This document shows positions 1-64,000 of a stretch of 64,000 nt of DNA, piece after piece. The notes below the pieces were generated by a model. The model was not told the DNA's origin. It ran no database searches and was given only the letters and a program-made list of their open reading frames with translations. The translations under genes and the position numbers were made by a program. Source of the stretch: Methanomassiliicoccales archaeon PtaU1.Bin124 (lineage in GTDB: Archaea; Thermoplasmatota; Thermoplasmata; Methanomassiliicoccales; UBA472); NCBI GenBank assembly GCA_002067865.1, contig MVRC01000013.1, positions 1-64,000 of the forward strand. The letters are read 5' to 3'. The stretch's first letter is position 1, and each line of letters opens with the position of its first letter.

Positions 1-939
1 GCCGGGCTGCACCGCCGGCAGGACTATCTCGGAAAGGCCGGTGGTGGGGCCGGAGTTCATCAGGCGCAGGTCGTTGGCGATGCGTATCAGCTCGATGGCC
101 AGCTCCCTGATGGCCGATGAGAATGCGATCAGCTGGGAGCGGGACTGCATGGCCTCGAAGCCGTGCCGGGCCGGGCGGAAGGGCAGGTCGTACCTTTCCG
201 ACAGCAGTCTGATGGCGGCCTCCCTGAACCCCGGTTCCGCGTTCACGCCCGTCCCGGTCGCCGTTCCGCCCAGCGGCAGTTCCAGTAGGTCCCGCTGCCT
301 CTCCGCGATCCTTTCCTTGCATCTCACGACAGCGGCGGCATAGGCGGAGAACTCCTGACCCAACGTCACAGGCAAGGCGTCCATGAGATGCGTCCGACCC
401 GACTTCACCACGTCCTCGAACTGCTCCGCCTTGGCGTTCAGCTCCACCTCCAGGTCGCTCAACGCCAGCAGCAGCTTCTCGGCGGTACGATACACTGCGA
501 TGTGCGCGGCGGTGGGGAAGGTGTCGTTGGTCGACTGTCCCATGTTCACATGGTCGTTCGGGCTGATCTCTGAATAATCTCCCTTCTGATGGCCGAGATG
601 CTCCAGCGCCAGGTTCGCCAGCACCTCGTTCACGTTCATGTTGGTCGACGTCCCCGCCCCGGCCTGGTAGATGTCCACCACGAACTGGTCCAGGTGCCTT
701 CCGGCCATGACCTCCTCCGCGGCCCAGACGATGGCCTCGCCCCTCCTCCAGTCCAGCACCTTAAGCTGCATGTTCGCCCTGGCCGCCGCCCACTTCACGT
801 TAACGTAGGCAGATACCAACGCCCGCGTTATCGGCGTGCCGCTCACCGGGAAGTTGAGCATGGCCCGATGCGTCTGCGCTCCGTAGTAGACGTCGTCCGG
901 CAGCTCCACCTCGCCCAGATGGTCCCTCTCCTTCCTCAT
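1..939 (-). CDS. Aspartase/class II fumarase superfamily lyase (partial, C-terminus off the window)
   Basis: The minus-strand frame is open from 939 to the left edge, giving about 313 N-terminal residues. It shows the family opening (LPDDVYYGAQTHRA), AGAGTSTNMNVNEVLAN, GHQKGDY and PNDHVNMGQSTNDTFPT. The GHxKG and NDHVN features resemble aspartate ammonia-lyase more than fumarase, but the catalytic signature near residue 320 lies outside the window. Its ATG overlaps the sdhB stop by 4 bp (ATGA), so it is translationally coupled to the fumarate reductase genes. An aspartase would make fumarate from aspartate for that enzyme; a fumarase would link it to malate. The lyase assignment is firm; the substrate is inferred. 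Confidence 0.85.
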   Translation of the reverse strand, partial: MRKERDHLGEVELPDDVYYGAQTHRAMLNFPVSGTPITRALVSAYVNVKWAAARANMQLKVLDWRRGEAIVWAAEEVMAGRHLDQFVVDIYQAGAGTSTNMNVNEVLANLALEHLGHQKGDYSEISPNDHVNMGQSTNDTFPTAAHIAVYRTAEKLLLALSDLEVELNAKAEQFEDVVKSGRTHLMDALPVTLGQEFSAYAAAVVRCKERIAERQRDLLELPLGGTATGTGVNAEPGFREAAIRLLSERYDLPFRPARHGFEAMQSRSQLIAFSSAIRELAIELIRIANDLRLMNSGPTTGLSEIVLPAVQPG

Positions 940-1694
940 GCCCTGCCCTCCCTGCCTTTCATTTCCTGTCTGGCCTTCCCTATGGCCAGGTTCGGTGGAA
1001 TGGCCTTGGGGCAGACCTTGAAGCAATTGGTATGGAACCTGCAGCCCAGCCAGCCGGACGGTCCCGGCGCCTGGTCCAGCCGTTCTCCGCCCAAGCTATC
1101 GCGGGGGTCGATGCGAAAACGGTACAGCTTGGCCAGCGCCGCAGGGCCCAAATACTCTTCGTTCTCCGAGTTCACCGGGCAGGCCCCATAACAGGCGGCG
1201 CAGAGGATGCATGTGGCGTACCGGTCCAGTTCGGTCTCGGTCTCCTTGCTCATGATGTTCTCCCTCTCCAGCTCTGGATATCTCTGCAGCAGCCAGGGCT
1301 GCAGGCTGCGGTACTTGCGGAAGAACTCCGTTTGGTCCACGATCAGGTCCTTGAGCACTGGCATGTTCGGCAGTGGCTCGATAAGCACCTCCACCCGCGG
1401 GTCGAAGGGACCTCTCTGCACCGAGATGGGGACGAGCGGAGGGAGCTTGTCATCTTCCTGCAGGAGGCTGATCTGCGTCCTGCAGGCCAGTCTAGGCCTC
1501 CCGTTGATGGTCATGGCGCATGAACCGCACACCGCCCCCCTGCAGGAATATCTGAACGAGAGGGAGTCGTCCTGCCTATGGCGGATCAGGAAGAGGGCAT
1601 CGAGCACCGTCATGCCCTTCTTCACCTCGATGTCGAAATCCTCCCAGTATGGACCGTAGCCGTCACCGGCGTTGCGTCTCACCTTGAGCCTCAT
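936..1694 (-). CDS. sdhB: Succinate dehydrogenase/fumarate reductase iron-sulfur subunit
   Basis: This 252-residue protein has an N-terminal plant-type [2Fe-2S] domain (CRGAVCGSC followed by a fourth Cys in RLACRT) and a C-terminal ferredoxin-like domain with CILCAACYGACP and CFKVCPKAIP for the [4Fe-4S] and [3Fe-4S] clusters. It carries electrons between the SdhA flavin and the partner. It lacks the C-terminal HdrB-like CCG domain of methanogen thiol:fumarate reductase TfrB, so CoM/CoB thiols are unlikely to be the direct donor through this subunit. It overlaps sdhA upstream and the lyase gene downstream by 4 bp each. No membrane-anchor gene (sdhC/D) is adjacent on the visible side. Confidence 0.93.
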   Translation of the reverse strand: MRLKVRRNAGDGYGPYWEDFDIEVKKGMTVLDALFLIRHRQDDSLSFRYSCRGAVCGSCAMTINGRPRLACRTQISLLQEDDKLPPLVPISVQRGPFDPRVEVLIEPLPNMPVLKDLIVDQTEFFRKYRSLQPWLLQRYPELERENIMSKETETELDRYATCILCAACYGACPVNSENEEYLGPAALAKLYRFRIDPRDSLGGERLDQAPGPSGWLGCRFHTNCFKVCPKAIPPNLAIGKARQEMKGREGRA

Positions 1695-3412
1695 CAGTAC
1701 ACCCTCTCCCTCACCTCGTAACGTCCCAGACGAACCGGGGCATAGGTCAGCGCCAGCGCGCCGTCCTTCATCGTGACCATGCTGTGCTTCAGGAAATCCT
1801 GGTCGTTCCTCTGCGGGAAGTCCGTGCGGTAATGCGATCCGCGGCTCTCCTCCCTGGCCAATGCAGAGATGGCCACCGCTTCCGCCACTGGCAGCATACT
1901 GCGCAGCTCCAAGGCCTCGATGACCGCTTGGTTGTAACTCTTCCCTATGTCGTCGATCCCTGCCTTGCCCAGTTCGTGCCTCAGGGCATGGACCCGCAGC
2001 TGGCCCAGCTTCATCGTCCCTTTATCCCGGAAGATACCGAAATGGTGGAACATCAGCTTCTTCAGCTCCCGACGCAGCTCGGCCACCGTCCGATCCCTGC
2101 TCACGTCCGTCAGATGGCCTATGCTGTCGGCCTCTCTCCGCATCAGATCCTTGAGACGTGCTGGATCGTGCACCATGTGTTCCTTGGTCATTCCCACCAT
2201 GGTCTGGCCGGCCACCTTCCCGAAGACGATGGTCTCTAGAAGCGAGTTACCTCCTAGGCGGTTCGCCCCGTGCACGCTGATGCATGACGCCTCCCCCGCC
2301 GCCAGCAGTCCAGGTATGGACGTCCTGCAATCGTTCGATGCATCGATGCCGCCCATGGAATAGTGCTGTCCGGGCTGGACCGGCACCATCTCGTCGACCG
2401 GGTCCACCCCGGCGAAGTCAATGGATATCTGCCTGATGCCCGGCAGCCTTTCCAATATCCTCTCCTCCCCCAGGTGGGTCAGGTCCAGGTCCACGTACCC
2501 GCCTTCATGGGCGTTGCCCTCCTGCACCTCCTTCCAGATGGCCCGGGCCACGATGTCCCTGGGGGCCAGCTCCATGGCCTTTGCCGCATATCGTTGCATG
2601 AAGCGCTCCCCCTTGGCGTTCAGCAGCACACCGCCCTCCCCCCTGGCCGCCTCGGATATGAGGATGTTAGTGCCGAAGAGCGTGGTAGGATGGAACTGCA
2701 CGAACTCCATGTCCTTGAGTGCGGCCCCGGCCGTTAGGGCCAGGTATGCGCCATCACCGGTGTTGATGTAAGCGTTGGTGGAATGACAGTAGATGCGGCC
2801 GTAACCCCCAGTGGCCAGCAGGACCGCCCCTGCCTCGAAGCCTCTCATCTCCCCGCTGGCCAGATCAAATGCGCACAGACCGGCGCATCTCCCGTTCTCG
2901 ATGCTCAGCGCCGTGACGAAGTGTTCCTCGAAGAAATCGATGTCATGCGACATGCACTGCTCATAGAGGGTGTGCAGCAGAGTATGGCCGGTATGGTCTG
3001 CGGCATAGCAGGTGCGGGGGAATCCCGCACCTCCAAACGGGCGCTGGGCGATCCTGCCCTCCTCGTTCCGTGAGAAGACCGCACCCATGTGCTCCATCTC
3101 CAGCACCGCCCTGGGGGCGTCGCCGCAGAGGATGTCGACAGCTTCCTGGTCGGCCAAGTAGTCCGCTCCCTTCACCGTATCGAACGCATGCGACTGCCAG
3201 CTGTCCTTACCTGCCTGGGTCGCGTTGTTCAAAGAGGCGTTCACCCCGCCCTGGGCCGCGACAGAATGGGAGCGGAGCGGGTGGACCTTCGAGATCACCG
3301 CCACTGACCTGCCCTTCTCGGCGCAGAGGAGCGCAGCCCTAAGGCCAGTTAGGCCGCCTCCCACGATTGCCACATCATGTGCCATGACATCATCTGGAGC
3401 GATATGGACCAC
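1694..3412 (-). CDS. sdhA: Succinate dehydrogenase/fumarate reductase flavoprotein subunit
   Basis: This 572-residue flavoprotein is of family-typical length. The N-terminal Rossmann motif is AIVGGGLTGLRAAL. RSHSVAAQGG contains the His that binds FAD covalently in this family. Fumarate-site motifs RPFGGAGFPRTCYAADHTGH and HGANRLGGNSLLE are present. It interconverts fumarate and succinate with SdhB. The chosen GTG start at 3412 has a GGAG four bases upstream; an internal ATG at 3385 (MAHDVAIVGGG) is an alternative. It is first gene of the sdhA-sdhB-lyase operon. In a methanogen, fumarate reduction for biosynthesis is the likelier direction, which is inference. Confidence 0.93.
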   Translation of the reverse strand: MVHIAPDDVMAHDVAIVGGGLTGLRAALLCAEKGRSVAVISKVHPLRSHSVAAQGGVNASLNNATQAGKDSWQSHAFDTVKGADYLADQEAVDILCGDAPRAVLEMEHMGAVFSRNEEGRIAQRPFGGAGFPRTCYAADHTGHTLLHTLYEQCMSHDIDFFEEHFVTALSIENGRCAGLCAFDLASGEMRGFEAGAVLLATGGYGRIYCHSTNAYINTGDGAYLALTAGAALKDMEFVQFHPTTLFGTNILISEAARGEGGVLLNAKGERFMQRYAAKAMELAPRDIVARAIWKEVQEGNAHEGGYVDLDLTHLGEERILERLPGIRQISIDFAGVDPVDEMVPVQPGQHYSMGGIDASNDCRTSIPGLLAAGEASCISVHGANRLGGNSLLETIVFGKVAGQTMVGMTKEHMVHDPARLKDLMRREADSIGHLTDVSRDRTVAELRRELKKLMFHHFGIFRDKGTMKLGQLRVHALRHELGKAGIDDIGKSYNQAVIEALELRSMLPVAEAVAISALAREESRGSHYRTDFPQRNDQDFLKHSMVTMKDGALALTYAPVRLGRYEVRERVY

Positions 3413-3602
3413 CTCTCTCCGGACCGATGTGGATTTCTATTTGAGCAGTTACTACAAAACCGTATCTGTGATGCGAGTAACAATAACCGATTCAAAAAAT
3501 CGTCATATTATTATATATAATTACACAAATATATACATGAACAGTTTTCCAGTGAATTTCTGGATGTTATAACTATAAATATTCTATAAAGACAATGTTT
3601 AT
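3413..3602. promoter_or_regulatory. Divergent AT-rich promoter region between sdhA and the Cache kinase
   Basis: This AT-rich gap separates divergent genes. A TATA box (TATAAATA, 3574-3581) lies 22-29 bp before the kinase ATG at 3603, so that transcript is probably leaderless. Several TATA-like stretches (3515-3535) could serve sdhA on the minus strand; I cannot choose among them. Confidence 0.6.
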
Positions 3603-5528
3603 ATGCTCATGAAGCTGCAGAGCCGGATACTTACTCAGTTCCTGATCGTGGGGGTGATGGTGATGGCGATCATTGCCGTCATGCTGCCGTCGGCCCTGCG
3701 CAACTCCAATGTCGAGACGGTGAAGGAGGGTTCGCTCTCCCAGCTGTATGATGTAGATTTCGCTCTGACCACGTTCGTCACCGACGTGAAGAACGATGTG
3801 CGACAGTTGTCAATGAACGACGTCATCCGGACCGAGAACGATTCGAACTTCACCAACTTCCTCAACTCCACCGGGGAGAACTTCACCTATTCCAACGATG
3901 CGACAGAGCAGGAGATCATCTCGCTCCTGCGCGATTACCAGGACTCCCATCCTTATGTCAATTCCGTCTACATGGGACGGGAGAACGGGGCGTTCGTCCG
4001 GGCTTACCCGAGGGCGCAGCCGACCCAGTACGACCCAAGGACAAGGCCTTGGTACACACTTGGGGTCGACAACCCGGGAGTGGTGGCCGTGACCGAACCG
4101 TACAGTTCGCTCACCACCCCGGACCTGAACATCGGCATCGTCACCGCGCTGATCGATGGGAACGATCACGTGTACGGCGTGATAGGCGCCGATATCACAT
4201 TGAAGAACCTGACCGATTACATCTCCACCATCAACACCGCCAGCGGTGGCAGCATCATCCTGACAAATTACGATGGGACCATCATCGCCGCGAACGACGC
4301 GTCTTTGTTATTCACCGACGTCAAGGGCGTCCTGGGCGATGATGCGGTCACACTGCTGAACGACCAGGAGGGAATGGTCGATCACAACCGCAGCTACATT
4401 ATGTTCCACACCTCATCCTTGGAGGGGTGGAAGATCGCCAGCTTCGTCCCCTATTCCGTGGTGGACGAGAAGGTATATGCGTCCATGGCAAGCGTCATCG
4501 TTCTGATCGTGATCGCACTGGTCCTGCTGAGCGTCATCGTCCTCATCAGCTTCAGATACACGGTCGTCAAACCGCTCACGGACCTCACCCAGGTGACCCA
4601 GAGGATCACTGAGACCGGCGATCTGGACCAGAAGATCGAGGTGCACAGCAGCGGCGAGATCGCCACGTTGGGCCAATCGTTCAACACGATGGTCGGCAAA
4701 CTGGACGAGGAGAAGAAGAACAGGGAGATGGTGCTGAAGGAGCTGGAGAACTACCGCGACCATTTCGAGGAGCTCGTGGAGGCGAGGACCAAGGAACTGG
4801 CCATCGCGAAGGAGGCGGCGGAATCGGCGGACCGTCTGAAATCGGCATTCCTGGCCACCATGTCCCACGAGCTTCGCACCCCGCTCAATTCCATAATTGG
4901 GTTCACTGGCATCATGCAGCAGGAGCTGGCAGGTCCGCTCAACGACGAGCAGAAGAAGCAGATGGGCATGGTATCGGACAGCGCGGAACACCTGCTGGCG
5001 CTGATCAACGATGTTCTCATCCTGTCGAAGATAGAGGCCGGGCAGCTGACCCTGGCCAAGACCGAGTTCGATCTGCGCTCATCGATCGCCAAGGTCATCG
5101 CCACCACGGAATTGATGGCAAAGCGGAAGGGCATCTTCCTGGAATACCGCATCGGCGAGGACATCGGCAAGGTCAGGGGGGATTCCAGGAGGGTGGAGCA
5201 GATCCTGCTGAACCTGGTCTCGAACGGCATCAAGTTCACCGAGAAGGGTTCGGTAAGGGTCGAGTGCCACAGGGAAGGCAAGGACGTGGTGATGAGCGTC
5301 ATCGACACCGGCATAGGCATCAGCCAGGCCGACATGGACAAGCTGTTCAAGCCCTTCAGCCAGGTGGAGACGGGGCTGACCAGGCATTATGAGGGCACCG
5401 GGCTCGGGCTGTCCATCTGCCAGAAGTTGACGGACATGATGGGCGGGAGCATCGGGGTGGAGAGCACCGTAGGAATCGGAACCACCTTCCGGGTCAGATT
5501 GCCCATTATCATGGATGAGATGGACTGA
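3603..5528 (+). CDS. Membrane sensor histidine kinase (Cache-HAMP-HisKA-HATPase)
   Basis: The 641 residues run in order: transmembrane helix about 9-31, extracytoplasmic double-Cache ligand domain about 35-285 (contains YDPRTRPWY, typical of dCache), second helix about 292-316, HAMP about 317-370, coiled coil, HisKA with phospho-acceptor His near residue 422 in SHELRTPLNSI, and HATPase with N box NLVSNGIKF near 540, DTGIGIS and GTGLGLSI. All catalytic motifs look intact. It senses an unknown small extracellular ligand and passes phosphate to a receiver. Three receiver genes follow directly, so they are its likely partners. The transcript is probably leaderless. Confidence 0.93.
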   Translation: MLMKLQSRILTQFLIVGVMVMAIIAVMLPSALRNSNVETVKEGSLSQLYDVDFALTTFVTDVKNDVRQLSMNDVIRTENDSNFTNFLNSTGENFTYSNDATEQEIISLLRDYQDSHPYVNSVYMGRENGAFVRAYPRAQPTQYDPRTRPWYTLGVDNPGVVAVTEPYSSLTTPDLNIGIVTALIDGNDHVYGVIGADITLKNLTDYISTINTASGGSIILTNYDGTIIAANDASLLFTDVKGVLGDDAVTLLNDQEGMVDHNRSYIMFHTSSLEGWKIASFVPYSVVDEKVYASMASVIVLIVIALVLLSVIVLISFRYTVVKPLTDLTQVTQRITETGDLDQKIEVHSSGEIATLGQSFNTMVGKLDEEKKNREMVLKELENYRDHFEELVEARTKELAIAKEAAESADRLKSAFLATMSHELRTPLNSIIGFTGIMQQELAGPLNDEQKKQMGMVSDSAEHLLALINDVLILSKIEAGQLTLAKTEFDLRSSIAKVIATTELMAKRKGIFLEYRIGEDIGKVRGDSRRVEQILLNLVSNGIKFTEKGSVRVECHREGKDVVMSVIDTGIGISQADMDKLFKPFSQVETGLTRHYEGTGLGLSICQKLTDMMGGSIGVESTVGIGTTFRVRLPIIMDEMD

Positions 5529-5576
5529 GCAAATTATTAAATGGGATATATATCTGAATGAGGACGGCGGATAGAT

Positions 5577-5957
5577 ATGGTGGCCAAGGGAAAGATCCTC
5601 TATATCGAGGACAACGACCAGAATTACTATCTGGTCGACTTCATCCTCAGCGCTAAGGGCTATGAGGTGAGGAGGGCGAAGGATGGAGTTGAAGGTATAG
5701 ACCTGGCCACCCGGTCGCCGTCCGACCTGATACTGCTGGACATCCAGCTGCCGATCATGGATGGCTACCAGATCGCCGAGGAACTGCGCAGGCATCCTGA
5801 ACTGGACAAGGTCCCGATCATCGCGCTCACCTCTTACGCCATGGCCGGGGACAGGGAGAAGGCGATGGCCTCTGGCTGCACCGGCTATATCGAGAAGCCG
5901 ATCAACCCCATGAGGTTCACCGCGCAGATCGAACAATATTTGGGGAAGTGTGGTTGA
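5577..5957 (+). CDS. Single-domain response regulator (CheY/DivK-like)
   Basis: This is one receiver domain of 126 residues with no output domain. The acidic pocket is IEDND, the phospho-acceptor Asp is in LILLDIQLP, the Thr is in ALTSY and the conserved Lys is in IEKPINP. It starts 48 bp after the kinase and ends overlapping the next receiver gene. A single-domain receiver usually acts by protein contact or as a phosphorelay carrier, here most likely for the adjacent Cache kinase. Confidence 0.9.
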   Translation: MVAKGKILYIEDNDQNYYLVDFILSAKGYEVRRAKDGVEGIDLATRSPSDLILLDIQLPIMDGYQIAEELRRHPELDKVPIIALTSYAMAGDREKAMASGCTGYIEKPINPMRFTAQIEQYLGKCG

Positions 5958-5958
5958 G

Positions 5959-6720
5959 ATGTCCGAGATCCTGATCGTCGATGACAACGAGCAGAACCTC
6001 TACATGCTGGAATCGCTGCTGAGGGGGCAGTACAAGGTGAAGATGGCGCACAATGGCGAAGAGGCGCTCAATGAGGCCTTGATGAGCCCACCCGACCTGA
6101 TCATCACCGACGTCCTGATGCCGGTCATGGACGGTTTTCAACTTTGTCTGCGCTGGCGTTCCACAGAGACGCTGCGGCGCATCCCGCTGATATTCTACAC
6201 TGCCACATATACCGAACCCCAGGACGAGAAGTTCGCCATGAGCATCGGGGTGGACCGCTTCATCGTCAAACCGCAAAGGCCAGAGCTGCTGCTCAATACC
6301 ATCAGCGAGGTGCTGGCGGAGAGCAAGGGGGAGGATTACCTGCCCGACCTGCCCAAGGTCGACTTCAAGGCATTGCAGGAGTACAACGAGATACTGTTCC
6401 GCAAGCTGCAGAAGAAGGTGATCCAGCTGGAGACGGAGATCGCTCACCGCAAGATGTTGCAGGAGAACGAGCGGCGGGCGCACCAGCAGATCGAAAGGAA
6501 CCTGGAGCAGATGGCCGCGCTCAACGACCAGATCAGGAACCCCCTCACCGTCATCGTGGCCAGGATGTCACTGGTGGACGATTCGAAGACGAAGGAGCAG
6601 GTGCTGGAGGCGGTCCGTACCATCGATGAAATATTGAAGCGGCTGGACGAAGGGTACGCCGATTCGACCAAGGTGCGGGAGTTCCTCCGCAAGCATGACC
6701 AGATATCCAAGGAGGGGTGA
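5959..6720 (+). CDS. Response regulator with C-terminal coiled coil and degenerate HisKA-like helix
   Basis: About 253 residues. The N-terminal receiver has IVDDNE, phospho-Asp in LIITDVLMP and Lys in IVKPQRP. A charged coiled coil follows (about 140-190), then a dimerisation-helix-like segment containing ALNDQIRNPLTVI. That segment aligns with the HisKA pattern SHELRTPLT, but the phospho-acceptor His position is Asp, and no ATPase domain follows. The protein is therefore a receiver with a non-phosphorylatable DHp-like dimer module. The ATG at 5959 is preferred over an in-frame GTG at 5950 that overlaps the previous gene. Confidence 0.85.
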   Translation: MSEILIVDDNEQNLYMLESLLRGQYKVKMAHNGEEALNEALMSPPDLIITDVLMPVMDGFQLCLRWRSTETLRRIPLIFYTATYTEPQDEKFAMSIGVDRFIVKPQRPELLLNTISEVLAESKGEDYLPDLPKVDFKALQEYNEILFRKLQKKVIQLETEIAHRKMLQENERRAHQQIERNLEQMAALNDQIRNPLTVIVARMSLVDDSKTKEQVLEAVRTIDEILKRLDEGYADSTKVREFLRKHDQISKEG

Positions 6721-6721
6721 G

Positions 6722-7306
6722 ATGCACAGGGTGCTCTGCGTCGACGACAACGCCGATCTGGTCGAGGCCCTCACCGACATACTGATGGCAATGAAGTTCG
6801 ATGCCCGTTCCGTCACCAGCGGCAACGAATGCCTGGAGCTGCTGGCATCGGGCAAGTTCAGGCCTGACGTGATCCTGCTGGACATCATGATGTCGCCCAT
6901 GGACGGCTGGTCCACCTTGAGGCATATCAGGAGCGAGTCTGAGATTTCCTGCATCCCGGTCATCATGCTCACGGGCAAGTACCCCACGCCGTCGGAGATC
7001 AATGATTTCAGCCCGCTCTTCGACGGGTATCTCATGAAGCCCTTCGCCTTCGAGAGGCTCAAGGTCGAGCTGGAGAAGGTGGTCGGCTGTTTCATGCAGA
7101 CAGAGGTGGAGCTGCAGGATGCCCGGAAGAAAGGGGTCTGCGAACCGACCCTGTGCGAATATCGCCGCCTGACCTCCGCCGTCAGGGTTATGAGCGAGAT
7201 GCAGAACAACTTCGCTGAGGACGAGTCGATCAAGGAGGCATGCTGCGCCATCGAGAAGCAGATGCGCTCCAGGGTCATCGACATCATGGGTAACGGCAGA
7301 ACCTAA
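6722..7306 (+). CDS. Response regulator with C-terminal helical extension
   Basis: About 194 residues. The receiver (1-120) has CVDDNA, phospho-Asp in VILLDIMMSPMDG, Thr in MLTGK and Lys in LMKPFAF. About 70 C-terminal residues are predicted helical, cysteine-containing and not recognisable as a DNA-binding domain. The ATG lies one base after the TGA of the previous receiver gene, so the two are co-translated. It is the last gene of the kinase and receiver cluster. The output is unknown. Confidence 0.88.
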   Translation: MHRVLCVDDNADLVEALTDILMAMKFDARSVTSGNECLELLASGKFRPDVILLDIMMSPMDGWSTLRHIRSESEISCIPVIMLTGKYPTPSEINDFSPLFDGYLMKPFAFERLKVELEKVVGCFMQTEVELQDARKKGVCEPTLCEYRRLTSAVRVMSEMQNNFAEDESIKEACCAIEKQMRSRVIDIMGNGRT

Positions 7307-7324
7307 GAAGACCCAATAACCGAT

Positions 7325-7912
7325 TCAATATCTGCCCCGGGTCTTGTCCGGCGGCGCCTGGCCGGTCGCCGCCATGTAAGCGTCGTGGAATTTTATGCCG
7401 ATCTCATCGATGATGGGGAACGGCGGGGTCCCTCCCTTCACCTGGATGGCGCAATTGCCCTTTCTTTTGAACGACTTTTTATTCGGGTCCAGAGGGTTCC
7501 AGAGAAGATATTTGACCTGATCCCAACGGTAGCTCTTCTTAACCCCGGTCCGGAACGCCAGGTCGAAGCCGTCCCTTCTGATCCTCACCCAGGTCGGGCG
7601 ATGGAAATATTCGGAATAGATGGTGGCCAGGGGTATCAAGGCAGAGAGGAAGATGACCAGGAATCCAAACACGTGTCCTGTCAGGATCTGGAGGATGCCG
7701 AACAGGACGAACACCGAGGTCAGAAGTGCCATGGTGTAGAAACCCCTCTTGTACAAGGGATTCTGGTGGATCGACGTCTCGATATCGTCCGGGCCGAACA
7801 TCGGAACCGCTACCCGGCGCTTGTAAGCAGATGCGATGACCGATAGCGGCACTAGCACGTGGGGACCACTCAATGAACGTCCCTTGCCCAACAGCTTCCT
7901 CCTCTCCCCCAC
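7325..7912 (-). CDS. Small membrane protein with PH-like C-terminal region, unknown function
   Basis: The 195 residues begin at a GTG. Two adjacent hydrophobic helices lie at about 60-98 (FYTMALLTSVFVLFGIL and FGFLVIFLSALIPLAT). A soluble region follows with alternating strands (WVRIRRDGFDLAF) and RWDQVKYLLW, resembling bacterial PH-like membrane proteins. That resemblance is by pattern only. An internal ATG at 7801 is an alternative start. It stands alone between the response regulators and the nuclease-helicase gene, in the opposite direction to the regulators. Confidence 0.6.
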   Translation of the reverse strand: MGERRKLLGKGRSLSGPHVLVPLSVIASAYKRRVAVPMFGPDDIETSIHQNPLYKRGFYTMALLTSVFVLFGILQILTGHVFGFLVIFLSALIPLATIYSEYFHRPTWVRIRRDGFDLAFRTGVKKSYRWDQVKYLLWNPLDPNKKSFKRKGNCAIQVKGGTPPFPIIDEIGIKFHDAYMAATGQAPPDKTRGRY

Positions 7913-7982
7913 AATATCCCCCGCAGTTCGATGAGCGCTAGCAATTTAACGATATTGGGTCCGGTTCACTGCCATAGAATGA

Positions 7983-10900
7983 TCATTGGGCCGATCTGGG
8001 CCGCCGAAGTTCGACCGCGTGTTCATCGATCGGCAAGGTCATCATCCGCTCGGTGCACATGGACCTCACCCTCTTCCACAGATAGGCCGAGCGGTAGTTC
8101 TCCAGGTCGGCCGGGACGCTGTTCAGCAGGTTCCGCGAGCAGACCACCACCAATCGTTTCTTCGCCCTGCTGAATATGACGTTCGAGCGGTTCAGGTCGA
8201 GGATGAAATCGGCCGAGGCGGCGATGGCGTTCGGATCGGACTGGGTGCCAGATACGATCACGGTGTCGCACTCCCCTCCCTGCAGCCTCTCCACCGTATC
8301 GATCATGGCCACGACCTCCTCCGCGTCCTCCAGCTTCGTCCGCAGCAATGCCCTCTGGGCCCTGTGCGGCGTGATGACCGCCACGCTCTTCGTGTCCCTC
8401 GGTCCGACTGCGATGACATCGTGCACCAATGACGCCTCGAACTCGTTGCACTTCTTCGAGCCCTCCTCGTCGTGGAGGAGGAGGTACAGCCCGGGGCGGG
8501 ACCATATGGCGGCCAGGCCTTCAGCTGACCCGGACTCATCATCCCCATGGCCCCTTCCTTTCAGAACGACCCCCTCGGCCGCATAGATGGGGGAGACCAG
8601 TTCCCTCACCTCCGGACCGAGGCGATAGGTGTGCTGCAGGGCCGAGCGCCTCACCATCGTCGGTGAGATGGAGGGGTGCATGGCCAGGTCCCAGGCCACC
8701 TCGTAGCAGGAACGGAACGGCTCATAGCGGCAGGACTGCGGCCTCGATTCCGATCCCCAGTCGTGCGCCACTATGGGCGAGAGCTGCATATGGTCCCCGG
8801 AGAGCATGATCTCTGCGTCGTCCCCCAGCATCGTGGTCAATGCCAGGAAGTGGGGGAAGACCATCATGCTGGCCTCGTCGACTATCAGCGCGTGGGCGCT
8901 TAATGGCAGCATTCGGGTCCGCTCATGCTCCCTGGCAAGCTTCAGCAGCTGGTTCGTGGTGCCGACCATCAAGGCGGCGCCCGAGGCCAAAGCATCGTTC
9001 ATCGAGGCCAGAGAGCTATCACCATCCCTTGGGATGCGCACCACCCGGTATGGCCTCATCTTTCGCCCGGTGCTCTCCTCCACCGCCTGGGAGAACGGCT
9101 CGGCCGCGGATTCCAGGTCGTGGCATAGTTCGTCCGCGGCGGTATGGGTGTTCGCCCCAAGTATGAAAAGTGGGTTGGGTTCCTCCCTCGCCAGCAATCG
9201 GAGAAGGATGGCGACCGCCGTAGTGCTGGTCTTGCCGGTCCCGGGCGGACCGAGCAGCAGCTGCACCCTCGTCCTCAACCCGTCCAGGCAGGCCCTCCTC
9301 TGCTCCGGGTTCAACGCATGGCCGTTCAACTTGAGACGCTCGACCAGTTCTGCATATCGGCCGAAATCTATCTCCCTAGGCGGGATGTCCGGTCTTTCCG
9401 GTTCGAACCATTGATAGCACGGGTGGTCCGGGACCTTCTCCAAACGGTCCTCGACATTGCTGGACGGATAATCGGACCCGCTCTCGTCGATGGTGGCGAA
9501 ATCGAACACGATGCCCTCCTCCTTCGGCGAAACGGACAGCAGCTTGTAACGGTTGGACCTGTAGGTGGGGATGACGCTCATCTCCACGATGCCCCTCTTC
9601 ACGTCCATCCTCTGGACGTGGGCGGTGAGACCGTCCGATAGTATCTGCTTCAGGCTCTGCCCCTCGCGGGGGTCGGGGGAGCAGGGCGTGAGGCGAACGA
9701 ACGAATCCTCCCCCAGGTCCGCCCCTTCCTGGAAGATCGCGGGGTCGATGCCCATCCGGTCCAGGTCCAGTTCGGCCCGCAATAGGCCATCCCCCATGTG
9801 CTCCACCTTTCGCACCGGAACGCTCCTTCCGGACGAACAGCGGTCCAGCGGTGGCTGCAGCATGCCAGACAACCATTCCCCCCTCTTGATGTGATGGTCC
9901 AGGCGCAGGAAGTCGATCGAGGCCTGGCGGACGGAATCCCTTTCCAGCCGGAACGAGGCAAGGTGCTCCAGGTCCAGCGATGGCTTCGAGATCTGTTCGT
10001 TGCGGAACTGGACCCTCTCCTCCGCCCAGCGCAGGGCGTGGCAGCGGGAGGTCAGGAACAGCCGGAACAGGTCCGGGTCGGCCGCCTGGCGGAAGCGGAA
10101 CATGGCCCTGCGCAGGTTCGGCACCGGTTTTCCCTGCACCTCTGGCAAGATGCCCCACAGCGCATGCCAGTAAGGTGCCCTGATCTCATCATGGTGCCTG
10201 GTGCGTATCTCGAACTGGAAGCGGACGCCCTCTCCCTCCTTGCCTGACCAGGAACCGTCGGCGTTCATATACAATCCGGTCCTGAAGTCGAAGATGTCCT
10301 GCTCGAACACCCGGTCCAGCGCCACCTCCTTGCCCTTAAGTTCCCTGGTCCAGTGGAACGAGCGGCCATACCATTTCAGCGAGGTGGCGGCGATCAGGCT
10401 GTTGCTGGTCCACCCCATCGCATATCGTCCCGCGATCTCCTCCTGCAGCGGGGTGAAGATCAGCTGTTCGGTCGGCTGGCGGCACCCGAGCAGTTCGGTC
10501 AGGTGGTGCAACAGGCCGCCCTGGACCCTCTCGCACGCATCGACCAGCGTGTCCATCTCCTTCCTCGACCAGACGTAGAAATGCACCGGGGCGGCGTTCG
10601 TGGCGACCAGGCGGCGGATGGACGAGACGATCTCCGAAAACATCTCTGAGAGCAGCGCTCTTTCCAGATCGTCGTCCTTCGCAGGGTCCCCGGTCCACGC
10701 CGCCTCCCTCATGCGCACCACATCGAAGCCCTGGACCTTGCTCACCAGCTGGTCCTTCTCCTCCTCGATGCGTGGGGCGACCCGCCACTTCCCATCGGGG
10801 TTCTTCATGAACGGCGTACGCAGCCTGCCCTCGCTGGTGGTGATGTGCGCTGCCGCCGCCACCACCCGGTCCTCCAGGTAGTCGTGCTCGATCGCAAGGT

Positions 10901-11978
10901 AGACGCGCACCAGCCTACCAGCGTCGGAGCCATGGGCCGGCAGCTGTCCCCTGCCCGAATATGGCAATGAGATGATGGGATGCTCCCCCTCCGGAGCTTG
11001 TGGAAGCGTTGCCCTCCTGGCCTTGGCCCGGGCGATGAGCACCTCCACGCTGCCGTTGAAGCCCGGGGCATGATGGACCTGCCTGGCCCTGTCAGAGAAC
11101 GGGTCCAGGTCGGCCAGGCCGTCGATGTCCTCGATGCCAGCGGCCCGAAGCGCAGTAAGCATGGAGACGTCCAGACCAAGAAGTTCCAGTCTCCTCTGCC
11201 TGGCGCTCTCCGGGAGGCAGTGGGGGCAGAAGACGCAGCCATCGCACTTGGCCGACAGCTGATAGGGGAGAAGGTCGAGCTTGGTGGTGGAATAGGCGGT
11301 GTGCAACAGACCTCCCTGGCACAGCATATGGGCCAGGTCCTCCCTTTCAGTGGAGAGGTCCAGCGGGCGCAGCGACATGGGGTCCTGTCCCTTGCCCTCC
11401 TCGCTCAGCCGGGCTACGACCTCCTCCAGCCCTGCCTCCAGCACTGGGATCATGCTGAGAGATGTGCCGCCATCCCTCAGCTTCTGTCTGATCAATACCG
11501 AGTACGCCGCAAGTTGCATGCGATGATAGGTCCGGTCCTTCCTGCTGGCCTTGCACTCCACGATCCTCATCCGGGCCGCGGTGCCATCCCAGTGCAGGAC
11601 CACGAAGTCCATGCGGCCATGGAGATGGAACACACCTACTGGACCGTCGATCTCCACCTCCCGGGCGAAGGCCTTCTGGCCGGTCGGAAGCATGGAAAGC
11701 GCCTGGCACAGCTCGCTCCAGGTCATCTGGTCGGCCCCGCTGGCGGCCTTCAGTTCCATGAAGCCCTGGGTTCGCAGCATCTCGGCCCATTCGTCCTCCC
11801 TCTTCCTTCCGGACTCTTGCAGAACAGGGTCCAGTGAGGCGCGCAGCGTGGGGAAGAACGGCAGGTCCATGGCCACCTCCTTCTCGTTCAGGCCGAGCTT
11901 GAAGCGGCGCAGGCAGGAGTCTCTCTGAATGAACTCGCCTATGTCATTGACGAAGATATGGGGCGTGCCATCCATCAA
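7983..11978 (-). CDS. RecB-like nuclease fused to a UPF1/Dna2-type SF1 helicase
   Basis: The 1331-residue protein starts with a PD-(D/E)XK nuclease: RMDFVV followed by IVECKAS (about residue 141) and a QLAAYS motif. A cysteine group CDGCVFCPHC (about 245-254) resembles the Fe-S or zinc cluster of Dna2/Cas4-like nucleases. A middle region of about 500 residues of unclear fold follows. The helicase core has Walker A GPPGTGKTS near residue 910, Walker B IVDEAS near 1032, HTYRLGPE, and the late motifs VERLQGGECDTVIVS and NVIFSRAKKRLVVV. It probably unwinds and trims DNA in repair or replication; it also resembles large standalone genes found with defence loci. No partner gene is adjacent. Confidence 0.88.
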   Translation of the reverse strand: MMDGTPHIFVNDIGEFIQRDSCLRRFKLGLNEKEVAMDLPFFPTLRASLDPVLQESGRKREDEWAEMLRTQGFMELKAASGADQMTWSELCQALSMLPTGQKAFAREVEIDGPVGVFHLHGRMDFVVLHWDGTAARMRIVECKASRKDRTYHRMQLAAYSVLIRQKLRDGGTSLSMIPVLEAGLEEVVARLSEEGKGQDPMSLRPLDLSTEREDLAHMLCQGGLLHTAYSTTKLDLLPYQLSAKCDGCVFCPHCLPESARQRRLELLGLDVSMLTALRAAGIEDIDGLADLDPFSDRARQVHHAPGFNGSVEVLIARAKARRATLPQAPEGEHPIISLPYSGRGQLPAHGSDAGRLVRVYLAIEHDYLEDRVVAAAAHITTSEGRLRTPFMKNPDGKWRVAPRIEEEKDQLVSKVQGFDVVRMREAAWTGDPAKDDDLERALLSEMFSEIVSSIRRLVATNAAPVHFYVWSRKEMDTLVDACERVQGGLLHHLTELLGCRQPTEQLIFTPLQEEIAGRYAMGWTSNSLIAATSLKWYGRSFHWTRELKGKEVALDRVFEQDIFDFRTGLYMNADGSWSGKEGEGVRFQFEIRTRHHDEIRAPYWHALWGILPEVQGKPVPNLRRAMFRFRQAADPDLFRLFLTSRCHALRWAEERVQFRNEQISKPSLDLEHLASFRLERDSVRQASIDFLRLDHHIKRGEWLSGMLQPPLDRCSSGRSVPVRKVEHMGDGLLRAELDLDRMGIDPAIFQEGADLGEDSFVRLTPCSPDPREGQSLKQILSDGLTAHVQRMDVKRGIVEMSVIPTYRSNRYKLLSVSPKEEGIVFDFATIDESGSDYPSSNVEDRLEKVPDHPCYQWFEPERPDIPPREIDFGRYAELVERLKLNGHALNPEQRRACLDGLRTRVQLLLGPPGTGKTSTTAVAILLRLLAREEPNPLFILGANTHTAADELCHDLESAAEPFSQAVEESTGRKMRPYRVVRIPRDGDSSLASMNDALASGAALMVGTTNQLLKLAREHERTRMLPLSAHALIVDEASMMVFPHFLALTTMLGDDAEIMLSGDHMQLSPIVAHDWGSESRPQSCRYEPFRSCYEVAWDLAMHPSISPTMVRRSALQHTYRLGPEVRELVSPIYAAEGVVLKGRGHGDDESGSAEGLAAIWSRPGLYLLLHDEEGSKKCNEFEASLVHDVIAVGPRDTKSVAVITPHRAQRALLRTKLEDAEEVVAMIDTVERLQGGECDTVIVSGTQSDPNAIAASADFILDLNRSNVIFSRAKKRLVVVCSRNLLNSVPADLENYRSAYLWKRVRSMCTERMMTLPIDEHAVELRRPRSAQ

Positions 11979-12093
11979 CCCCTGGAAGACCAGGGCGAAT
12001 ATTACACGTTTGCGCTGGATAGCATGCGATCAGTAAATCATCCCATGGATGTCCCGAGAACAAGGCGAAGCAACATCTGGATGAGGTTTCGTT

Positions 12094-12291
12094 CTAGTAT
12101 GTCCGCCATGCCGTTGCATAGATAAAGCCCATGATGACGAGGCAGGGCCCGATCACGATGCTGATCAATAGCATCGTCCAGAACAGACTAGATAAACTTC
12201 CAGTCGAAACACCAAAGATCATCATCAGAACGAATGCGACCAGATCGATCAATATAGCATATCTGGCATATTCCTTGATGGATGTGTCCAT
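12094..12291 (-). CDS. Small two-helix membrane protein
   Basis: The 65 residues are nearly all two transmembrane segments (YAILIDLVAFVLMMIFGV and MLLISIVIGPCLVIMGF) with a short loop. A GGGGGAAAGC stretch just upstream of the ATG can serve as ribosome binding site. No family is recognised. Confidence 0.5.
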   Translation of the reverse strand: MDTSIKEYARYAILIDLVAFVLMMIFGVSTGSLSSLFWTMLLISIVIGPCLVIMGFIYATAWRTY

Positions 12292-12413
12292 CCCGCTTTC
12301 CCCCGGTCATCAGACCTCTCCTGAGGGATAAAACATGCGTCGTCTATGAAGAAGCAGATAATCACGGAAAGAAAATCCATTGAGGACGAGCTCGCCCTCG
12401 ACCGATGCATAGA

Positions 12414-12421
12414 TTTATATT
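12414..12421 (+). promoter_or_regulatory. ftsZ TATA box
   Basis: TTTATATT lies 33-40 bp before the ftsZ ATG, at the distance expected for an archaeal TATA box with a leader of roughly 10-15 nt. Confidence 0.6.
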
Positions 12422-12453
12422 CTCAGTAACCAAAGTAATTCACGGGATGCACT

Positions 12454-13542
12454 ATGCCTAGCACTTTGGTAAAGGACGCTTTAGGGAGCAATGGCAGCCC
12501 TGGCATCCCTCCGTCTCAGCCGGCGGGAGGATCCCAGGTGGACGATGAGATCAAGCGGTTCGCTGACCAGGTGGCCGTGTCCATCAAGGTCATCGGCTGC
12601 GGGGGCGGTGGATGCAACACCGTGAACCGCTGCGTGGACGCCGGGATCGCCGGGGCGGAACTATGCGCCATCAACACCGACGCAAAACATCTTTTGACGA
12701 TCAAATCACCCACTCGCATCCTGATCGGCAGGAACCAGACCCGGGGCATGGGGGCCGGGGCCATACCCCGCATAGGGGAGCAGGCCGCCATGGAGAACGC
12801 CCGGGAGATCAGGCAATGTCTCACCGGGGCGAGCATGGTGTTCGTAACTGCCGGAATGGGGGGCGGCACGGGCACCGGCTCGGCCCATTACGTGGCCGAG
12901 ATCGCCAAGAAGCAGCTGATGGCGCTGACCATCGGCGTCGTCACGATGCCGTTCAAGGCGGAGGGAACCATCCGCATGGAGAATGCGCTCACCGGGCTGA
13001 AGCAGCTCAGGAACGTCTGCGACACGACCATAGTCATCAGCAACGACAAGCTGCTGGAGCTGGTGCCGAAGCTGCCGGTCGAGGCGGCCTTCAAGGTCGC
13101 CGACGAGGTGCTGATGCAGACCATCAAGGGGCTCACCGAGATCATCACCAAGCCCGGACTGGTCAATCTCGACTACTCTGACATCAAGACCATCATGGAC
13201 GAGGGAGGGGTGGCCTTCGTGGGCATGGGCGAATCGGCCGAGGAGGGCGACAGGGTGGACCTGGCCGTCAACGAGGCGTTGCATTCGCCGCTGCTGGGGG
13301 ACATTGACATGAGCGGCTCCAGAGGGGTCCTGATCCGCGTCACCGGCGGACCGGACATGACCGTCGGAGAGGCCCAGAAGGCCGCGGCCATCGTGTCGAA
13401 GGCCGTCAACCAGAAGGCCCGCATCATCTGGGGCTGCAGCATCGAGCCGGAGATGGAGAAGACCATCAAGGTGCTGCTCATCATGACCGGGGCGCGGTCG
13501 TCCTCGATGTTGGCCGGTGAGAAGCAAACGCTGTTCGCCTGA
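12454..13542 (+). CDS. ftsZ: Cell division protein FtsZ
   Basis: This is a tubulin-like GTPase of 362 residues. It has the N-terminal nucleotide-binding motif IGCGGGGCNTVNR (about 48-60), the tubulin signature GMGGGTGTGS (about 133-142), and FKAEG followed by the LISNDKL-type segment VISNDKLLEL. It forms the division ring. An unusual 30-residue Gly/Pro/Ser-rich N-terminal tail precedes the core, and the C-terminus ends soon after the core with only a short tail. Monocistronic, with its own TATA box and oligo-T terminator. Confidence 0.96.
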   Translation: MPSTLVKDALGSNGSPGIPPSQPAGGSQVDDEIKRFADQVAVSIKVIGCGGGGCNTVNRCVDAGIAGAELCAINTDAKHLLTIKSPTRILIGRNQTRGMGAGAIPRIGEQAAMENAREIRQCLTGASMVFVTAGMGGGTGTGSAHYVAEIAKKQLMALTIGVVTMPFKAEGTIRMENALTGLKQLRNVCDTTIVISNDKLLELVPKLPVEAAFKVADEVLMQTIKGLTEIITKPGLVNLDYSDIKTIMDEGGVAFVGMGESAEEGDRVDLAVNEALHSPLLGDIDMSGSRGVLIRVTGGPDMTVGEAQKAAAIVSKAVNQKARIIWGCSIEPEMEKTIKVLLIMTGARSSSMLAGEKQTLFA

Positions 13543-13578
13543 CGATAACGACTCCCCAATGCGATCTGCGGATCTGGA

Positions 13579-13602
13579 TTTTTTACAGGTCCGCCATTTT
13601 TT
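13579..13602 (+). terminator. Oligo-T terminator after ftsZ
   Basis: Two T6 runs (13579-13584 and 13597-13602) follow the ftsZ stop within 60 bp, the form archaeal RNA polymerase uses to terminate. The second overlaps the convergent flippase stop codon. Confidence 0.6.
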
Positions 13603-14875
13603 AATAAGTGGCCGAGGTGCGGAACTTCAGCTCCATGTAGAGCCAGGAGAAGACACAGATGGCCATGCTGGTGGCCAACATGTCGTAGGCGATGTCCATC
13701 GGGGTGGAATGGTAAAGTGTGATCAGGACGAACTGCACCACCGTCAGCGCGATGAGCACGGAGATGTACTGCCGGCGGTTCGTGGCCAATCCATAGTTCA
13801 TGAACAAGCTGGCCAGTCCGAAGAACATCATCGAGACGCCGAGTATCTGCAGCGGGCCGGCGGCGTCGGCATACTTGTTGCTGGTGAGCAATGTGAGCAC
13901 GAAGTTCGGCGCGAGCAGAAAGACCAATGCCGCCACGCCGGTAAGGCCCAGACAGTACAGTATGGAACGCCGCATGATTCGAACCGTATCTTCCCTCTTC
14001 GTATGCGCCTCGCTGATCTTGGGGAACATGACCGTCCCGATGGCACCAGGAAGCACGAGGATGATCTTGCCCAGGGTGGAGGCGGTAGAATAGATACCCG
14101 CCTGGGTCTTGTCCAGGTAGTGGTTGGCCAGGAAGATGTCCACATTGGTCAGGATGGCGTAGCAGACGACCGCCGCCGTCACTGGGATCAGATATACCAG
14201 GATCGACGTGGAATCGCTCTTTTCGATCGGCTCTCCCTTCTTGGAAAGATAATCGCGAACCCCGAGGATGACGACCATCAACCCCCAGCTCATCCCGATG
14301 ACCACGCCTCCCATGGCCCCGGCGACCCCGAAACCCGCCACGACCAACAAGATACCGAACAGCAGCTTTCCCACCGGCCACAGCGTGTTCAGCGATAGGA
14401 TGTTGAAGCGCTGCAGCCCCTGCCCGGTACCGAAACCGACCGCCGTCATCATGTAGACGATGATGCCGACCATCATGACGTACAGCGGCAGATCGGAGGT
14501 GAGGGAAAGGTAGTCGACGATCCAAGGCGTCATGAGGAACAGGACCAGGACCATGACCCCGCTGATGGCCAGGGATATCCACATGGACCTTCTCATCAGC
14601 CAGGAGATCTGCGCCTTCCTCCCTTCGGCCACGAACTTGGACGTGTACCGAAGCAACATGGTGGCGACCGTCTGGTTCGGCACGGAAACGATGTAGAACA
14701 GTGAAAGGACCGCAGCCAACTCGGAGTAATGCTCCACCGTCAGCGAGTTCATCATGAAGACCTGGTAGATGTAATTGCAGGCCCCCCCGATGACCGTGAC
14801 CATGAAGAGTATGAGCGCCGGCTTGGCGAAGCTGTGGAACCTCTCGCTAGAGGACAACGGAGGGTCATCCATCAA
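13601..14875 (-). CDS. Polysaccharide/lipid-linked oligosaccharide flippase (Wzx/MATE-like)
   Basis: The 424 residues carry about 12 evenly spaced hydrophobic helices. The N-terminus (ILFMVTVIGGACNYIYQVFM, then a Leu-Thr-rich loop and FYIVSVPNQTVATMLLRYTS) has the pattern of polysaccharide-export flippases of the MVF/MATE superfamily. LPGAIGTVMFPKISEA is a further family-like segment. It would move lipid-linked sugars across the membrane. Glycosyltransferases at 16316 and 17398 lie nearby, which supports a role in N-glycan or surface polysaccharide assembly. The substrate is not deducible. Confidence 0.85.
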   Translation of the reverse strand: MMDDPPLSSSERFHSFAKPALILFMVTVIGGACNYIYQVFMMNSLTVEHYSELAAVLSLFYIVSVPNQTVATMLLRYTSKFVAEGRKAQISWLMRRSMWISLAISGVMVLVLFLMTPWIVDYLSLTSDLPLYVMMVGIIVYMMTAVGFGTGQGLQRFNILSLNTLWPVGKLLFGILLVVAGFGVAGAMGGVVIGMSWGLMVVILGVRDYLSKKGEPIEKSDSTSILVYLIPVTAAVVCYAILTNVDIFLANHYLDKTQAGIYSTASTLGKIILVLPGAIGTVMFPKISEAHTKREDTVRIMRRSILYCLGLTGVAALVFLLAPNFVLTLLTSNKYADAAGPLQILGVSMMFFGLASLFMNYGLATNRRQYISVLIALTVVQFVLITLYHSTPMDIAYDMLATSMAICVFSWLYMELKFRTSATY

Positions 14876-14994
14876 AGCGATTATAAATTTTTCAATGTCG
14901 AGAATAATTTTTAGAGCCGTGGCCTGGGAGCGAAAAAAAACTCACCCAAAAATATTTCTGCCTCGCTCCGGATGACTAGCTGGGGGGATAGGAG

Positions 14995-16278
14995 ATGCGC
15001 AAGTGGAGTTGGCGGCCTGCCAACGTCATCCTGGTCGTGATCCTCGTGGTCTCGCTGATAGCTTGCGCCTTCCTCGCTTCGCACCAGATAACCACCGGGG
15101 GCATCCAGGCCAAGTACACCTTCTCCGACGCGGAGGTGGGCACGACGGATGACAACACCTACCGGGTACTGGCCGCGGACGATAACGGCACGGTCTACAT
15201 CAGCGAGGCGCTGGCCACATGGGTGCCGCCTGCACAGAGGGCCTGCCTCATCTCCCTGGACGTGAACGGGGATGCCCGATGGAGGATCGGCACCAATGTC
15301 ATGCTGCAGGAGCTGACCATAGGGTGCGACGGCAATCTGTACTGCGTGGACCTGACGAACTCATCTGACTGGCAGTCAGAGACCTTGGTGTTCAACAACC
15401 TGACCGCGTACGATGTCCATGGCCATAGATTGTGGAACTACATTTCGAACGGCTCATTGTCCATCTGGGGCGTCTTCCCCGACGGCACCATGATCGTGGA
15501 AAGGAACGGCTCAATGCTCATGGGGATAAGGAACGGGACGGTCCTTTGGGAGAGAGGCCTGGTCGATTATCCATTCACATTCCTGGACCATTCCGTGTTC
15601 CTCAATGACACCATGGTCGTGCTGTCCTACGATGACGACCAGAGCAGCGCCCTCGCCCTGAACGAGGACGGCGAGGTGGTATGGTCCGTGCCGCTCGGCT
15701 CCAGGCCATATTTCGTCTCGTCCATGTGCGGCAACATAACCTATGAGATGTTCGAGGAATGGAGCGGGAGCACGGCGGTCACATGCGTCGTGGCATTGAA
15801 CATCACCGACGGTTCGCTGCTATGGGAGACGATACTGGACCAACATGAGGCCATGCAGCCGGGCCTCAATTACACCGGCAGCGTGGCCTATGTCGATGGC
15901 AAGGGCGTGGTCTACGCCCATCATAACGGCACACTGTACGCACTGGCCTCGAACGGGGAGCTGCTGTGGAAGAAGGTGTCCGTGCAGACCCCGAGGGCGG
16001 CGTTCGAAACGGGCGGCGTTCTGGTCGGGAACGAGACCATACTGAAGAGGATCGATCCGGAAGGGAATGTGATCTGGCAGTACGTCTCCGAGAGGCCGCT
16101 CCCGGACCAGTCCATAGCGGTCGGCAAGGACGTCGTTTACGTGGCCGGGGGGAACAAGATGATGGCATTGTCGCAGTTCACGATCTCCGGCGACATCAGC
16201 CTCATCCTGGTCATCATCTCGTTCGACATCCTGGCCATCATCTCATATATCATCTGGCACAAACCGGTAAAAACGTAA
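14995..16278 (+). CDS. Membrane-anchored PQQ-like beta-propeller protein
   Basis: The 427 residues begin with a signal anchor (VILVVILVVSLIACAFLAS). Repeated beta-propeller blades follow with the pattern GxLxWxxxxxxxP (for example DVNGDARWRIG, NEDGEVVWSVPLG, ASNGELLWKKV, DPEGNVIWQYV), which resemble PQQ_2 repeats. Many NxS/T sequons fit an extracytoplasmic, N-glycosylated face. A C-terminal helix (LILVIISFDILAIISYIIW) provides a second anchor. No catalytic residues are recognised. The ATG has a strong GGGGGGATAGGAG upstream. It lies among glycan genes. Confidence 0.75.
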   Translation: MRKWSWRPANVILVVILVVSLIACAFLASHQITTGGIQAKYTFSDAEVGTTDDNTYRVLAADDNGTVYISEALATWVPPAQRACLISLDVNGDARWRIGTNVMLQELTIGCDGNLYCVDLTNSSDWQSETLVFNNLTAYDVHGHRLWNYISNGSLSIWGVFPDGTMIVERNGSMLMGIRNGTVLWERGLVDYPFTFLDHSVFLNDTMVVLSYDDDQSSALALNEDGEVVWSVPLGSRPYFVSSMCGNITYEMFEEWSGSTAVTCVVALNITDGSLLWETILDQHEAMQPGLNYTGSVAYVDGKGVVYAHHNGTLYALASNGELLWKKVSVQTPRAAFETGGVLVGNETILKRIDPEGNVIWQYVSERPLPDQSIAVGKDVVYVAGGNKMMALSQFTISGDISLILVIISFDILAIISYIIWHKPVKT

Positions 16279-16315
16279 ATATGCTGCAACCGATTCGTTC
16301 GCCGGGCAGCTGTCA

Positions 16316-17377
16316 ATGCACGTGGTTATTCTGGTCAGGACCTTTCCTCACGAGATCAGGAACGGTTTCGATGCATATGCTGGCAGCCTGATCAAGGAGT
16401 ACCAGAAGGAAGGTCTGGACTTCGAGGTGAGGACGGCCAAGGACGAGAGGTTCGTGGACGACCCCAAGCTCTCCCCGATCTTCTACGACCTCATCTACCC
16501 CATGCTGGGGATGCTGAGGAGGAGGAAGGACCGGCCGGTCTTCCACGCCATCTCTGAGTCGCAGGGGCTGGTCTTTCCATTCGTCCAAGGAAAGAAGGTG
16601 GTCACGGTCCATCACATCAATCCGCTGCATCTGAAGCTGCGGGACCTCTACCGGCCGAGCACCTGGTACGCTCTGTTCTGGCGCTACTGCACGGACGTGG
16701 CCATAGCCCATGCCGACCAGGTCATCTGCATCTCCGAGCAGACGAAGAAAGAATTGATTGATTTATATAAAATAGAAGAAGATAAAATATCCGTCGTCTC
16801 CCAGGCCGTGGCCGACAAGTTCGTGGAGATGCCATCGCTGCGCAAGGGAAGGGTGGTCGGCTACATCGGCCCCTTCACTACCAGGAAGAACATCCCAGCG
16901 CTGTTCCAGGCGTTCAAGCGGCTTCATGCCATGGAGGACATGAGGGACGTCCGGTTGAAGATCTGCGGCAGCGGCCCCAGCGGGTCGGTAGAGGAGGGCA
17001 TGGCCGATCCGGAGCTCGCAGGGAGCATCGATTTCCGGGGAGAGGTATCGGAGCAGAGGATCGTGGCGGAATACAACGAGCTGGCGGCGCTCCTGTATCC
17101 ATCGATGCACGAGGGGTTCGGACTGGGCATATTGGAGGCGCAGCGGTGCGGCGTGCCGGTGTTCATACTGCGGGATGCGAAGATACCGGCGGAGGTCGCC
17201 AAGCATGCCATCAGATGCGATTCACCGGACGATATGGCCGTCAAGGTCGCCTTGCTGTTGAGAGGTCATCTTCCTTACGACAGGAAGGCCGCCATGGACC
17301 ACGCCAGCACATTCTCGGAAAGCGCCAGGGCGAAACGCACGATCGCCATCTATGAGAGCGTCGATAAGGGCCCGTAG
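16316..17377 (+). CDS. Glycosyltransferase family 4 (GT-B)
   Basis: The 353-residue protein has a GT-B arrangement: an N-terminal acceptor domain (VVILVRTFPHEIRNGF), linker VICISEQTKKELIDLY, then a nucleotide-sugar domain with VGYIGPFTTRKNIPALFQAF and the EX7E-type motif in PSMHEGFGLGILEAQRCGVPV. It would add a sugar to a lipid- or glycan-linked acceptor at the cytoplasmic face of the membrane. The short stretch 16748-16790 is far richer in AT than the rest of the gene. It starts 38 bp after the beta-propeller gene and is convergent with the next glycosyltransferase. Confidence 0.88.
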   Translation: MHVVILVRTFPHEIRNGFDAYAGSLIKEYQKEGLDFEVRTAKDERFVDDPKLSPIFYDLIYPMLGMLRRRKDRPVFHAISESQGLVFPFVQGKKVVTVHHINPLHLKLRDLYRPSTWYALFWRYCTDVAIAHADQVICISEQTKKELIDLYKIEEDKISVVSQAVADKFVEMPSLRKGRVVGYIGPFTTRKNIPALFQAFKRLHAMEDMRDVRLKICGSGPSGSVEEGMADPELAGSIDFRGEVSEQRIVAEYNELAALLYPSMHEGFGLGILEAQRCGVPVFILRDAKIPAEVAKHAIRCDSPDDMAVKVALLLRGHLPYDRKAAMDHASTFSESARAKRTIAIYESVDKGP

Positions 17378-17397
17378 GCACGATTCTGGAAAAGCGC

Positions 17398-18513
17398 CTA
17401 CTGCCTGCGCACCTGATCGTAGCACTTCAGGTACTCCTCTGCCACCTGGTCCCAGGTGATCATCTTGTTGCTGAACGGGCCGATCTTGATCGAACCAGCG
17501 TTGTCGAAAACATAGGCCAGCCGCCCGGCCAGCTCATCATCGTCGATGGGGTATTCGATCCCGAAGCAACCCGGCTCGACGGTGAACTCCGTCAGCGCCG
17601 CGGCCTTGGTGACGATGCAGGGCGTGCCGCAGGTGAGCGCCTCGGCCACCACCAGGCCGTACGCCTCGGCCGAGGACAGCAGCACCAGCACTGTGGCCGT
17701 CCGATACTCCGCGTTCAGCTGGTCCTCCGAGATCCTGCCCACCCAGACCACGTCCTTCTCCAGACCCAGGGACGATGCGATGCCTTCCAGCCTCTGCCGG
17801 TCCGGGCCGTCCCCCACGATGCGGAACTCCGTTCTCCTGCCCATCTGCTTCAGCTTCGCCATGGCCGCCAGGACATGGTCCAGTCCCTTGTAATCGACCA
17901 GCCGTCCCACGTACAGGATGACGTCCTTGCGCCTCTGCACGTCCAGCGCCTGGTACCCTTTGCCGCCGTTGGGGATGATGGCGTACTTCTCCTCCGCTAC
18001 GGTGAAGTCCCTTCCCACCAGCGAGCGTTCGTAGTCGGAGACGCACACCACCTTGCCGCTCCAGTCATAGATGCGCTTGCCCGCCACGCGGTAGGCCTTG
18101 AACAGCACGTCCCTTCCCGGCGTGTGGCCCTTGCCATGGTAGTGAGTGGTGAAGACGAAGGGGATGTGGTGCATGCGGCAGAACAGCGCCGCCTCGAAAG
18201 CGATCAATGTGTGGTAGCCGTGCACATGCACGATGTCGAAGTTCTCGGCCACATCGGCCGACATGAGGAAGGACCATACCTCGGGGTGAAAGCCGCTCTC
18301 GCCCCAGACCCCGCGTTTAAAACGGACCACTCTGACCCCGTTGATGACCTCGTCCGCGGTGCGCTCGTCATCCAGGGCGAGGACGGTGACCTCGTGGCCC
18401 AACGCCACGTACCGCTCCGAGAGTGTCCTGACCAGAGTCTCCACTCCGCCGATGCGCGGATGGTAGTACTTGTTGACCATCAGGACCCTCAGCTCGCCCG
18501 CCTCCTCCTTCAT
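17398..18513 (-). CDS. Glycosyltransferase family 4 (GT-B)
   Basis: The 371 residues open with the GT4 pattern VNKYYHPRIGGVETLVRTLS, followed by VHVHGYHTLIAFEAALF and TTHYHGKGHTPG in the acceptor domain. The donor domain has ILYVGRLVDYKGLDHVLAAM, FRIVGDGPDRQRL and the EX7E region in SSAEAYGLVVAEALTCGTP. The family transfers hexoses from nucleotide sugars with retention. It is convergent with the previous glycosyltransferase, and the two with the flippase form a likely glycan assembly group. Donor and acceptor are unknown. Confidence 0.9.
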   Translation of the reverse strand: MKEEAGELRVLMVNKYYHPRIGGVETLVRTLSERYVALGHEVTVLALDDERTADEVINGVRVVRFKRGVWGESGFHPEVWSFLMSADVAENFDIVHVHGYHTLIAFEAALFCRMHHIPFVFTTHYHGKGHTPGRDVLFKAYRVAGKRIYDWSGKVVCVSDYERSLVGRDFTVAEEKYAIIPNGGKGYQALDVQRRKDVILYVGRLVDYKGLDHVLAAMAKLKQMGRRTEFRIVGDGPDRQRLEGIASSLGLEKDVVWVGRISEDQLNAEYRTATVLVLLSSAEAYGLVVAEALTCGTPCIVTKAAALTEFTVEPGCFGIEYPIDDDELAGRLAYVFDNAGSIKIGPFSNKMITWDQVAEEYLKCYDQVRRQ

Positions 18514-18649
18514 GGACCGGCGCTTGGATATTTCTACATTTGGAACGCCATGAACGATGCCAGGCGTGAGCGTATGATTTGAAATAACCCCGGCTCAATT
18601 GTCTATCACCATGGACCCCGGTGCGGCCGAGGTCTCAAAGGTGGTCATT

Positions 18650-20230
18650 ATGGCATTTCAGAACACGCTCACTTGGAAGAACATGGTCCACGACGGCCAG
18701 GAGAACATGTACCACATCCGCTACGAGAGCGAGGTGGGCATCTTCGAGAAGGAGATGGCCGCAGGACCGAAGAGATATCCCATCATCCTCGGAGGACAGA
18801 GGCTGGAGGCCAGGTCCCACTTCGATGACATCTCGCCCATCGATGCATCGATGATCGTCGGCAAGTTCCCAAGCGCCACCAAGGAGGATGTGGACCGGGC
18901 CGTCGAGGCAGCACAGGGAGCGTTCAACTCCTGGTCACATACCGATCATCTGACCAGGGCGAAGATATTCGAGAGGGCCGCGGACCTGATGGACGAGGAG
19001 CGGTTCCGCTTCTCCGCCGCGCTCACCTTCGACAACGGCAAGGACAGGGACGAGGCCATCGCCGAGACGGACGAGGCCATCGACTTCATCCGCTGGTACG
19101 TGGACGCCATGCGGCGCAACAACGGATACGAGCAGGACATGCACCGGCCTTACGAGGACGAGAGGCCCAAGAGCCTCATGCGGCCGTACGGCGTATGGGC
19201 CGTGGTATGCCCGTTCAACTTCCCCCTGGCCATCAGTTGCGGCATGATGAGCGGGGCGATGATCACCGGTAACACCGTGGTGGCGAAGCCCTCCTCCCCC
19301 GCGCCGCTTCCAGTGTACTTGCTGTACGATGTCCTCGAACGCGCTGGCCTTCCGGGCGGGGTCATGAACGTCGTTTCCGGCTCCGGGGCAGAGGTCGGGG
19401 ACCATCTGGTGCAGCATCCCGGCATCTCCGGGACGGTCTTCACCGGCAGCAAGGATGTCGGCTATGACATCATCAGAAAATCATTGAAGAAATATCCCAC
19501 CCCGGTCATCGCGGAGATGGGCGGTAAGAACGCTGCGCTGGTCATGGCCAGCGCCGATCAGGTGAAGGCGGCGAAGGGCATCATCCAGTCGGCCTTCTCG
19601 TTCTCCGGGCAGAAGTGCTCCGCCTGCTCCCGCGTGTATGTTCACGAATCGATCTACGACCCGTTCATGAAAGAGCTGGTCAAGCGCACCGAGGCGCTGG
19701 TCGTGGGCGATCCAAGAAAGAAGGGAACGTTCGTCGGGCCGGTCATCCATGCCAAAGCGGTGCAGGACTATGAGCGGTATGTGGAGATGGCCAGGAAGGA
19801 CGGGAAGGTGCTGACGGGCGGTAAGATCGTCAAGCCAGAGGGCGTCGACGGCAAGCTGTACGCGGCCCCGACCATCGTTGGGGGGCTGCCAGACGACCAC
19901 TTCCTCGTCATGAACGAGCTGTTCGTCCCGATCCTCTGCGTCTTGAAGTGCCGCTCCGTCGAGGATGCGGTGCGCAAGTCCAATTCGGTCGACTTCGGCC
20001 TAACCTCTGGCATATTCACCAAGGAGCAGCAGGAGCTGCAGTACTACTTCGACAACATCGAGGCGGGGGTGTGCTACGCGAACAGGGCCAGGGGTGCTAC
20101 GACCGGAGCCATGGTCGGAGGCCAGCCGTTCGGCGGATGGAAGGCGTCCGGAAGCACCGGCAAAGGAACTGGGACCGACCTATACCTGACACAGTTCATG
20201 AGACAGCAGGCGAGGACCATCGGGATGTGA
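18650..20230 (+). CDS. Aldehyde dehydrogenase, probably 1-pyrroline-5-carboxylate dehydrogenase-like
   Basis: About 526 residues of the NAD(P)+ aldehyde dehydrogenase fold: VCPFNFPLAI, the cofactor motif FTGSKDVGYDI, catalytic Glu in AEMGGKNA, catalytic Cys in FSGQKCSACSRV, and the C-terminal QPFGGWKASG. The double Cys around the nucleophile and the length resemble RocA-type glutamate semialdehyde dehydrogenases. Succinate-semialdehyde or other aldehydes remain possible. I prefer the ATG at 18650, preceded by GGTGG, because the family N-terminus fits there; an upstream TTG at 18599 only adds an atypical tail. Stands alone. Confidence 0.82.
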   Translation: MAFQNTLTWKNMVHDGQENMYHIRYESEVGIFEKEMAAGPKRYPIILGGQRLEARSHFDDISPIDASMIVGKFPSATKEDVDRAVEAAQGAFNSWSHTDHLTRAKIFERAADLMDEERFRFSAALTFDNGKDRDEAIAETDEAIDFIRWYVDAMRRNNGYEQDMHRPYEDERPKSLMRPYGVWAVVCPFNFPLAISCGMMSGAMITGNTVVAKPSSPAPLPVYLLYDVLERAGLPGGVMNVVSGSGAEVGDHLVQHPGISGTVFTGSKDVGYDIIRKSLKKYPTPVIAEMGGKNAALVMASADQVKAAKGIIQSAFSFSGQKCSACSRVYVHESIYDPFMKELVKRTEALVVGDPRKKGTFVGPVIHAKAVQDYERYVEMARKDGKVLTGGKIVKPEGVDGKLYAAPTIVGGLPDDHFLVMNELFVPILCVLKCRSVEDAVRKSNSVDFGLTSGIFTKEQQELQYYFDNIEAGVCYANRARGATTGAMVGGQPFGGWKASGSTGKGTGTDLYLTQFMRQQARTIGM

Positions 20231-20367
20231 CCTTCCCATTTTCCCTGTAATTAACCTGTTCGAGCCAAGGAGCTCGTTCGCCATTTGTGATTTCTGGGTA
20301 TAAAACGATATATACCGAACTCGGCCGTGATTGAAAAGATAGAATGGCGTTCGAGGAATGGTAAGCA

Positions 20368-23289
20368 ATGTGGACAGAGATCCTTCTCACGATCTACCTC
20401 ATCTTCATTGTCCTCTGCCTGGGCGTGTTCATCGCCTTGCTCGGGCGCCGTCCCCTTCGAGTGAAATCAGGCCTGATCATGTTGCCGGCCTGCGCCGCAT
20501 TATCGGCCGGAGGGATCCTCCAGATATTTTTCTACGACCTACAGAGCCTCCAGCTGCTGTACTATTTCACCACCTTCATGTTCCTCGTGCTGTTCTCCAG
20601 CTTCCTGTTCTTCGCGGTGGAGTTCACGGGCTGGCTGGACCCGAAGAAGAGACGAAACATCATCCTGCTCTCGGCGGTACCAATTTTCACTGCGGTCGTA
20701 GAGCTGACCGACCCATGGCTCCACCTATACAACAGCTCCTATGTGCTGGACACTGTTCCTGGATACGAGGTCCCCTATCTCAAATATGAACCGACCATCT
20801 TCAACTGGTTCTTCACCATATTCTGCTTCGTTATCGGGATCTTCTTCATCATCATGCTGGCCCAGAGATTGAGGAAATATTACGACAGGGCCATCTTCTA
20901 CGTGTTCGTGGTGGGCGCCATCTTTGCATATGCCCTCAACACCGCCGCGCTCTTCCTCGACGAGCTTAAAATTCTGCCGCTGGACGGCCTCACGGTCACC
21001 ATCGTGGCCCTGTTTTTCTACATCGCCGCATTGGTCTTCGGCATGTTCGATCTCGCCCCCATGGCAAGGAAGGAGATGCTGGATGTCATGCAGGACGGCA
21101 TCTTCATCATGGATGCGAAGGGTGTGCTGAGCGATGCGAACAAATCGGGTCTGGAATTGATCGATGCCGAGCTGGAGGACATCATCGGGCAGCCCATCGA
21201 TCTCATCGCTCTGAAGTACCCCGAGGTCACGGAACTGATGAAGCAGGACGGCTCCTATCCATCGATCCAGGTCGATAGCAAAGGACGTTTCTTCGAGGCC
21301 AGGCTGCTGCCGTTCGACTATGGTCGGATCAAGCACATTGGACACATGTTGGTGCTCCACGACATCACCGAACGCAAGGAGGCCGAGCTGACCAAGCATG
21401 AGGCTGAGACGAAGATGCGGCTGGCCGAGAGCGACAGGAGATATCGCGCCCTCATCAACAATCAGACGGAGGCCATAATCACCTTCGACCTGGACGGACG
21501 GATAACCTTCGGCAATCCGGTCTACGAGCGCTGGATGGAGAGGCTGGGAAAGGACATTTCGGGAATGGCCGTCAAGAACATCCTAACTCCTGAGGATGCC
21601 ACGGCGTTGATGGCGCTCATCCACCGGGCCACTCCGACCGACCCTGAGTTCCAGTTCGAACATACCATCATCATAACCCCAGATGAGGAAGGGTGGATAC
21701 ACTGGAACGGTAAGGCCATTTTCGATCCAGAAGGCCATCTGGTCGAGGTGCAGGCGGCCGGCATGGACATCACCGAGAAAAAGCGCAGCGAGGCGGAGTA
21801 CCGCGCCATCGTGGAAAGCCAGAAGGAGATGATCCTGCGCCGCAATAGCGAGGGGAAGATAACGTTCGCCAATCAGGCCTATTCCAGCTACTTCCAGAAG
21901 CCCTTCTCGGAGCTGGTCGGCACTAAGTACATACCTCCCTCCGACGAGGACGATCTGGCGGTCATGCGGGCGGCCATCTCATCGCTCACTCCGGAACAGC
22001 CCGACCGTGACTACATTTTGATGAAGGTGTTCATGAAGAACGACGTGACCCGCTGGACCGAATGGAAGGTCCGTGGCATCTTCGATTCCCTGGGGAGGAT
22101 GGTGGAATACCAGATGGTGGGTTACGATATCACGGACCGTCTGAAGATGGAGCAGGAGCTCGTGAAGACCCAGAAGCTCGAGTCGATCGGGCTTCTGGCA
22201 GGCGGCATCGCCCACGATTTCAACAATCTTCTCACCTCCATCGTAAGCAACATAGAGGTCGCCGCGAAGGAGATGCCGCTGGGGGAAAGACCAAGAAGAA
22301 GGCTCGATGACGCCGTCCGTTCGGCCATGAGCGCCAAGAGGCTCACCCAGCAGCTGCTTACATTCTCCAAGGGAGGCAAGCCGGTGAAGGAGTATGTCGA
22401 CGTGGAGACCTTGATCAAGACCAACGTCGAGTTCACCCTGACCGGCACGAACGTCGTCGCGGACTATTCCTTTGAGGACGGCATCCCGCCCATTCTCGCA
22501 GATCCCTTCCAGATAGGCCAGGTGATCAACAATCTAGTGATAAACGCGGTCCAGGCCATGCCCGAGGGGGGAAGGGTCCGCATCGATGCGTCAAACTTCG
22601 AGGTAGACCAGGAGTCCAATCTCCCCTTCGAGGAGGACTGCTACGTCAAGATCTCGATCATCGACCAGGGGGTAGGAATTCCCTCGATGAACCTGACCAA
22701 GATATTCGATCCTTTCTTCACGACCAAGGATAAGGGTTCGGGGCTGGGCCTGTCCACAGTGCAATCCATAGTCAAGAACCATCGCGGCTACATCGATGTG
22801 GATTCGACGGCCGGTGTCGGTTCGACCTTCACATTGTTCCTTCCCAGCGAGAGGACTGCTAAGTTGCAGGTGGGCCCATCGTCCGAGCGCGCTAGCTCGT
22901 TCCTGCCTGCTCTGCATATCCTGATAATGGATGACGACGAGTCGATCTTGGACGTCCTATCGACCATACTCGTGGAGATGGGGCATACTGTCGACCAGGC
23001 GCACAATGGGGAGCAGGCCATCCCGATGGTGCGCCAGAACCGAACGCTCGGCCAGACCTACGACCTTTACATCATGGACCTCACCATAAAGGGAGGGATG
23101 GGCGGAAAGGAGGCCATCAAGCACATCTTGGAGCTGGGCCCAAGTGCCAAGGCCATCGTTTCCAGCGGCTACTCCAACGATCCGGTCATGGCGGAACCGC
23201 TTGCCTACGGGTTCATCGGCGTGCTGCAGAAACCGTACACCATGAACGACCTGGTGGAAAAGATGACGGCGATCCTGAAGAAGGATTAG
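20368..23289 (+). CDS. Hybrid sensor histidine kinase (7TM, PAS repeats, HisKA, HATPase, receiver)
   Basis: The 973 residues start with about seven transmembrane helices (1-230), similar to the 7TM input region of other archaeal kinases. Three PAS-like domains follow (about 235-345, 365-485, 490-605; each ends with a DITE/DITD segment). HisKA has the phospho-acceptor His in GGIAHDFNNLL near residue 616. HATPase has VINNLVINAVQAM, DQGVGIP and GSGLGLSTV. The C-terminal receiver (about 850-973) has MDDDES and phospho-Asp in LYIMDLTIKGG near 904. All relay residues appear intact. The signal is unknown. It is monocistronic with a TATA-like TATATACC upstream. Confidence 0.92.
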   Translation: MWTEILLTIYLIFIVLCLGVFIALLGRRPLRVKSGLIMLPACAALSAGGILQIFFYDLQSLQLLYYFTTFMFLVLFSSFLFFAVEFTGWLDPKKRRNIILLSAVPIFTAVVELTDPWLHLYNSSYVLDTVPGYEVPYLKYEPTIFNWFFTIFCFVIGIFFIIMLAQRLRKYYDRAIFYVFVVGAIFAYALNTAALFLDELKILPLDGLTVTIVALFFYIAALVFGMFDLAPMARKEMLDVMQDGIFIMDAKGVLSDANKSGLELIDAELEDIIGQPIDLIALKYPEVTELMKQDGSYPSIQVDSKGRFFEARLLPFDYGRIKHIGHMLVLHDITERKEAELTKHEAETKMRLAESDRRYRALINNQTEAIITFDLDGRITFGNPVYERWMERLGKDISGMAVKNILTPEDATALMALIHRATPTDPEFQFEHTIIITPDEEGWIHWNGKAIFDPEGHLVEVQAAGMDITEKKRSEAEYRAIVESQKEMILRRNSEGKITFANQAYSSYFQKPFSELVGTKYIPPSDEDDLAVMRAAISSLTPEQPDRDYILMKVFMKNDVTRWTEWKVRGIFDSLGRMVEYQMVGYDITDRLKMEQELVKTQKLESIGLLAGGIAHDFNNLLTSIVSNIEVAAKEMPLGERPRRRLDDAVRSAMSAKRLTQQLLTFSKGGKPVKEYVDVETLIKTNVEFTLTGTNVVADYSFEDGIPPILADPFQIGQVINNLVINAVQAMPEGGRVRIDASNFEVDQESNLPFEEDCYVKISIIDQGVGIPSMNLTKIFDPFFTTKDKGSGLGLSTVQSIVKNHRGYIDVDSTAGVGSTFTLFLPSERTAKLQVGPSSERASSFLPALHILIMDDDESILDVLSTILVEMGHTVDQAHNGEQAIPMVRQNRTLGQTYDLYIMDLTIKGGMGGKEAIKHILELGPSAKAIVSSGYSNDPVMAEPLAYGFIGVLQKPYTMNDLVEKMTAILKKD

Positions 23290-24089
23290 ACCGGCACGAT
23301 GAGCACGTGCACATTTCCCTTCCGCAGCACCTCATCCGATACCGACCCCAGGGTCATCGAATGGAACAGCCCTTTGCCGACATTGCCCATGACTATGAGG
23401 GTCGAATTGAACTCCCGGGCCGCCTCCATGATGTTGTAAGCCGCCGTCCCATAGTGCAGGTGGGTGTCGATGCTGCAGATGCCATCGTGCGAGTCCTTCC
23501 ACTTGCCCAGGTCCTTCTTGACGTCCTGGAACTTGCGGTCGTCCTCCACGCTGAACTTGTTGCTCGGGACGACATGGAACAGCACGGCCTTCTTGCAGCC
23601 ACAGGTGTCCATCTCCTTGAACACGTTCATGATGCCTTTCGTGCATGGCCCGAGATCTAGTGACACGAGCACACTGTCCATGAGCATCGGACACGTTGGA
23701 CGGTCCGTGGCGAACTTGCCTACGAGCACCGGCACCTTCGCGTTCCTGACCACGTCCAGCGATACCGAGCCGACCATCAGCTCCTTGGCCTTAGTCTTGC
23801 CGGAGGAGGCCATGACCAGCATGGTAGCCTTCTCCCTCTTCGCCACCTTCAGTATGGTGGCCGAGGGCTTTCCCTTCTCGATCAACACCCTCGCTCCAGA
23901 GGCCTCGGTGGAGCACTGCTGTGCCAGTGAGTCCAACTTTTCCCTCTGGTCGACTGTCACGTCATCGCCAGAGACGAACAAAATGATGGCCTCCTTCATC
24001 CCATAATCGTGGAACTTGCTGACGCAGGAGACCTGATTGGCCGACACCTCACTGAGGTCAACTGGTACCAAGACCTTATCGAACAGCAT
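23286..24089 (-). CDS. Tandem universal stress protein (two UspA domains)
   Basis: The 267 residues form two UspA-like domains. The first begins MLFDKVLVPVDLSEVS; the second begins MDSVLVSLDLGPC near residue 132. The C-terminal ATP-loop pattern is GNVGKGLFHSMTLGSVSDEVLR followed by VLIVPV; the first copy has MASSGKTKAKELMVGSVS. The ATP-binding G-2x-G-9x-G(S/T) pattern is clearer in the second domain. Likely a stress-linked regulatory nucleotide-binding protein. Its 3' end overlaps the convergent hybrid kinase gene by 4 bp. Confidence 0.88.
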   Translation of the reverse strand: MLFDKVLVPVDLSEVSANQVSCVSKFHDYGMKEAIILFVSGDDVTVDQREKLDSLAQQCSTEASGARVLIEKGKPSATILKVAKREKATMLVMASSGKTKAKELMVGSVSLDVVRNAKVPVLVGKFATDRPTCPMLMDSVLVSLDLGPCTKGIMNVFKEMDTCGCKKAVLFHVVPSNKFSVEDDRKFQDVKKDLGKWKDSHDGICSIDTHLHYGTAAYNIMEAAREFNSTLIVMGNVGKGLFHSMTLGSVSDEVLRKGNVHVLIVPV

Positions 24090-24171
24090 CGATTGTTATT
24101 AGGAAGACATAGTTTTTAAAATCTCGCCCGAGCGGACAAAAAATCCATGGTTGGACAAGACAGAACGGAAG

Positions 24172-24179
24172 AAAAAAAA
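24172..24179 (-). terminator. Oligo-T terminator after the HTH regulator
   Basis: An A8 run on the plus strand gives T8 in the minus-strand transcript about 65 nt after the HTH gene stop. Confidence 0.5.
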
Positions 24180-24245
24180 GTTTACGGGATGGAAGGCTAT
24201 CCGGGGGGAGGAAAGGACCTTCGTCCCTTAGGTCATCGTAATTTC

Positions 24246-24605
24246 TTACCGGACCAGTGCCGGTTCCATGAACAGGTTCATGTCCATGTCGTAGGAGGTG
24301 TCGGTCATCGTGCCGTCGACCATCTCTATCCTGGCGCGCAGCTTGTTGCGCTCCACGCTGATCTGGGCGTTCTTGACCTTGGACTTGTACAAGGAGATGC
24401 GCTTCCCGGCCTGGGTCAGGCGGCGCTCCACACAGTTGATCATTCCAGCCTGCTCGAGCAGCTTGATCTTGCGGTAGCACGCAGCGATTGGGATGCCCAA
24501 CTTTTCGCTGAGCTCGAAGGCCGTCTTGGGCTTACCCATGGTAGCCAAGATGATCTTCGCCGAGTATTCCTCAGTGATCAGCTGTGATGTCTCAAGAGCT
24601 TGCAT
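24246..24605 (-). CDS. Winged-helix (ArsR-like) transcriptional regulator
   Basis: The 119 residues begin with helices followed by a helix-turn-helix (KTAFELSEKLGIPIAACYRKIKLLEQAGMI, about 26-55) and a wing strand pair. The remaining half is strand-rich (ISLYKSKVKNAQISV and RARIEMVDGT) and may bind a ligand or dimerise. The pattern resembles archaeal ArsR-like HTH proteins with a C-terminal sensing region. Its own 250-bp AT-rich upstream region has room for promoter and operator; the target is unknown. Confidence 0.8.
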   Translation of the reverse strand: MQALETSQLITEEYSAKIILATMGKPKTAFELSEKLGIPIAACYRKIKLLEQAGMINCVERRLTQAGKRISLYKSKVKNAQISVERNKLRARIEMVDGTMTDTSYDMDMNLFMEPALVR

Positions 24606-24856
24606 TTCTTACTCCTCGAAATGACTAATTTCCTTGGATTCTATATAAACGAAACTAGCTCAGAATCAATTTTGATTTGATTAAAAATGATGAGCCAGAT
24701 GTATCATCTCACATGCCGTTTACTGTTATCAGCATCAATAAACGCCTAACGTTTCTCACCTTTGATTCTTGATATTAGGAAAAAAAGGTAGGGGCGAAAT
24801 CCCGTTCTTCATCACGGCCGCTTAGGTTCCGGTAATGAAAACCTTGTTTACAGATA
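24606..24856. other. AT-rich divergent intergenic region, no gene seen
   Basis: This 251-bp gap lies between divergent genes. It is much richer in AT than the window average and has TATA-like segments such as TCTATATAAA near 24640, suited to drive the HTH gene on the minus strand. I see no ORF or RNA structure I can support. Confidence 0.5.
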
Positions 24857-25642
24857 ATGTTCGAAAAAGGGCATAGATTAATGTGCCAGGGCGGGGAATT
24901 GAGGCGCGTGAGGTCCAAGCTGGTTTTCCCCGGGGCGCGCATCACTAGCGACCAGTGCCTATGGATGGAGCAGGATTCCACCATAGTCATAGCAGACCTT
25001 CACATCGGCCTGGAGAGCGCGCTGGAGGCGGATGGCGTTCACATCCCCCGCATCCAGACGGAGAGCATGAAGGAATCATTACTACGCATTTTGGACCGAT
25101 ACCAGCCGGAGAGGGTCATCATCCTGGGCGATCTGAAGCACGAGTTCTCCCGGAACGTCGGGCAGGAACTGGCCGAGGTCACCAGCGTCCTCTCGCTGCT
25201 CAAGCAGAGCGCCGAGGTGAGCGTGGCGAAAGGGAACCATGACAATTACCTGTCGGCCATCGCCTTCCGACTGGGCATCGATGTGCAGGACAGCTTCCGC
25301 ATCGGGGGGATCAGCATGATGCACGGCCATCTGGATTCCGACGAGAGGCCGCTGGTCATAGGGCATGAGCATCCCTCCGTGAGGGTGTTCGACGAGGTCG
25401 GCGCATATCTCAAGCTGCCCTGCTTCCTGCACCTGGAGGAGGAGAGGATACTCGTCCTGCCGGCATTCTCGCCGCTGGCCTCAGGCACCGATTTCACCAT
25501 GAAGCTGGAGGACAAGGCCATGTCCCCGGTGCTGGCCAAGGCGGATATCACATCGGCCAAGGTCTATGCCTGCACGGAGATCGGATTGATGCCGCTGGGA
25601 CCGCTGTCCGCCCTGGGCCGACCGAAGCCCCATTGGCTCTAG
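24857..25642 (+). CDS. Metallophosphoesterase of the PdeM/COG1407 type
   Basis: The 261 residues have all the binuclear metallophosphoesterase motifs in order: ADLHIG (D-x-H), GDLKHEF (GDxxH), GNHDN, MHGH and GHEHPS. The arrangement and length match the COG1407 ICC-like phosphoesterases, some of which are linked to DNA ligases or helicases. The substrate is unknown. The start is uncertain: ATG 24857 gives the full frame, while ATG 24881 and GTG 24908 (VRSKLVFPG) are closer to where the family usually begins. The end overlaps the convergent neighbour by 4 bp. Confidence 0.85.
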   Translation: MFEKGHRLMCQGGELRRVRSKLVFPGARITSDQCLWMEQDSTIVIADLHIGLESALEADGVHIPRIQTESMKESLLRILDRYQPERVIILGDLKHEFSRNVGQELAEVTSVLSLLKQSAEVSVAKGNHDNYLSAIAFRLGIDVQDSFRIGGISMMHGHLDSDERPLVIGHEHPSVRVFDEVGAYLKLPCFLHLEEERILVLPAFSPLASGTDFTMKLEDKAMSPVLAKADITSAKVYACTEIGLMPLGPLSALGRPKPHWL

Positions 25643-26163
25643 GTGGACCAGCCCACGACCCAGCCGTCGATCTCGTTCTGGAAGCTGGTCGGCTCCAATA
25701 GCCAGTTTCCGTTGCAGTGGACCATGATCAGGTACGTGTCGGAGATGTACTGCACCTTGCTCCACGAATAGCTCTCCGTGATGTTCACGGACAGCACGAC
25801 CCAGCTGTCGAAGGTCACGTTGAAGCCATAGGCCAGCGAGTCCAGGCCGTCCTGGATGACCGTTCTGGTAGAGTCGGAGATGCTCGCCGTGACGTCCTGC
25901 ACCGAGGCCACCCCGACCGACGCGTTCGTCTCCTGCGCCTCCAGCTCCACGATGTACCACTCCTGGAACGTGGTGTTGGCCAGGGCGGCGGTGGTGTACT
26001 TCATGGCAGATTGGTAGTTGCCTTTATCGAACTCCGAAAAGAACGACCTGATGGACGATTCAGGCGTGTTGACCCGGCCGAAACCGGTCAATGCCACCGC
26101 GGCCACGATGATGACGATCACCGCCAGCGCGACAATGGCGATCTTGCTGCCCTTGCTCATCAA
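25639..26163 (-). CDS. Membrane-anchored small protein, NTF2-like region, unknown function
   Basis: The 174 residues start with a signal anchor (IAIVALAVIVIIVAAVAL). An extracytoplasmic domain follows beginning TPESSIRSFFSEFDKGNYQSAMKY, a pattern common in NTF2-like or DUF4878-like lipoprotein domains, and ends with CNGNWLLEPTSF. There is no lipobox Cys. The function is unknown. It lies between the phosphoesterase gene, with which it is convergent, and the ech operon. Confidence 0.6.
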   Translation of the reverse strand: MMSKGSKIAIVALAVIVIIVAAVALTGFGRVNTPESSIRSFFSEFDKGNYQSAMKYTTAALANTTFQEWYIVELEAQETNASVGVASVQDVTASISDSTRTVIQDGLDSLAYGFNVTFDSWVVLSVNITESYSWSKVQYISDTYLIMVHCNGNWLLEPTSFQNEIDGWVVGWST

Positions 26164-26250
26164 TGTGATACCCTCACTCGGCGTTCGTAGCTACGATGCG
26201 CCGGCGACAACTCGACGGCGGCACCGCTATTAATTGCTTGACATGGACCG

Positions 26251-26640
26251 TTAGGTCTTCGTCCTCCGCTTCCGCTCCAACACCTTCGTGCCGTGGTGGA
26301 ACCTCTCCATGCCGACCGCATAGGTATGGACCTCCAGCTGCTGCCCTGGCGTGGGGTACCCCGACCTCATGTAGATGCAATGCACCGGACAGACATCGAC
26401 GCACACCCGGCACTGGATGCACCTCGGTATGACGATGGTCTGGGACTTGCCCTCCTTGTCAGTGGTGATGGCCTTCCCGGGGCAGTTCTTCTCGCACAGC
26501 CGGCAGAAGATGCACGCTTCCATGTCCCATTCCACATGCCCCCGGCTGTTCTCCGGAATGTTCGTGCTCTCGTATGGATAACGCACCGTGTAGGGCTTGG
26601 AGAAGAGGTTCTTCAGCGAGGAACGGATCATCGACATCAT
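26251..26640 (-). CDS. echF: Ech hydrogenase ferredoxin-like subunit EchF
   Basis: The 129 residues hold two [4Fe-4S] motifs, CIFCRLCEKNCPGKAI and CIQCRVCVDVCPVHCI, in the NuoI/EchF arrangement. This subunit connects external ferredoxin with the EchC cluster. It is last of the six-gene operon; its start lies 2 bp after the echE stop. The C-terminus is highly basic (ERKRRTKT). Confidence 0.92.
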   Translation of the reverse strand: MMSMIRSSLKNLFSKPYTVRYPYESTNIPENSRGHVEWDMEACIFCRLCEKNCPGKAITTDKEGKSQTIVIPRCIQCRVCVDVCPVHCIYMRSGYPTPGQQLEVHTYAVGMERFHHGTKVLERKRRTKT

Positions 26641-26641
26641 A

Positions 26642-27727
26642 TCACCGGTCCGTGCAGCAGATGCATGGGTCGACCGACACCGTTATGCACGGCACGTCCG
26701 CCACCCTGCATCCCCTGATCATGGCGTTCACAGCGGGAATGTTCACCAGCGCCGGCGTGCGCAGCTTGATGCGGTCCAGCTGCACCTCGTTCTTGCCCCG
26801 CACCCAGTACATCAGCTCACCGCGGGGTGCCTCCACACGGCCGTATCCTTCCTTGGCCGGCGGATTGCCCTTGAACTTCGTCTGCACCTCGCCCTCCTTC
26901 ATAAGATTGAGCGCCTGGCGGATTAGGTCCAGTGATTGGATGACCTCGTCCATGCGCACCATGGTGCGGGCGTAGCAGTCGCCCTCCTGGTAGACGATCG
27001 GCTTGAAATCGACCCCATCCAGACCGTATCCGGAGAAGCCGTGCGAGCGAACGTCGTCCTCCAGTCCGCTGCCCCTAATGGTCGGCCCGACCGCGCACCA
27101 GTCGAGCGCATCCTCCTTCGTCAGTCTGCCGACCCCGATCAGCCTCTTACGCATGGTCGGGTCCTTGCGCACGATCGCCTGCAGGTCGAGAAGCTTCGGC
27201 TCGAGACGGTCCACGGTCAGGGCGATGTCCTTCAACTGGTCCGGGGTCACGTCCTTCCTCAGCCCGCCGATGGTGTTCATGGAATAGTGCACCCTGCCTC
27301 CAGACACCCGGTTCACCAGCATCATGAACTCCTCCCTCTCCCGGAAGAACTGCATGAACAGGTTCTCGTAACCGATGGTCTCGGCCATGTGGCCGAGCGC
27401 CAGCAGATGGCTGGTCAGCCTCTGGCATTCCATCATGATTATGCGCACGAACTTGGCCCGGTCCGGCACCACCAGGCCATACAGGTCCTCCATGGCCTGG
27501 CAGTAGGCCGAGGCATGATGGTAGGAGCAGATGCCGCAGACCCTCTCGCACAGGTACTGGGAGCGCTTGAAGTCCTGGGCCAGCGCATGCTCCATGCCCC
27601 GGTGGTTGTAGCCGAAGGACATCTCCGCCCCGACCACCGTCTCCTCCTCCACCTTCAATTTCAGATGGAACGGCTCCAGGAACGCCGCGTGCTGCGGCCC
27701 GACCGGCACGATGGCGGTCCTAACCAT
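26642..27727 (-). CDS. echE: Ech hydrogenase large (Ni-Fe) subunit EchE
   Basis: The protein has 361 residues from the ATG at 27727 (MVRTAIVPVGPQH), which matches the family start better than an upstream frame extension. Both nickel motifs are present: RVCGICSYHH (Cys64 and Cys67) and a C-terminal DPCICC (Cys355 and Cys358) three residues from the end. It is therefore a true hydrogenase subunit, not an Fpo/Nuo D-type subunit that has lost these Cys. The short tail after DPCxxC implies no long maturation extension, as in other Ech enzymes. It overlaps echD by 8 bp. Confidence 0.93.
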   Translation of the reverse strand: MVRTAIVPVGPQHAAFLEPFHLKLKVEEETVVGAEMSFGYNHRGMEHALAQDFKRSQYLCERVCGICSYHHASAYCQAMEDLYGLVVPDRAKFVRIIMMECQRLTSHLLALGHMAETIGYENLFMQFFREREEFMMLVNRVSGGRVHYSMNTIGGLRKDVTPDQLKDIALTVDRLEPKLLDLQAIVRKDPTMRKRLIGVGRLTKEDALDWCAVGPTIRGSGLEDDVRSHGFSGYGLDGVDFKPIVYQEGDCYARTMVRMDEVIQSLDLIRQALNLMKEGEVQTKFKGNPPAKEGYGRVEAPRGELMYWVRGKNEVQLDRIKLRTPALVNIPAVNAMIRGCRVADVPCITVSVDPCICCTDR

Positions 27728-28061
27728 CCTTGCCCACCTCCTTCCTCGGCAGGCGCAAGGGCGCCTTGGGGCTGGCCTCATCCAGCAGGAACAGGCCATC
27801 CACTCCCTTGAACCGCACCCCGAACATCTCCGCCGCCTCCTTCTCCATGTACAATGCTCCGGAGTAGAGCGAGGAGATCGATTCCAGCTCCTCCCCGTCC
27901 TGGAAGACGCAGCGGAGGTCCTTGATTCCGTGCCCGTCCTGGAACACGTACACGAGGTCGAAGCTGCCGTCCCGCCGATCGGCCACCATCACATCGATCA
28001 GGCGCGGCCTGGGGCTCATCCTTTCAAGTTCGTTCTTCATGCCCTCGTTCGGTGCTGTCAT
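27720..28061 (-). CDS. echD: Ech hydrogenase subunit EchD (NuoC-like)
   Basis: The 113 residues start at an ATG overlapping the echC stop by 4 bp. FDLVYVFQDG, SLYSGALYMEKEAAEMFGV and the C-terminal LPRKE correspond to the NuoC/30-kDa family core (the E-x-E-x-x-D/E-M-F-G pattern). It is a structural subunit joining the EchC and EchE halves on the cytoplasmic side of the membrane arm. Confidence 0.88.
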   Translation of the reverse strand: MTAPNEGMKNELERMSPRPRLIDVMVADRRDGSFDLVYVFQDGHGIKDLRCVFQDGEELESISSLYSGALYMEKEAAEMFGVRFKGVDGLFLLDEASPKAPLRLPRKEVGKDG

Positions 28062-28486
28062 TGTCCGCTCACCTTCTTCCTCCACAGCTCGATGCCCTGC
28101 ACCACCGCGTCCATGATCGCCTCGGGGCGGCAGGAGCATCCTGGCACATAGAGGTCGACCGGGACCACCTGGTCGATGCCCCCGCAGACGTTGTAGCAAT
28201 CGTAGAAGGGCACACCGTTCGAGGCGCAGTCCCCGCAGGCGATGACCACCTTCGGTTCCGGCGTCTGCTCGTAGAGCGCCTTCAGACGAGGCGCGGCCTT
28301 CAGACTGACCGGGCCGGTGATGAGCAGCACGTCGGCATGCTTGGGGTTCGCCTTGTTCACCATGCCGAACCTTTCCACGTCATAGCGGGGGGTAAGCAGT
28401 GCCCACACCTCCAGGTCGCAGCCGTTGCACGAGCCAGTGTCGAAATGCAGTATCCATGGCGACCTGACCGCCGCATCGCTTCTCAT
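28058..28486 (-). CDS. echC: Ech hydrogenase small subunit EchC (NuoB-like)
   Basis: The 142 residues contain the proximal [4Fe-4S] ligands: CNGCD, CGDCASNG and PGCSCRPEAI, in the NuoB/EchC pattern. It carries electrons between the EchF ferredoxin clusters and the Ni-Fe site. It overlaps echB and echD by 4 bp each (ATGA junctions). Confidence 0.93.
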   Translation of the reverse strand: MRSDAAVRSPWILHFDTGSCNGCDLEVWALLTPRYDVERFGMVNKANPKHADVLLITGPVSLKAAPRLKALYEQTPEPKVVIACGDCASNGVPFYDCYNVCGGIDQVVPVDLYVPGCSCRPEAIMDAVVQGIELWRKKVSGQ

Positions 28487-29334
28487 AATGCCGCCTCCAC
28501 GATTATCGCCAGCACGTTCACGGCTATCAACCCCAGACCGAAGGTCAAGGCATACTTCACCATCTGCTCCCGGGTGAGGCGAGCGGTGGAGTTGTCCAGC
28601 AGCACCGTCACGAACAGGAAGAGGAAGGCCAGCAAGCTCTTACCTACGATCGACACATAGACGTTCTGGTCCCAGAAGAACAATGACAGGAATCCGAAGA
28701 CCAGCGCCAGCTCGAACCAGTTGGCCAGCTTGAGCAGGCCGTAGTAAGGTCCGGCGAACTCCACATAGACACCGGACACGATCTCCTGATGGGCCGTGGC
28801 CAGGTCGAAGGGCGATTTCTGCATCTTGATCGCCAGCACGGGAACGAAGGTGATGATGACCAGCGGCAGGAGGAAGAGCATGCTCTCGTCCTGCGCATCT
28901 GCCATGAACGTGCCGCTCTGCCATCCCAACACCAGCAGCGCCAGGAGCAATATCGGCTCGTACGACAGCATCTGCAGCAGCTCCCGCTGCGCCCCTATCT
29001 GGCTGTACGCCGAACGCACGCTGAACGCGCCCAGCGCCAGTGCCAGGCTCCCAGCCCCGCTGACGAAGAAGGCCACCAGCAGATCGCCGCCCAGGGCGAA
29101 GACGCACCATGCCGCCATCTGAAGCAGCAGCGCCGCCACCGCGAACGAGACCTGGGTGCGGTTGGTCGACCTGCGGTCCTTGCGGAACAGCTTGGCCAGA
29201 TCGTAGAACGGCTGCAGCAGAGGCGGTCCGACCCGGTTCTGCATGCGGGCGGTGATGCGGCGGTCGACGCCGAGCAACAGGCCGATGGCCAGCGGACCGA
29301 AGGCCAGCAACAATAGTGAAACAACGTCGGTCAT
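28483..29334 (-). CDS. echB: Ech hydrogenase membrane subunit EchB (NuoH-like)
   Basis: About 283 residues with eight predicted helices. The conserved cytoplasmic loop RMQNRVGPPLLQPFYDLAKL and the later loop AHQEIVSGVYVEFAGPYYG are signatures of the NuoH/EchB/HyfC family, which links the hydrophilic arm to the ion channel. The ATG at 29334 (MTDVVSLLLLAFG) overlaps the echA stop by 4 bp and is preferred over a longer frame. Confidence 0.92.
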   Translation of the reverse strand: MTDVVSLLLLAFGPLAIGLLLGVDRRITARMQNRVGPPLLQPFYDLAKLFRKDRRSTNRTQVSFAVAALLLQMAAWCVFALGGDLLVAFFVSGAGSLALALGAFSVRSAYSQIGAQRELLQMLSYEPILLLALLVLGWQSGTFMADAQDESMLFLLPLVIITFVPVLAIKMQKSPFDLATAHQEIVSGVYVEFAGPYYGLLKLANWFELALVFGFLSLFFWDQNVYVSIVGKSLLAFLFLFVTVLLDNSTARLTREQMVKYALTFGLGLIAVNVLAIIVEAAL

Positions 29335-31205
29335 GCTATCCCCTCCAGCATCCACGGCACTATCATCAGCACCAGCAGCAGGCCGATGCCGATCAGCTCG
29401 AACGCCGTCCTGACGTTCGTCTCGGTCCGTTCGGAATAGAGATAGTGGCCGGCGATCTCGATCTGCATCGTCTCACCGCAGGCGTAGGCGGTCGTGGCCT
29501 CCTCCGGCCTCCTCACCCATGAGGTGAGCAGAAGGAAGCTGGCCGCGATGACGACAAGCAGGATGTACAGGGGCAGCATGCCGCCCGGCGTCGGTAGTTC
29601 CCACCAGGGCGAGTCGAGCGGCAGGATGGACCGGCCCATGAAGGTGAACGTGCCGGAGGTGACGAACATCTGGATGAAAGGCACGGTGAGGACGACCAGC
29701 AGGAGACCCATGCCTGCCAGGAACAGCAATGGCATGGCGAAGGTGGGGTCGGTCCTCTCCGGTCTAGGCCCTACGGCCCGATCGACCAGCGTCCGCCCCA
29801 GCCATTTGCCGTAATATACAGTCATGGACGCCATGCCGATGACCAACAGGAACGCCACCAGGACCTGCGAGGTTACCGCCTCCAGCAATATCAGCTTCCC
29901 TGCGAACACTCCGAAGGGCGGGAGTATCATCAGGAAGACACCGAGGTAGATGGAATAGGCCAGGAACCTTCTGTCCGAGAGCAGGCCCTCCATGTCCTCC
30001 ACGTCCTGGCTGCCGGAGGTGTGCTTGATCGCCCCGACCGACAGGAAGAGGATGGCCTTTGCCACGGCATGGGACACCAGCAGCAGGAATGCCGCGGTCA
30101 GGCCGTAGATCGAGCCGATGCCCAGCGTCATGAATATCAGCCCCAGGGTGCCGATGGTGCTGTACGCCAGCACCCTCTTGGCGTCGCTCTGCCTCAAGGC
30201 CATGATGCTCGATGCCAGGAACGTAAGGCCTCCCACCAGAAGGAGCATGGTGGTGAGGGATTCGTTCAGATAGTACCACGGCCAGATGCGCATGAGGAGG
30301 TAGACCCCCAAGTTCACCATGGTGGCGGAATGGAGCAGCGCGGACACGGGCGTCGGCGCCACCATAGCGCCCACCAGCCAGGACTGGAAGGGAACCTGGG
30401 CCGATTTGGTGAAAGCTGCCACCATCAGCAGCGGCAGCAGGAAGAACGGGATGAGGTCCTGATGGGACATGAGGTAGAACAGGTCGATGTTCGAGGTGAT
30501 GTCGGCCAAGGCGATCAGCCCCAATAGGAACGCCAAGGCGCCCAGCAGCGTCAAGGCCAGCGCCCTCTCCGCCGCCTTCAGCGCCTTCTCGCTCATGTCG
30601 TGCGCGATCAAGGCGAAGGAGCAGAAGGTGGTCGCCTCCCAGAAACAGAACAGCCACAGCATGTTGGAACTGACGACCGCCCCGTTCATGGAGGCGATGA
30701 AGAGGAGCATGAGGGCGAAGAAACGCCCCTGGTGGGCGTCATGTTCCATGTACTTCAGGGAGAAGATGCAGATCGCCCCGCCCACCAGGTTCGTGATGAG
30801 CAGCATCAGCAGGGAGAGGCGGTCCACCGTCACCCAGTAACCCACATTACCGCCGTGCAACTGGGATTCCAGGAAGAGGCACAGGACGAACGTCAAGAGC
30901 GCCATGATCAGGATGGGCCAGTTCTTCCGCCTCAGCCCGATATAGGCGAACGCCAGGGACAGTGCCAGGTCGATCACGAGGATGAGCAGGTTCAGGTCAG
31001 GCAGCCCCGCCTCCGGCACATTGAACCTCCATACGTCCTGGAAGAGCATCAGGCCGGCTAGTATGAGGACGAGGGCCCAGAATATCACTACCGTGCCCCA
31101 GATGAACGTTCGGGACACGGGCCGGCCCATGCTAGCCAAGCATACCAGCGCCGCCACCGCAGGGACCAATATCAGTCCCAGGACCAACCATCCACCCTCG
31201 ATCAT
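29331..31205 (-). CDS. echA: Ech hydrogenase ion-translocating subunit EchA (NuoL/MrpA-like)
   Basis: The 624 residues contain about 16 transmembrane helices. The antiporter core motif KSAQVPFQSWLVGAMVAPTP with ALLHSATMV, and the Glu in WLFCFWEATTFCS, mark the NuoL/HyfB/EchA family. The subunit would pump H+ or Na+ when Ech transfers electrons between ferredoxin and H2. GAGGGG lies a few bases before the ATG, and a TATA box sits at 31235-31242. It is first of six overlapping genes. Confidence 0.93.
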   Translation of the reverse strand: MIEGGWLVLGLILVPAVAALVCLASMGRPVSRTFIWGTVVIFWALVLILAGLMLFQDVWRFNVPEAGLPDLNLLILVIDLALSLAFAYIGLRRKNWPILIMALLTFVLCLFLESQLHGGNVGYWVTVDRLSLLMLLITNLVGGAICIFSLKYMEHDAHQGRFFALMLLFIASMNGAVVSSNMLWLFCFWEATTFCSFALIAHDMSEKALKAAERALALTLLGALAFLLGLIALADITSNIDLFYLMSHQDLIPFFLLPLLMVAAFTKSAQVPFQSWLVGAMVAPTPVSALLHSATMVNLGVYLLMRIWPWYYLNESLTTMLLLVGGLTFLASSIMALRQSDAKRVLAYSTIGTLGLIFMTLGIGSIYGLTAAFLLLVSHAVAKAILFLSVGAIKHTSGSQDVEDMEGLLSDRRFLAYSIYLGVFLMILPPFGVFAGKLILLEAVTSQVLVAFLLVIGMASMTVYYGKWLGRTLVDRAVGPRPERTDPTFAMPLLFLAGMGLLLVVLTVPFIQMFVTSGTFTFMGRSILPLDSPWWELPTPGGMLPLYILLVVIAASFLLLTSWVRRPEEATTAYACGETMQIEIAGHYLYSERTETNVRTAFELIGIGLLLVLMIVPWMLEGIA

Positions 31206-31234
31206 GCTCCCCTCAGTGTTATTTCAATCGATGG

Positions 31235-31242
31235 AATATAAA
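31235..31242 (-). promoter_or_regulatory. TATA box of the ech operon
   Basis: On the minus strand the sequence reads TTTATATT, 30-37 bp before the echA ATG, implying a short leader. Confidence 0.65.
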
Positions 31243-31325
31243 GCCATCACAAAGTCGGTTGGGGAAATGGCAGGGACAATGTTCAATATATCGGACCGCT
31301 TAACATGGGGCAGGGGGAGGGTTAG

Positions 31326-31421
31326 TTGGCAGAATGCATCGTCTGCGGAAGCGTATTGAAGAAGAATCAGAGCAAGTGTCCCGTCTGCGGAGCCTCGCAG
31401 ACCGAAGATGACGATTATTGA
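31326..31421 (+). CDS. 31-residue zinc-ribbon microprotein
   Basis: A very short gene begins at a TTG immediately after an in-frame TAG, with GGGGGAGG (31313-31320) five bases upstream. The product has two CxxC knuckles, CIVC (Cys4, Cys7) and CPVC (Cys18, Cys21), followed by an acidic tail (EDDDY). This is the layout of a minimal zinc ribbon. A TATA-like AATATATC lies about 35-43 bp upstream. It sits alone between the divergent ech operon and the corrinoid gene. The function is unknown. Confidence 0.6.
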   Translation: MAECIVCGSVLKKNQSKCPVCGASQTEDDDY

Positions 31422-31505
31422 CGACGTTCGATATATCCAGGCATACGGCCATATGTGAACAGGACTATAGTAGCGGTATATGGTAGACCTCTATGCAGCA
31501 TCAAC

Positions 31506-31602
31506 ATTAAGTCCGTTAAAAATGACCCAGTAATACTGGTTCGTTAACGAATTTATTTCACGTTTGTGGAAGGATTGTCCGTTTCGCATGCTAACGGTTA
31601 GC
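31506..31602 (+). promoter_or_regulatory. Cluster of palindromes upstream of the corrinoid-protein gene
   Basis: Three inverted repeats lie within 100 bp: ATTAAGTCCGTTAAA (31506-31520), TTCGTTAACGAA (31540-31551, perfect) and GCTAAC-G-GTTAGC (31590-31602, perfect arms). The first resembles TTTAAGACCGTTAAA before mcr. They lie 85-180 bp upstream of the TATA box and are candidate operators; the binding protein is unknown. Confidence 0.5.
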
Positions 31603-31660
31603 TTGCATTTTACATCTGGCTCGATAAATACTTTTAACAATCGTATCTGAAATTTGGTCT

Positions 31661-31677
31661 GGATGTTATATCCATCC
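31661..31677 (+). promoter_or_regulatory. 17-bp element shared with the mcr promoter
   Basis: GGATGTTATATCCATCC matches the mcr-promoter element GGATGGTTTATCCATCC (62472-62488) at 15 of 17 positions. It ends exactly 9 nt before the TATA box, as in mcr. It is an imperfect inverted repeat and a good candidate activator site. Confidence 0.6.
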
Positions 31678-31686
31678 ACAAAAGGG

Positions 31687-31694
31687 TTTATAAT
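31687..31694 (+). promoter_or_regulatory. TATA box of the corrinoid-protein gene
   Basis: TTTATAAT lies 63-70 bp before the ATG, giving a leader of about 40 nt. The leader holds a small hairpin (ACTCT-TTT-AGAGT) just before the AGGAGG ribosome binding site. Confidence 0.65.
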
Positions 31695-31756
31695 TCATGA
31701 TTGTAATTCGAAGCCCAACTCTTTTAGAGTGGATAAAAACCTAGGAGGAAGTAGTA

Positions 31757-32389
<633 letters not shown>

Positions 32390-32400
32390 AAACCCTTCCC

Positions 32401-32424
32401 TTTATTCCTTTTTTTTATTTTTCT
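32401..32424 (+). terminator. Oligo-T terminator after the corrinoid-protein gene
   Basis: T8 (32409-32416) and T5 (32418-32422) follow the stop within 35 bp in a pyrimidine-rich stretch. Confidence 0.7.
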
Positions 32425-32548
32425 TACTGATCAGTGAATATGATCTCGCCGCATGCTGGTCGAGCGGTCACGATTCTTATTATTCCTACGATATCTATTT
32501 ATTCCTTGGAATACAATCCTTTTCCAATCCGTTAGGAGGAAGTATTGC

Positions 32549-33124
32549 ATGTCTGAGTTGCAGTATGGGATGAGATACACAGGGGACTTGTTCAAGGATT
32601 GGTGGGCGAAGCTGTTCGTCGGTATATTCCTGATCGGCTTCGGTTTCCTCGCCTTTGCCTGGCCGGCGATGGTTCTGTTGACCGCGATCGTGCTCATCGG
32701 AGGCCTGTGCCTCATGAGCGGCATCGTCTTCATCATCTACGCCTTAAGTGGACAAGTTGCAGATAGGTACAAGTGGATGTCGATCGCCGAGGGTGTGCTG
32801 CTGGTTCTGTTCGCCCTGCTGGCGTTCTTCCTGCCCGATGTGACGGCAATAACGCTGCTCTACATCCTAGGCCTGTTCGCCTTGATCGTCGGACTGTTCC
32901 GCCTGGCGGACTTCCTGATGATGCCGAACGAGCTTAGGCCCATGTACGGCAAGACCGCCAGGTCCATGATCCTGATCGGTGCCATATTCTCGGTCCTCAT
33001 CGGCCTGATCATCCTGCTCTGGCCCTGGCCGAGCATGCTGGCCATCCTGTGGCTGGCCGGTGCCTATGGTATCGTGTTCGGCACCATCATGATCGCGTCT
33101 GGCATTGCCAGCATAAAGCAGTGA
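32549..33124 (+). CDS. HdeD/DUF308-like membrane protein
   Basis: The 191 residues contain six helices arranged as three similar hairpins (AKLFVGIFLIGFGFLAFAW; MSIAEGVLLVLFALLAFFLP; MILIGAIFSVLIGLIILLWP), the repeat pattern of HdeD-family proteins. The ATG at 32549 has TAGGAGGA upstream; an earlier frame extension has no site. The function in archaea is unknown; the bacterial relative is linked with acid stress. Confidence 0.8.
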   Translation: MSELQYGMRYTGDLFKDWWAKLFVGIFLIGFGFLAFAWPAMVLLTAIVLIGGLCLMSGIVFIIYALSGQVADRYKWMSIAEGVLLVLFALLAFFLPDVTAITLLYILGLFALIVGLFRLADFLMMPNELRPMYGKTARSMILIGAIFSVLIGLIILLWPWPSMLAILWLAGAYGIVFGTIMIASGIASIKQ

Positions 33125-33165
33125 GCGATCGATCGGTCCGGATCAAACCATTTTCAGTTTTTTAC

Positions 33166-33852
33166 TTATTTCGAGGCCAGCTCCAGCCCTAGACCGCCTG
33201 CCGCTGCGACGATGGCGGAGATGTACATCGCCCCGCTCGTGCCCAGGTCGCTGCTGCCGGAAATGACCAGCCCATAGATCGCGAAGACCAGGGAGGAGAG
33301 GAACAGGGCCCAGGTGATGGCCATGAGGCCGTACGCCCTCTCGGTCATGAACGGCAGTTCCCTGCCGCGCTCCCTCAGCAATCGGTCCACTATGATCCCG
33401 GCAGAGGCCAGGCCGAACACCCACTCGTACGCGCTCGTCAGCTCGACCAGTATCGAATGTCCGAAGTAGTCGGGGAACGACTCTGCCTGGAACGGGCCGA
33501 ACAGGGGCCAGAACCAGCCCGTCGGGTCGAGGAACATGGTGTCCGCCAGCTGGTGGAGCAAGATGCCCAGGCCTAGCGCCAGCAGCACGTACTTTCCTTT
33601 GCCCTTCCACAATACGGCACCGGCGATCATCACGATGCCGAAGAAGAGGAGCGTGTGGGCATACAGCCGCCCGTTGTCCAGCGTGCTCTGCAGCAGGATG
33701 TGGCCCAACGGCTTGTCGATGAGGTCAGGCAGCACCGATCCGAGCGCGCAGGCCCAGAAGGTCCAGCGCTGCGATGTGAACTTGTAGAGCAGCAGGCCGA
33801 GAACCAGGCCGGTGAACAGGTGGCAGAATATCAGCACGGTCCCGATGAACAT
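33166..33852 (-). CDS. Membrane-bound YdjM-like metal-dependent hydrolase (DUF457 type)
   Basis: The 228 residues have about six helices with conserved polar residues at their ends: MFIGTVLIFCHLFTGLVLG, GSVLPDLIDKP, YAHTLLF, LLHQLADTMF. The D-x-x-D and H-x-x-x-D spacing is that of the LexA-binding, inner-membrane YdjM family, annotated as metal-dependent hydrolases. The substrate is unknown. It is divergent from the next membrane gene. Confidence 0.75.
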   Translation of the reverse strand: MFIGTVLIFCHLFTGLVLGLLLYKFTSQRWTFWACALGSVLPDLIDKPLGHILLQSTLDNGRLYAHTLLFFGIVMIAGAVLWKGKGKYVLLALGLGILLHQLADTMFLDPTGWFWPLFGPFQAESFPDYFGHSILVELTSAYEWVFGLASAGIIVDRLLRERGRELPFMTERAYGLMAITWALFLSSLVFAIYGLVISGSSDLGTSGAMYISAIVAAAGGLGLELASK

Positions 33853-33977
33853 CTCTCGCTAGATAACGCTTGGCCCCCACCCTTTCCATTCGATGAAGGG
33901 GTGAAACTTACTTATCGGAAAAGGGCGATGTGGGTGGAACCCAATTTATAAGACGTTACCAATATGATTGTAGGAGG

Positions 33978-35339
33978 GTGGAGCGGCTGAAGATCGACGT
34001 GAGGAAGGTGTTGGGCCTTCTGTTGTCCATCGTGGTCATGGGAGAGGGCGCCTTCTTGATATGGTATGCCCGCCCGGCCATCATCGAGGGCATCGGCGGG
34101 ATACTGGCCCGGACCGTTTCTATGGCAGGCGCGGGGCTGTTCGTCCTCGGCCTCCTGATGTTCCTCTACTGGCTCCTGAAGGACATGTCCTTCGTGAAGG
34201 ACAGGAAGCTGGTGGCCAAGGTCCTCAACGTTCTCGGCGGCATCGCCTCCGCGGCCCTCGTTGTGATCGGATTATCGGTCACGATGAGCGCCAGGGAGGT
34301 GAGCTTCCAGCATGGCTATACGTTCGGCAGGGCGGCCGTGGCCGTCCTCGGCTCCCAGCTGATCCTGGTCTCCTTCCCGGCATTGATCCTTTACATGAAG
34401 GGCAGGGAGCCCATCAAGAACCTGGTCACCTTCCTCGGAGGGGTCCTGGGCAGCACTGGGCTCATCGCCTTCGGCGCGATAATCATCGGCGTGGCATCGC
34501 CGTTCACCGCCGACTTCATCAAGGATGTCGGCGCAGGCAAGATGACATTGCTCGGCCTGTTCCTCATCATCACCGGCGGCCTGGGCCTGGCCGCATGGAT
34601 GCTGATCGGCTCGAAGTGGATGGAGGGCAGGAAGCGCCGCATCCTGGACCTGCTCCTGCTGGCCCTGTCCGCGGCCGTGGCCATATTCTCCATATACCTC
34701 AGCGGCGCCGCCAGCGATTTCAAGCTGGGCGATTTCTTCGTGGGCAAGAAGGTCTGGATGGTCGGCATCGCGGCCCTGCTGTTCATGATCGATGCTCTGG
34801 CCGTATCTGCCTGGCTGGTGAGGGAGAAGGCGCTCAACCGCAGGTTCGCCCTGCAGGTCATCGGCATGCTCAGCGGCATAGTGCTGGCGACCGGCGGCAT
34901 GGTGGTCTTCGGATTCGCCGGGGATACGACCATACAGGGACTGGGCAAGCTGCCCCACAGCCTGATATTGATGTTCGGAGCTCAGATGGTCCTGCTGGGC
35001 GGAATGGGCACCCTGACCTGGGTGCTGAAGGACACCAAGTACTTCAACTTCGGATTCCGCAAGACCGCGCTCGACCTGATGATGCTCATGCTGATGTCGA
35101 TAGCGGTGGTCGACGGCCTGTGCGCCTTGATGATCGCCGCCCCGACCGAGATCCAGGGGATCGGTGGCATATTGCAGCGCACCATGACGATGTTCGGCGG
35201 CGTGGTCGCCGGCCTCGGCCTGCTCTCGCTGGCGACGTGGACCTTCCGGGAGAACCCCGCCATGCCCCGTCTGAAGCGCATCGAGTTCCTAGTGCTGCTG
35301 TTCTGGGCCCTGATGACCATTGCAGGCCTGCTGCTTTGA
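33978..35339 (+). CDS. Polytopic membrane protein with internal repeats, unknown family
   Basis: About 453 residues, nearly all hydrophobic helices (about 12-14), with short charged loops. A unit of roughly 100-120 residues recurs, seen best in the loop IEGIGGILARTVSMAG near the N-terminus, IQGLGKLPHSLILMFG near 330 and IQGIGGILQRTMTMFG near 410, each followed by LGLL/LGGM, a Trp and a charged turn (WLLKD, WVLKD, WTFRE). The start is uncertain: a TATA-like TTTATAAG at 33944 argues against the far upstream GTG; GTG 33978 is immediately next to TAGGAGG, and CTG 33986 has better spacing. No known function. Confidence 0.65.
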   Translation: MERLKIDVRKVLGLLLSIVVMGEGAFLIWYARPAIIEGIGGILARTVSMAGAGLFVLGLLMFLYWLLKDMSFVKDRKLVAKVLNVLGGIASAALVVIGLSVTMSAREVSFQHGYTFGRAAVAVLGSQLILVSFPALILYMKGREPIKNLVTFLGGVLGSTGLIAFGAIIIGVASPFTADFIKDVGAGKMTLLGLFLIITGGLGLAAWMLIGSKWMEGRKRRILDLLLLALSAAVAIFSIYLSGAASDFKLGDFFVGKKVWMVGIAALLFMIDALAVSAWLVREKALNRRFALQVIGMLSGIVLATGGMVVFGFAGDTTIQGLGKLPHSLILMFGAQMVLLGGMGTLTWVLKDTKYFNFGFRKTALDLMMLMLMSIAVVDGLCALMIAAPTEIQGIGGILQRTMTMFGGVVAGLGLLSLATWTFRENPAMPRLKRIEFLVLLFWALMTIAGLLL

Positions 35340-35389
35340 ATCCGAAGGAGATTCAGACCACGGCATATATCAATGATAGTTAACGCACA

Positions 35390-35397
35390 TTTATATC
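35390..35397 (+). promoter_or_regulatory. TATA box of the mtaA-like gene
   Basis: TTTATATC lies 118-125 bp before the ATG. If it is used, the mRNA leader is about 95 nt, long for an archaeon. Confidence 0.55.
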
Positions 35398-35434
35398 AGC
35401 CAGCATACAAATATTCCGCTCAAGAATTGAGGAA

Positions 35435-35493
35435 TCCTTTAAGTAAAGGAAATCTAATTAACCGCTTAGAAATTTCTTTAAAGTCTGTTAAAG
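35435..35493 (+). promoter_or_regulatory. Inverted repeats in the leader of the mtaA-like gene
   Basis: Two repeats are perfect: TCCTTTA-AG-TAAAGGA (35435-35450) and CTTTAA-AGTCTG-TTAAAG (35476-35493). The second resembles the TTAA-n-TTAA sites before mcr. They lie between the predicted transcription start and the AGGAGG at about 35501, so they may act in DNA or as leader RNA hairpins. Confidence 0.5.
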
Positions 35494-35514
35494 AACGTTG
35501 AGGAGGAAATATAC

Positions 35515-36522
35515 ATGGCAAACAAAATGACTCCAAAGGAGCGCGTTATGGCCGCTCTGGAAATGAAGAAGTTGGACAGGCCCCCAGTCATCTGCGCCAC
35601 CCAGAGCGTGACCGTGGATGTCATGGACGCCGCAAAGATCTACTGGCCCGAGGCTCACACTGACGCTCAGAAGATGTGCGACCTTTCTTGTGCTATCCCG
35701 CAGGTGTTGGGATTCGAGTCCGTCAGGTTGCCGTACTGTCTGACCGTCGAGGCCGAGATCATGGGCTGCACCGTGGACCTGGGCAAGCAGGACCGCACCC
35801 CCATGCTGAAGAAGCACGCTTTCGAGGCCGACAGCCCGATCAGCCTGCCGAAGGACGTCATCGTTGGCCGCGCCAAGACCGTCGTCGAGGCCGTCAAGCT
35901 GTGCAAGAAGAAGGTCGGCGATGAGTACCCGATCGTCGTCGGTACCACCGGACCCGTGACCATCGCTGGCCACCTGGTCGGGACCGAGAACCTGCTGCTC
36001 TGGATGATCACCGAGCCCGAGGCGGTCAAGAAGTTCGTCGATGTCTCTGCCAAGCTGGAGCGCGCCTACATCAAGGCCCTGTGCGAGGCTGGCGCCGATG
36101 TCATCGTCATGAGCGACCCGTCGTCCTCCACCGACATGCTGTCCGGTGAGCTGTTCGACGAGTACTCCAAGCCCTCGATCAAGGAAGCCTTCGCCGACAA
36201 GGGCAAGGCCAAGACCGTGCTGCACATCTGCGGCGACACCACCATCCTGCTGGACCACATGATCGCCACTGGCGCCGACGGTCTGAGCATCGAGGAGAAG
36301 GTTTCCCCGGAGAAGGCGGTCGAGCTCGTGAACGGCCGCGCTGCCCTGGTCGGCAACGTCGGTGTCGTGCGCCCGCTGCTGCAGGGAACCCCCGCGGAGT
36401 GCCAGGCCGCCGCCGAGCGCTGCGCGAAGGCCGGCTTCAACCTGGTCGCCCCGGGCTGCGGCCTCGCCGCCCGTGTCCCCTTGGCCAACATCCAGGCCTT
36501 GGTGAAGGGCGTAAAGGGCTAA
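35515..36522 (+). CDS. mtaA: Methylcobalamin:coenzyme M methyltransferase, MtaA/MtbA family
   Basis: The 335 residues have the uroporphyrinogen-decarboxylase-like TIM barrel. The zinc ligands of the family are present at the expected spacing: His237 and Cys239 in LHICGDT and Cys315 in APGCGLA. The enzyme moves the methyl group from the corrinoid protein to the thiolate of coenzyme M. MtaA and MtbA (methanol versus methylamine) are not separable by eye. AGGAGG precedes the ATG, a hairpin/oligo-T terminator follows, and the codon choice is biased, all consistent with high expression as a single gene. Confidence 0.92.
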   Translation: MANKMTPKERVMAALEMKKLDRPPVICATQSVTVDVMDAAKIYWPEAHTDAQKMCDLSCAIPQVLGFESVRLPYCLTVEAEIMGCTVDLGKQDRTPMLKKHAFEADSPISLPKDVIVGRAKTVVEAVKLCKKKVGDEYPIVVGTTGPVTIAGHLVGTENLLLWMITEPEAVKKFVDVSAKLERAYIKALCEAGADVIVMSDPSSSTDMLSGELFDEYSKPSIKEAFADKGKAKTVLHICGDTTILLDHMIATGADGLSIEEKVSPEKAVELVNGRAALVGNVGVVRPLLQGTPAECQAAAERCAKAGFNLVAPGCGLAARVPLANIQALVKGVKG

Positions 36523-36536
36523 GCAAGAATCTCTTA

Positions 36537-36569
36537 GAGGGGCGGGAGCCCCTCGTCAATCAATTTTTT
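36537..36569 (+). terminator. Hairpin plus T6 terminator after the mtaA-like gene
   Basis: GAGGGGC-GGGA-GCCCCTC (36537-36554) forms a perfect 7-bp stem and is followed by T6 (36564-36569). Confidence 0.8.
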
Positions 36570-36619
36570 ATCAGAGCACCCTATTATGATAGTTGCCACG
36601 CTCGATAGGGGGAATAGGG

Positions 36620-37972
36620 TTGCGCGCAAAATTGTTCGGTTCATCGATCATCGTCTTGCTCTTGGTCTCAACGCTGGCGGGCGTTCTCATCACCACATCG
36701 GATGATGCAGAGGCGCTCACCGATGGCAACCTGGTCTTCGTCGTCGATGGTGGAGGGAACGCGACCATAATCGGTTACAATGGCGCGGGCGGCAGCGTGA
36801 ACATCCCAAGCACGGTCACGAACGGCACCCAGACATATCCCCTCACCGGCATCGGCACCGCCTCGTTCATGAACGAACAGACGGTCACTGCCGTTAACAT
36901 CTCGGAGGGAGTCCGTTCCATAGGCGACTATGCCTTCTACGGATGCGACGCGCTGGTGAACGTTTCGATCCCAAGCAGCGTCATATACGTCGGGACCTAC
37001 GCGTTCTACGGCTGCACCGAGCTGACATCCGTGATCATCCCAGGGAACATCAGGTCCGTCAGTTATGCCGCGTTCGGCTCCTGCTACCGTCTTTCCCACC
37101 TTTCCCTTCCTGACTCCGTCAATTCCATCAGCGGCTATGCGTTCATCTATTGCGCCTCACTGACGACCATTGACGTCCCGAAGAACGTCTCAAGCATCGG
37201 CCCGTACGCCTTCTTCGATTGCACCGCGCTGGTATCTGTACGCATCTCTGACAACGTGTCGATGATCGGAAACAGCGCCTTCGTGAAATGCTCGGCGATA
37301 TCAGAGCTGACCCTAGGCAAGGGTCTGAGGACCATCGATGACATGGCCTTCATGGAATGCTCATCGCTGACCAAGGTGACCTTCCCTGCAATCTTATCGA
37401 CCATAGGGAACCGCTCGTTCGCCTTCTGCACGAACCTTACCCAGATGAACTTCCTTGGCAACGCCCCTGCCTGCGGGACCGAATGGGCCCTCGATGTCGG
37501 CAGCGGCCTCAAGGCTAGGTTCATAGCTGGGGCCTCGGGGTTCACCGAACCGACCTGGCAAGGTGTAACTTCTGTCAGATTGACCGTACCAGATGCCCCT
37601 AACAATCTCACCTCGAAATTGAAAGGGACGAACGTGGAGCTCACCTGGCAACCGCCGCAGGGCTCCAGCAATGACACCATCGATTCTTACCAGGTTTTCT
37701 ACAGCGAGGATGGTGCTCCATACAACTGGACCTTATATGCCACCGTCAACGGTTCGGTCACGAACATCACCATAAAGGGATTGGACATCGGGAGCGTTTA
37801 TCATCTCAGTGTGAAGGCCATCAACATCGCTGGTAGCTCGGCCTATTCCGACCCCATATCGTCCGAGGTGAAGAACACCTCCAATGTCATGGACCTGGTG
37901 CTGGTCCTGGCGGTCATAGCTGCAGTAGGCATCGTTGCCATCCTCATCATACGAAGAATGACCACACGATGA
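36620..37972 (+). CDS. BspA-type leucine-rich-repeat surface protein with FN3 domain
   Basis: About 450 residues from a TTG with GGGGG 8 bases upstream (an earlier TTG at 36593 is weaker). A signal anchor (LFGSSIIVLLLVSTLAGVLI) is followed by about eight 23-residue LRR_5 repeats with the pattern IGxYAFxxCxxLxxVxIP (about 85-300). A fibronectin type III domain follows (about 325-420: PDAPNNLTSKLKGTNVELTW), then a C-terminal helix and a basic tail (IRRMTTR). Cell-surface display for adhesion or protein binding is the usual role of such proteins; many NxS/T sites fit an exterior location. Confidence 0.87.
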   Translation: MRAKLFGSSIIVLLLVSTLAGVLITTSDDAEALTDGNLVFVVDGGGNATIIGYNGAGGSVNIPSTVTNGTQTYPLTGIGTASFMNEQTVTAVNISEGVRSIGDYAFYGCDALVNVSIPSSVIYVGTYAFYGCTELTSVIIPGNIRSVSYAAFGSCYRLSHLSLPDSVNSISGYAFIYCASLTTIDVPKNVSSIGPYAFFDCTALVSVRISDNVSMIGNSAFVKCSAISELTLGKGLRTIDDMAFMECSSLTKVTFPAILSTIGNRSFAFCTNLTQMNFLGNAPACGTEWALDVGSGLKARFIAGASGFTEPTWQGVTSVRLTVPDAPNNLTSKLKGTNVELTWQPPQGSSNDTIDSYQVFYSEDGAPYNWTLYATVNGSVTNITIKGLDIGSVYHLSVKAINIAGSSAYSDPISSEVKNTSNVMDLVLVLAVIAAVGIVAILIIRRMTTR

Positions 37973-38094
37973 TGCGGCGGTCTGGCCGCGGTATGATCCT
38001 TGATCCAGTCATCAAGGAAATCCTCATGGATTTGAGTGTCACTTCTAGTAAAATTTATCCTCTTCGTGATTGATTTATCCTTGAAATAGAAACA

Positions 38095-38102
38095 TTTATA
38101 AG
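38095..38102 (+). promoter_or_regulatory. TATA box of the candidate structured RNA
   Basis: TTTATAAG sits in an AT-rich stretch (38040-38125), with the switch to GC-rich sequence about 25 bp downstream, where a transcript would begin. Confidence 0.5.
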
Positions 38103-38123
38103 CCTAATTCGGCAATAATTATC

Positions 38124-38300
38124 TTTGGGGAGAAGGGAAGGAGAAGGTCCACGGAAACCCCCAGGGCGGGCACCAATGTCCCTCCAACATACCCGTCCTG
38201 TAACGATCTCAAACGCCCCGGAACCTTAGAACGGAGGCTATCTCCTAGATACTGCTCTCCTAGGTCAATAGCGTGAATCTGGCCGATCTCCGGAGGGGGA
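38124..38300 (+). ncRNA. Candidate structured non-coding RNA
   Basis: This gene-free stretch follows a TATA box and can fold. Stem A is CAGGGCGGG (38162-38170) with CCCGTCCTG (38192-38200), nine pairs with one G-U, topped by ATGT/ACAT (38176-38179, 38187-38190) and the loop CCCTCCA. Stem B is GCTAT/ATAGC (38237-38241, 38268-38272) containing CCTAG/CTAGG (38244-38248, 38260-38264), and CGGAG/CTCCG (38232-38236, 38288-38292) extends it. It does not carry the conserved cores of RNase P, SRP or tRNA. The loop CCUCC is complementary to GGAGG ribosome binding sites. The ends are estimates; no clear oligo-T terminator follows. Confidence 0.4.
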
Positions 38301-38309
38301 AGGGGCACC

Positions 38310-39341
38310 TCACTTCGATGGATGGTCCCCGGTCGCCTCTTTCAACGCGTTCAGGTTTTCGATCGGCGTCTTATACGGCAGTTCGCAGCCTGGAGCCATC
38401 ACGAATCCCGGAGCGTTTCCCCAAGCGGTCATGATCCGCCTCACCTCGGTGCTCACCTCGGCCGGGGTCTTCTGGAACAACAGCTCTTGATGGTCGATGC
38501 CAGCGAACACGCACATCTTGCCGCGCATCTTGTCGAAGACATCATTCATGATGACGTTCTTGAGATGGAAGTGCATCGCCGCCGGCCTCAATGCCATCTG
38601 CTCGTCCAGGTATGGCTGCTGAGAATCGTTGTGCAGAACAATCCCAACTCCTTTCGACCGGAACGATTCGATCAGGCTCTTTTGGAATGTCAGATCGAAC
38701 TTCTCGCACGCGTCCAGCGGGTTCAGGTCCATTCCGGCCGAGGATGAGTCCATGAACACCGTGTCCAGGCCGATCTTCGCCACATGCTCACCATACGCCT
38801 TGCACGACTCGGTGATAGTTCCGGCCAGCTTCAGCACGGCATCAGGCGAGGTGTACTCCCCCATCAGCAGGTTCTCCATGCCAACGACCTCGCTGGCAAT
38901 GAGCGTCGGCGCGTTCAGGCAGCCGAACACCTTCACTTCCCGACCGACCTTCTCCTGCATCATCGACGCCGCTCTCAACGGTACCGACCAGTAGTGGTCC
39001 TTCATCGGATCGACCGATCGAACCTCGTCCACCTTCGACATGTCCAAGTACTGCGCCGGCCGGGGATAGAAGTCCCTCTCCGGGAACTTCCATTGCAGCC
39101 CATGCGCTTGCGATTCAACCAGCAGGTCCCCCCACCCGGCCATGACATTGTCGAAACCGAACAGCTCATGCGATGCCAAGGAGAGCTTGGCAAAGACCTC
39201 CGGGTCCTCGAAGCCGTTGCGCATCGTCAGCTTGGTGTGCTGCAAGATCCACTTGGCCGCACCCAGGTGCTGGTAAAAGATCGGGGGTCTGTCCACGGGC
39301 CTTAGTCCCAACGCGGCATCGAAGCGTTCGAGGCAATGCAT
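38310..39341 (-). CDS. UroD/MtaA-family methyltransferase with altered zinc ligand
   Basis: The 343 residues follow the MtaA/uroporphyrinogen-decarboxylase barrel (MHCLERFDAALGLRPVDRPP, PTLIASEVVGMENLL, DSSSAGMDL, APGCELPYKTP). At the position of the MtaA H-x-C pair it has His237-Asn-Asp239 (VLHNDSQ); Cys319 is retained. The usual His-Cys-Cys thiol-activating zinc site therefore has Asp for one Cys. It may act on another methyl acceptor or donor. It is divergent from ramA across a 230-bp promoter region. A minus-strand TATA-like TATAATCT at about 39369-39376 suggests a nearly leaderless mRNA. Confidence 0.8.
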   Translation of the reverse strand: MHCLERFDAALGLRPVDRPPIFYQHLGAAKWILQHTKLTMRNGFEDPEVFAKLSLASHELFGFDNVMAGWGDLLVESQAHGLQWKFPERDFYPRPAQYLDMSKVDEVRSVDPMKDHYWSVPLRAASMMQEKVGREVKVFGCLNAPTLIASEVVGMENLLMGEYTSPDAVLKLAGTITESCKAYGEHVAKIGLDTVFMDSSSAGMDLNPLDACEKFDLTFQKSLIESFRSKGVGIVLHNDSQQPYLDEQMALRPAAMHFHLKNVIMNDVFDKMRGKMCVFAGIDHQELLFQKTPAEVSTEVRRIMTAWGNAPGFVMAPGCELPYKTPIENLNALKEATGDHPSK

Positions 39342-39490
39342 GGCAGCATGTATCGATGCTCAATGGTAGATTATACCTCCGCTGAACAACCGTTCATAGT
39401 TCGTGTGCTGGCATTCCCCGATGGAAAAATAAATCTCGCACTACCGCCCCGAACAAATATTTAGGTTATATTATTAATCCCAGAAAGCCA

Positions 39491-39504
39491 TTAACACAGG
39501 TTAA
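39491..39504 (+). promoter_or_regulatory. Palindrome TTAAC-ACAG-GTTAA before ramA
   Basis: The perfect 5-bp arms and 4-bp spacer match the core of the mcr site TTAAC-ACCG-GTTAA (62380-62393) except at one spacer base. It lies 28 bp upstream of the ramA TATA box TTTAAATAT (39532-39540), in the region shared with the divergent methyltransferase gene. Confidence 0.5.
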
Positions 39505-39571
39505 AAGACCACGTTCCACGAGTCTTCAATTTTTAAATATCCCTCCTACCGTTACACTCCTGAGGCATCAG

Positions 39572-41212
39572 ATGTCATACGGCGTTGCTCTTGATCTGGG
39601 GACGAGCGGCTATCGCTCCCACCTTGTCGACCTCTCAAACCACGGAAAGATCCTCTCGACCTCCATCACCATGAGGCACCCATTGCCTGGCGCCAACATC
39701 ATGGACCATCTTCACTTCTGGATCGAGAACGGCAACGAGGTCGGACACAGGATCATCATCGAGACCGTCGACCATCTCATCTCCCTGCACGGCGCCAAGC
39801 CCAGCGAGATCACCCGCCTGGCCATCTGCGGCAACCCTGCCCAGCTGTCCATGTTCGAGAACATCGAGATTCGCGACCTGGCATACGCTGGCCAGTCGAT
39901 GCTGAAGCGCCTGGACGTGAAGGTGCCTGAACGCAAGGCGCACGCCATCAAGGCCGATGAGCTGGGCCTGAGCTGCATGCGCAAGGACGCCGAGGTGCGC
40001 ATCCCGCCCTCCATCCGCCATGAGATCGGGGCCGATGCGTTGGCCATGATCATGAAGACCAACATGCTGGAGGACAAGAACATCAGCATGGTCACCGATT
40101 ACGGCACGAACGCCGAGATGGGCCTGCTGTACAAGGGAGAGCTGTACACCGGCTCCGCCGCAGCTGGACCGGCCATGGAGGGCCAGTCCATCGAGTACGG
40201 CATGCTCGCAGCGCCGGAAGCGATCAGCGACCTGGCCGTCGGACCGGACGGCAAGTGGTACAACTTCGTGCTGGACAGCAAGCTGAAGCCCGTCAAGACC
40301 GCGCTCATCAACCCCCGCGACGGGAACGGCCAGATATTGGAGAGCCTGGCGGCCAGGGGAATCACCGGAACGGGCTGCGTGGCCTGCGTCGCCATGGGAC
40401 TGGAGACCGGGGTCATCAAGCTGCCCTCGATCGATACTCCCGATCACAAGATCCACCTGCTCAACGGCATCACCTTCGCCGAGTCGGATTTGCACGAGGC
40501 CGGCAAGGCCATGGGCGCAATCCGGGCCGGTCACAGGACTCTCATCGAGGAGGTCGGCATCGAGGACGGGGACATCAAGACGATGTACCTGGCCGGAGCA
40601 TCAGGAACGTACGTCGACCCCGTCAAAGCCCAAGTGGTCGGACTGGTGCCGCGCGTGCTGGACAAGACCGTCCAGGCCGGCAACACCTCGCTCATGATGG
40701 CCTATGACATCCTGGTGGACGACGACGGCCTGGACAAGATGCAGGACGTGGCCAACGCCATCAGCTCCAAGCACATCATGTTCGCCTCCTCGAAGATCTT
40801 CGAGGACATCTATGTTAACGAGCTGGCCTTCTGGGACGAGGGCATGCCGTTCGACTTCTTCAACGAGATGCTGAAGGAGAAGGGCTACCGCCCCATGCCG
40901 AAGATCAAGGTGCCCAAGGAGACAGTGCGCATCGTCAGCAGCGACATCCCGGTCATCGGCGACCGCGGCCTGAAGGTGCTCGACAATGTCGGCGTCTACC
41001 TGGACGGCTCGTTCGAAGGCTGCATCGGCTGCAAGAAGTGCGAGAAGGAATGTCCCGAGCGGGCGCTGAAGGTGTCGGAACTGGGCAACAAGAAGTTCCT
41101 CATCCGCATCGCCACCGAGCACTGCCTCGGCACCGCCTGCAAGAACTGCGAATCGGTCTGCCCGCAGAAGTGCTACAACTTCAGCGAGCTGAAGATCGTG
41201 AAGCGGAGTTGA
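39572..41212 (+). CDS. ramA: Corrinoid protein reductive activase (RamA-like)
   Basis: The 546 residues have an ASKHA ATPase region of the DUF4445 type (ALDLGTSGYRSHLVDL at the start, TDYGTNAEMG near 182, YLAGASGTY near 345) and two C-terminal [4Fe-4S] motifs, CIGCKKCEKECPERA (from about 484) and CLGTACKNCESVCPQK (from about 518). RamA uses ATP to drive reduction of inactive Co(II) corrinoid proteins back to Co(I). It lacks the N-terminal [2Fe-2S] domain of bacterial activators, as in methanogen RamA. The next gene begins 7 bp after its stop. Confidence 0.93.
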   Translation: MSYGVALDLGTSGYRSHLVDLSNHGKILSTSITMRHPLPGANIMDHLHFWIENGNEVGHRIIIETVDHLISLHGAKPSEITRLAICGNPAQLSMFENIEIRDLAYAGQSMLKRLDVKVPERKAHAIKADELGLSCMRKDAEVRIPPSIRHEIGADALAMIMKTNMLEDKNISMVTDYGTNAEMGLLYKGELYTGSAAAGPAMEGQSIEYGMLAAPEAISDLAVGPDGKWYNFVLDSKLKPVKTALINPRDGNGQILESLAARGITGTGCVACVAMGLETGVIKLPSIDTPDHKIHLLNGITFAESDLHEAGKAMGAIRAGHRTLIEEVGIEDGDIKTMYLAGASGTYVDPVKAQVVGLVPRVLDKTVQAGNTSLMMAYDILVDDDGLDKMQDVANAISSKHIMFASSKIFEDIYVNELAFWDEGMPFDFFNEMLKEKGYRPMPKIKVPKETVRIVSSDIPVIGDRGLKVLDNVGVYLDGSFEGCIGCKKCEKECPERALKVSELGNKKFLIRIATEHCLGTACKNCESVCPQKCYNFSELKIVKRS

Positions 41213-41219
41213 TCGGCCG

Positions 41220-42086
41220 GTGAAGTTCTGCACCGTCGTCGACAACCATTCTGGCACCTCGTTCGACAGCAGAAAGATGGTCAGACGGGCGCTGGGCCCG
41301 CAGCATCACTACCTCTCCGAGCATGGCTTCTCCCTGCTGGTCGAGACCGATGCCGGGAAGAAGATACTCATAGACGCCGGCGCCTCCGAGATGGTGTTCA
41401 GGAACAATCTGGAGCTGCTTGGCTACAGGCCTCAGGACATCGACCTGGTGTTTATCACCCACTCCCACTACGACCATGTGGGCGGGCTGAAGTACCTCAT
41501 CGAGAACGGCGTGCCTGTCTACACCCACCCGAAGGCGTTCTCGGGAAAGAAGTTCGTGGCCGTTCCGGATGGCACGCAGCGCGACATATCCGCCGGCGAT
41601 GATGTCGTCCAGGCGCTGGGCAGGGCGAAGCTGAACCTCATATCCACGCCGACCGAGATATCTCCAGGGGTGAAGGTGTCCGGAGAGATCCCCCGTTCCA
41701 TGCCGTTCGAGGTGGAGACGAAGTTCTTCAAGGAGGAGAACGGCCACATCGTCCTGGACAACATGACCGAGGAGATGTGCCTCATGGTCAGCTCGAAGCA
41801 GGGGCTGGTCATCCTCACCGGCTGCGGACACCCGGGCGTGGTCAACATGGTGCAGCTGGCGAAGAAGCAATTCGACAAACGTGTTTATATGGTCGCGGGC
41901 GGCTTCCATCTCTCCGCCAACGTGCCGAACAACGAACGCATCCTGAGGACGATGGACGCGCTGAAGAACTTCGGCGTGGAACGGATCGCGCCGATGCACT
42001 GCACCGGCTTCAACGCGCAGAAGATGCTCTCCGACCGGTTCGTCAACATGGACATGCTCTGGTCCGGCTCAGAGATCGAGATCTGA
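41220..42086 (+). CDS. Metallo-beta-lactamase-fold enzyme, COG1237 type
   Basis: The 288 residues begin at a GTG (MKFCTVVDNHSGTSF). The metal motif THSHYDHVGGL (HxHxDH) and later ligands in LTGCGHPGVVNMV and PMHCTGF are present. This is the COG1237 group, which includes the beta-ribofuranosylaminobenzene phosphate-dihydropterin synthases of methanopterin biosynthesis. Its coupling to ramA suggests a role related to methyl transfer, but whether it makes a pterin is unproven. A 10-bp hairpin follows the stop. Confidence 0.85.
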   Translation: MKFCTVVDNHSGTSFDSRKMVRRALGPQHHYLSEHGFSLLVETDAGKKILIDAGASEMVFRNNLELLGYRPQDIDLVFITHSHYDHVGGLKYLIENGVPVYTHPKAFSGKKFVAVPDGTQRDISAGDDVVQALGRAKLNLISTPTEISPGVKVSGEIPRSMPFEVETKFFKEENGHIVLDNMTEEMCLMVSSKQGLVILTGCGHPGVVNMVQLAKKQFDKRVYMVAGGFHLSANVPNNERILRTMDALKNFGVERIAPMHCTGFNAQKMLSDRFVNMDMLWSGSEIEI

Positions 42087-42102
42087 ATTCGTAGGCTGGC
42101 GT

Positions 42103-42136
42103 CCTCATCCATTCTACGAACTCATCATGGATGAGG
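42103..42136 (+). repeat. Perfect 10-bp inverted repeat at the gene junction
   Basis: CCTCATCCAT (42103-42112) and ATGGATGAGG (42127-42136) are exact complements around a 14-nt loop. The right arm contains the apparent ATG of the next gene. No oligo-T follows, so it may be an operator or a translation-controlling hairpin rather than a terminator. Confidence 0.6.
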
Positions 42137-43438
42137 CATGCTTATCTCTCTTCAGCAGATTTGTTCTTTGTGGGGAAAATCAAGGAGCTTAAGACCTGGC
42201 ATTTGGCGCTCATTTCGGTCTTCATCATTCTGTTCATCTCATGGATGGTTGTCGAGCTCATCAATGCGTTCTACTCAACAGAAAAGTTTGGATTGTTCAT
42301 CTTAGTCAATTTCCTGGTCCTGGGGTTCAATATTGACTGTGCCATCTCCGGCCTCATCTGTTATTCGATAGCCATCAAAGTACCGGCGGAAGGTGTCTCG
42401 ATCGAGGCGCTGCGTTCCAAGGTCTGCTACATGACGAACGGAAGGAAGGGAGACAGGGAAATCATCACAGATGGCATCCGGATCCAACTGGACGGCCAGG
42501 CTGTAATGAACGTGACCTTGAGGAACGATTCGGGTAGATCGATGCTGAACGTTCGCGCCTCACCCACGCTCGAAACGATCAGCATCATGTTCATTCTATT
42601 CATCCTGATCCCGGTCGGCGGAGTGGCCGTGCTGTTCCATGGCCTTAAGGCCTACGAGAAGGCCAGAAGGTTCACGCATGAAGAGCTTGAGCCGATGATG
42701 GCCTCATCAAAAGCCGAGGAACAAGAGCAAGAAGGGCCGGGTCTAACCTACTCGGACCGCGACGTGAACAGCAAGATGGTCGAAACCGTCAGCAGGTTGC
42801 AGCATCTGGTATTCGGGGCCAACAAGGCGACCATAAATGCCTATCAAGAACGACTAGTTCTACTCCTCGTCGCCATACCAGTGATCCTCGTTGTCAGCCT
42901 GGCCTATTCCTTCGGGCAAAAATGGCCGTTAGAATTGGTCCTTATCGCTGAACTCATCATCCTGGTACCTTTCCTCATCGCCTCGCTATATCGGTTGCGG
43001 CGCCATTATCGTCCGCTCATCACCGAGCTCAACGATTGGGAAAGATGGCTGGCCACAGCAAGGCAGGTCGTTGACACGTCTGCCGTACGTTCAGACCCCG
43101 AGGGAACAAACTTCTCGGTGCTGGAGATGGTGATGCTGGCAAGCAAGCAGGTCCCTCGATGGATCAAGTTGCGCAGCGGCAACATGTTCGTAAGAAGTCC
43201 CCGAGCCACGATTATCATTGCGGGGTTGATCGTGCTTGGATGGAACATGAGGTCGCTCCAGGGCTATCTGGGAGACTTATACTACGCGATATTGGCATCG
43301 TTCATCGGGCTGGGCATAATCATATTCATAATCGTAAAGCTCGGGATCAAAGCAGAAGACAAGGTGAAATTGTCACACTGGCAAGAGCGGATCGAGAGAT
43401 TGATGTCACAGATCCAGAACAGCTTCGAAGGAGATTGA
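42131..43438 (+). CDS. Polytopic membrane protein, unknown family
   Basis: The 435 residues have about eight helices in three groups: two near the N-terminus (HLALISVFIILFISWMV, ILVNFLVLGFNIDCAI), one at about 155, and pairs at about 240-285 and 355-405. The intervening cytoplasmic-looking segments are charged. No family motif is recognised. The ATG at 42131 lies inside an inverted repeat; a GTG near 42168 is an alternative. It is followed after 3 bp by a winged-helix gene, which implies a functional pair. Confidence 0.65.
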   Translation: MRHAYLSSADLFFVGKIKELKTWHLALISVFIILFISWMVVELINAFYSTEKFGLFILVNFLVLGFNIDCAISGLICYSIAIKVPAEGVSIEALRSKVCYMTNGRKGDREIITDGIRIQLDGQAVMNVTLRNDSGRSMLNVRASPTLETISIMFILFILIPVGGVAVLFHGLKAYEKARRFTHEELEPMMASSKAEEQEQEGPGLTYSDRDVNSKMVETVSRLQHLVFGANKATINAYQERLVLLLVAIPVILVVSLAYSFGQKWPLELVLIAELIILVPFLIASLYRLRRHYRPLITELNDWERWLATARQVVDTSAVRSDPEGTNFSVLEMVMLASKQVPRWIKLRSGNMFVRSPRATIIIAGLIVLGWNMRSLQGYLGDLYYAILASFIGLGIIIFIIVKLGIKAEDKVKLSHWQERIERLMSQIQNSFEGD

Positions 43439-43441
43439 TCC

Positions 43442-43711
43442 ATGCCCTCTCCTTCCGAGTGGAAACCGGACATGTACGTCCTCTCCCGCATCCTGGACCG
43501 ATTGTGGAAGGAGGAAAACGGCATGATGAGGACCAGGCTTCAGGTGGCCACTAACACCAGCTATGACAATCTGGTTAGGTACGTGACCTGGATGACAGAA
43601 AAGGGACTGGTGACGATCATCCCGAACGATGGCCATGAGGTCGTCGCGCTCACGGAAAAGGGCAGGGAGGCATACCGCCGCATCGTACTCTGGATATTCG
43701 AGACTGTCTAA
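43442..43711 (+). CDS. Winged-helix DNA-binding protein
   Basis: The 89 residues match the compact archaeal wHTH pattern: VLSRILDRLWKEENG, recognition helix region TRLQVATNTSYDNLVRYVTWM, and the wing GLVTIIPNDGHEVVALTEKG. It begins 3 bp after the membrane protein gene and probably forms a small regulatory unit with it. The target is unknown; the inverted repeat at 42103-42136 is one candidate. Confidence 0.82.
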   Translation: MPSPSEWKPDMYVLSRILDRLWKEENGMMRTRLQVATNTSYDNLVRYVTWMTEKGLVTIIPNDGHEVVALTEKGREAYRRIVLWIFETV

Positions 43712-43751
43712 ATGCCACATAGGATATTTTGGTTGATTTCATAGGCCAGAT

Positions 43752-43771
43752 AAAAAATAAAAAAAGAAAAA
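43752..43771 (-). terminator. Oligo-T terminator of the giant surface protein gene
   Basis: An A-rich run on the plus strand gives T4, T7 and T6 blocks on the minus strand directly after the stop at 43794. Confidence 0.7.
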
Positions 43772-43793
43772 GGAATTGGAAATAGGTTTGCTC

Positions 43794-46700
43794 TCAGTTC
43801 TTCCGGCGCAGCAGCACCGCGGCACCGAGCAGCAATATGACCGCAGCGATCACCACGATGCCGACGTACAGCGGGGTGTTGTCGACGTTCGCTGCGACTA
43901 TCAGGCTGGTCGACGAAGTCACGCCGACCTCCTGCGTCACCTTGCCGTTGCTGAACTCCACCTCGACCACGTACGGGTTCATGCTGGTGTCCCTGTTGCC
44001 GTTGACGATCTCGAAGGCCGTCGCGGTGCACTTGAAGTGCCCGGTCGCGTCGCTCACGCCTGAACCGACAAGCACGCCCTTCGCATCCCGCACGGTCACC
44101 TTGACGCCGGTGACGATGTTGCCCTTGGCGTCGATGGTCAGGATGTCCAGCTGGTATGACGCCTTCACTGTCGCCTCGCCCAGCGCGCCGACCTTGCCGT
44201 CCAGGACGGTGTCGATCATCTGCACGGTGGAGTTGCCCACCGCATAGAGGTCATACTGATCGGCCAGCAGCTGCGAGTTCCTGATCGTTCCGGTAGAGCT
44301 GCTCAGCAGGACCGCCGTGTCCATGACCACGATCTCGGCGCCGTCGATGACCACGTTCGAGTCCTTCGCATAGACCCCGTTCATGGCCTTCAGCGGGACC
44401 TCCAGCATGGCCGGGACGAAGTTGCCGTTCAGCCATGTCAGCACCAGCGTGCCGGTCTTCACGGAATCGCTGAAGATGACGGTCGAGTTCTTGGCGAACA
44501 CGGCCCACGACACTGGTCCGTACACGTTATTGCGGCACTCTATGGTCGAATCGCTCGCCACGATGCCGTCATGGTCCATGATCAGCGAGGCCACGTACGC
44601 GGCGTACGAGGTGCTCGGGCCGCTCGAAGTCGGGACGCCGTTCAGGTCGACGTTCGCATCGACCATCCCCGCCAGGTAGTTCACGATGACCGATGCCACC
44701 GGGGCGAACTCCGCGGCAATATCGATCAGGTGGGAGTAGCCTATCTCGTTGTCGGAGATGACCACCGAGGATCTGGTCAGGTAGATCTCGTCCTTGTTCA
44801 GGAAGAAGGTGTTGGCGGAGATGGTCCCAGTGACCTTTTCTCCGAAGATGCCGGCCACGGTGTTCACGGTGAAGGTGTTCCCCACCACCTCACCGAGGTT
44901 GGCGTCGACCGCATAGATGCCCTTGGGGTTCATGAAGAACACGCAGTTCTCCACGCTGGCCCCGGCATCGGTGCCTTCGATGAACATGCCTGCCAGACCG
45001 CTGCCGGACAAAAGGCAGTTGGCGATCCTGGGGGAGCAGTTGTCCACGTGGATGCCGTAACGCTCCATGTCGAAGAACGATACCCCGCCTATCTCGGCGA
45101 CGGAGGTCGGGGCCAGGTACACCTCGTACCAGTTCTCGACCGTTCCTCCGATGTAGGTCAGAGCACCATAGACGACGAACAGGGCGTTGGAACTGCCGCT
45201 GGAATAGAGGTCGGTGTTCCTCGCCACGATCTGTCCGCCCAGCTCCACGACGAGCTCGTGGTTGCCGTCGGCGCCGTTGCCGATGACGAAGCGGCACAGG
45301 TCGATGGTCAGTATGCCGCCGTCCATCACGTACAGGTCGCCGTTCAGCTGCGCATCGTTGGACAGCAGGGTCGCGCCCACATCGACATACCAAGTGGCAT
45401 AGGACGCCTCGGTCCTCAATCCCTGGTCGCTGTTGTCCTCATAGCGGCCGTTGTAGATTTTGATGAAGTCGCTGCCGGATATCAGCAGGCCGTATCCGTC
45501 GTTGTTCAACGCCGAGTTGTCCCTCAGCACGATGTACCCGCAATCGTAGACGCCGATGCCGGTGCCGAAGTTGTCCAGGGCGAGGTTGTCCTCCAGCACG
45601 CACAGCGTCGAGTCGTTGCAGGCGATGCCGCAGGTGTAGGTCTTCTGGGCGATGTTCCGCAGTACGAGTATCTCGAAATCGCTGTGGTCGAGGAACACGC
45701 CGTACTCGCCGCCAACTATGGAGTTGTCCGCGACGACCACGCTGTTCATGATCCAAGCGTTGCCGATGAAGCTGCTGTGGTCCACCTCATAGGCGTTCAT
45801 GCCGGTCACGTGGATGGCGCAGGTGTATGGCCCGGTCTGTTCCACGCCGTTTCCGTCCACAACTATGCCGATCTGCACCAGCGAATAGGAGGCGGAGTAG
45901 GTGGCCTGTACGATGAGCGGGGAGACATAGATGCCATGGGTCCATTCGCTGCCGCCCACGTTCCTCGTTTCGATAACGTTGTCGGCGATGTTCACATAAC
46001 AGATCAAGGTGGCATTGCACAGATAGCCGTTGGACGTGACCGACGCATCTATCTCACCGACATGGATGCCGTTGCAGTCCGCCCCATCCACGCTGATGAC
46101 GTTCTGCACCAGGTTGATACCGCCGGCGATCTCGGCAAAGGCGATGACCGAATGATCATGATCGCCTACCGCGATGCTGCGCACCATGCCCGTGGTCAGC
46201 CTCAGGCCGATGTCCTGGTCGCCGGTCATGCTGATCACGTTGTTGAACGCGGAGAGCTCACCGGTCACGACCGTCGCATTGGAATGGTCGCCCCGGGCGT
46301 ACAGATATGGGGCGCTGAGCCATATGCCGATGCCGTTGTTCCCCTCCACGCCGACGGTGTTCCCGTCCACGACCTTGCCTTTCATCTCCACGGTGATGGT
46401 CCCGCCCTGACGCGCCCAGGCCCTGACATCCTGCACCAGCTGGATGCCCGTGGCGTAGTCCCCGGCTAGGGTGATGGTGTTGCGGGAGATCTCCACGCTG
46501 CCCATCCTCAATGTCAGATCGCCATAGTACACCTGGTTCATCTTGTCGAGGTCGCTGGACCAGACGATGCCCCTTGCACCGGCGCCGGTCAGTTCGATGT
46601 CGTTCTCGGTGATGAGGTAGTTGACCCGGGACAGGTCGAACTCGTTCTCTCCGCCGACGGAGATGTTGGGGTTCACCTTGATGTCATAGTAGATGCCGGA

Positions 46701-49571
46701 ACCGTTCGCCCCCTTGATCATGTTGGACACAATGGCCACCTCCCCGGTCATCACCAGGGTGGAGCCGGTCTGCAGGCCGGTGCCGATGCTGTCCTCGATC
46801 GCCAGAGCGTTTCCCGCTATGGATTCGAGCAGGAACGTGTTGCCCTCGATGTCGACTCCCGCCAGCACGTTCATGGAGGAGGAACCGATGGCCTCGAAGT
46901 TGCGGTCCAGCATCAGGACGAAGCCGTTCTTCACCAGTATCTGGTTGTTGGAGACGATCACATCGGCGGAAACGTTCATCCTCGAGCCGTCCATGGACCT
47001 GAAGCCCAACGGGTTGAAGATGATCGCGTTGGACGTCAGTTGCTCGGCCACGTTATCGCCGATGAACGTCGATGCCTCCACCTTCAGCTTCGAACTTTCT
47101 CTCGATTCGACGTTGGACACGATCAGCACCAGGCTGGTGCCGTGCTTGATCTCGTTCGAGGAGACCACCACCGTATCCATCAGCCCTCCGACGGCGTTGT
47201 CCGCAGCATCGACCGCGCGGGTCTCGAGGAAGATGTCCGCCGCGCTGTCGTCCACGATGTTCTCGGAGACGGCCGTCCCCAGCATCGCCTCTCCCATCGC
47301 GTCGTCATGGAAGATGGCGGTGGTGGTGATATGGACCGCAATGGCCGTCACCCGGTCCACGACATTCCGGTTGCAGACCACCGGCCCGATGGCGTCCAAT
47401 GAGCTTCCGTCCAGGGCGGTGAGGGTGGTCGAGACCGATGCCATCCCGGCAGCGGTCGTGAGGCGGTTGTCGGAAGCGGATATCGAATTGTGGACCGACA
47501 TGGTGGAATTGTCGTTCGTAGTCCAGGTCCTCAAGTAGCTCACGACGTAGTCACAGTCCCCGATGGTGTTGCCGTCGACGCTGATGTCCGCGTCCACCGT
47601 CATCTTGGCACGCATGTTGCTGACGGCGGTCAGCTGTCCCATCAACACGTTCACATTGGCCACATCGGCCTTGTTCTCGTCCAGGGACAGCGGGGCGGTC
47701 ACATTCACCATGGAATAATGGTTCGCAACGAAATTGAGCGTCGGTCTGACCACGTTGATGGCGGTCGCGATGGTGTTCTTCACGATCGAGGCCGCGGCAT
47801 CCATGGTGAAGGTCGAGTTGTCGTTCGCCGACAGGTTGACGGTGATCTGGACCAAGGATGACATGGACCCATCGACGGTGCTATTGGCCACATTCAGGCC
47901 TTCATCAAGGACCCCTATCGCCCTATCATAGAGCGTCAGTGAGTTATAGATGTAGACAGGGGTGCCTCCGGTCGTGCCCATCTCATTGCCGTCTATGTTC
48001 AAGGGCGTAATGACCGAGGACGTCGCATCATTATGAGCCTCGAAGGTCTGGGTGTAATAGATGAGGCCGAGCGAGGTCGTCACATTGTTGCCCGATACAT
48101 CATAGGGCATATGACAGAACAGGGACGCGTTGTCGAATACCACGTTCACGGACTGGACCAATAGCACGTAGCTGCCCATTTCATCCGCCTGGTTGCCGGC
48201 CACGGTCATAGACGAATCGATGGTGGCCTCTCCCCAACCAAGGCACACATGGAGGCTGATCGCGTTCACCATGGCCTGGCTTATGTTCCAGAATGAGTTG
48301 TCAATGATGCGCTGATCGCCCCTGAGGACGACAGTGCCGTTATAGTCGCCAGAATACACGGCCTGGTCCATGATCGTGAGGGCGACGCCGGATTCGATGT
48401 CCTTGAAGTTGTTCAGCTCGACGGTCAGGTCGCCGGTGCTGGTAAGGGTCGAGTTGTCCAGGCCGTTCATCATCCTGGTGTAGCTGATGGCAGATGCCTG
48501 CCCATCCATCACGTTGCCTGTCACCACGGCATCCCTATGGTATGAGATGGAGCTGCTGCCGAAACCGATCACGATGTTCTGCAGCGTCAGGTCTGCCACC
48601 ACATACTCGCCGAAGATGTTGCCGCTGAGCTCCACGTCGCCGGTGACGGTTATGGTGCCCTGGTAGATTCCGATCGCCTGGACGATGTCCGAAAGCACGA
48701 CCGCATTGGTCAGGTCATCGAACTCATTGTCCCGCACGGTCACATCACCGAAAAAGGTGGCAGTACCGTTCTGCTGGGTGATGACGTTCCTGGAGAGATA
48801 GAACCCCACGGCGGAACCGGACTCGGTGTTGTTGAACCGGTTGTCGTCGAATATGATGTTCGAATCAAGTGAGACGGAGGAGCCGTCGTTCGCCATGACG
48901 CTGATGTCGATCTGGACCACATCGGAGCCCTGACCGCCATCGAACATGTTGCCGGTGATGACGACAGGGTTGACGTACGAGGCCTGCTGGGTCAGGATGG
49001 TGTTGGCATTGATCGCGCCATGGATCATGTCGAGGGCGAGGTAGCCGACATGGCGGAAGTACGAGTTAGTCACGGTAAGTCCGGCGCTCTGGTTCTCGAC
49101 CAACCAGAGGATGCCAGTGTTGGATATGTCGACGAAGCGGGAGCTGTCGATGAGAACGTCGTTGTAGGAGATGATGCCGGAGGCATTGTCGAACTGCAGA
49201 TGGTTGAGGTTCAGAGCGGATGTCTTCGAAGCGGAGATGCCCTGCCACGCCATGCCGGTGGTGTTTGCGGTCATGACGACATCGTGACCGGCGGCCCCGT
49301 TCACGACCAATGAACCGTTCACGGTGATCAAGGTGTCATAGTTGACCAGGACCACGACGTCCTGTGCGATGGTCAGGGTGATGCCCTGGGCCACGGTGAT
49401 ATTCGCAGTTACGATGTAGGGAGAACCGGAGGCGGTCCAGGTCGTGTTAGCGGTTATGTCCGAGCTAACGTACGTGGGCCCGGCGGCGCTGGCGTTCGGC
49501 GCGCTGAACACCAGGAACAGCGCACAGCACAAGAGCAGCGCTCCGACCATGATTCTCCTTTCCCTTTTCAC
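43794..49571 (-). CDS. Giant right-handed beta-helix surface protein
   Basis: About 1925 residues from a GTG at 49571 (start KRERRIMVGALLL), chosen because the TATA box at 49659-49666 lies inside the longer frame and because a basic n-region, hydrophobic core and ASAA cleavage site follow. Dozens of repeats of the pattern (I/V)xxNxxxx and NxIxxAxxxxI fill the protein, as in pectate-lyase-like/NosD parallel beta helices. Near residues 1450-1750 the repeats become typical right-handed beta-helix repeats (NSALNNDGYGLLISGSDFI). An Ig-like carboxypeptidase-regulatory-type domain (about 1830-1890) and a C-terminal helix ending RRKN anchor it. It is probably an adhesin or cell-surface coat protein. 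Confidence 0.87.
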   Translation of the reverse strand: MKRERRIMVGALLLCCALFLVFSAPNASAAGPTYVSSDITANTTWTASGSPYIVTANITVAQGITLTIAQDVVVLVNYDTLITVNGSLVVNGAAGHDVVMTANTTGMAWQGISASKTSALNLNHLQFDNASGIISYNDVLIDSSRFVDISNTGILWLVENQSAGLTVTNSYFRHVGYLALDMIHGAINANTILTQQASYVNPVVITGNMFDGGQGSDVVQIDISVMANDGSSVSLDSNIIFDDNRFNNTESGSAVGFYLSRNVITQQNGTATFFGDVTVRDNEFDDLTNAVVLSDIVQAIGIYQGTITVTGDVELSGNIFGEYVVADLTLQNIVIGFGSSSISYHRDAVVTGNVMDGQASAISYTRMMNGLDNSTLTSTGDLTVELNNFKDIESGVALTIMDQAVYSGDYNGTVVLRGDQRIIDNSFWNISQAMVNAISLHVCLGWGEATIDSSMTVAGNQADEMGSYVLLVQSVNVVFDNASLFCHMPYDVSGNNVTTSLGLIYYTQTFEAHNDATSSVITPLNIDGNEMGTTGGTPVYIYNSLTLYDRAIGVLDEGLNVANSTVDGSMSSLVQITVNLSANDNSTFTMDAAASIVKNTIATAINVVRPTLNFVANHYSMVNVTAPLSLDENKADVANVNVLMGQLTAVSNMRAKMTVDADISVDGNTIGDCDYVVSYLRTWTTNDNSTMSVHNSISASDNRLTTAAGMASVSTTLTALDGSSLDAIGPVVCNRNVVDRVTAIAVHITTTAIFHDDAMGEAMLGTAVSENIVDDSAADIFLETRAVDAADNAVGGLMDTVVVSSNEIKHGTSLVLIVSNVESRESSKLKVEASTFIGDNVAEQLTSNAIIFNPLGFRSMDGSRMNVSADVIVSNNQILVKNGFVLMLDRNFEAIGSSSMNVLAGVDIEGNTFLLESIAGNALAIEDSIGTGLQTGSTLVMTGEVAIVSNMIKGANGSGIYYDIKVNPNISVGGENEFDLSRVNYLITENDIELTGAGARGIVWSSDLDKMNQVYYGDLTLRMGSVEISRNTITLAGDYATGIQLVQDVRAWARQGGTITVEMKGKVVDGNTVGVEGNNGIGIWLSAPYLYARGDHSNATVVTGELSAFNNVISMTGDQDIGLRLTTGMVRSIAVGDHDHSVIAFAEIAGGINLVQNVISVDGADCNGIHVGEIDASVTSNGYLCNATLICYVNIADNVIETRNVGGSEWTHGIYVSPLIVQATYSASYSLVQIGIVVDGNGVEQTGPYTCAIHVTGMNAYEVDHSSFIGNAWIMNSVVVADNSIVGGEYGVFLDHSDFEILVLRNIAQKTYTCGIACNDSTLCVLEDNLALDNFGTGIGVYDCGYIVLRDNSALNNDGYGLLISGSDFIKIYNGRYEDNSDQGLRTEASYATWYVDVGATLLSNDAQLNGDLYVMDGGILTIDLCRFVIGNGADGNHELVVELGGQIVARNTDLYSSGSSNALFVVYGALTYIGGTVENWYEVYLAPTSVAEIGGVSFFDMERYGIHVDNCSPRIANCLLSGSGLAGMFIEGTDAGASVENCVFFMNPKGIYAVDANLGEVVGNTFTVNTVAGIFGEKVTGTISANTFFLNKDEIYLTRSSVVISDNEIGYSHLIDIAAEFAPVASVIVNYLAGMVDANVDLNGVPTSSGPSTSYAAYVASLIMDHDGIVASDSTIECRNNVYGPVSWAVFAKNSTVIFSDSVKTGTLVLTWLNGNFVPAMLEVPLKAMNGVYAKDSNVVIDGAEIVVMDTAVLLSSSTGTIRNSQLLADQYDLYAVGNSTVQMIDTVLDGKVGALGEATVKASYQLDILTIDAKGNIVTGVKVTVRDAKGVLVGSGVSDATGHFKCTATAFEIVNGNRDTSMNPYVVEVEFSNGKVTQEVGVTSSTSLIVAANVDNTPLYVGIVVIAAVILLLGAAVLLRRKN

Positions 49572-49658
49572 GATCCCTTGCAATGGTCCTTCGACTCGTT
49601 CTTCGAACAACTTGTATCCCCCGAATGAAAAATGATCGAACCAGATGGTGTTTTCTCC

Positions 49659-49666
49659 AATATAAA
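49659..49666 (-). promoter_or_regulatory. TATA box of the giant surface protein gene
   Basis: It reads TTTATATT on the minus strand, about 88 bp before the GTG at 49571, predicting a leader of about 60 nt. Confidence 0.55.
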
Positions 49667-49846
49667 CCATTCCATGCTGGACGAACACTGGGTCTTCTAG
49701 CCAGATGTTAATAAATATTATCATCGGAGAGAGCCTTTTGAACATGCTCTACCCCCATCGATAGTTTCGTTCTCGGCTGGTGTCAATAAAATAAGAGAAA
49801 TAAAATAACCGGGGACTGCATATCGGTTCGATACAGGAGGACATTT

Positions 49847-51139
49847 TTGGCAGCCGACCGTGACGAAAGAAGCTCCATCGAGCACCAGATCTGGGAGCTT
49901 CGCGAGGAGTACTCGCAGTACAAGTCCGACGCCAATATCGGCGAGGCGGCCAAGGTCATGGAGCGTCTCACCGCGCTCTACGGTACCCTGGAAGGCTATG
50001 AGGTGGCCCAGTCGGTCGCCTACGAGCTGCTGGCCAGGGATTACATGGAGCTGAACGACCTCCCCGAGGCGAGGAGGGCGGCCATGCAGGCGCTGGACGT
50101 CGACAAGCGCTACATCGGAATGGACCTCCCGTACTATCCACTTCACCAGGTGCTTCTGGCCGAGATCACCGACCGGGACGGCAAGGGCGGCAAGGCCGGA
50201 CAGCTGAGGCATGAGGCGCTGAAGCGCATGCTCGGCATCCTCCGCGGGGAACGGATGGACGGCACCAGGAAGCGTACCTATCGTTTCTACGACCCGCAGC
50301 TGGACAGGGAGCACATGGTGCGCATGTGCCAGACCGCGGTCGAACTGGCCACCCGCATGTTCGGCGAGGGCAGCATCGAGCACATCGAGACCATGATCCA
50401 GGTGGCCCGCTTCTACGAGGAGGAGTACAACCCCCAGCTGGCCATCTCGTTCTATCTGGAGGCGATCTCCGCCACGGAAAGGGCCAAGAGGGTCTACACC
50501 CCGGAGTTCATCATGCTGCTGGAGGCGGCCGCGGACATCTATATGATGAACGACGAGGACCGCGAGGCGGAGGACCTCTACAAGCGGGAGATCGCCGTCG
50601 CCAAGACCATGTACGGCGAGGAGAGCGCCGAGGTCTCCAAGAGCATGGGCAACCTGGCCACGGTCTACCTGAAGAAGGGCGAGAACCGCAAGGCCGAGGA
50701 GACGGTGCTGGCGTCGCTGGAGCTGGACAAGGGCAGGGGCGATGAGGGCTCTCCCGACCAGATCCGCCGGCAGAAGTTCCTGGCCACTGCATATCACAAC
50801 CGCAAGGAGTTCGCCAAGGCCATCAAGTACTACGAGATCGTCAGGGACGCCCTGCGCTCCATGGGCGAGGACGACTCCGCTCTGGCGGTGGTGTTGAACC
50901 AGCTGGGACAGGTGCACCGGCAGGTGGGCCGCCCGGACCGGGCCATCAAGGAGTATCAGGAATGCCTCAGGGTGGTGGAGCGCTTCTATGGCCCGGAGAG
51001 CATCTATTACGCCGGGGTCTTGCAGAACATGGCCGAGACCTATAAGGCCATCGGGGACGAGACCAACGCCCGCCAGACGCTGGAGCGCGTGAACGCGCTG
51101 TGCCAGAAGTACGGCTACGGCAGGAACCCCTGGGCGTAG
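49847..51139 (+). CDS. Tetratricopeptide-repeat protein
   Basis: The 430 residues are almost all helix pairs of TPR type, clearest in the C-terminal two-thirds (SMGNLATVYLKKGENRKAEE, VLNQLGQVHRQVGRPDRAIK, VLQNMAETYKAIGDETNARQ), of the kinesin-light-chain/TPR_12 kind. The TTG start has AGGAGGA at normal distance. There is no signal peptide, so it is cytoplasmic, and no catalytic domain. A scaffold or signalling partner is likely. It directly precedes a large hybrid kinase, which may be its partner. Confidence 0.87.
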   Translation: MAADRDERSSIEHQIWELREEYSQYKSDANIGEAAKVMERLTALYGTLEGYEVAQSVAYELLARDYMELNDLPEARRAAMQALDVDKRYIGMDLPYYPLHQVLLAEITDRDGKGGKAGQLRHEALKRMLGILRGERMDGTRKRTYRFYDPQLDREHMVRMCQTAVELATRMFGEGSIEHIETMIQVARFYEEEYNPQLAISFYLEAISATERAKRVYTPEFIMLLEAAADIYMMNDEDREAEDLYKREIAVAKTMYGEESAEVSKSMGNLATVYLKKGENRKAEETVLASLELDKGRGDEGSPDQIRRQKFLATAYHNRKEFAKAIKYYEIVRDALRSMGEDDSALAVVLNQLGQVHRQVGRPDRAIKEYQECLRVVERFYGPESIYYAGVLQNMAETYKAIGDETNARQTLERVNALCQKYGYGRNPWA

Positions 51140-51203
51140 AGGGATCAACGCCAGATGGAGATAAACATAAACGAATCAATTTATAACCCATGGGCCTATA
51201 TTT

Positions 51204-54200
51204 TTGCATCGCTCTGTGCGAGGCCTGTTCCCTTTGCCCCTACAGATCCTTTATGTCGATGACGAAGAGATGCTACTGGAGGTAGCCAAGGCGTTCCTGG
51301 AATCGGACCCTGGCCTGAAGGTGGACACGGTCAACAATGCGGGCGATGCGCTCGATCAGATGCTCAAGAAGCGTTATGACCTCATCCTCTCCGACTATCA
51401 GATGTGGCCCATCGACGGCATCGCACTGCTCAAGGACATCCGGGGGCGGGGCGACCAGATCCCGTTCATCCTCTTCACCGGCAGGGGCAGGGAGGAGATC
51501 GTCATCGAGGCGCTGAACAACGGCGCCGATTTCTACATCCAAAAGGGCGGCGACACGGAATCGCTGTTCACCGAGCTGAGGCACAAGATCAAGATGGCGG
51601 TGCAAAGGCGCCAACAGCATCTGAAGATCATGCAGTACGACGACATCGTGCACCGGATGGACTCGGGCATCATCGTCTTCCGCATCGAGGACCCCAAGGA
51701 CATCACCAGCCTGAAGGTCATCGATGCCAACCCCTGGGTGATGAGGACCTACGCAGCCTTCGGCGTGAACCCGGTGGGGATGAGGGGGTTGGACCTGTTC
51801 CCCCGGATGAACGTTCCGGACATAGTGGACAAGCTCTCCTCGTCGCTGATGAAGGGGGAGAGCGTCACGCTGAACCAGTTCTATTTCCCCGATCCGGCCG
51901 GAAAGGACCGATATTTCAACATCACCGCGTTCCCACTGCCGGACAACTGCTTCGGCGCGCTGGTGAGCGACGTGACCAACATCGTCGCGACGAACGCCGA
52001 CATGATAGAGAACGAGCACAAGTTCCGCGCCCTTTTCAGCACCAGCAGGGTGGCCACGGCCGTGCTGGACTTCGAGACCCAGAGCTTCGAGGACATCAAC
52101 GGGGAGTGGACCGAGCTGTACGGTTACACGCTGGAGGAGCTGAAGGGGAGGGCGATGTCCGACCTCAGCGCCGAGCCGGAGCTGACCAAGGAGTCGGTCA
52201 ACAACCTGCATGACCAGGGCGAGCTGCACGTGCCCATCCGCTACCACCGCCGCAAGAACGGAACCGTCTTCCCGGCCGAGATATCGGCATCATCGTTCAA
52301 CTGGAAGGGAAAAATGCATGTGACCGTCTTCGTGCAGGACATCACGGAGCGGATCAGGGCCGAGGAGCTGATGCGCAAGCGCATGCTGGAGCTGGTCAGC
52401 CCCGGCGATGACACCAGCACGCTCGACTTCGCCGACCTGTTCGACCTGGAGGAGATCCAGCGCATCCAGGACACCTTCGCCAAGGCGATGGGCGTGGCCA
52501 GCATCATCACCGCCCCGGACGGTATGCCGATCACCGAGCCGAGCAACTTCTGCCGGCTGTGCAACTGCATCCGCTCCACCGAAAAGGGGCTGGCCAACTG
52601 CCTCCGCTCCGATACGGAGATAGGCATGGCGTGCATCGGCGGGCCGAAGGTGCAGCACTGCCTCAGCGGCGGGCTGTGGGACTCGGGCACCAGCATCGTG
52701 GTGGGCGGGAAGCACGTGGCCAACTGGCTCATCGGCCAGGTCATGGACGAGGACTTCGATCTCGAGGGAATGATGGCCTACTGCCGGGAGATCGGTGCGG
52801 ACGAAGGGGAGTTCCGCCTCGGCCTGGAGGAGGCGATCCGCATGCCGATGGCGCAGTTCCAGCAGGTGACGGAGTTCCTGAACATCTTCGCCCTGCAGAT
52901 GTCCAACATGGCATTGCAGAACGTGAAGCAGGCCCGGTACATCATGGAGATGAACCATGTTCAGGCCGCGCTGGAGGAGTCGGAGTGGCGGTTCAAGGAG
53001 ATCACCACCAGCAGCCAGGACATCATCACTGTCCTCGATCCGGAGACGCTCGTGGTGCGCAGCGCCAACGAATGCATCAAGACCGTACTGGGCGTCGACC
53101 CGCTGGATTTGCAGGGAAGGCATTTCAAGGACTTCATCAGGTTCGAGGACGAAAAGAGGATAGTCCAGCTGCTGAACGTGATCAGCAAGGACCCTGGCAA
53201 GGTCGTCAACATCGAGACCAAGGTCTTCGATCCCAAGGGCATCATGCACATCATGGAGCTGCATGCCCTGGTGCGCCGCAACCTGCACGGGGAGCTGGAC
53301 ATGCTGGCCAGGATCAAGGACATCACCGCCCGGCGGGCCATTGAGGAGAAGCTCAAGCAGAGCGAACTGCTCTACCGTTCCCTGGTCAACAGCTCTCCAG
53401 ATGGTATCGTCATCAGCGATCTGCAGGGCAGCATCATGTTCATGTCCCCCGGGGCCAAGAGGATGTTCGCATTGCCTCCGGAGTATGACGGCATCGGGGA
53501 CAACATCATGAGGGTCGTGGAACCCGAATCGGTCAAGATGGTGGAGGACAACATCCGGGCGCTCATCTCCGGCGGGGAGGTGCATAACGTCCCCTACCGC
53601 CTCAGGCGCCTGGACGGGGGAATGATATGGGGCGAGATACGCGCCACGGTGTTCTATGACGAATCGGGCAGGCCGACCTCCATCATGTCCATATTGCGCG
53701 ATGTGACCGAGAAGATCCAGGCCGAGGAGGAGATCGAGGAGAGCAGGAGGCGCCTCGCCCTGGCATTGGAGACGGCGGGCGAGGGCTTCTTCGTGTACGA
53801 CATGGCCACCGGCAAGGCCACCTACTCCGACGAGCTGCTGAAGATAACCGGTTACAGCAAGGAGGAGATGGGGGACGGTTTCTCCTTCTGGCTCGACCAC
53901 ATCCACCCGGACGAGAACAAGGGCTGGTCCGAGATCATGGCCGATTTCGGCGATAGCGAGGAGGCGGTGCAGACGGAATACCGGCTGCGGCTGAAGGACG
54001 GGACATGGCGCTGGTACGACTCCCAGGCCAAGGCCATCAAGGCCCCGGACGGCAGCATCTCGCGCATCATCGGAGTGGTAAAGGACATACACGAACGGAA
54101 GATGGCGCAGGAGGCGCTGGCGGCGAGCGAGCGCCACTACCGCGAGCTGGTGGAGAACGCGTCCGAGGCGATCACCATCATCCAGGACGGGCGTTTCCTG

Positions 54201-55124
54201 CTGGTGAACCGGATGGGCCTGGAACTGACCGGATACTCCCGGGAGGAGCTGCTGGCCCTCTCCCCCTTCGCCATCGTCCATCCCGAGGACGTGCAGAAGA
54301 CCCTGGCCAACCATCAGAGGATGCTCAACGGTCAGCCCAGGGAGCCGTACACCATCCGGCTCAGGAACAAGACCGGACAGACGTTCTGGTGCACGGTGAA
54401 CGGCGTTCTTATCGACTGGAACGGCCGTCCCGCGGTGCTAAACTTCTACCAGGACGTCACCGAGACGAAGCGCAACGAGGAGGCCATCCGCATGGCCAAC
54501 CGCAAGCTGAACCTGCTCAGCTCCATCACCCGCCACGACATACTGAACCAGCTGACGATGCTCATGGGCTACATGGAGATGGAGCGCAGCGGCAAGGGGT
54601 TCAGGGAGGCCAACTTCCTGAAGATGAAGCACGCGGCCAGGAACATCGAGCGGCAGATATCGTTCTCCAAGGACTACGAGAGCATGGGGGTGAGGTCCCC
54701 GGAATGGCAGAACGTCGCAGAGGTCTTTGCCAGGGCCGAACAGCAGTTCTACCTGGAAGGGATCGAGGTGGGGTCGGACGTGGAAGGGTGGGAGATATTC
54801 GCCGATCCTCTGCTGGAGAAGGTGTTCTACAACCTCATCGACAACTCCATCCGCTACGCGCAGCATCTCAAGAAGATCAACCTGGTGGTGAACGACGAAA
54901 GGGCGTATCTGAAGATCATCTACTCCGACGACGGCGTCGGGATCAGCCCGGAGGACAGGGAACGGCTGTTCGAGAAGGGCTTCGGCAAGAACACCGGATA
55001 CGGGCTGTTCCTGGCCAAGGAGATCCTCAGCCTCACCGACATCGGCATGGACGAGGTCGGCGATGAGAACGGAGCAAGGTTCCAGATGCTGGTCCCGCCC
55101 GGCAACTTCCGCCGCAAGGCCTAG
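51204..55124 (+). CDS. Soluble receiver-PAS-PocR-PAS histidine kinase
   Basis: The 1306 residues have no transmembrane helix. In order: receiver (about 12-130; YVDDEE, phospho-Asp in LILSDYQMWP), PAS domains (about 145-260 and 270-395), a PocR ligand domain (about 408-577; FCRLCNCIRSTEKG and a downstream Cys), four more PAS domains (about 590-1095), a dimerisation helix with His in SSITRHDILNQL near 1111, and HATPase (NLIDNSIRYA, SDDGVGIS, GYGLFLAKEI). PocR domains in bacteria sense small diols and related compounds. The start is a TTG at 51204 or a GTG at 51216; TATA TTTATAAC at 51179-51186 suggests a leaderless mRNA. Confidence 0.9.
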   Translation: MHRSVRGLFPLPLQILYVDDEEMLLEVAKAFLESDPGLKVDTVNNAGDALDQMLKKRYDLILSDYQMWPIDGIALLKDIRGRGDQIPFILFTGRGREEIVIEALNNGADFYIQKGGDTESLFTELRHKIKMAVQRRQQHLKIMQYDDIVHRMDSGIIVFRIEDPKDITSLKVIDANPWVMRTYAAFGVNPVGMRGLDLFPRMNVPDIVDKLSSSLMKGESVTLNQFYFPDPAGKDRYFNITAFPLPDNCFGALVSDVTNIVATNADMIENEHKFRALFSTSRVATAVLDFETQSFEDINGEWTELYGYTLEELKGRAMSDLSAEPELTKESVNNLHDQGELHVPIRYHRRKNGTVFPAEISASSFNWKGKMHVTVFVQDITERIRAEELMRKRMLELVSPGDDTSTLDFADLFDLEEIQRIQDTFAKAMGVASIITAPDGMPITEPSNFCRLCNCIRSTEKGLANCLRSDTEIGMACIGGPKVQHCLSGGLWDSGTSIVVGGKHVANWLIGQVMDEDFDLEGMMAYCREIGADEGEFRLGLEEAIRMPMAQFQQVTEFLNIFALQMSNMALQNVKQARYIMEMNHVQAALEESEWRFKEITTSSQDIITVLDPETLVVRSANECIKTVLGVDPLDLQGRHFKDFIRFEDEKRIVQLLNVISKDPGKVVNIETKVFDPKGIMHIMELHALVRRNLHGELDMLARIKDITARRAIEEKLKQSELLYRSLVNSSPDGIVISDLQGSIMFMSPGAKRMFALPPEYDGIGDNIMRVVEPESVKMVEDNIRALISGGEVHNVPYRLRRLDGGMIWGEIRATVFYDESGRPTSIMSILRDVTEKIQAEEEIEESRRRLALALETAGEGFFVYDMATGKATYSDELLKITGYSKEEMGDGFSFWLDHIHPDENKGWSEIMADFGDSEEAVQTEYRLRLKDGTWRWYDSQAKAIKAPDGSISRIIGVVKDIHERKMAQEALAASERHYRELVENASEAITIIQDGRFLLVNRMGLELTGYSREELLALSPFAIVHPEDVQKTLANHQRMLNGQPREPYTIRLRNKTGQTFWCTVNGVLIDWNGRPAVLNFYQDVTETKRNEEAIRMANRKLNLLSSITRHDILNQLTMLMGYMEMERSGKGFREANFLKMKHAARNIERQISFSKDYESMGVRSPEWQNVAEVFARAEQQFYLEGIEVGSDVEGWEIFADPLLEKVFYNLIDNSIRYAQHLKKINLVVNDERAYLKIIYSDDGVGISPEDRERLFEKGFGKNTGYGLFLAKEILSLTDIGMDEVGDENGARFQMLVPPGNFRRKA

Positions 55125-56038
55125 TGCTCTGACCGGTCCCCGTTGTAATGCAGGTCGGCCACGGCCTGCTCCATCATCTCGTCGGCGAAGGCGGCGGCGT
55201 ACATGGCCCTCCTGGCCGCCTCTGCCGGTCCGAACATGACGAAGTCCGCCCCGGCCAATATCGGCATGGTGCACGCCGCCGTGTCGACGTTGCGATAGAT
55301 CTTGGCGTCGCTCAAGCGCTCCAGCGGGGGATATGATTCGACGGCGTTGTGCAGGGCGCATCCGCACGGCAGGCCCCACTTCGATTTCGCCACCATCAAT
55401 GCCCGCAGCGCCGAGCCGGCGTTCTGCTGGGACGAAAGCACGGCCATGTCCAGCAGCAGGTTCTTCACCCCCGCCTCCTTCGCTAGAGCGATGAGACCGG
55501 AAGGAAGCAGGCCGCCCCCGTCCTCCAACAGATAGATCTTGCCCTTCACGCCCAGGTCGGCCGGGTGGAAGGCCAGTGCGACGGCGTTCCGCACGCCCAC
55601 CTCGCGCATGGCGCTGACCTCCTCCAGGCCGGTGCCGGCGCTGATGGTGTTGTACACCACCCTGTCTGAAATGCCCATATCGTCCGCCACCACGATGCCC
55701 TCGATCCTCACCCTCCAGGAGGGAGAATCGATGAACAGCGGCAGCCGGGTGATGCCGGACAGCAGCTCCACATGGCTGCGCATGGCCTGGGGCGTTTCCG
55801 CGTAGACCATGAGGGCGGCCGGGGTGCCGGTCGCCATCCTGGCATTGTCCATGTCCCGCAGCACCATGGCCAGCTTCCTCTCGTCCACCGCCCCGCTGAC
55901 CCGGTCGTGGACCAAGCTGTGCCTGGGATAGAAGAGCGAACCGATCATGACGGTTCGGCGCCGGCCTGGCTGGCCTCCGAACTCGACCCCGCCGATGTGA
56001 TGGACCAATTGTGTAGCCTGGAACTTGAACATGCTCAA
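55121..56038 (-). CDS. MtrH-like methyltransferase subunit
   Basis: The 305 residues match MtrH of the tetrahydromethanopterin:CoM methyltransferase along the length: MFKFQATQLVHHIGGVEFGG, IGSLFYPRH, LPLFIDSPSWRVRI, KIYLLEDGGGLLPSGLIALA, KWGLPCGCALHN and ADFVMFGPAE. MtrH transfers methyl between a pterin and the corrinoid on MtrA. Its ATG overlaps the stop of the MtrA-like gene by 4 bp. The other Mtr subunits (B-G) are absent here, so this is a two-gene soluble system. Its 3' end overlaps the convergent hybrid kinase by 4 bp. Confidence 0.9.
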   Translation of the reverse strand: MSMFKFQATQLVHHIGGVEFGGQPGRRRTVMIGSLFYPRHSLVHDRVSGAVDERKLAMVLRDMDNARMATGTPAALMVYAETPQAMRSHVELLSGITRLPLFIDSPSWRVRIEGIVVADDMGISDRVVYNTISAGTGLEEVSAMREVGVRNAVALAFHPADLGVKGKIYLLEDGGGLLPSGLIALAKEAGVKNLLLDMAVLSSQQNAGSALRALMVAKSKWGLPCGCALHNAVESYPPLERLSDAKIYRNVDTAACTMPILAGADFVMFGPAEAARRAMYAAAFADEMMEQAVADLHYNGDRSEH

Positions 56039-56796
56039 TCACCTGTGAAGTAGGACTTCATCTTCTCCGCCAGCTTAAGGCTGGGCGCCTGGAAGATCGT
56101 GCCCGAGACGGGGTCCAGGCCCATGTTGAACTCGTTCGACACGAGGATGAACTTGCTCTTCGTGCTGAGCGCCTCGGACGGCATCGTCAGCATCGTCTCG
56201 ATGATCATGTCGGCGGTGCGGTGCATGCCCCTCGCGGTCATCTCCCCGCTCTGCCTCAGGCCTGGGACCTCCAGGTGCATCGGCCCATACTCCAGGTCCG
56301 CCCCGGGCTCCGCCTTCAGCCGCTTCAGCACCTTGATGAGCTCCGCCCGCCGCTCCTTCTCGAACTCGTAGATGGGGTCCATGGCCACCATCTCCTCCAC
56401 CTCCCGCGGATGCACCAGGTCGATGACGTGCACCTGCTGGCGGAATCGGATGAGCACCTCGTCAGGTATGGAGCAGAGATAGGGAATGGCCCCCTTGGCC
56501 CCGATGATCCTACGGTCCTCGTCCAGCCCGTTGCTCCACAGCGAGACGATCGCATCGCCGGGGAAATGCCCGAACTCCTCCTTGCCGCAGACCACCAGGT
56601 AGCGGATGGAAGGATTGGAGACGATGTTCAGCACCACCTTCTCCAGGCCGAGGTTCTCCGTCTTCACCGTTCCCTTGATCCGGTAGAGGTCGGGAGGCAG
56701 GTCGACGGTGCCGCGGCCGATGATGAGTATCGCCACTCTGGACTCCTCGTTGCCGAGGATGTAATCTCCCTTGTAGGAAGGCCAATCGGGCGACAT
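56035..56796 (-). CDS. MtrA-like corrinoid protein without membrane anchor
   Basis: The 253 residues align with MtrA: WPSYKGDYILGNEES, KTENLGLEKVVLNI, SNPSIRYLVVCG, then GHFPGD, in which His77 corresponds to the cobalt-ligating His84 of methanogen MtrA, and IIGAKGAIPY with RFRQQVHVIDL. The C-terminal transmembrane helix of MtrA is missing; a soluble region of about 100 residues of unclear fold (HLEVPGLRQSGEMTARG) replaces it. It should carry a methyl-corrinoid and work with the overlapping MtrH-like protein. The methyl donor and final acceptor are not evident. Confidence 0.87.
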   Translation of the reverse strand: MSPDWPSYKGDYILGNEESRVAILIIGRGTVDLPPDLYRIKGTVKTENLGLEKVVLNIVSNPSIRYLVVCGKEEFGHFPGDAIVSLWSNGLDEDRRIIGAKGAIPYLCSIPDEVLIRFRQQVHVIDLVHPREVEEMVAMDPIYEFEKERRAELIKVLKRLKAEPGADLEYGPMHLEVPGLRQSGEMTARGMHRTADMIIETMLTMPSEALSTKSKFILVSNEFNMGLDPVSGTIFQAPSLKLAEKMKSYFTGD

Positions 56797-56850
56797 ATCT
56801 AGGCACAGAGCCGTTCATGCTATTAAAATGGAGGGGCTCGGCGCTCGTCG

Positions 56851-57777
56851 TTACAGGGCTCCGATGGTCATGTCCAATCCCTGCCTGACGGTGAACTGCG
56901 GTTCGTAACCGAGCAGCGCCCTCGCCCTGCCGATGTCCGCCTGGGAATGAAGGATGTCGCCCGGCCGGGGGGCGATGTGCTCCACCCCATCATCGAGAAC
57001 GCGGCCGAAGGCGGCGAGGATGTCCGCCGCCAGTCGGTTCAGCTCCACCCTATCCCCCCTGGCGACGTTCAGCACCTGGCCATCGCCCTTGTCCGTCAGC
57101 GCGGCCCTGATCAGGCCCTGCACCGCGTCCAGCACGTAGGTGAAATCCCGGGTCTGGGTGCCATCACCGGTCACGGTCAGCCTCTTCCCTTCCCTGGCCT
57201 GGGCGATGAACTTGGGGATGACCGCGGCATACTGGGACCTGGGGTCCTGCCTCGGACCGAAGACGTTGAAGAATCGCAGCGAGACCGTGGGAAGGCGGTA
57301 CACCCGGGTGAACACCTTGCAGTAATACTCCCCAGCCAGCTTGCTCACGGCGTAAGGGGAGAGGGGATCGGGCATCATATCCTCGTGCTTCGGCAATGTG
57401 GGCGTGTCGCCATAAACGGAGGAAGAGGAGGAATAGACCAGCCTGGTGACGTGACAGTCCCGTGCGGCGATGAGCGCGTTCAGGGTGCCGTTCTGGTTGG
57501 CGATGTTGCTCCCGGCAGGGTCGTCGATGCTCCTAGGCACGGAGGGAATGGCGGCGAGGTGGAAAACGTAGTCCATGCCCTTGCAGGTGCGCTGCAGCAG
57601 GTCGAGATCGGACAGGCTGCCCACCACCAGCTCTGCGTCCAGGTCGTCAAGGTTGGAGAGCCTGCCGGTCGACAGGTCGTCGTAGACGAAGACCTTGTTC
57701 CGCTCGCTCAGGACCTCGACCAGGTGGGAACCGATGAACCCCGCCCCGCCCGTCACGAGCACCCTCCTGTCCCTCAT
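56851..57777 (-). CDS. NAD-dependent sugar epimerase/dehydratase (GalE-like)
   Basis: The protein has about 308 residues from the ATG at 57777. It is an extended short-chain dehydrogenase with Rossmann motif VLVTGGAGFIGSHLVE, DDLSTG, the catalytic Ser in YSSSSSVYG and Tyr-x-x-x-Lys in YAVSKLAGEYY. FNVFGPRQDPRS is typical of UDP-glucose/UDP-GlcNAc 4-epimerase relatives. It would supply nucleotide sugars for surface glycans. A GTG at 57813 is an alternative start. Confidence 0.9.
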   Translation of the reverse strand: MRDRRVLVTGGAGFIGSHLVEVLSERNKVFVYDDLSTGRLSNLDDLDAELVVGSLSDLDLLQRTCKGMDYVFHLAAIPSVPRSIDDPAGSNIANQNGTLNALIAARDCHVTRLVYSSSSSVYGDTPTLPKHEDMMPDPLSPYAVSKLAGEYYCKVFTRVYRLPTVSLRFFNVFGPRQDPRSQYAAVIPKFIAQAREGKRLTVTGDGTQTRDFTYVLDAVQGLIRAALTDKGDGQVLNVARGDRVELNRLAADILAAFGRVLDDGVEHIAPRPGDILHSQADIGRARALLGYEPQFTVRQGLDMTIGAL

Positions 57778-57908
57778 CAGGTCCTGCAGCCTCAATGTCG
57801 CACCGCCAGTCACATCATCGAAAAACTATTTCAATTGATGCCGGCCAGGCACCAAAACGTTCATAACCGCCCCGCTCCATTTTTTTCCAAGGTACGGAGG
57901 GGAACTAG

Positions 57909-58187
57909 GTGGCGAAGAAGACGATCGAATGCATCGACTGCGAACCAGGCATACCGATAGAATCGCTGCGGGACCGGCTGGTCGTCAACGACAAGGTGGC
58001 GTTCATCCCGGGGTTGGAGCAGATGGTGGAGGAGGTGATGCGCCTCAAGCCACCGACCATGCATCAGGCGGGGGAGGAGCTGATGATCAGGGTGAAGAAG
58101 AGCTACCAGATACCGCCAGGCGAGGAGGAGGCATACCGCCGCGCCCTCCTCGATTACTACGATCGCAGGGTGACCACTTTCATCTGA
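57909..58187 (+). CDS. Conserved-looking 92-residue protein with CxxC, unknown function
   Basis: It begins at a GTG with GGAGGGG at suitable distance. The N-terminus has IECIDCEPGIP; the rest is mainly helical and charged (VEEVMRLKPPTMHQAGEEL, PPGEEEAYRRALLDYYDRR). There are no membrane segments. It lies 44 bp before a methyltransferase gene in the same direction, within the block leading to mcr. No family is recognised. Confidence 0.6.
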   Translation: MAKKTIECIDCEPGIPIESLRDRLVVNDKVAFIPGLEQMVEEVMRLKPPTMHQAGEELMIRVKKSYQIPPGEEEAYRRALLDYYDRRVTTFI

Positions 58188-58230
58188 GGAAAGCTATTTT
58201 ACGTGCGGAGCGGTTGGGGCGGCGATACAC

Positions 58231-59058
58231 ATGCTCATCGCCGACTTCTTCGGTCTGGAGGACCTGTTCTTATTGGAACCGGATTATGTGAAGCTCGTGG
58301 ACCCGGCCTATTCGGACCGGTTCCTCGACCTCGACGCCAAGGCCGGAAGGGTACTGATCGACAAGGAGGAGCGGCCTCTCGCCATCGCGGCCCAGAAGGA
58401 CAACTGGTATGCGACCGTCTTCCTGCACCGGGAGCCGTCCGACGGCATCATCGAGGCGGTGGGCGAGATGGACCTGGAGGTCTTCCAGACGGACCGCACG
58501 GCGTTCACCGGCGCCATCAGGGAATATTATTCCGTGCTGCTGGCCGAGACAGTCGAGCCCTCCCCGGAGGACTACAACCCGGAGCGCAAGGACCAGGTGG
58601 TCTCGCTGCTGAGGCAGGCGTTCGGGAAGGGAAAGCTGAAGGGGCGGACCTGCCTGGACGTGGGCTGCGGCACCGGTCTCGGTTCAGCGGCCATCCACGA
58701 GCTGGGCATGCACGCGGTCTCATACGACATGGACGACGGGCTGCTATCGCGCGGGCTTTCCGCAGGCAGGCTGTTCCATCACGAGACGATGAGGATCGAC
58801 GCCACCCAGGCCTCGTCCTATGTGGAACCGGTCGATCTGGGCCTGGTCCTCATGGCCGGGAAGGTCACGGAGTTCAACTCGTTCCTATGGCGCCACATCA
58901 TACAGCAGACGCTCGACCTCTCGAAGCGCTCGCTCATAACCCTCGAGACCGAGAAGGAAGCGAAACTGGTGGAACCGTGGTGCGCCGGGCGGAAGGTCGA
59001 GGTGTTCGAGAACGACCGGGACCGGTTCTACGACAGATGGGTAGTGCTGGTGAAGTGA
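58231..59058 (+). CDS. Class I SAM-dependent methyltransferase
   Basis: The 275 residues have a novel-looking N-terminal region of about 130 residues and a C-terminal Rossmann domain with the SAM motif CLDVGCGTGLGSAAIHE (about 148-164), an acidic residue in SYDMDDG and motif IV-like VDLGLVLMAGK. The substrate is unknown. Its location a few genes before ycaO-tfuA-mcrB makes an Mcr-related modification conceivable, but the gene is separated from them by DUF169 and Lrp genes, so this is weak inference. A hairpin/T5 terminator follows. Confidence 0.75.
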   Translation: MLIADFFGLEDLFLLEPDYVKLVDPAYSDRFLDLDAKAGRVLIDKEERPLAIAAQKDNWYATVFLHREPSDGIIEAVGEMDLEVFQTDRTAFTGAIREYYSVLLAETVEPSPEDYNPERKDQVVSLLRQAFGKGKLKGRTCLDVGCGTGLGSAAIHELGMHAVSYDMDDGLLSRGLSAGRLFHHETMRIDATQASSYVEPVDLGLVLMAGKVTEFNSFLWRHIIQQTLDLSKRSLITLETEKEAKLVEPWCAGRKVEVFENDRDRFYDRWVVLVK

Positions 59059-59108
59059 GCTCGTCACGATTGTGAACGAGCTTTGCCCATCTGGACGTTC
59101 CTCTTTTT
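59058..59108 (+). terminator. Hairpin and T5 terminator
   Basis: AGCTCGT (59058-59064) pairs with ACGAGCT (59076-59082); T5 follows at 59104-59108. Confidence 0.6.
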
Positions 59109-59156
59109 CGACATTTATTAATAGAGTCCGGACCCTAGTTCGAGTTCGGTGTCATT

Positions 59157-59864
59157 ATGTCGAACTACGCTGAACTTTCAAAGAAGCTGATGGACGCCCT
59201 CGGCCTCAGGACCGAGCCGGTCGCAGTCACGCTGATCAAGAAGGGCCAGAGCATTCCAGAAGGGTACAATACCGTGGAGGGCCCGACGCGTCATTGCCAG
59301 TCGATCATGAGGGCACGGAAGGGAGAGTCGCTGTGCGTGCCGATGGAGAAGAACGCATGCCCTGTCGGGGCATCGGCATTGGGCGAGACGCCTCTGCCAG
59401 AGAAGGTCAGGTCGGGCGAGTTCCACTTCAACATGGGCATGTACGAATCGCAGGGGGCGGCAGCGGTCACGATCTCGGTCCGCCCGGCCATGCCGGCGGG
59501 GAGCACCATTGCCACAGTGGTCAGCCCGCTGAGCCAGGCAAGGATCGAACCGGACGTCGTCATCGTCGTCGGCCTGCCCGAGCAGGCGTTCTGGATCATC
59601 CCGGCGGCGCAGACGTTCGAGAAGGGCGGCAGGGTCACGGTGGAGATGGCGGCGGTGCAGGCAGCGTGCGTGGACAGCACCGTCATCCCGATCGACAAGA
59701 AACATGTGAACATCTCTCTGGGCTGCTTCGGCTGCCGCAAGACCAGCGACATCCAGCCGGAGGAGATGCTGATCGGCATCCCATGGTCGATGTTCGAGAA
59801 GACCGTGGAGGCCGTGGAGAAGATGGCCCAGGGCCCGATCCCCAAGTCGAGGGCGAAGGCGTAA
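59157..59864 (+). CDS. DUF169 family protein
   Basis: The 235 residues match the DUF169 pattern found widely in methanogens: YAELSKKLMDALGLRTEPVA, HCQSIMRARKGESL, then CPVGASALG and a C-terminal SLGCFGCRKTSDIQPEEM with IGIPW. Conserved Cys residues suggest metal, cluster or cofactor binding. The biochemical function is not established for the family. It has its own promoter region (TTTATTAATA near 59115) and precedes an Lrp-type regulator. Confidence 0.82.
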   Translation: MSNYAELSKKLMDALGLRTEPVAVTLIKKGQSIPEGYNTVEGPTRHCQSIMRARKGESLCVPMEKNACPVGASALGETPLPEKVRSGEFHFNMGMYESQGAAAVTISVRPAMPAGSTIATVVSPLSQARIEPDVVIVVGLPEQAFWIIPAAQTFEKGGRVTVEMAAVQAACVDSTVIPIDKKHVNISLGCFGCRKTSDIQPEEMLIGIPWSMFEKTVEAVEKMAQGPIPKSRAKA

Positions 59865-59938
59865 ACCCCTCCCTTTTCCTTTCGTTCGTCCTGCGTCATC
59901 CATAAATATCATACGTGTCGTTCTTTGCGCTAAAGTAG

Positions 59939-59978
59939 AACATTGTTCACGGAATCTTCGGTTTCGTGCAACAATGTT
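59939..59978 (+). promoter_or_regulatory. Inverted repeat at the Lrp-gene promoter
   Basis: AACATTGTTCACG (59939-59951) is complementary to CGTGCAACAATGTT (59965-59978) apart from one extra base. A nested TTCGTG/CACGAA pair overlaps it. It lies just downstream of a TATA box (ATAAATATC, 59902-59910), at the expected transcription start, the position of an autorepressor site. Confidence 0.55.
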
Positions 59979-59995
59979 TCACGAAGGTGGGGGAA

Positions 59996-60469
59996 ATGGA
60001 CGAGATCGACCTGAGGATATTGCGGATGCTGAGGGACAACTCCCGCCAGTCGCTGGGCGTCATCGCGGAGAGCATCGGCACATCGAAGGCCACGGTCTCT
60101 AGGCGCATCTCCAAGCTGGAGGAGGAAGGCTACATCTCCGGCTACACGCTCACCACCAACTCCGCCAAGCTCGGCCTCATGCGGGCGCTGCTGGGCATGG
60201 AGGTGGTCGGCACATCGGTGGAGACGGTCATCCAGGAGCTGCGCAAGCTGGAGGAGATCCAGACCATCTACAAGGTCTTCGGCGACCACAGCCTCATCTG
60301 CGAGACATACACCCGCAGCGTCGATTCATTGTACGAACTGATCCAGAACAAGATCCTGAAGATCCCTGGCGTGTCGAACGTCTCGGTCGACATCCTCATC
60401 GAGCGCATGGTGCTGAACCCGGACGCGGAACTGGACATCCTGGTCGCCGGTGCCACGGGCAAGCTTTAA
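59996..60469 (+). CDS. Lrp/AsnC family transcriptional regulator
   Basis: The 157 residues have the N-terminal HTH (MDEIDLRILRMLRDNSRQSL, IAESIGTSKATVSRRISKLEEEGYI) and a C-terminal RAM-like ligand domain (LLGMEVVGTSVETVI and GVSNVSVDIL). The ATG at 59996 is the family start. Such regulators respond to amino acids or other small molecules. Likely targets are its own promoter, which has an inverted repeat, and possibly the adjacent ycaO-tfuA genes that begin 30 bp after its stop. Confidence 0.92.
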   Translation: MDEIDLRILRMLRDNSRQSLGVIAESIGTSKATVSRRISKLEEEGYISGYTLTTNSAKLGLMRALLGMEVVGTSVETVIQELRKLEEIQTIYKVFGDHSLICETYTRSVDSLYELIQNKILKIPGVSNVSVDILIERMVLNPDAELDILVAGATGKL

Positions 60470-60499
60470 TCCCGCCGAGGGGATGAGGGTCCGGTTCCA

Positions 60500-61693
60500 A
60501 TGCGACTTGTTTCCAGGCCGAAGGTGGGCAGCGACGATGGGCAGCGTTCCATTGCCGCCGCCAGGACGCTGGAGAGGGTCGAGGGGCTGTGCAAGGTCGC
60601 CGGCATCACCAGGGTGGCGGACATCACAGGGCTGGACCGGGTCGGCATTCCTGTCTTCTCAAGCATCAGGCCTGAGGCGGAGGGCGGGGCCATATCGGTC
60701 TACAATGGAAAGGGGGCCACGCCCATCCAGGCCAGGGTCTCGGCCATCATGGAAGGACTGGAGCGGTACAGCGCTGAGGAGAGGGGCGACAGGATCGTAA
60801 GGAAGTTCGCCGGCGAGATGCAGAACGCCATCGACCCCAGGGAGATCATCCTTCCCCAGCCCACGTTGTTCCAGCTGGCCCAGAGGCCGATCGCATGGAT
60901 GGCCTCGTACGACATCGTCAACGAGACCGAGTTGATGGTCCCCGCCTGCGCAGTCCTCCATCCTTACAAGGCCAAGGCAGATCTTCCATTGTTCCGCAGC
61001 AACACCAACGGTCTCGCATCTGGCAATAATCTGGAGGAGGCGGTGCTTCACGGCCTGTGCGAGGTGATCGAGCGGGATGCCTGGTCGCTTTGCGAGGGGA
61101 GAAGGAAGGTCGTCTCCGATCTGACCGTCAGTTCGGGCGAGGCCAAGACGCTCGCGGACAAATTCACCTCGAACGGCATCGAGCTTCACTTCAAGGACAT
61201 GACCAGCGACATCGGTCTGCCGGTCATAGCGGTCGCAGCGGACGATGTGGCCACGAAGGACCCGGGGCTGTTGACGCTGGGCATCGGGGCGCATCCCGAC
61301 CCCATGACCGCGGCCGTCAAGGCCCTGGTCGAAGTGGCGCAATCCCGGCTCACTCAGATCCATGGGGCCAGGGAGGACACGGTTCATGCGGACCGGAACC
61401 GCCATATGGGCTATGACCGGATCAAGAAGATGAACAGGCTGTGGTTCGAGCCCAGCGGTGCGAGCAGATCGCTGGACGAGGTCGGGTCGATGTCCACCGG
61501 CGACGTGCTGGACGACATCAAGGCCATCTGTGCCTCGCTCGGAAGGGTGGGCCTCGACAGGGTCATCGTGCACGACCTCACCAGAAAGGAGCTGGACATC
61601 CCGGTGGCAAGGGTCATAGTGCCGGGACTGGAGGTCTTCGCCATCGACCCTGACAGGGTAGGTCGCAGATTGATGGAGGCGAGCAGGCGATGA
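60500..61693 (+). CDS. ycaO: YcaO protein for McrA glycine thioamidation
   Basis: The 397 residues are typical of methanogen YcaO (methanogenesis marker 1): GAISVYNGKGATPIQARVSA, the ATP-site motif SAIMEGLERYSAE, NTNGLASGNNLEEAVLHGL, CEVIERDAWSL and the C-terminal VPGLEVFAIDPDRVGRRL. YcaO activates the backbone amide of a McrA glycine with ATP so that sulfide can form thioglycine. It overlaps tfuA by 4 bp and lies about 0.9 kb upstream of mcrB, matching its role in Mcr maturation. Confidence 0.94.
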   Translation: MRLVSRPKVGSDDGQRSIAAARTLERVEGLCKVAGITRVADITGLDRVGIPVFSSIRPEAEGGAISVYNGKGATPIQARVSAIMEGLERYSAEERGDRIVRKFAGEMQNAIDPREIILPQPTLFQLAQRPIAWMASYDIVNETELMVPACAVLHPYKAKADLPLFRSNTNGLASGNNLEEAVLHGLCEVIERDAWSLCEGRRKVVSDLTVSSGEAKTLADKFTSNGIELHFKDMTSDIGLPVIAVAADDVATKDPGLLTLGIGAHPDPMTAAVKALVEVAQSRLTQIHGAREDTVHADRNRHMGYDRIKKMNRLWFEPSGASRSLDEVGSMSTGDVLDDIKAICASLGRVGLDRVIVHDLTRKELDIPVARVIVPGLEVFAIDPDRVGRRLMEASRR

Positions 61694-62358
61694 GCGTCCA
61701 TGTGTTCATGGGGATGAGCCTGCCGCAGGAGGAGGCGATGAAGGTGCTCCCCGCTATCTACCACCCGCCCATCAGACGCGGTGACATCCCGCAACTGCCC
61801 GAGGACGTCACGTTGGTCGGGATCATCGACGGCGTCTTCCTCAGCGAGTCATCGGTCGGGCACAGGGAGATCCTCACTTTGATCAAGAAAGGGATCACGG
61901 TCGTCGGGGGAGGGAGCATGGGGGCGCTCAGGGCGATGGAGCTCGAGGACGCGGGCATGATCGGCGTGGGGCGCATCTTCAAAATGTATCGCGACGGCGT
62001 CATCGAAGGGGATGATGAGGTCGCGCTCGTCTTCGACCCGGACGACCTCACCGCCCTCTCGGAGCCGTTGGTGAACATGCGGCATTTCTTGGCCGAGGCG
62101 GTGCGGCGAGGGGTGATCGGACAGGAGGAGGCGGACATGATCATCGCCGAAATGAAATCCCTCTACTATCCGAGAAGGAGCTATCACGAACTGCTGAAAA
62201 GCGCATCGAAGATCGTCGATGAAGTTACGCTCTTAGCTTTAAAGAAGATGCTAGATTCTGAATCGTTCGATTTGAAGCGAATGGATGCCTTAGAGGTATT
62301 AAATACATTGAAGCGCTTGCACCATTCCTCCGGTAAGGGCCGGAAAAAACCGATTTAA
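61690..62358 (+). CDS. tfuA: TfuA-like protein, partner of YcaO in McrA thioamidation
   Basis: The 222 residues match TfuA: VFMGMSLPQEEAMKVLP, YHPPIRRGDIPQL, IIDGVFLSESSVGHREIL, VVGGGSMGALRAMEL, then a helical C-terminal half. It is thought to help deliver sulfide to YcaO. Translation is coupled to ycaO (ATGA overlap). The last 50 codons are markedly AT-rich compared with the rest of the gene. Confidence 0.93.
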   Translation: MSVHVFMGMSLPQEEAMKVLPAIYHPPIRRGDIPQLPEDVTLVGIIDGVFLSESSVGHREILTLIKKGITVVGGGSMGALRAMELEDAGMIGVGRIFKMYRDGVIEGDDEVALVFDPDDLTALSEPLVNMRHFLAEAVRRGVIGQEEADMIIAEMKSLYYPRRSYHELLKSASKIVDEVTLLALKKMLDSESFDLKRMDALEVLNTLKRLHHSSGKGRKKPI

Positions 62359-62395
62359 GACCGTTAAAGTGAACGGGACTTAACACCGGTTAAGT
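62354..62395 (+). promoter_or_regulatory. Tandem palindromes upstream of mcrB
   Basis: Two sites lie about 25 bp centre to centre: TTTAAGACCGTTAAA (62354-62368, arms TTTAA/TTAAA) and ACTTAACACCGGTTAAGT (62378-62395, perfect 7-bp arms). They begin inside the tfuA stop region and lie about 100-145 bp upstream of the mcr TATA box. Confidence 0.55.
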
Positions 62396-62471
62396 ACGAT
62401 TTTTTTATTATGTGTTAACTAGTTGCTACTTTAGACTGGCTATCATTTGTCCTTTACCTATTGTTAATGGT

Positions 62472-62488
62472 GGATGGTTTATCCATCC
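62472..62488 (+). promoter_or_regulatory. 17-bp element shared with the corrinoid-gene promoter
   Basis: GGATGG-TTTAT-CCATCC is a perfect inverted repeat ending exactly 9 nt before the TATA box. The corrinoid-gene copy (31661-31677) differs at two bases and has the same 9-nt spacing. Probably an activator-binding site next to the TFB element. Confidence 0.65.
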
Positions 62489-62497
62489 AAGAGCAAG

Positions 62498-62505
62498 TTT
62501 ATATT
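62498..62505 (+). promoter_or_regulatory. TATA box of the mcr operon
   Basis: TTTATATT predicts transcription start near 62525, so the leader before the mcrB ATG is about 78 nt. Confidence 0.65.
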
Positions 62506-62539
62506 CGAAAAATGTGAATTCACCGTCCGCAAGGGGAGC

Positions 62540-62579
62540 CAATTTTCATTGAGGTCTGTTTGAGATTCAATGGAAATTG
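62540..62579 (+). promoter_or_regulatory. Hairpin in the mcr leader RNA
   Basis: CAATTTTCATTGA (62540-62552) pairs with TCAATGGAAATTG (62567-62579): thirteen pairs including one G-U, around a 14-nt loop. It ends 10-11 nt before the AAAGGAGG ribosome binding site (62590-62597). Confidence 0.6.
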
Positions 62580-62602
62580 AGTTAGTAGAAAGGAGGTATA
62601 GA

Positions 62603-63931
62603 ATGGCAAAATACAAGGACAAAATAGACTTGTACGACGACAGGGGCAAGCTGATCGAGAAGGACGTTCCTCTCGAAGCAATCAGCCCGTTGTACAACCC
62701 GGCCATTAAGAGGACTGTGTCTCTTGCCAAGAGAGTTACTGCAGTCGACCTCGCCGCACTTGAGGGAGGCCTCAAGAAGGCAAAGGTCGGAGGCGGACAA
62801 CTGAAGGGCAGGGAAATGGACCTCGCGATTGTGGCCAACGCTGACAAGATCGCGAAGAGGGTTAAGGACATTCTGAAGACCGCCAAGGACGACGACACTG
62901 AGGTTTCCGTCATGTCTGGCGGAAAGAAGCTGCTCGTCCTCGCCCCGACCACCAGGATGGACGCCGGTGTCGAGTACACCACTGGCTTCACCGCTTGCGC
63001 TTCCGCATTGGTGCAGGCCGTCATCGACCAGTTCGATGTCGACATGTTCCAGGCGAACATGGTGAAGGGCGCCGTCTGGGGCCGTTACCCGCAGACCTTG
63101 AACTTCCAGGGATCCATCATCAAGAGCATCCTGGATGTTCCCCAGCTGAACGAGGGTGCCGGTTTCGCCCTCAGGAACGTCATGGCCAACCACTACGTCA
63201 TGCTGACGGGCAGGAACGCCATGAACTCTGCCGCCCTGGCATCCATCTTCGAGATGGCCGCTTCCTTCGAAATGGGCGACGCAGTTGGTCCGTTCGAGCG
63301 CCAGCAGCTGCTGGGCCTGGCCTACCAGGGCCTGAACGCCAACAACATGGTCTATGAGATCACCAAGGAGAACGGCAAGTCCGGAACCATTGGTACCGTC
63401 GTCGAGAGCCTCGTTGAGAGGGCGCTCGAGGACAAGGTCATCAAGAAGGGCAAGAAGTACCCGTCCGGATTCGTCGAGATGACCACCAACGACTACCCGT
63501 TGTGGAACGCCTACGCTGCCGCCGGTATGCTGGCCGCCATCAACGTCAACATCGGTGCCGCTAGGGCTGCACAGGGTGTCCCCGCGACCATCCTGTACTA
63601 CAACGACCTGCTGGAGCACGAGACCTCCCTGCCGGGCGTCGACTATGGCCGCTCGATGGGTACCTCTGTCGGTATGTCGTTCTTCAGCCACTCGATCTAT
63701 GGTGGCGGTGGCCCCGGTCTGTTCCACGGTAACCACGTCGTTACCAAGCACGCCAAGGGCTTCGTCATCCCAGTGATCGCTGCCGCATGCGCCCTGGATG
63801 CCGGAACTCAGTACTTCTCCGCAGAGAACACCTCCCCGCTCATGAAGGAGGTTCTGGGAGACATACCCGAGTTCAAGACCCCCATAAAGGTGGTCGGCAA
63901 AGAGGCCAAGAAGATCAAGGGAGACTTCTGA
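62603..63931 (+). CDS. mcrB: Methyl-coenzyme M reductase beta subunit
   Basis: The 442 residues match the family length. Recognisable McrB segments include [91 protein letters not shown] and [20 protein letters not shown] near the active-site channel. It is part of the alpha2-beta2-gamma2 F430 enzyme that reduces methyl-CoM with CoB to methane. The ATG at 62603 has AAAGGAGG upstream; the longer frame is not used. Codon use is strongly biased, as for highly expressed genes. Confidence 0.98.
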
Positions 63932-63943
63932 GGTGGCCGTTGA

Positions 63944-64000
63944 ATGTCGAAGAACCTTCCCGAACAAGTCCCGTTGCCTGAGATCCTCATCTTCCCCGCC
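63944..64000 (+). CDS. mcrD: Methyl-coenzyme M reductase operon protein McrD (start only)
   Basis: The first 19 codons are in the window, beginning 12 bp after the mcrB stop. They read MSKNLPEQVPLPEILIFPA, which fits the McrD N-terminus (PE-I-IFP pattern) and the usual mcrB-mcrD order. McrD is a small protein that associates with and helps mature Mcr. Confidence 0.8.
   Translation, partial: MSKNLPEQVPLPEILIFPA

Follow-up and report, generated by a model that had tools for sequence, protein, structure and literature searches.

The canonical methyltransferase Mtr (MtrA-H) is a membrane-bound, sodium-pumping complex, and the Methanomassiliicoccales count as methanogens that obligately reduce methyl compounds. 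The closest described counterparts of the locus studied here are the mtrAH genes of the Lake Pavin cluster (MALP) and of environmental Methanomassiliicoccales. A study from 2018 (PMC6147122) reported mtrAH without mtrB-G in a Methanomassiliicoccales genome, with an unusual C-terminal extension of MtrA and a divergent MtrH, and proposed that the pair serves as a methyl-THF:CoM methyltransferase. In 2024, mtrA and mtrH were described in most of the environmental clade (PMC10804542), and MtrAH without the rest of Mtr, as well as a fused MtrAH, are discussed for other archaea (PMC9635834, PMC11291895). We found no report in the literature of a functional or laboratory test of Methanomassiliicoccales MtrAH. 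Two further systems are related: cytoplasmic MtrA homologues and the MtxA-MtxH pair (PMC4915002, PMC3087415), whose MtrA/MtxA proteins have 170-180 aa, lack an extension and occur as additional copies in Mtr-containing methanogens; and CmtA of Methanosarcina acetivorans, which sets a precedent for soluble methyl-pterin:CoM transfer bypassing the pump (PMC7374477).

The stretch of DNA analysed here, called the window in the following (64,000 nt of contig MVRC01000013.1 of a Methanomassiliicoccales archaeon), holds a further example of the described mtrAH. It shares with the Lake Pavin cluster and the environmental members the order, the pair without mtrB-G, the extension, the THF pathway and CODH/ACS, and nothing essential is known to differ from the Lake Pavin cluster. 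A locus of this kind has therefore been published before, and the novelty implied by the initial annotation falls away, since PMC6147122 had already described the pair with its extension and put forward the folate:CoM idea. New here are the island in which the pair lies, its linkage across the order and the presence of the extension throughout the clade, and the interest lies in a sharper testable hypothesis. The pair comprises the following features:

56035..56796, minus strand: mtrA-like gene, 253 aa (Pfam PF04208, 1.8e-41; PDB 5laa, 2.6e-38)
residues 3-138 of the mtrA-like product: MtrA corrinoid domain with His77 and Glu52
56035..56382, minus strand: MtrA C-terminal extension, ~115 aa (residues 139-253, from alignments)
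55121..56032, minus strand: mtrH-like gene, 303 aa from ATG (Pfam PF02007, 2.8e-64)

The MtrA-like and MtrH-like genes follow each other head to tail, and Pfam matches far beyond chance confirm that the annotated pair is real. The 4-bp overlap first assigned to them requires a TTG start of the mtrH-like gene at 56038 (305 aa). We preferred the ATG at 56032 because MtrH homologues start M-F-K-F, which corresponds to this codon, and because AGGTGA lies 6 nt upstream of it; judging from these sequence signals, the MtrA stop is probably followed by a 2-nt gap instead. In-frame stops inside some MtrH matches were ordinary gene ends where checked.

Both proteins keep the catalytic residues of their families. 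His77 of MtrA aligns with His84, the GHxxG-motif His of solved MtrA structures, in 41/41 relatives, so the equivalence of the two residues, as originally proposed, stands. Likewise, Glu52 is the equivalent of Glu54 in the cobalt-ligand relay (PMC4915002) and is invariant in 41/41 aligned sequences. The AF2 model of MtrA (pLDDT 88) gave confident Foldseek matches to MtrA structures only (5l8x, TMt 0.83). In MtrH, Asp102 is kept in 37 of 38 and Asn229 in 36 of 38 aligned sequences; they correspond to Asp102 and Asn227 of MtgA, the residues mutated in the MtgA:methyl-THF structures. For the MtrH model (pLDDT 93), the structural matches include M. mazei MtrH (TM 0.93), MtgA with methyl-THF (0.88) and the Methermicoccus protein 8z9u. 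The window MtrH thus resembles the corrinoid:pterin methyltransferases MtgA and MtoA in its fold and its Asp/Asn catalytic pair, and MtgA uses THF; however, MtgA and MtoA work with MtaC-type corrinoid proteins, whereas the adjacent partner here is MtrA.

Like canonical Mtr, the pair has a corrinoid domain with a cobalt-ligand His and an MtrH barrel with catalytic residues. Unlike it, the pair has no membrane anchor: the maximum 19-residue Kyte-Doolittle mean of MtrA was 1.04, and together with the model this bears out the reported lack of a C-terminal membrane helix. In the source genome (2.2 Mb, 99.8% complete) there is a single MtrA place and a genome-wide search detected no MtrE, while MtrB, C, D, F and G were searched for among the neighbouring genes scanned; our view of this genome comes from searches by protein family and from chosen stretches of sequence. 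No mtrB-G lies among these neighbours, as previously noted, and the wider claim of a genome devoid of the membrane complex holds genome-wide for MtrE and locally for the other subunits. With an extra MtrA region and no sign of H4MPT synthesis, the pair differs further from canonical Mtr, and it probably transports no sodium. A soluble MtrA is shared with the cytoplasmic MtrA homologues, and the pairing with MtrH is shared with MtxAH, but no mtxX was seen among the neighbouring genes scanned.

The C-terminal extension is confidently folded in the model, with helices at residues 147-162, 184-202 and 240-250 and three short strands, and Foldseek detected no fold match for it in the PDB. It is present, with conserved motifs, in all 41 aligned Methanomassiliicoccales MtrA, and the MtrA proteins sampled from other Thermoplasmatota lack it. 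No Cys or His is conserved in it across the aligned Methanomassiliicoccales sequences, which makes an MtaA-like zinc-thiolate site unlikely; for the same reason, and given the missing PDB match, we rejected a catalytic role. As suggested at the outset, the modelled region could plausibly dock a partner.

Across the order, MtrA was found in 41 of 147 genomes and MtrH in 42, in the same genomes but one, and MtrA occurs with MtrH in all 41 carriers. Phylogenies placed each protein in one well-supported clade with the order's other pairs (MtrA 100/99, MtrH 100/100), and the three relatives that group with the window copy are the same for MtrA and for MtrH; because the canonical reference set was small (three MtrA and two MtrH-type sequences), the position of these clades relative to canonical Mtr is not fixed by the trees. 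The loss of the membrane subunits, the patchy presence of MtrAH in families f5 and f6 and one diverged MtrA copy (L071) could indicate that the pair is left over, without function, from an ancestral Mtr complex. We consider this highly improbable, since 16 genera conserve both the active-site residues and the extension, and every carrier keeps MtrA and MtrH together.

We then looked at which pterin could serve the pair. No beta-RFAP synthase (H4MPT synthesis) was detected in the genome, whereas the same search was positive in 4 of 14 control genomes; H4MPT synthesis is thus unlikely. Folate enzymes, on the other hand, are present: contig C11 encodes FTHFS, HdrA/MvhD-like proteins, MetF, AcsE, AcsV, CFeSP, CODH/ACS and a MesB-like protein, the last of which was assigned from its gene position and an HCC...C motif only, with no Pfam or NCBIfam model match. 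This gene content agrees with the earlier reading of a soluble, non-pumping pair that joins a cobamide-bound methyl group to folate. The association extends to the 147 genomes, with CODH/ACS in 40/41 carriers vs 31/106 non-carriers and MetF in 33/41 vs 15/106, although the Fisher p values for both links are inflated because the carriers are related. When only CODH/ACS-positive genomes are compared, the link to MetF weakens (p about 0.004). The MetF-less carriers are mostly incomplete drafts, with G143 (90% complete) and G014 (97%) among the exceptions. Against a THF substrate, MtrH is in both sequence and fold somewhat nearer to canonical MtrH, which uses H4MPT, than to MtgA, which uses THF.

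The initial annotation had offered two roles, methyl transfer for biosynthesis or entry of an unknown methyl donor into the CoM pathway. With AcsE and a MesB-like methionine synthase already in the genome, we disfavour a role in biosynthesis alone. In its specific form, in which MtrA feeds a core methionine synthase as in the MesA-MtrA proposal for other methanogens (PMC7857596), we regard it as hardly credible: no convincing MetE/MesA match was found in the genome or the order, there is no MetH-type S-methyltransferase, and the MesB-like gene sits in the CFeSP/CODH locus and fits the published MesB-only pattern of the order. Those weak PF01717 matches in MtrAH loci that were checked are MtaA/URO-D proteins. 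We also rejected the idea that MtrAH supplies methyl groups to acetyl-CoA synthase, for which AcsE is already available.

Entry into CoM is favoured because the pair lies in a conserved mcr-RamA-MtaA island, whose members in the window are:

31757..32389, plus strand: MtaC/MtbC-like corrinoid protein (TIGR02370 173 bits, below the cut-off of 215; B12-binding Pfam domains)
35515..36522, plus strand: MtaA-type methylcobamide:CoM methyltransferase (PRK06252 355 bits, cut-off 244; TIGR01463 312 bits, cut-off 235)
38310..39341, minus strand: divergent URO-D/MtaA-family protein, with HND in place of HNC
39572..41212, plus strand: RamA-type corrinoid reductive activase (TIGR04270 707 bits, cut-off 500)
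41220..42086, plus strand: MBL-fold protein, the pair of RamA across the island (same cluster as the L052 MBL protein)
59157..59864, plus strand: DUF169 protein, a conserved island member adjoining the cassette (PF02596, 4.9e-62)
60500..63931, plus strand: YcaO and TfuA McrA-glycine thioamidation genes, then McrB; mcr runs past the window

The HxC...C zinc motif is intact in the window MtaA, which scores 348 bits with the MtaA equivalog, below its cut-off of 400. We examined 44 MtrA loci, several of them cut by contig ends. In 26 of these, RamA and the MBL-fold protein are next to the pair or close to it, usually together with MtaA and/or the divergent URO-D protein. On the other flank are DUF169, an Lrp regulator, the YcaO/TfuA thioamidation genes and mcrB. 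The island also exists without MtrAH in pair-less relatives (G126, G111, G024, G010, G015, G016, G018 and G019), and MtrAH is therefore best seen as a cassette gained or lost in a general methyl-CoM island. RamA, MtaA and URO-D were accordingly rejected as dedicated partners of MtrAH, as they are shared machinery.

The island could point to a different donor. In the Mto cluster, an O-demethylase, a corrinoid protein, an MtrH-like protein and an activator are encoded together, and a divergent URO-D protein with an HNC..C motif adjoins RamA in many carriers; such a URO-D methyltransferase, or another enzyme, might load MtrA from an unknown methylated compound, with MtrH passing the methyl group to THF. 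This is rather improbable in our view, because the divergent URO-D also occurs in islands without MtrAH, the window copy has lost a zinc-ligand Cys (HND), and the MtaC-type proteins that partner such enzymes are not homologues of MtrA (PMC4915002). More generally, an unknown methyl donor feeding the pair is no more than a possibility.

We lean, by a modest degree, towards soluble MtrH and MtrA, perhaps with MtaA, acting as a methyl-THF:CoM methyltransferase without sodium pumping. MtrH would move the methyl group from methyl-THF to Co(I) of MtrA, with His77 as the presumed lower cobalt ligand; coenzyme M would then demethylate methyl-Co(III)-MtrA, most likely through the island-encoded MtaA, and RamA would re-reduce MtrA that had slipped to Co(II). 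The net reaction would be CH3-THF + HS-CoM -> CH3-S-CoM + THF, again without sodium pumping, by which folate-bound C1 from formate, or from acetate via CODH/ACS and AcsE, could enter methane formation. The folate half of this mechanism is fairly well supported, with THF itself as the proposed substrate; the CoM half, MtaA as the partner and the direction are what we infer. The corresponding transfer from methyl-H4MPT to CoM is exergonic (-30 kJ/mol; PMC3087415), and CmtA, a fused corrinoid/methyl-transfer protein rather than a two-gene pair, is comparable in function. Some observations run against the proposal: MtaA and RamA also occur in genomes without MtrAH, four loci (f6/g26) have MtrA without an adjacent MtrH, and families f5 and f6 carry the pair at a distance from the RamA-MtaA island.

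The same components could also run in reverse, with a methanol-derived methyl group passing via CoM/MtaA or a corrinoid protein to MtrA, MtrH and THF, for acetyl-CoA synthesis or oxidation to formate; methanol disproportionation was likewise proposed in PMC6147122. A bacterial-type CODH/ACS with AcsE requires methyl-THF, MtgA and MtoA take methyl groups from corrinoid to pterin without sodium, and the step from CoM to THF has been argued to be less uphill than that to H4MPT (PMC6147122). We nevertheless hold this direction to be unlikely, if worth serious attention: starting from CH3-CoM, the reaction is ~30 kJ/mol uphill for H4MPT without sodium coupling, methyl-THF is already supplied by FTHFS and MetF, and we identified no methyl donor dedicated to MtrA.

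If the methyl-THF:CoM transferase is real, wetland members would have a way to make methane from formate or acetate, the accounting of their substrates would change, and the methyl-transfer core of Mtr would prove able to operate on folate and without its pump. The fullest version, in which environmental Methanomassiliicoccales make methane from folate-bound methyl groups (formate/acetate) through an MtrH-MtrA-MtaA relay without a sodium pump, and the MtrA extension replaces the membrane subunits as a docking platform, is offered tentatively and is on balance doubtful. The hypothesis is testable because the conserved island points to MtaA and RamA as candidate partners, and because genomes with and without the cassette offer a natural comparison.

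Outside the order, soluble MtrA of other Thermoplasmatota mostly has ~190-230 aa, with MtrH adjoining in most sampled loci. A search with the full MtrA as query returned 13 loci, all from MAGs labelled Methanomassiliicoccales, Methanomassiliicoccaceae, Methanomassiliicoccus or Euryarchaeota.

The conserved mcr-RamA-MtaA island around the soluble mtrA-mtrH pair (mtrAH) is interrupted in this genome by two insertions, one NosD-type and one LRR_5/fn3, and is otherwise conserved. The window genes described here are:

36593-37972 (+), LRR_5/fn3 surface-type protein, inserted
38310-39341 (-), divergent URO-D/MtaA-family protein
43794-49745 (-), beta-helix/NosD protein of 1983 aa, inserted
51204-55124 (+), multidomain protein of 1306 aa: receiver, PocR sensory and histidine-kinase ATPase domains, plus several of PAS type
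57909-58187 (+), 92-aa gene
58231-59058 (+), 275-aa gene

The 92-aa and 275-aa genes, both unassigned, keep their place next to DUF169 and mtrAH in genera g1 and g7; the 92-aa product had no family match, and that of the 275-aa gene matched only methyltransferase families, weakly. In g7, an unassigned 241-aa gene adjoins mtrA; a CobW-type GTPase gene and a ∼160-aa gene, the latter also unassigned, recur across families next to mtrAH or MtaA (examples for the three genes jointly: L049:8494-9219, L059:2691-3365, L071:7390-7872). The 1306-aa kinase gene adjoins mtrH convergently, and no counterpart was seen neighbouring the mtrAH loci of relatives.

In the divergent URO-D protein, the motif reads HND in this genome and in G130, a zinc-ligand Cys replaced by Asp, whereas the other relatives inspected have HNC..C. 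The MtrA copies of genus g26 (L062, L065, L068, L069) are solitary, without adjacent MtrH, and lack one residue ahead of the GH motif; at least in genome G108, MtrH is located on a different contig from the lone MtrA.

A hydantoinase-like protein adjoins MtaA/RamA or MtrH in many loci (for example L035:7201-9177) and is possibly linked to corrinoid-protein reactivation. At L081:5505-10408, HdrA2-like and MvhD/VhuD-like genes precede MetF, which suggests that MetF is coupled to heterodisulfide-reductase-type electron transfer.
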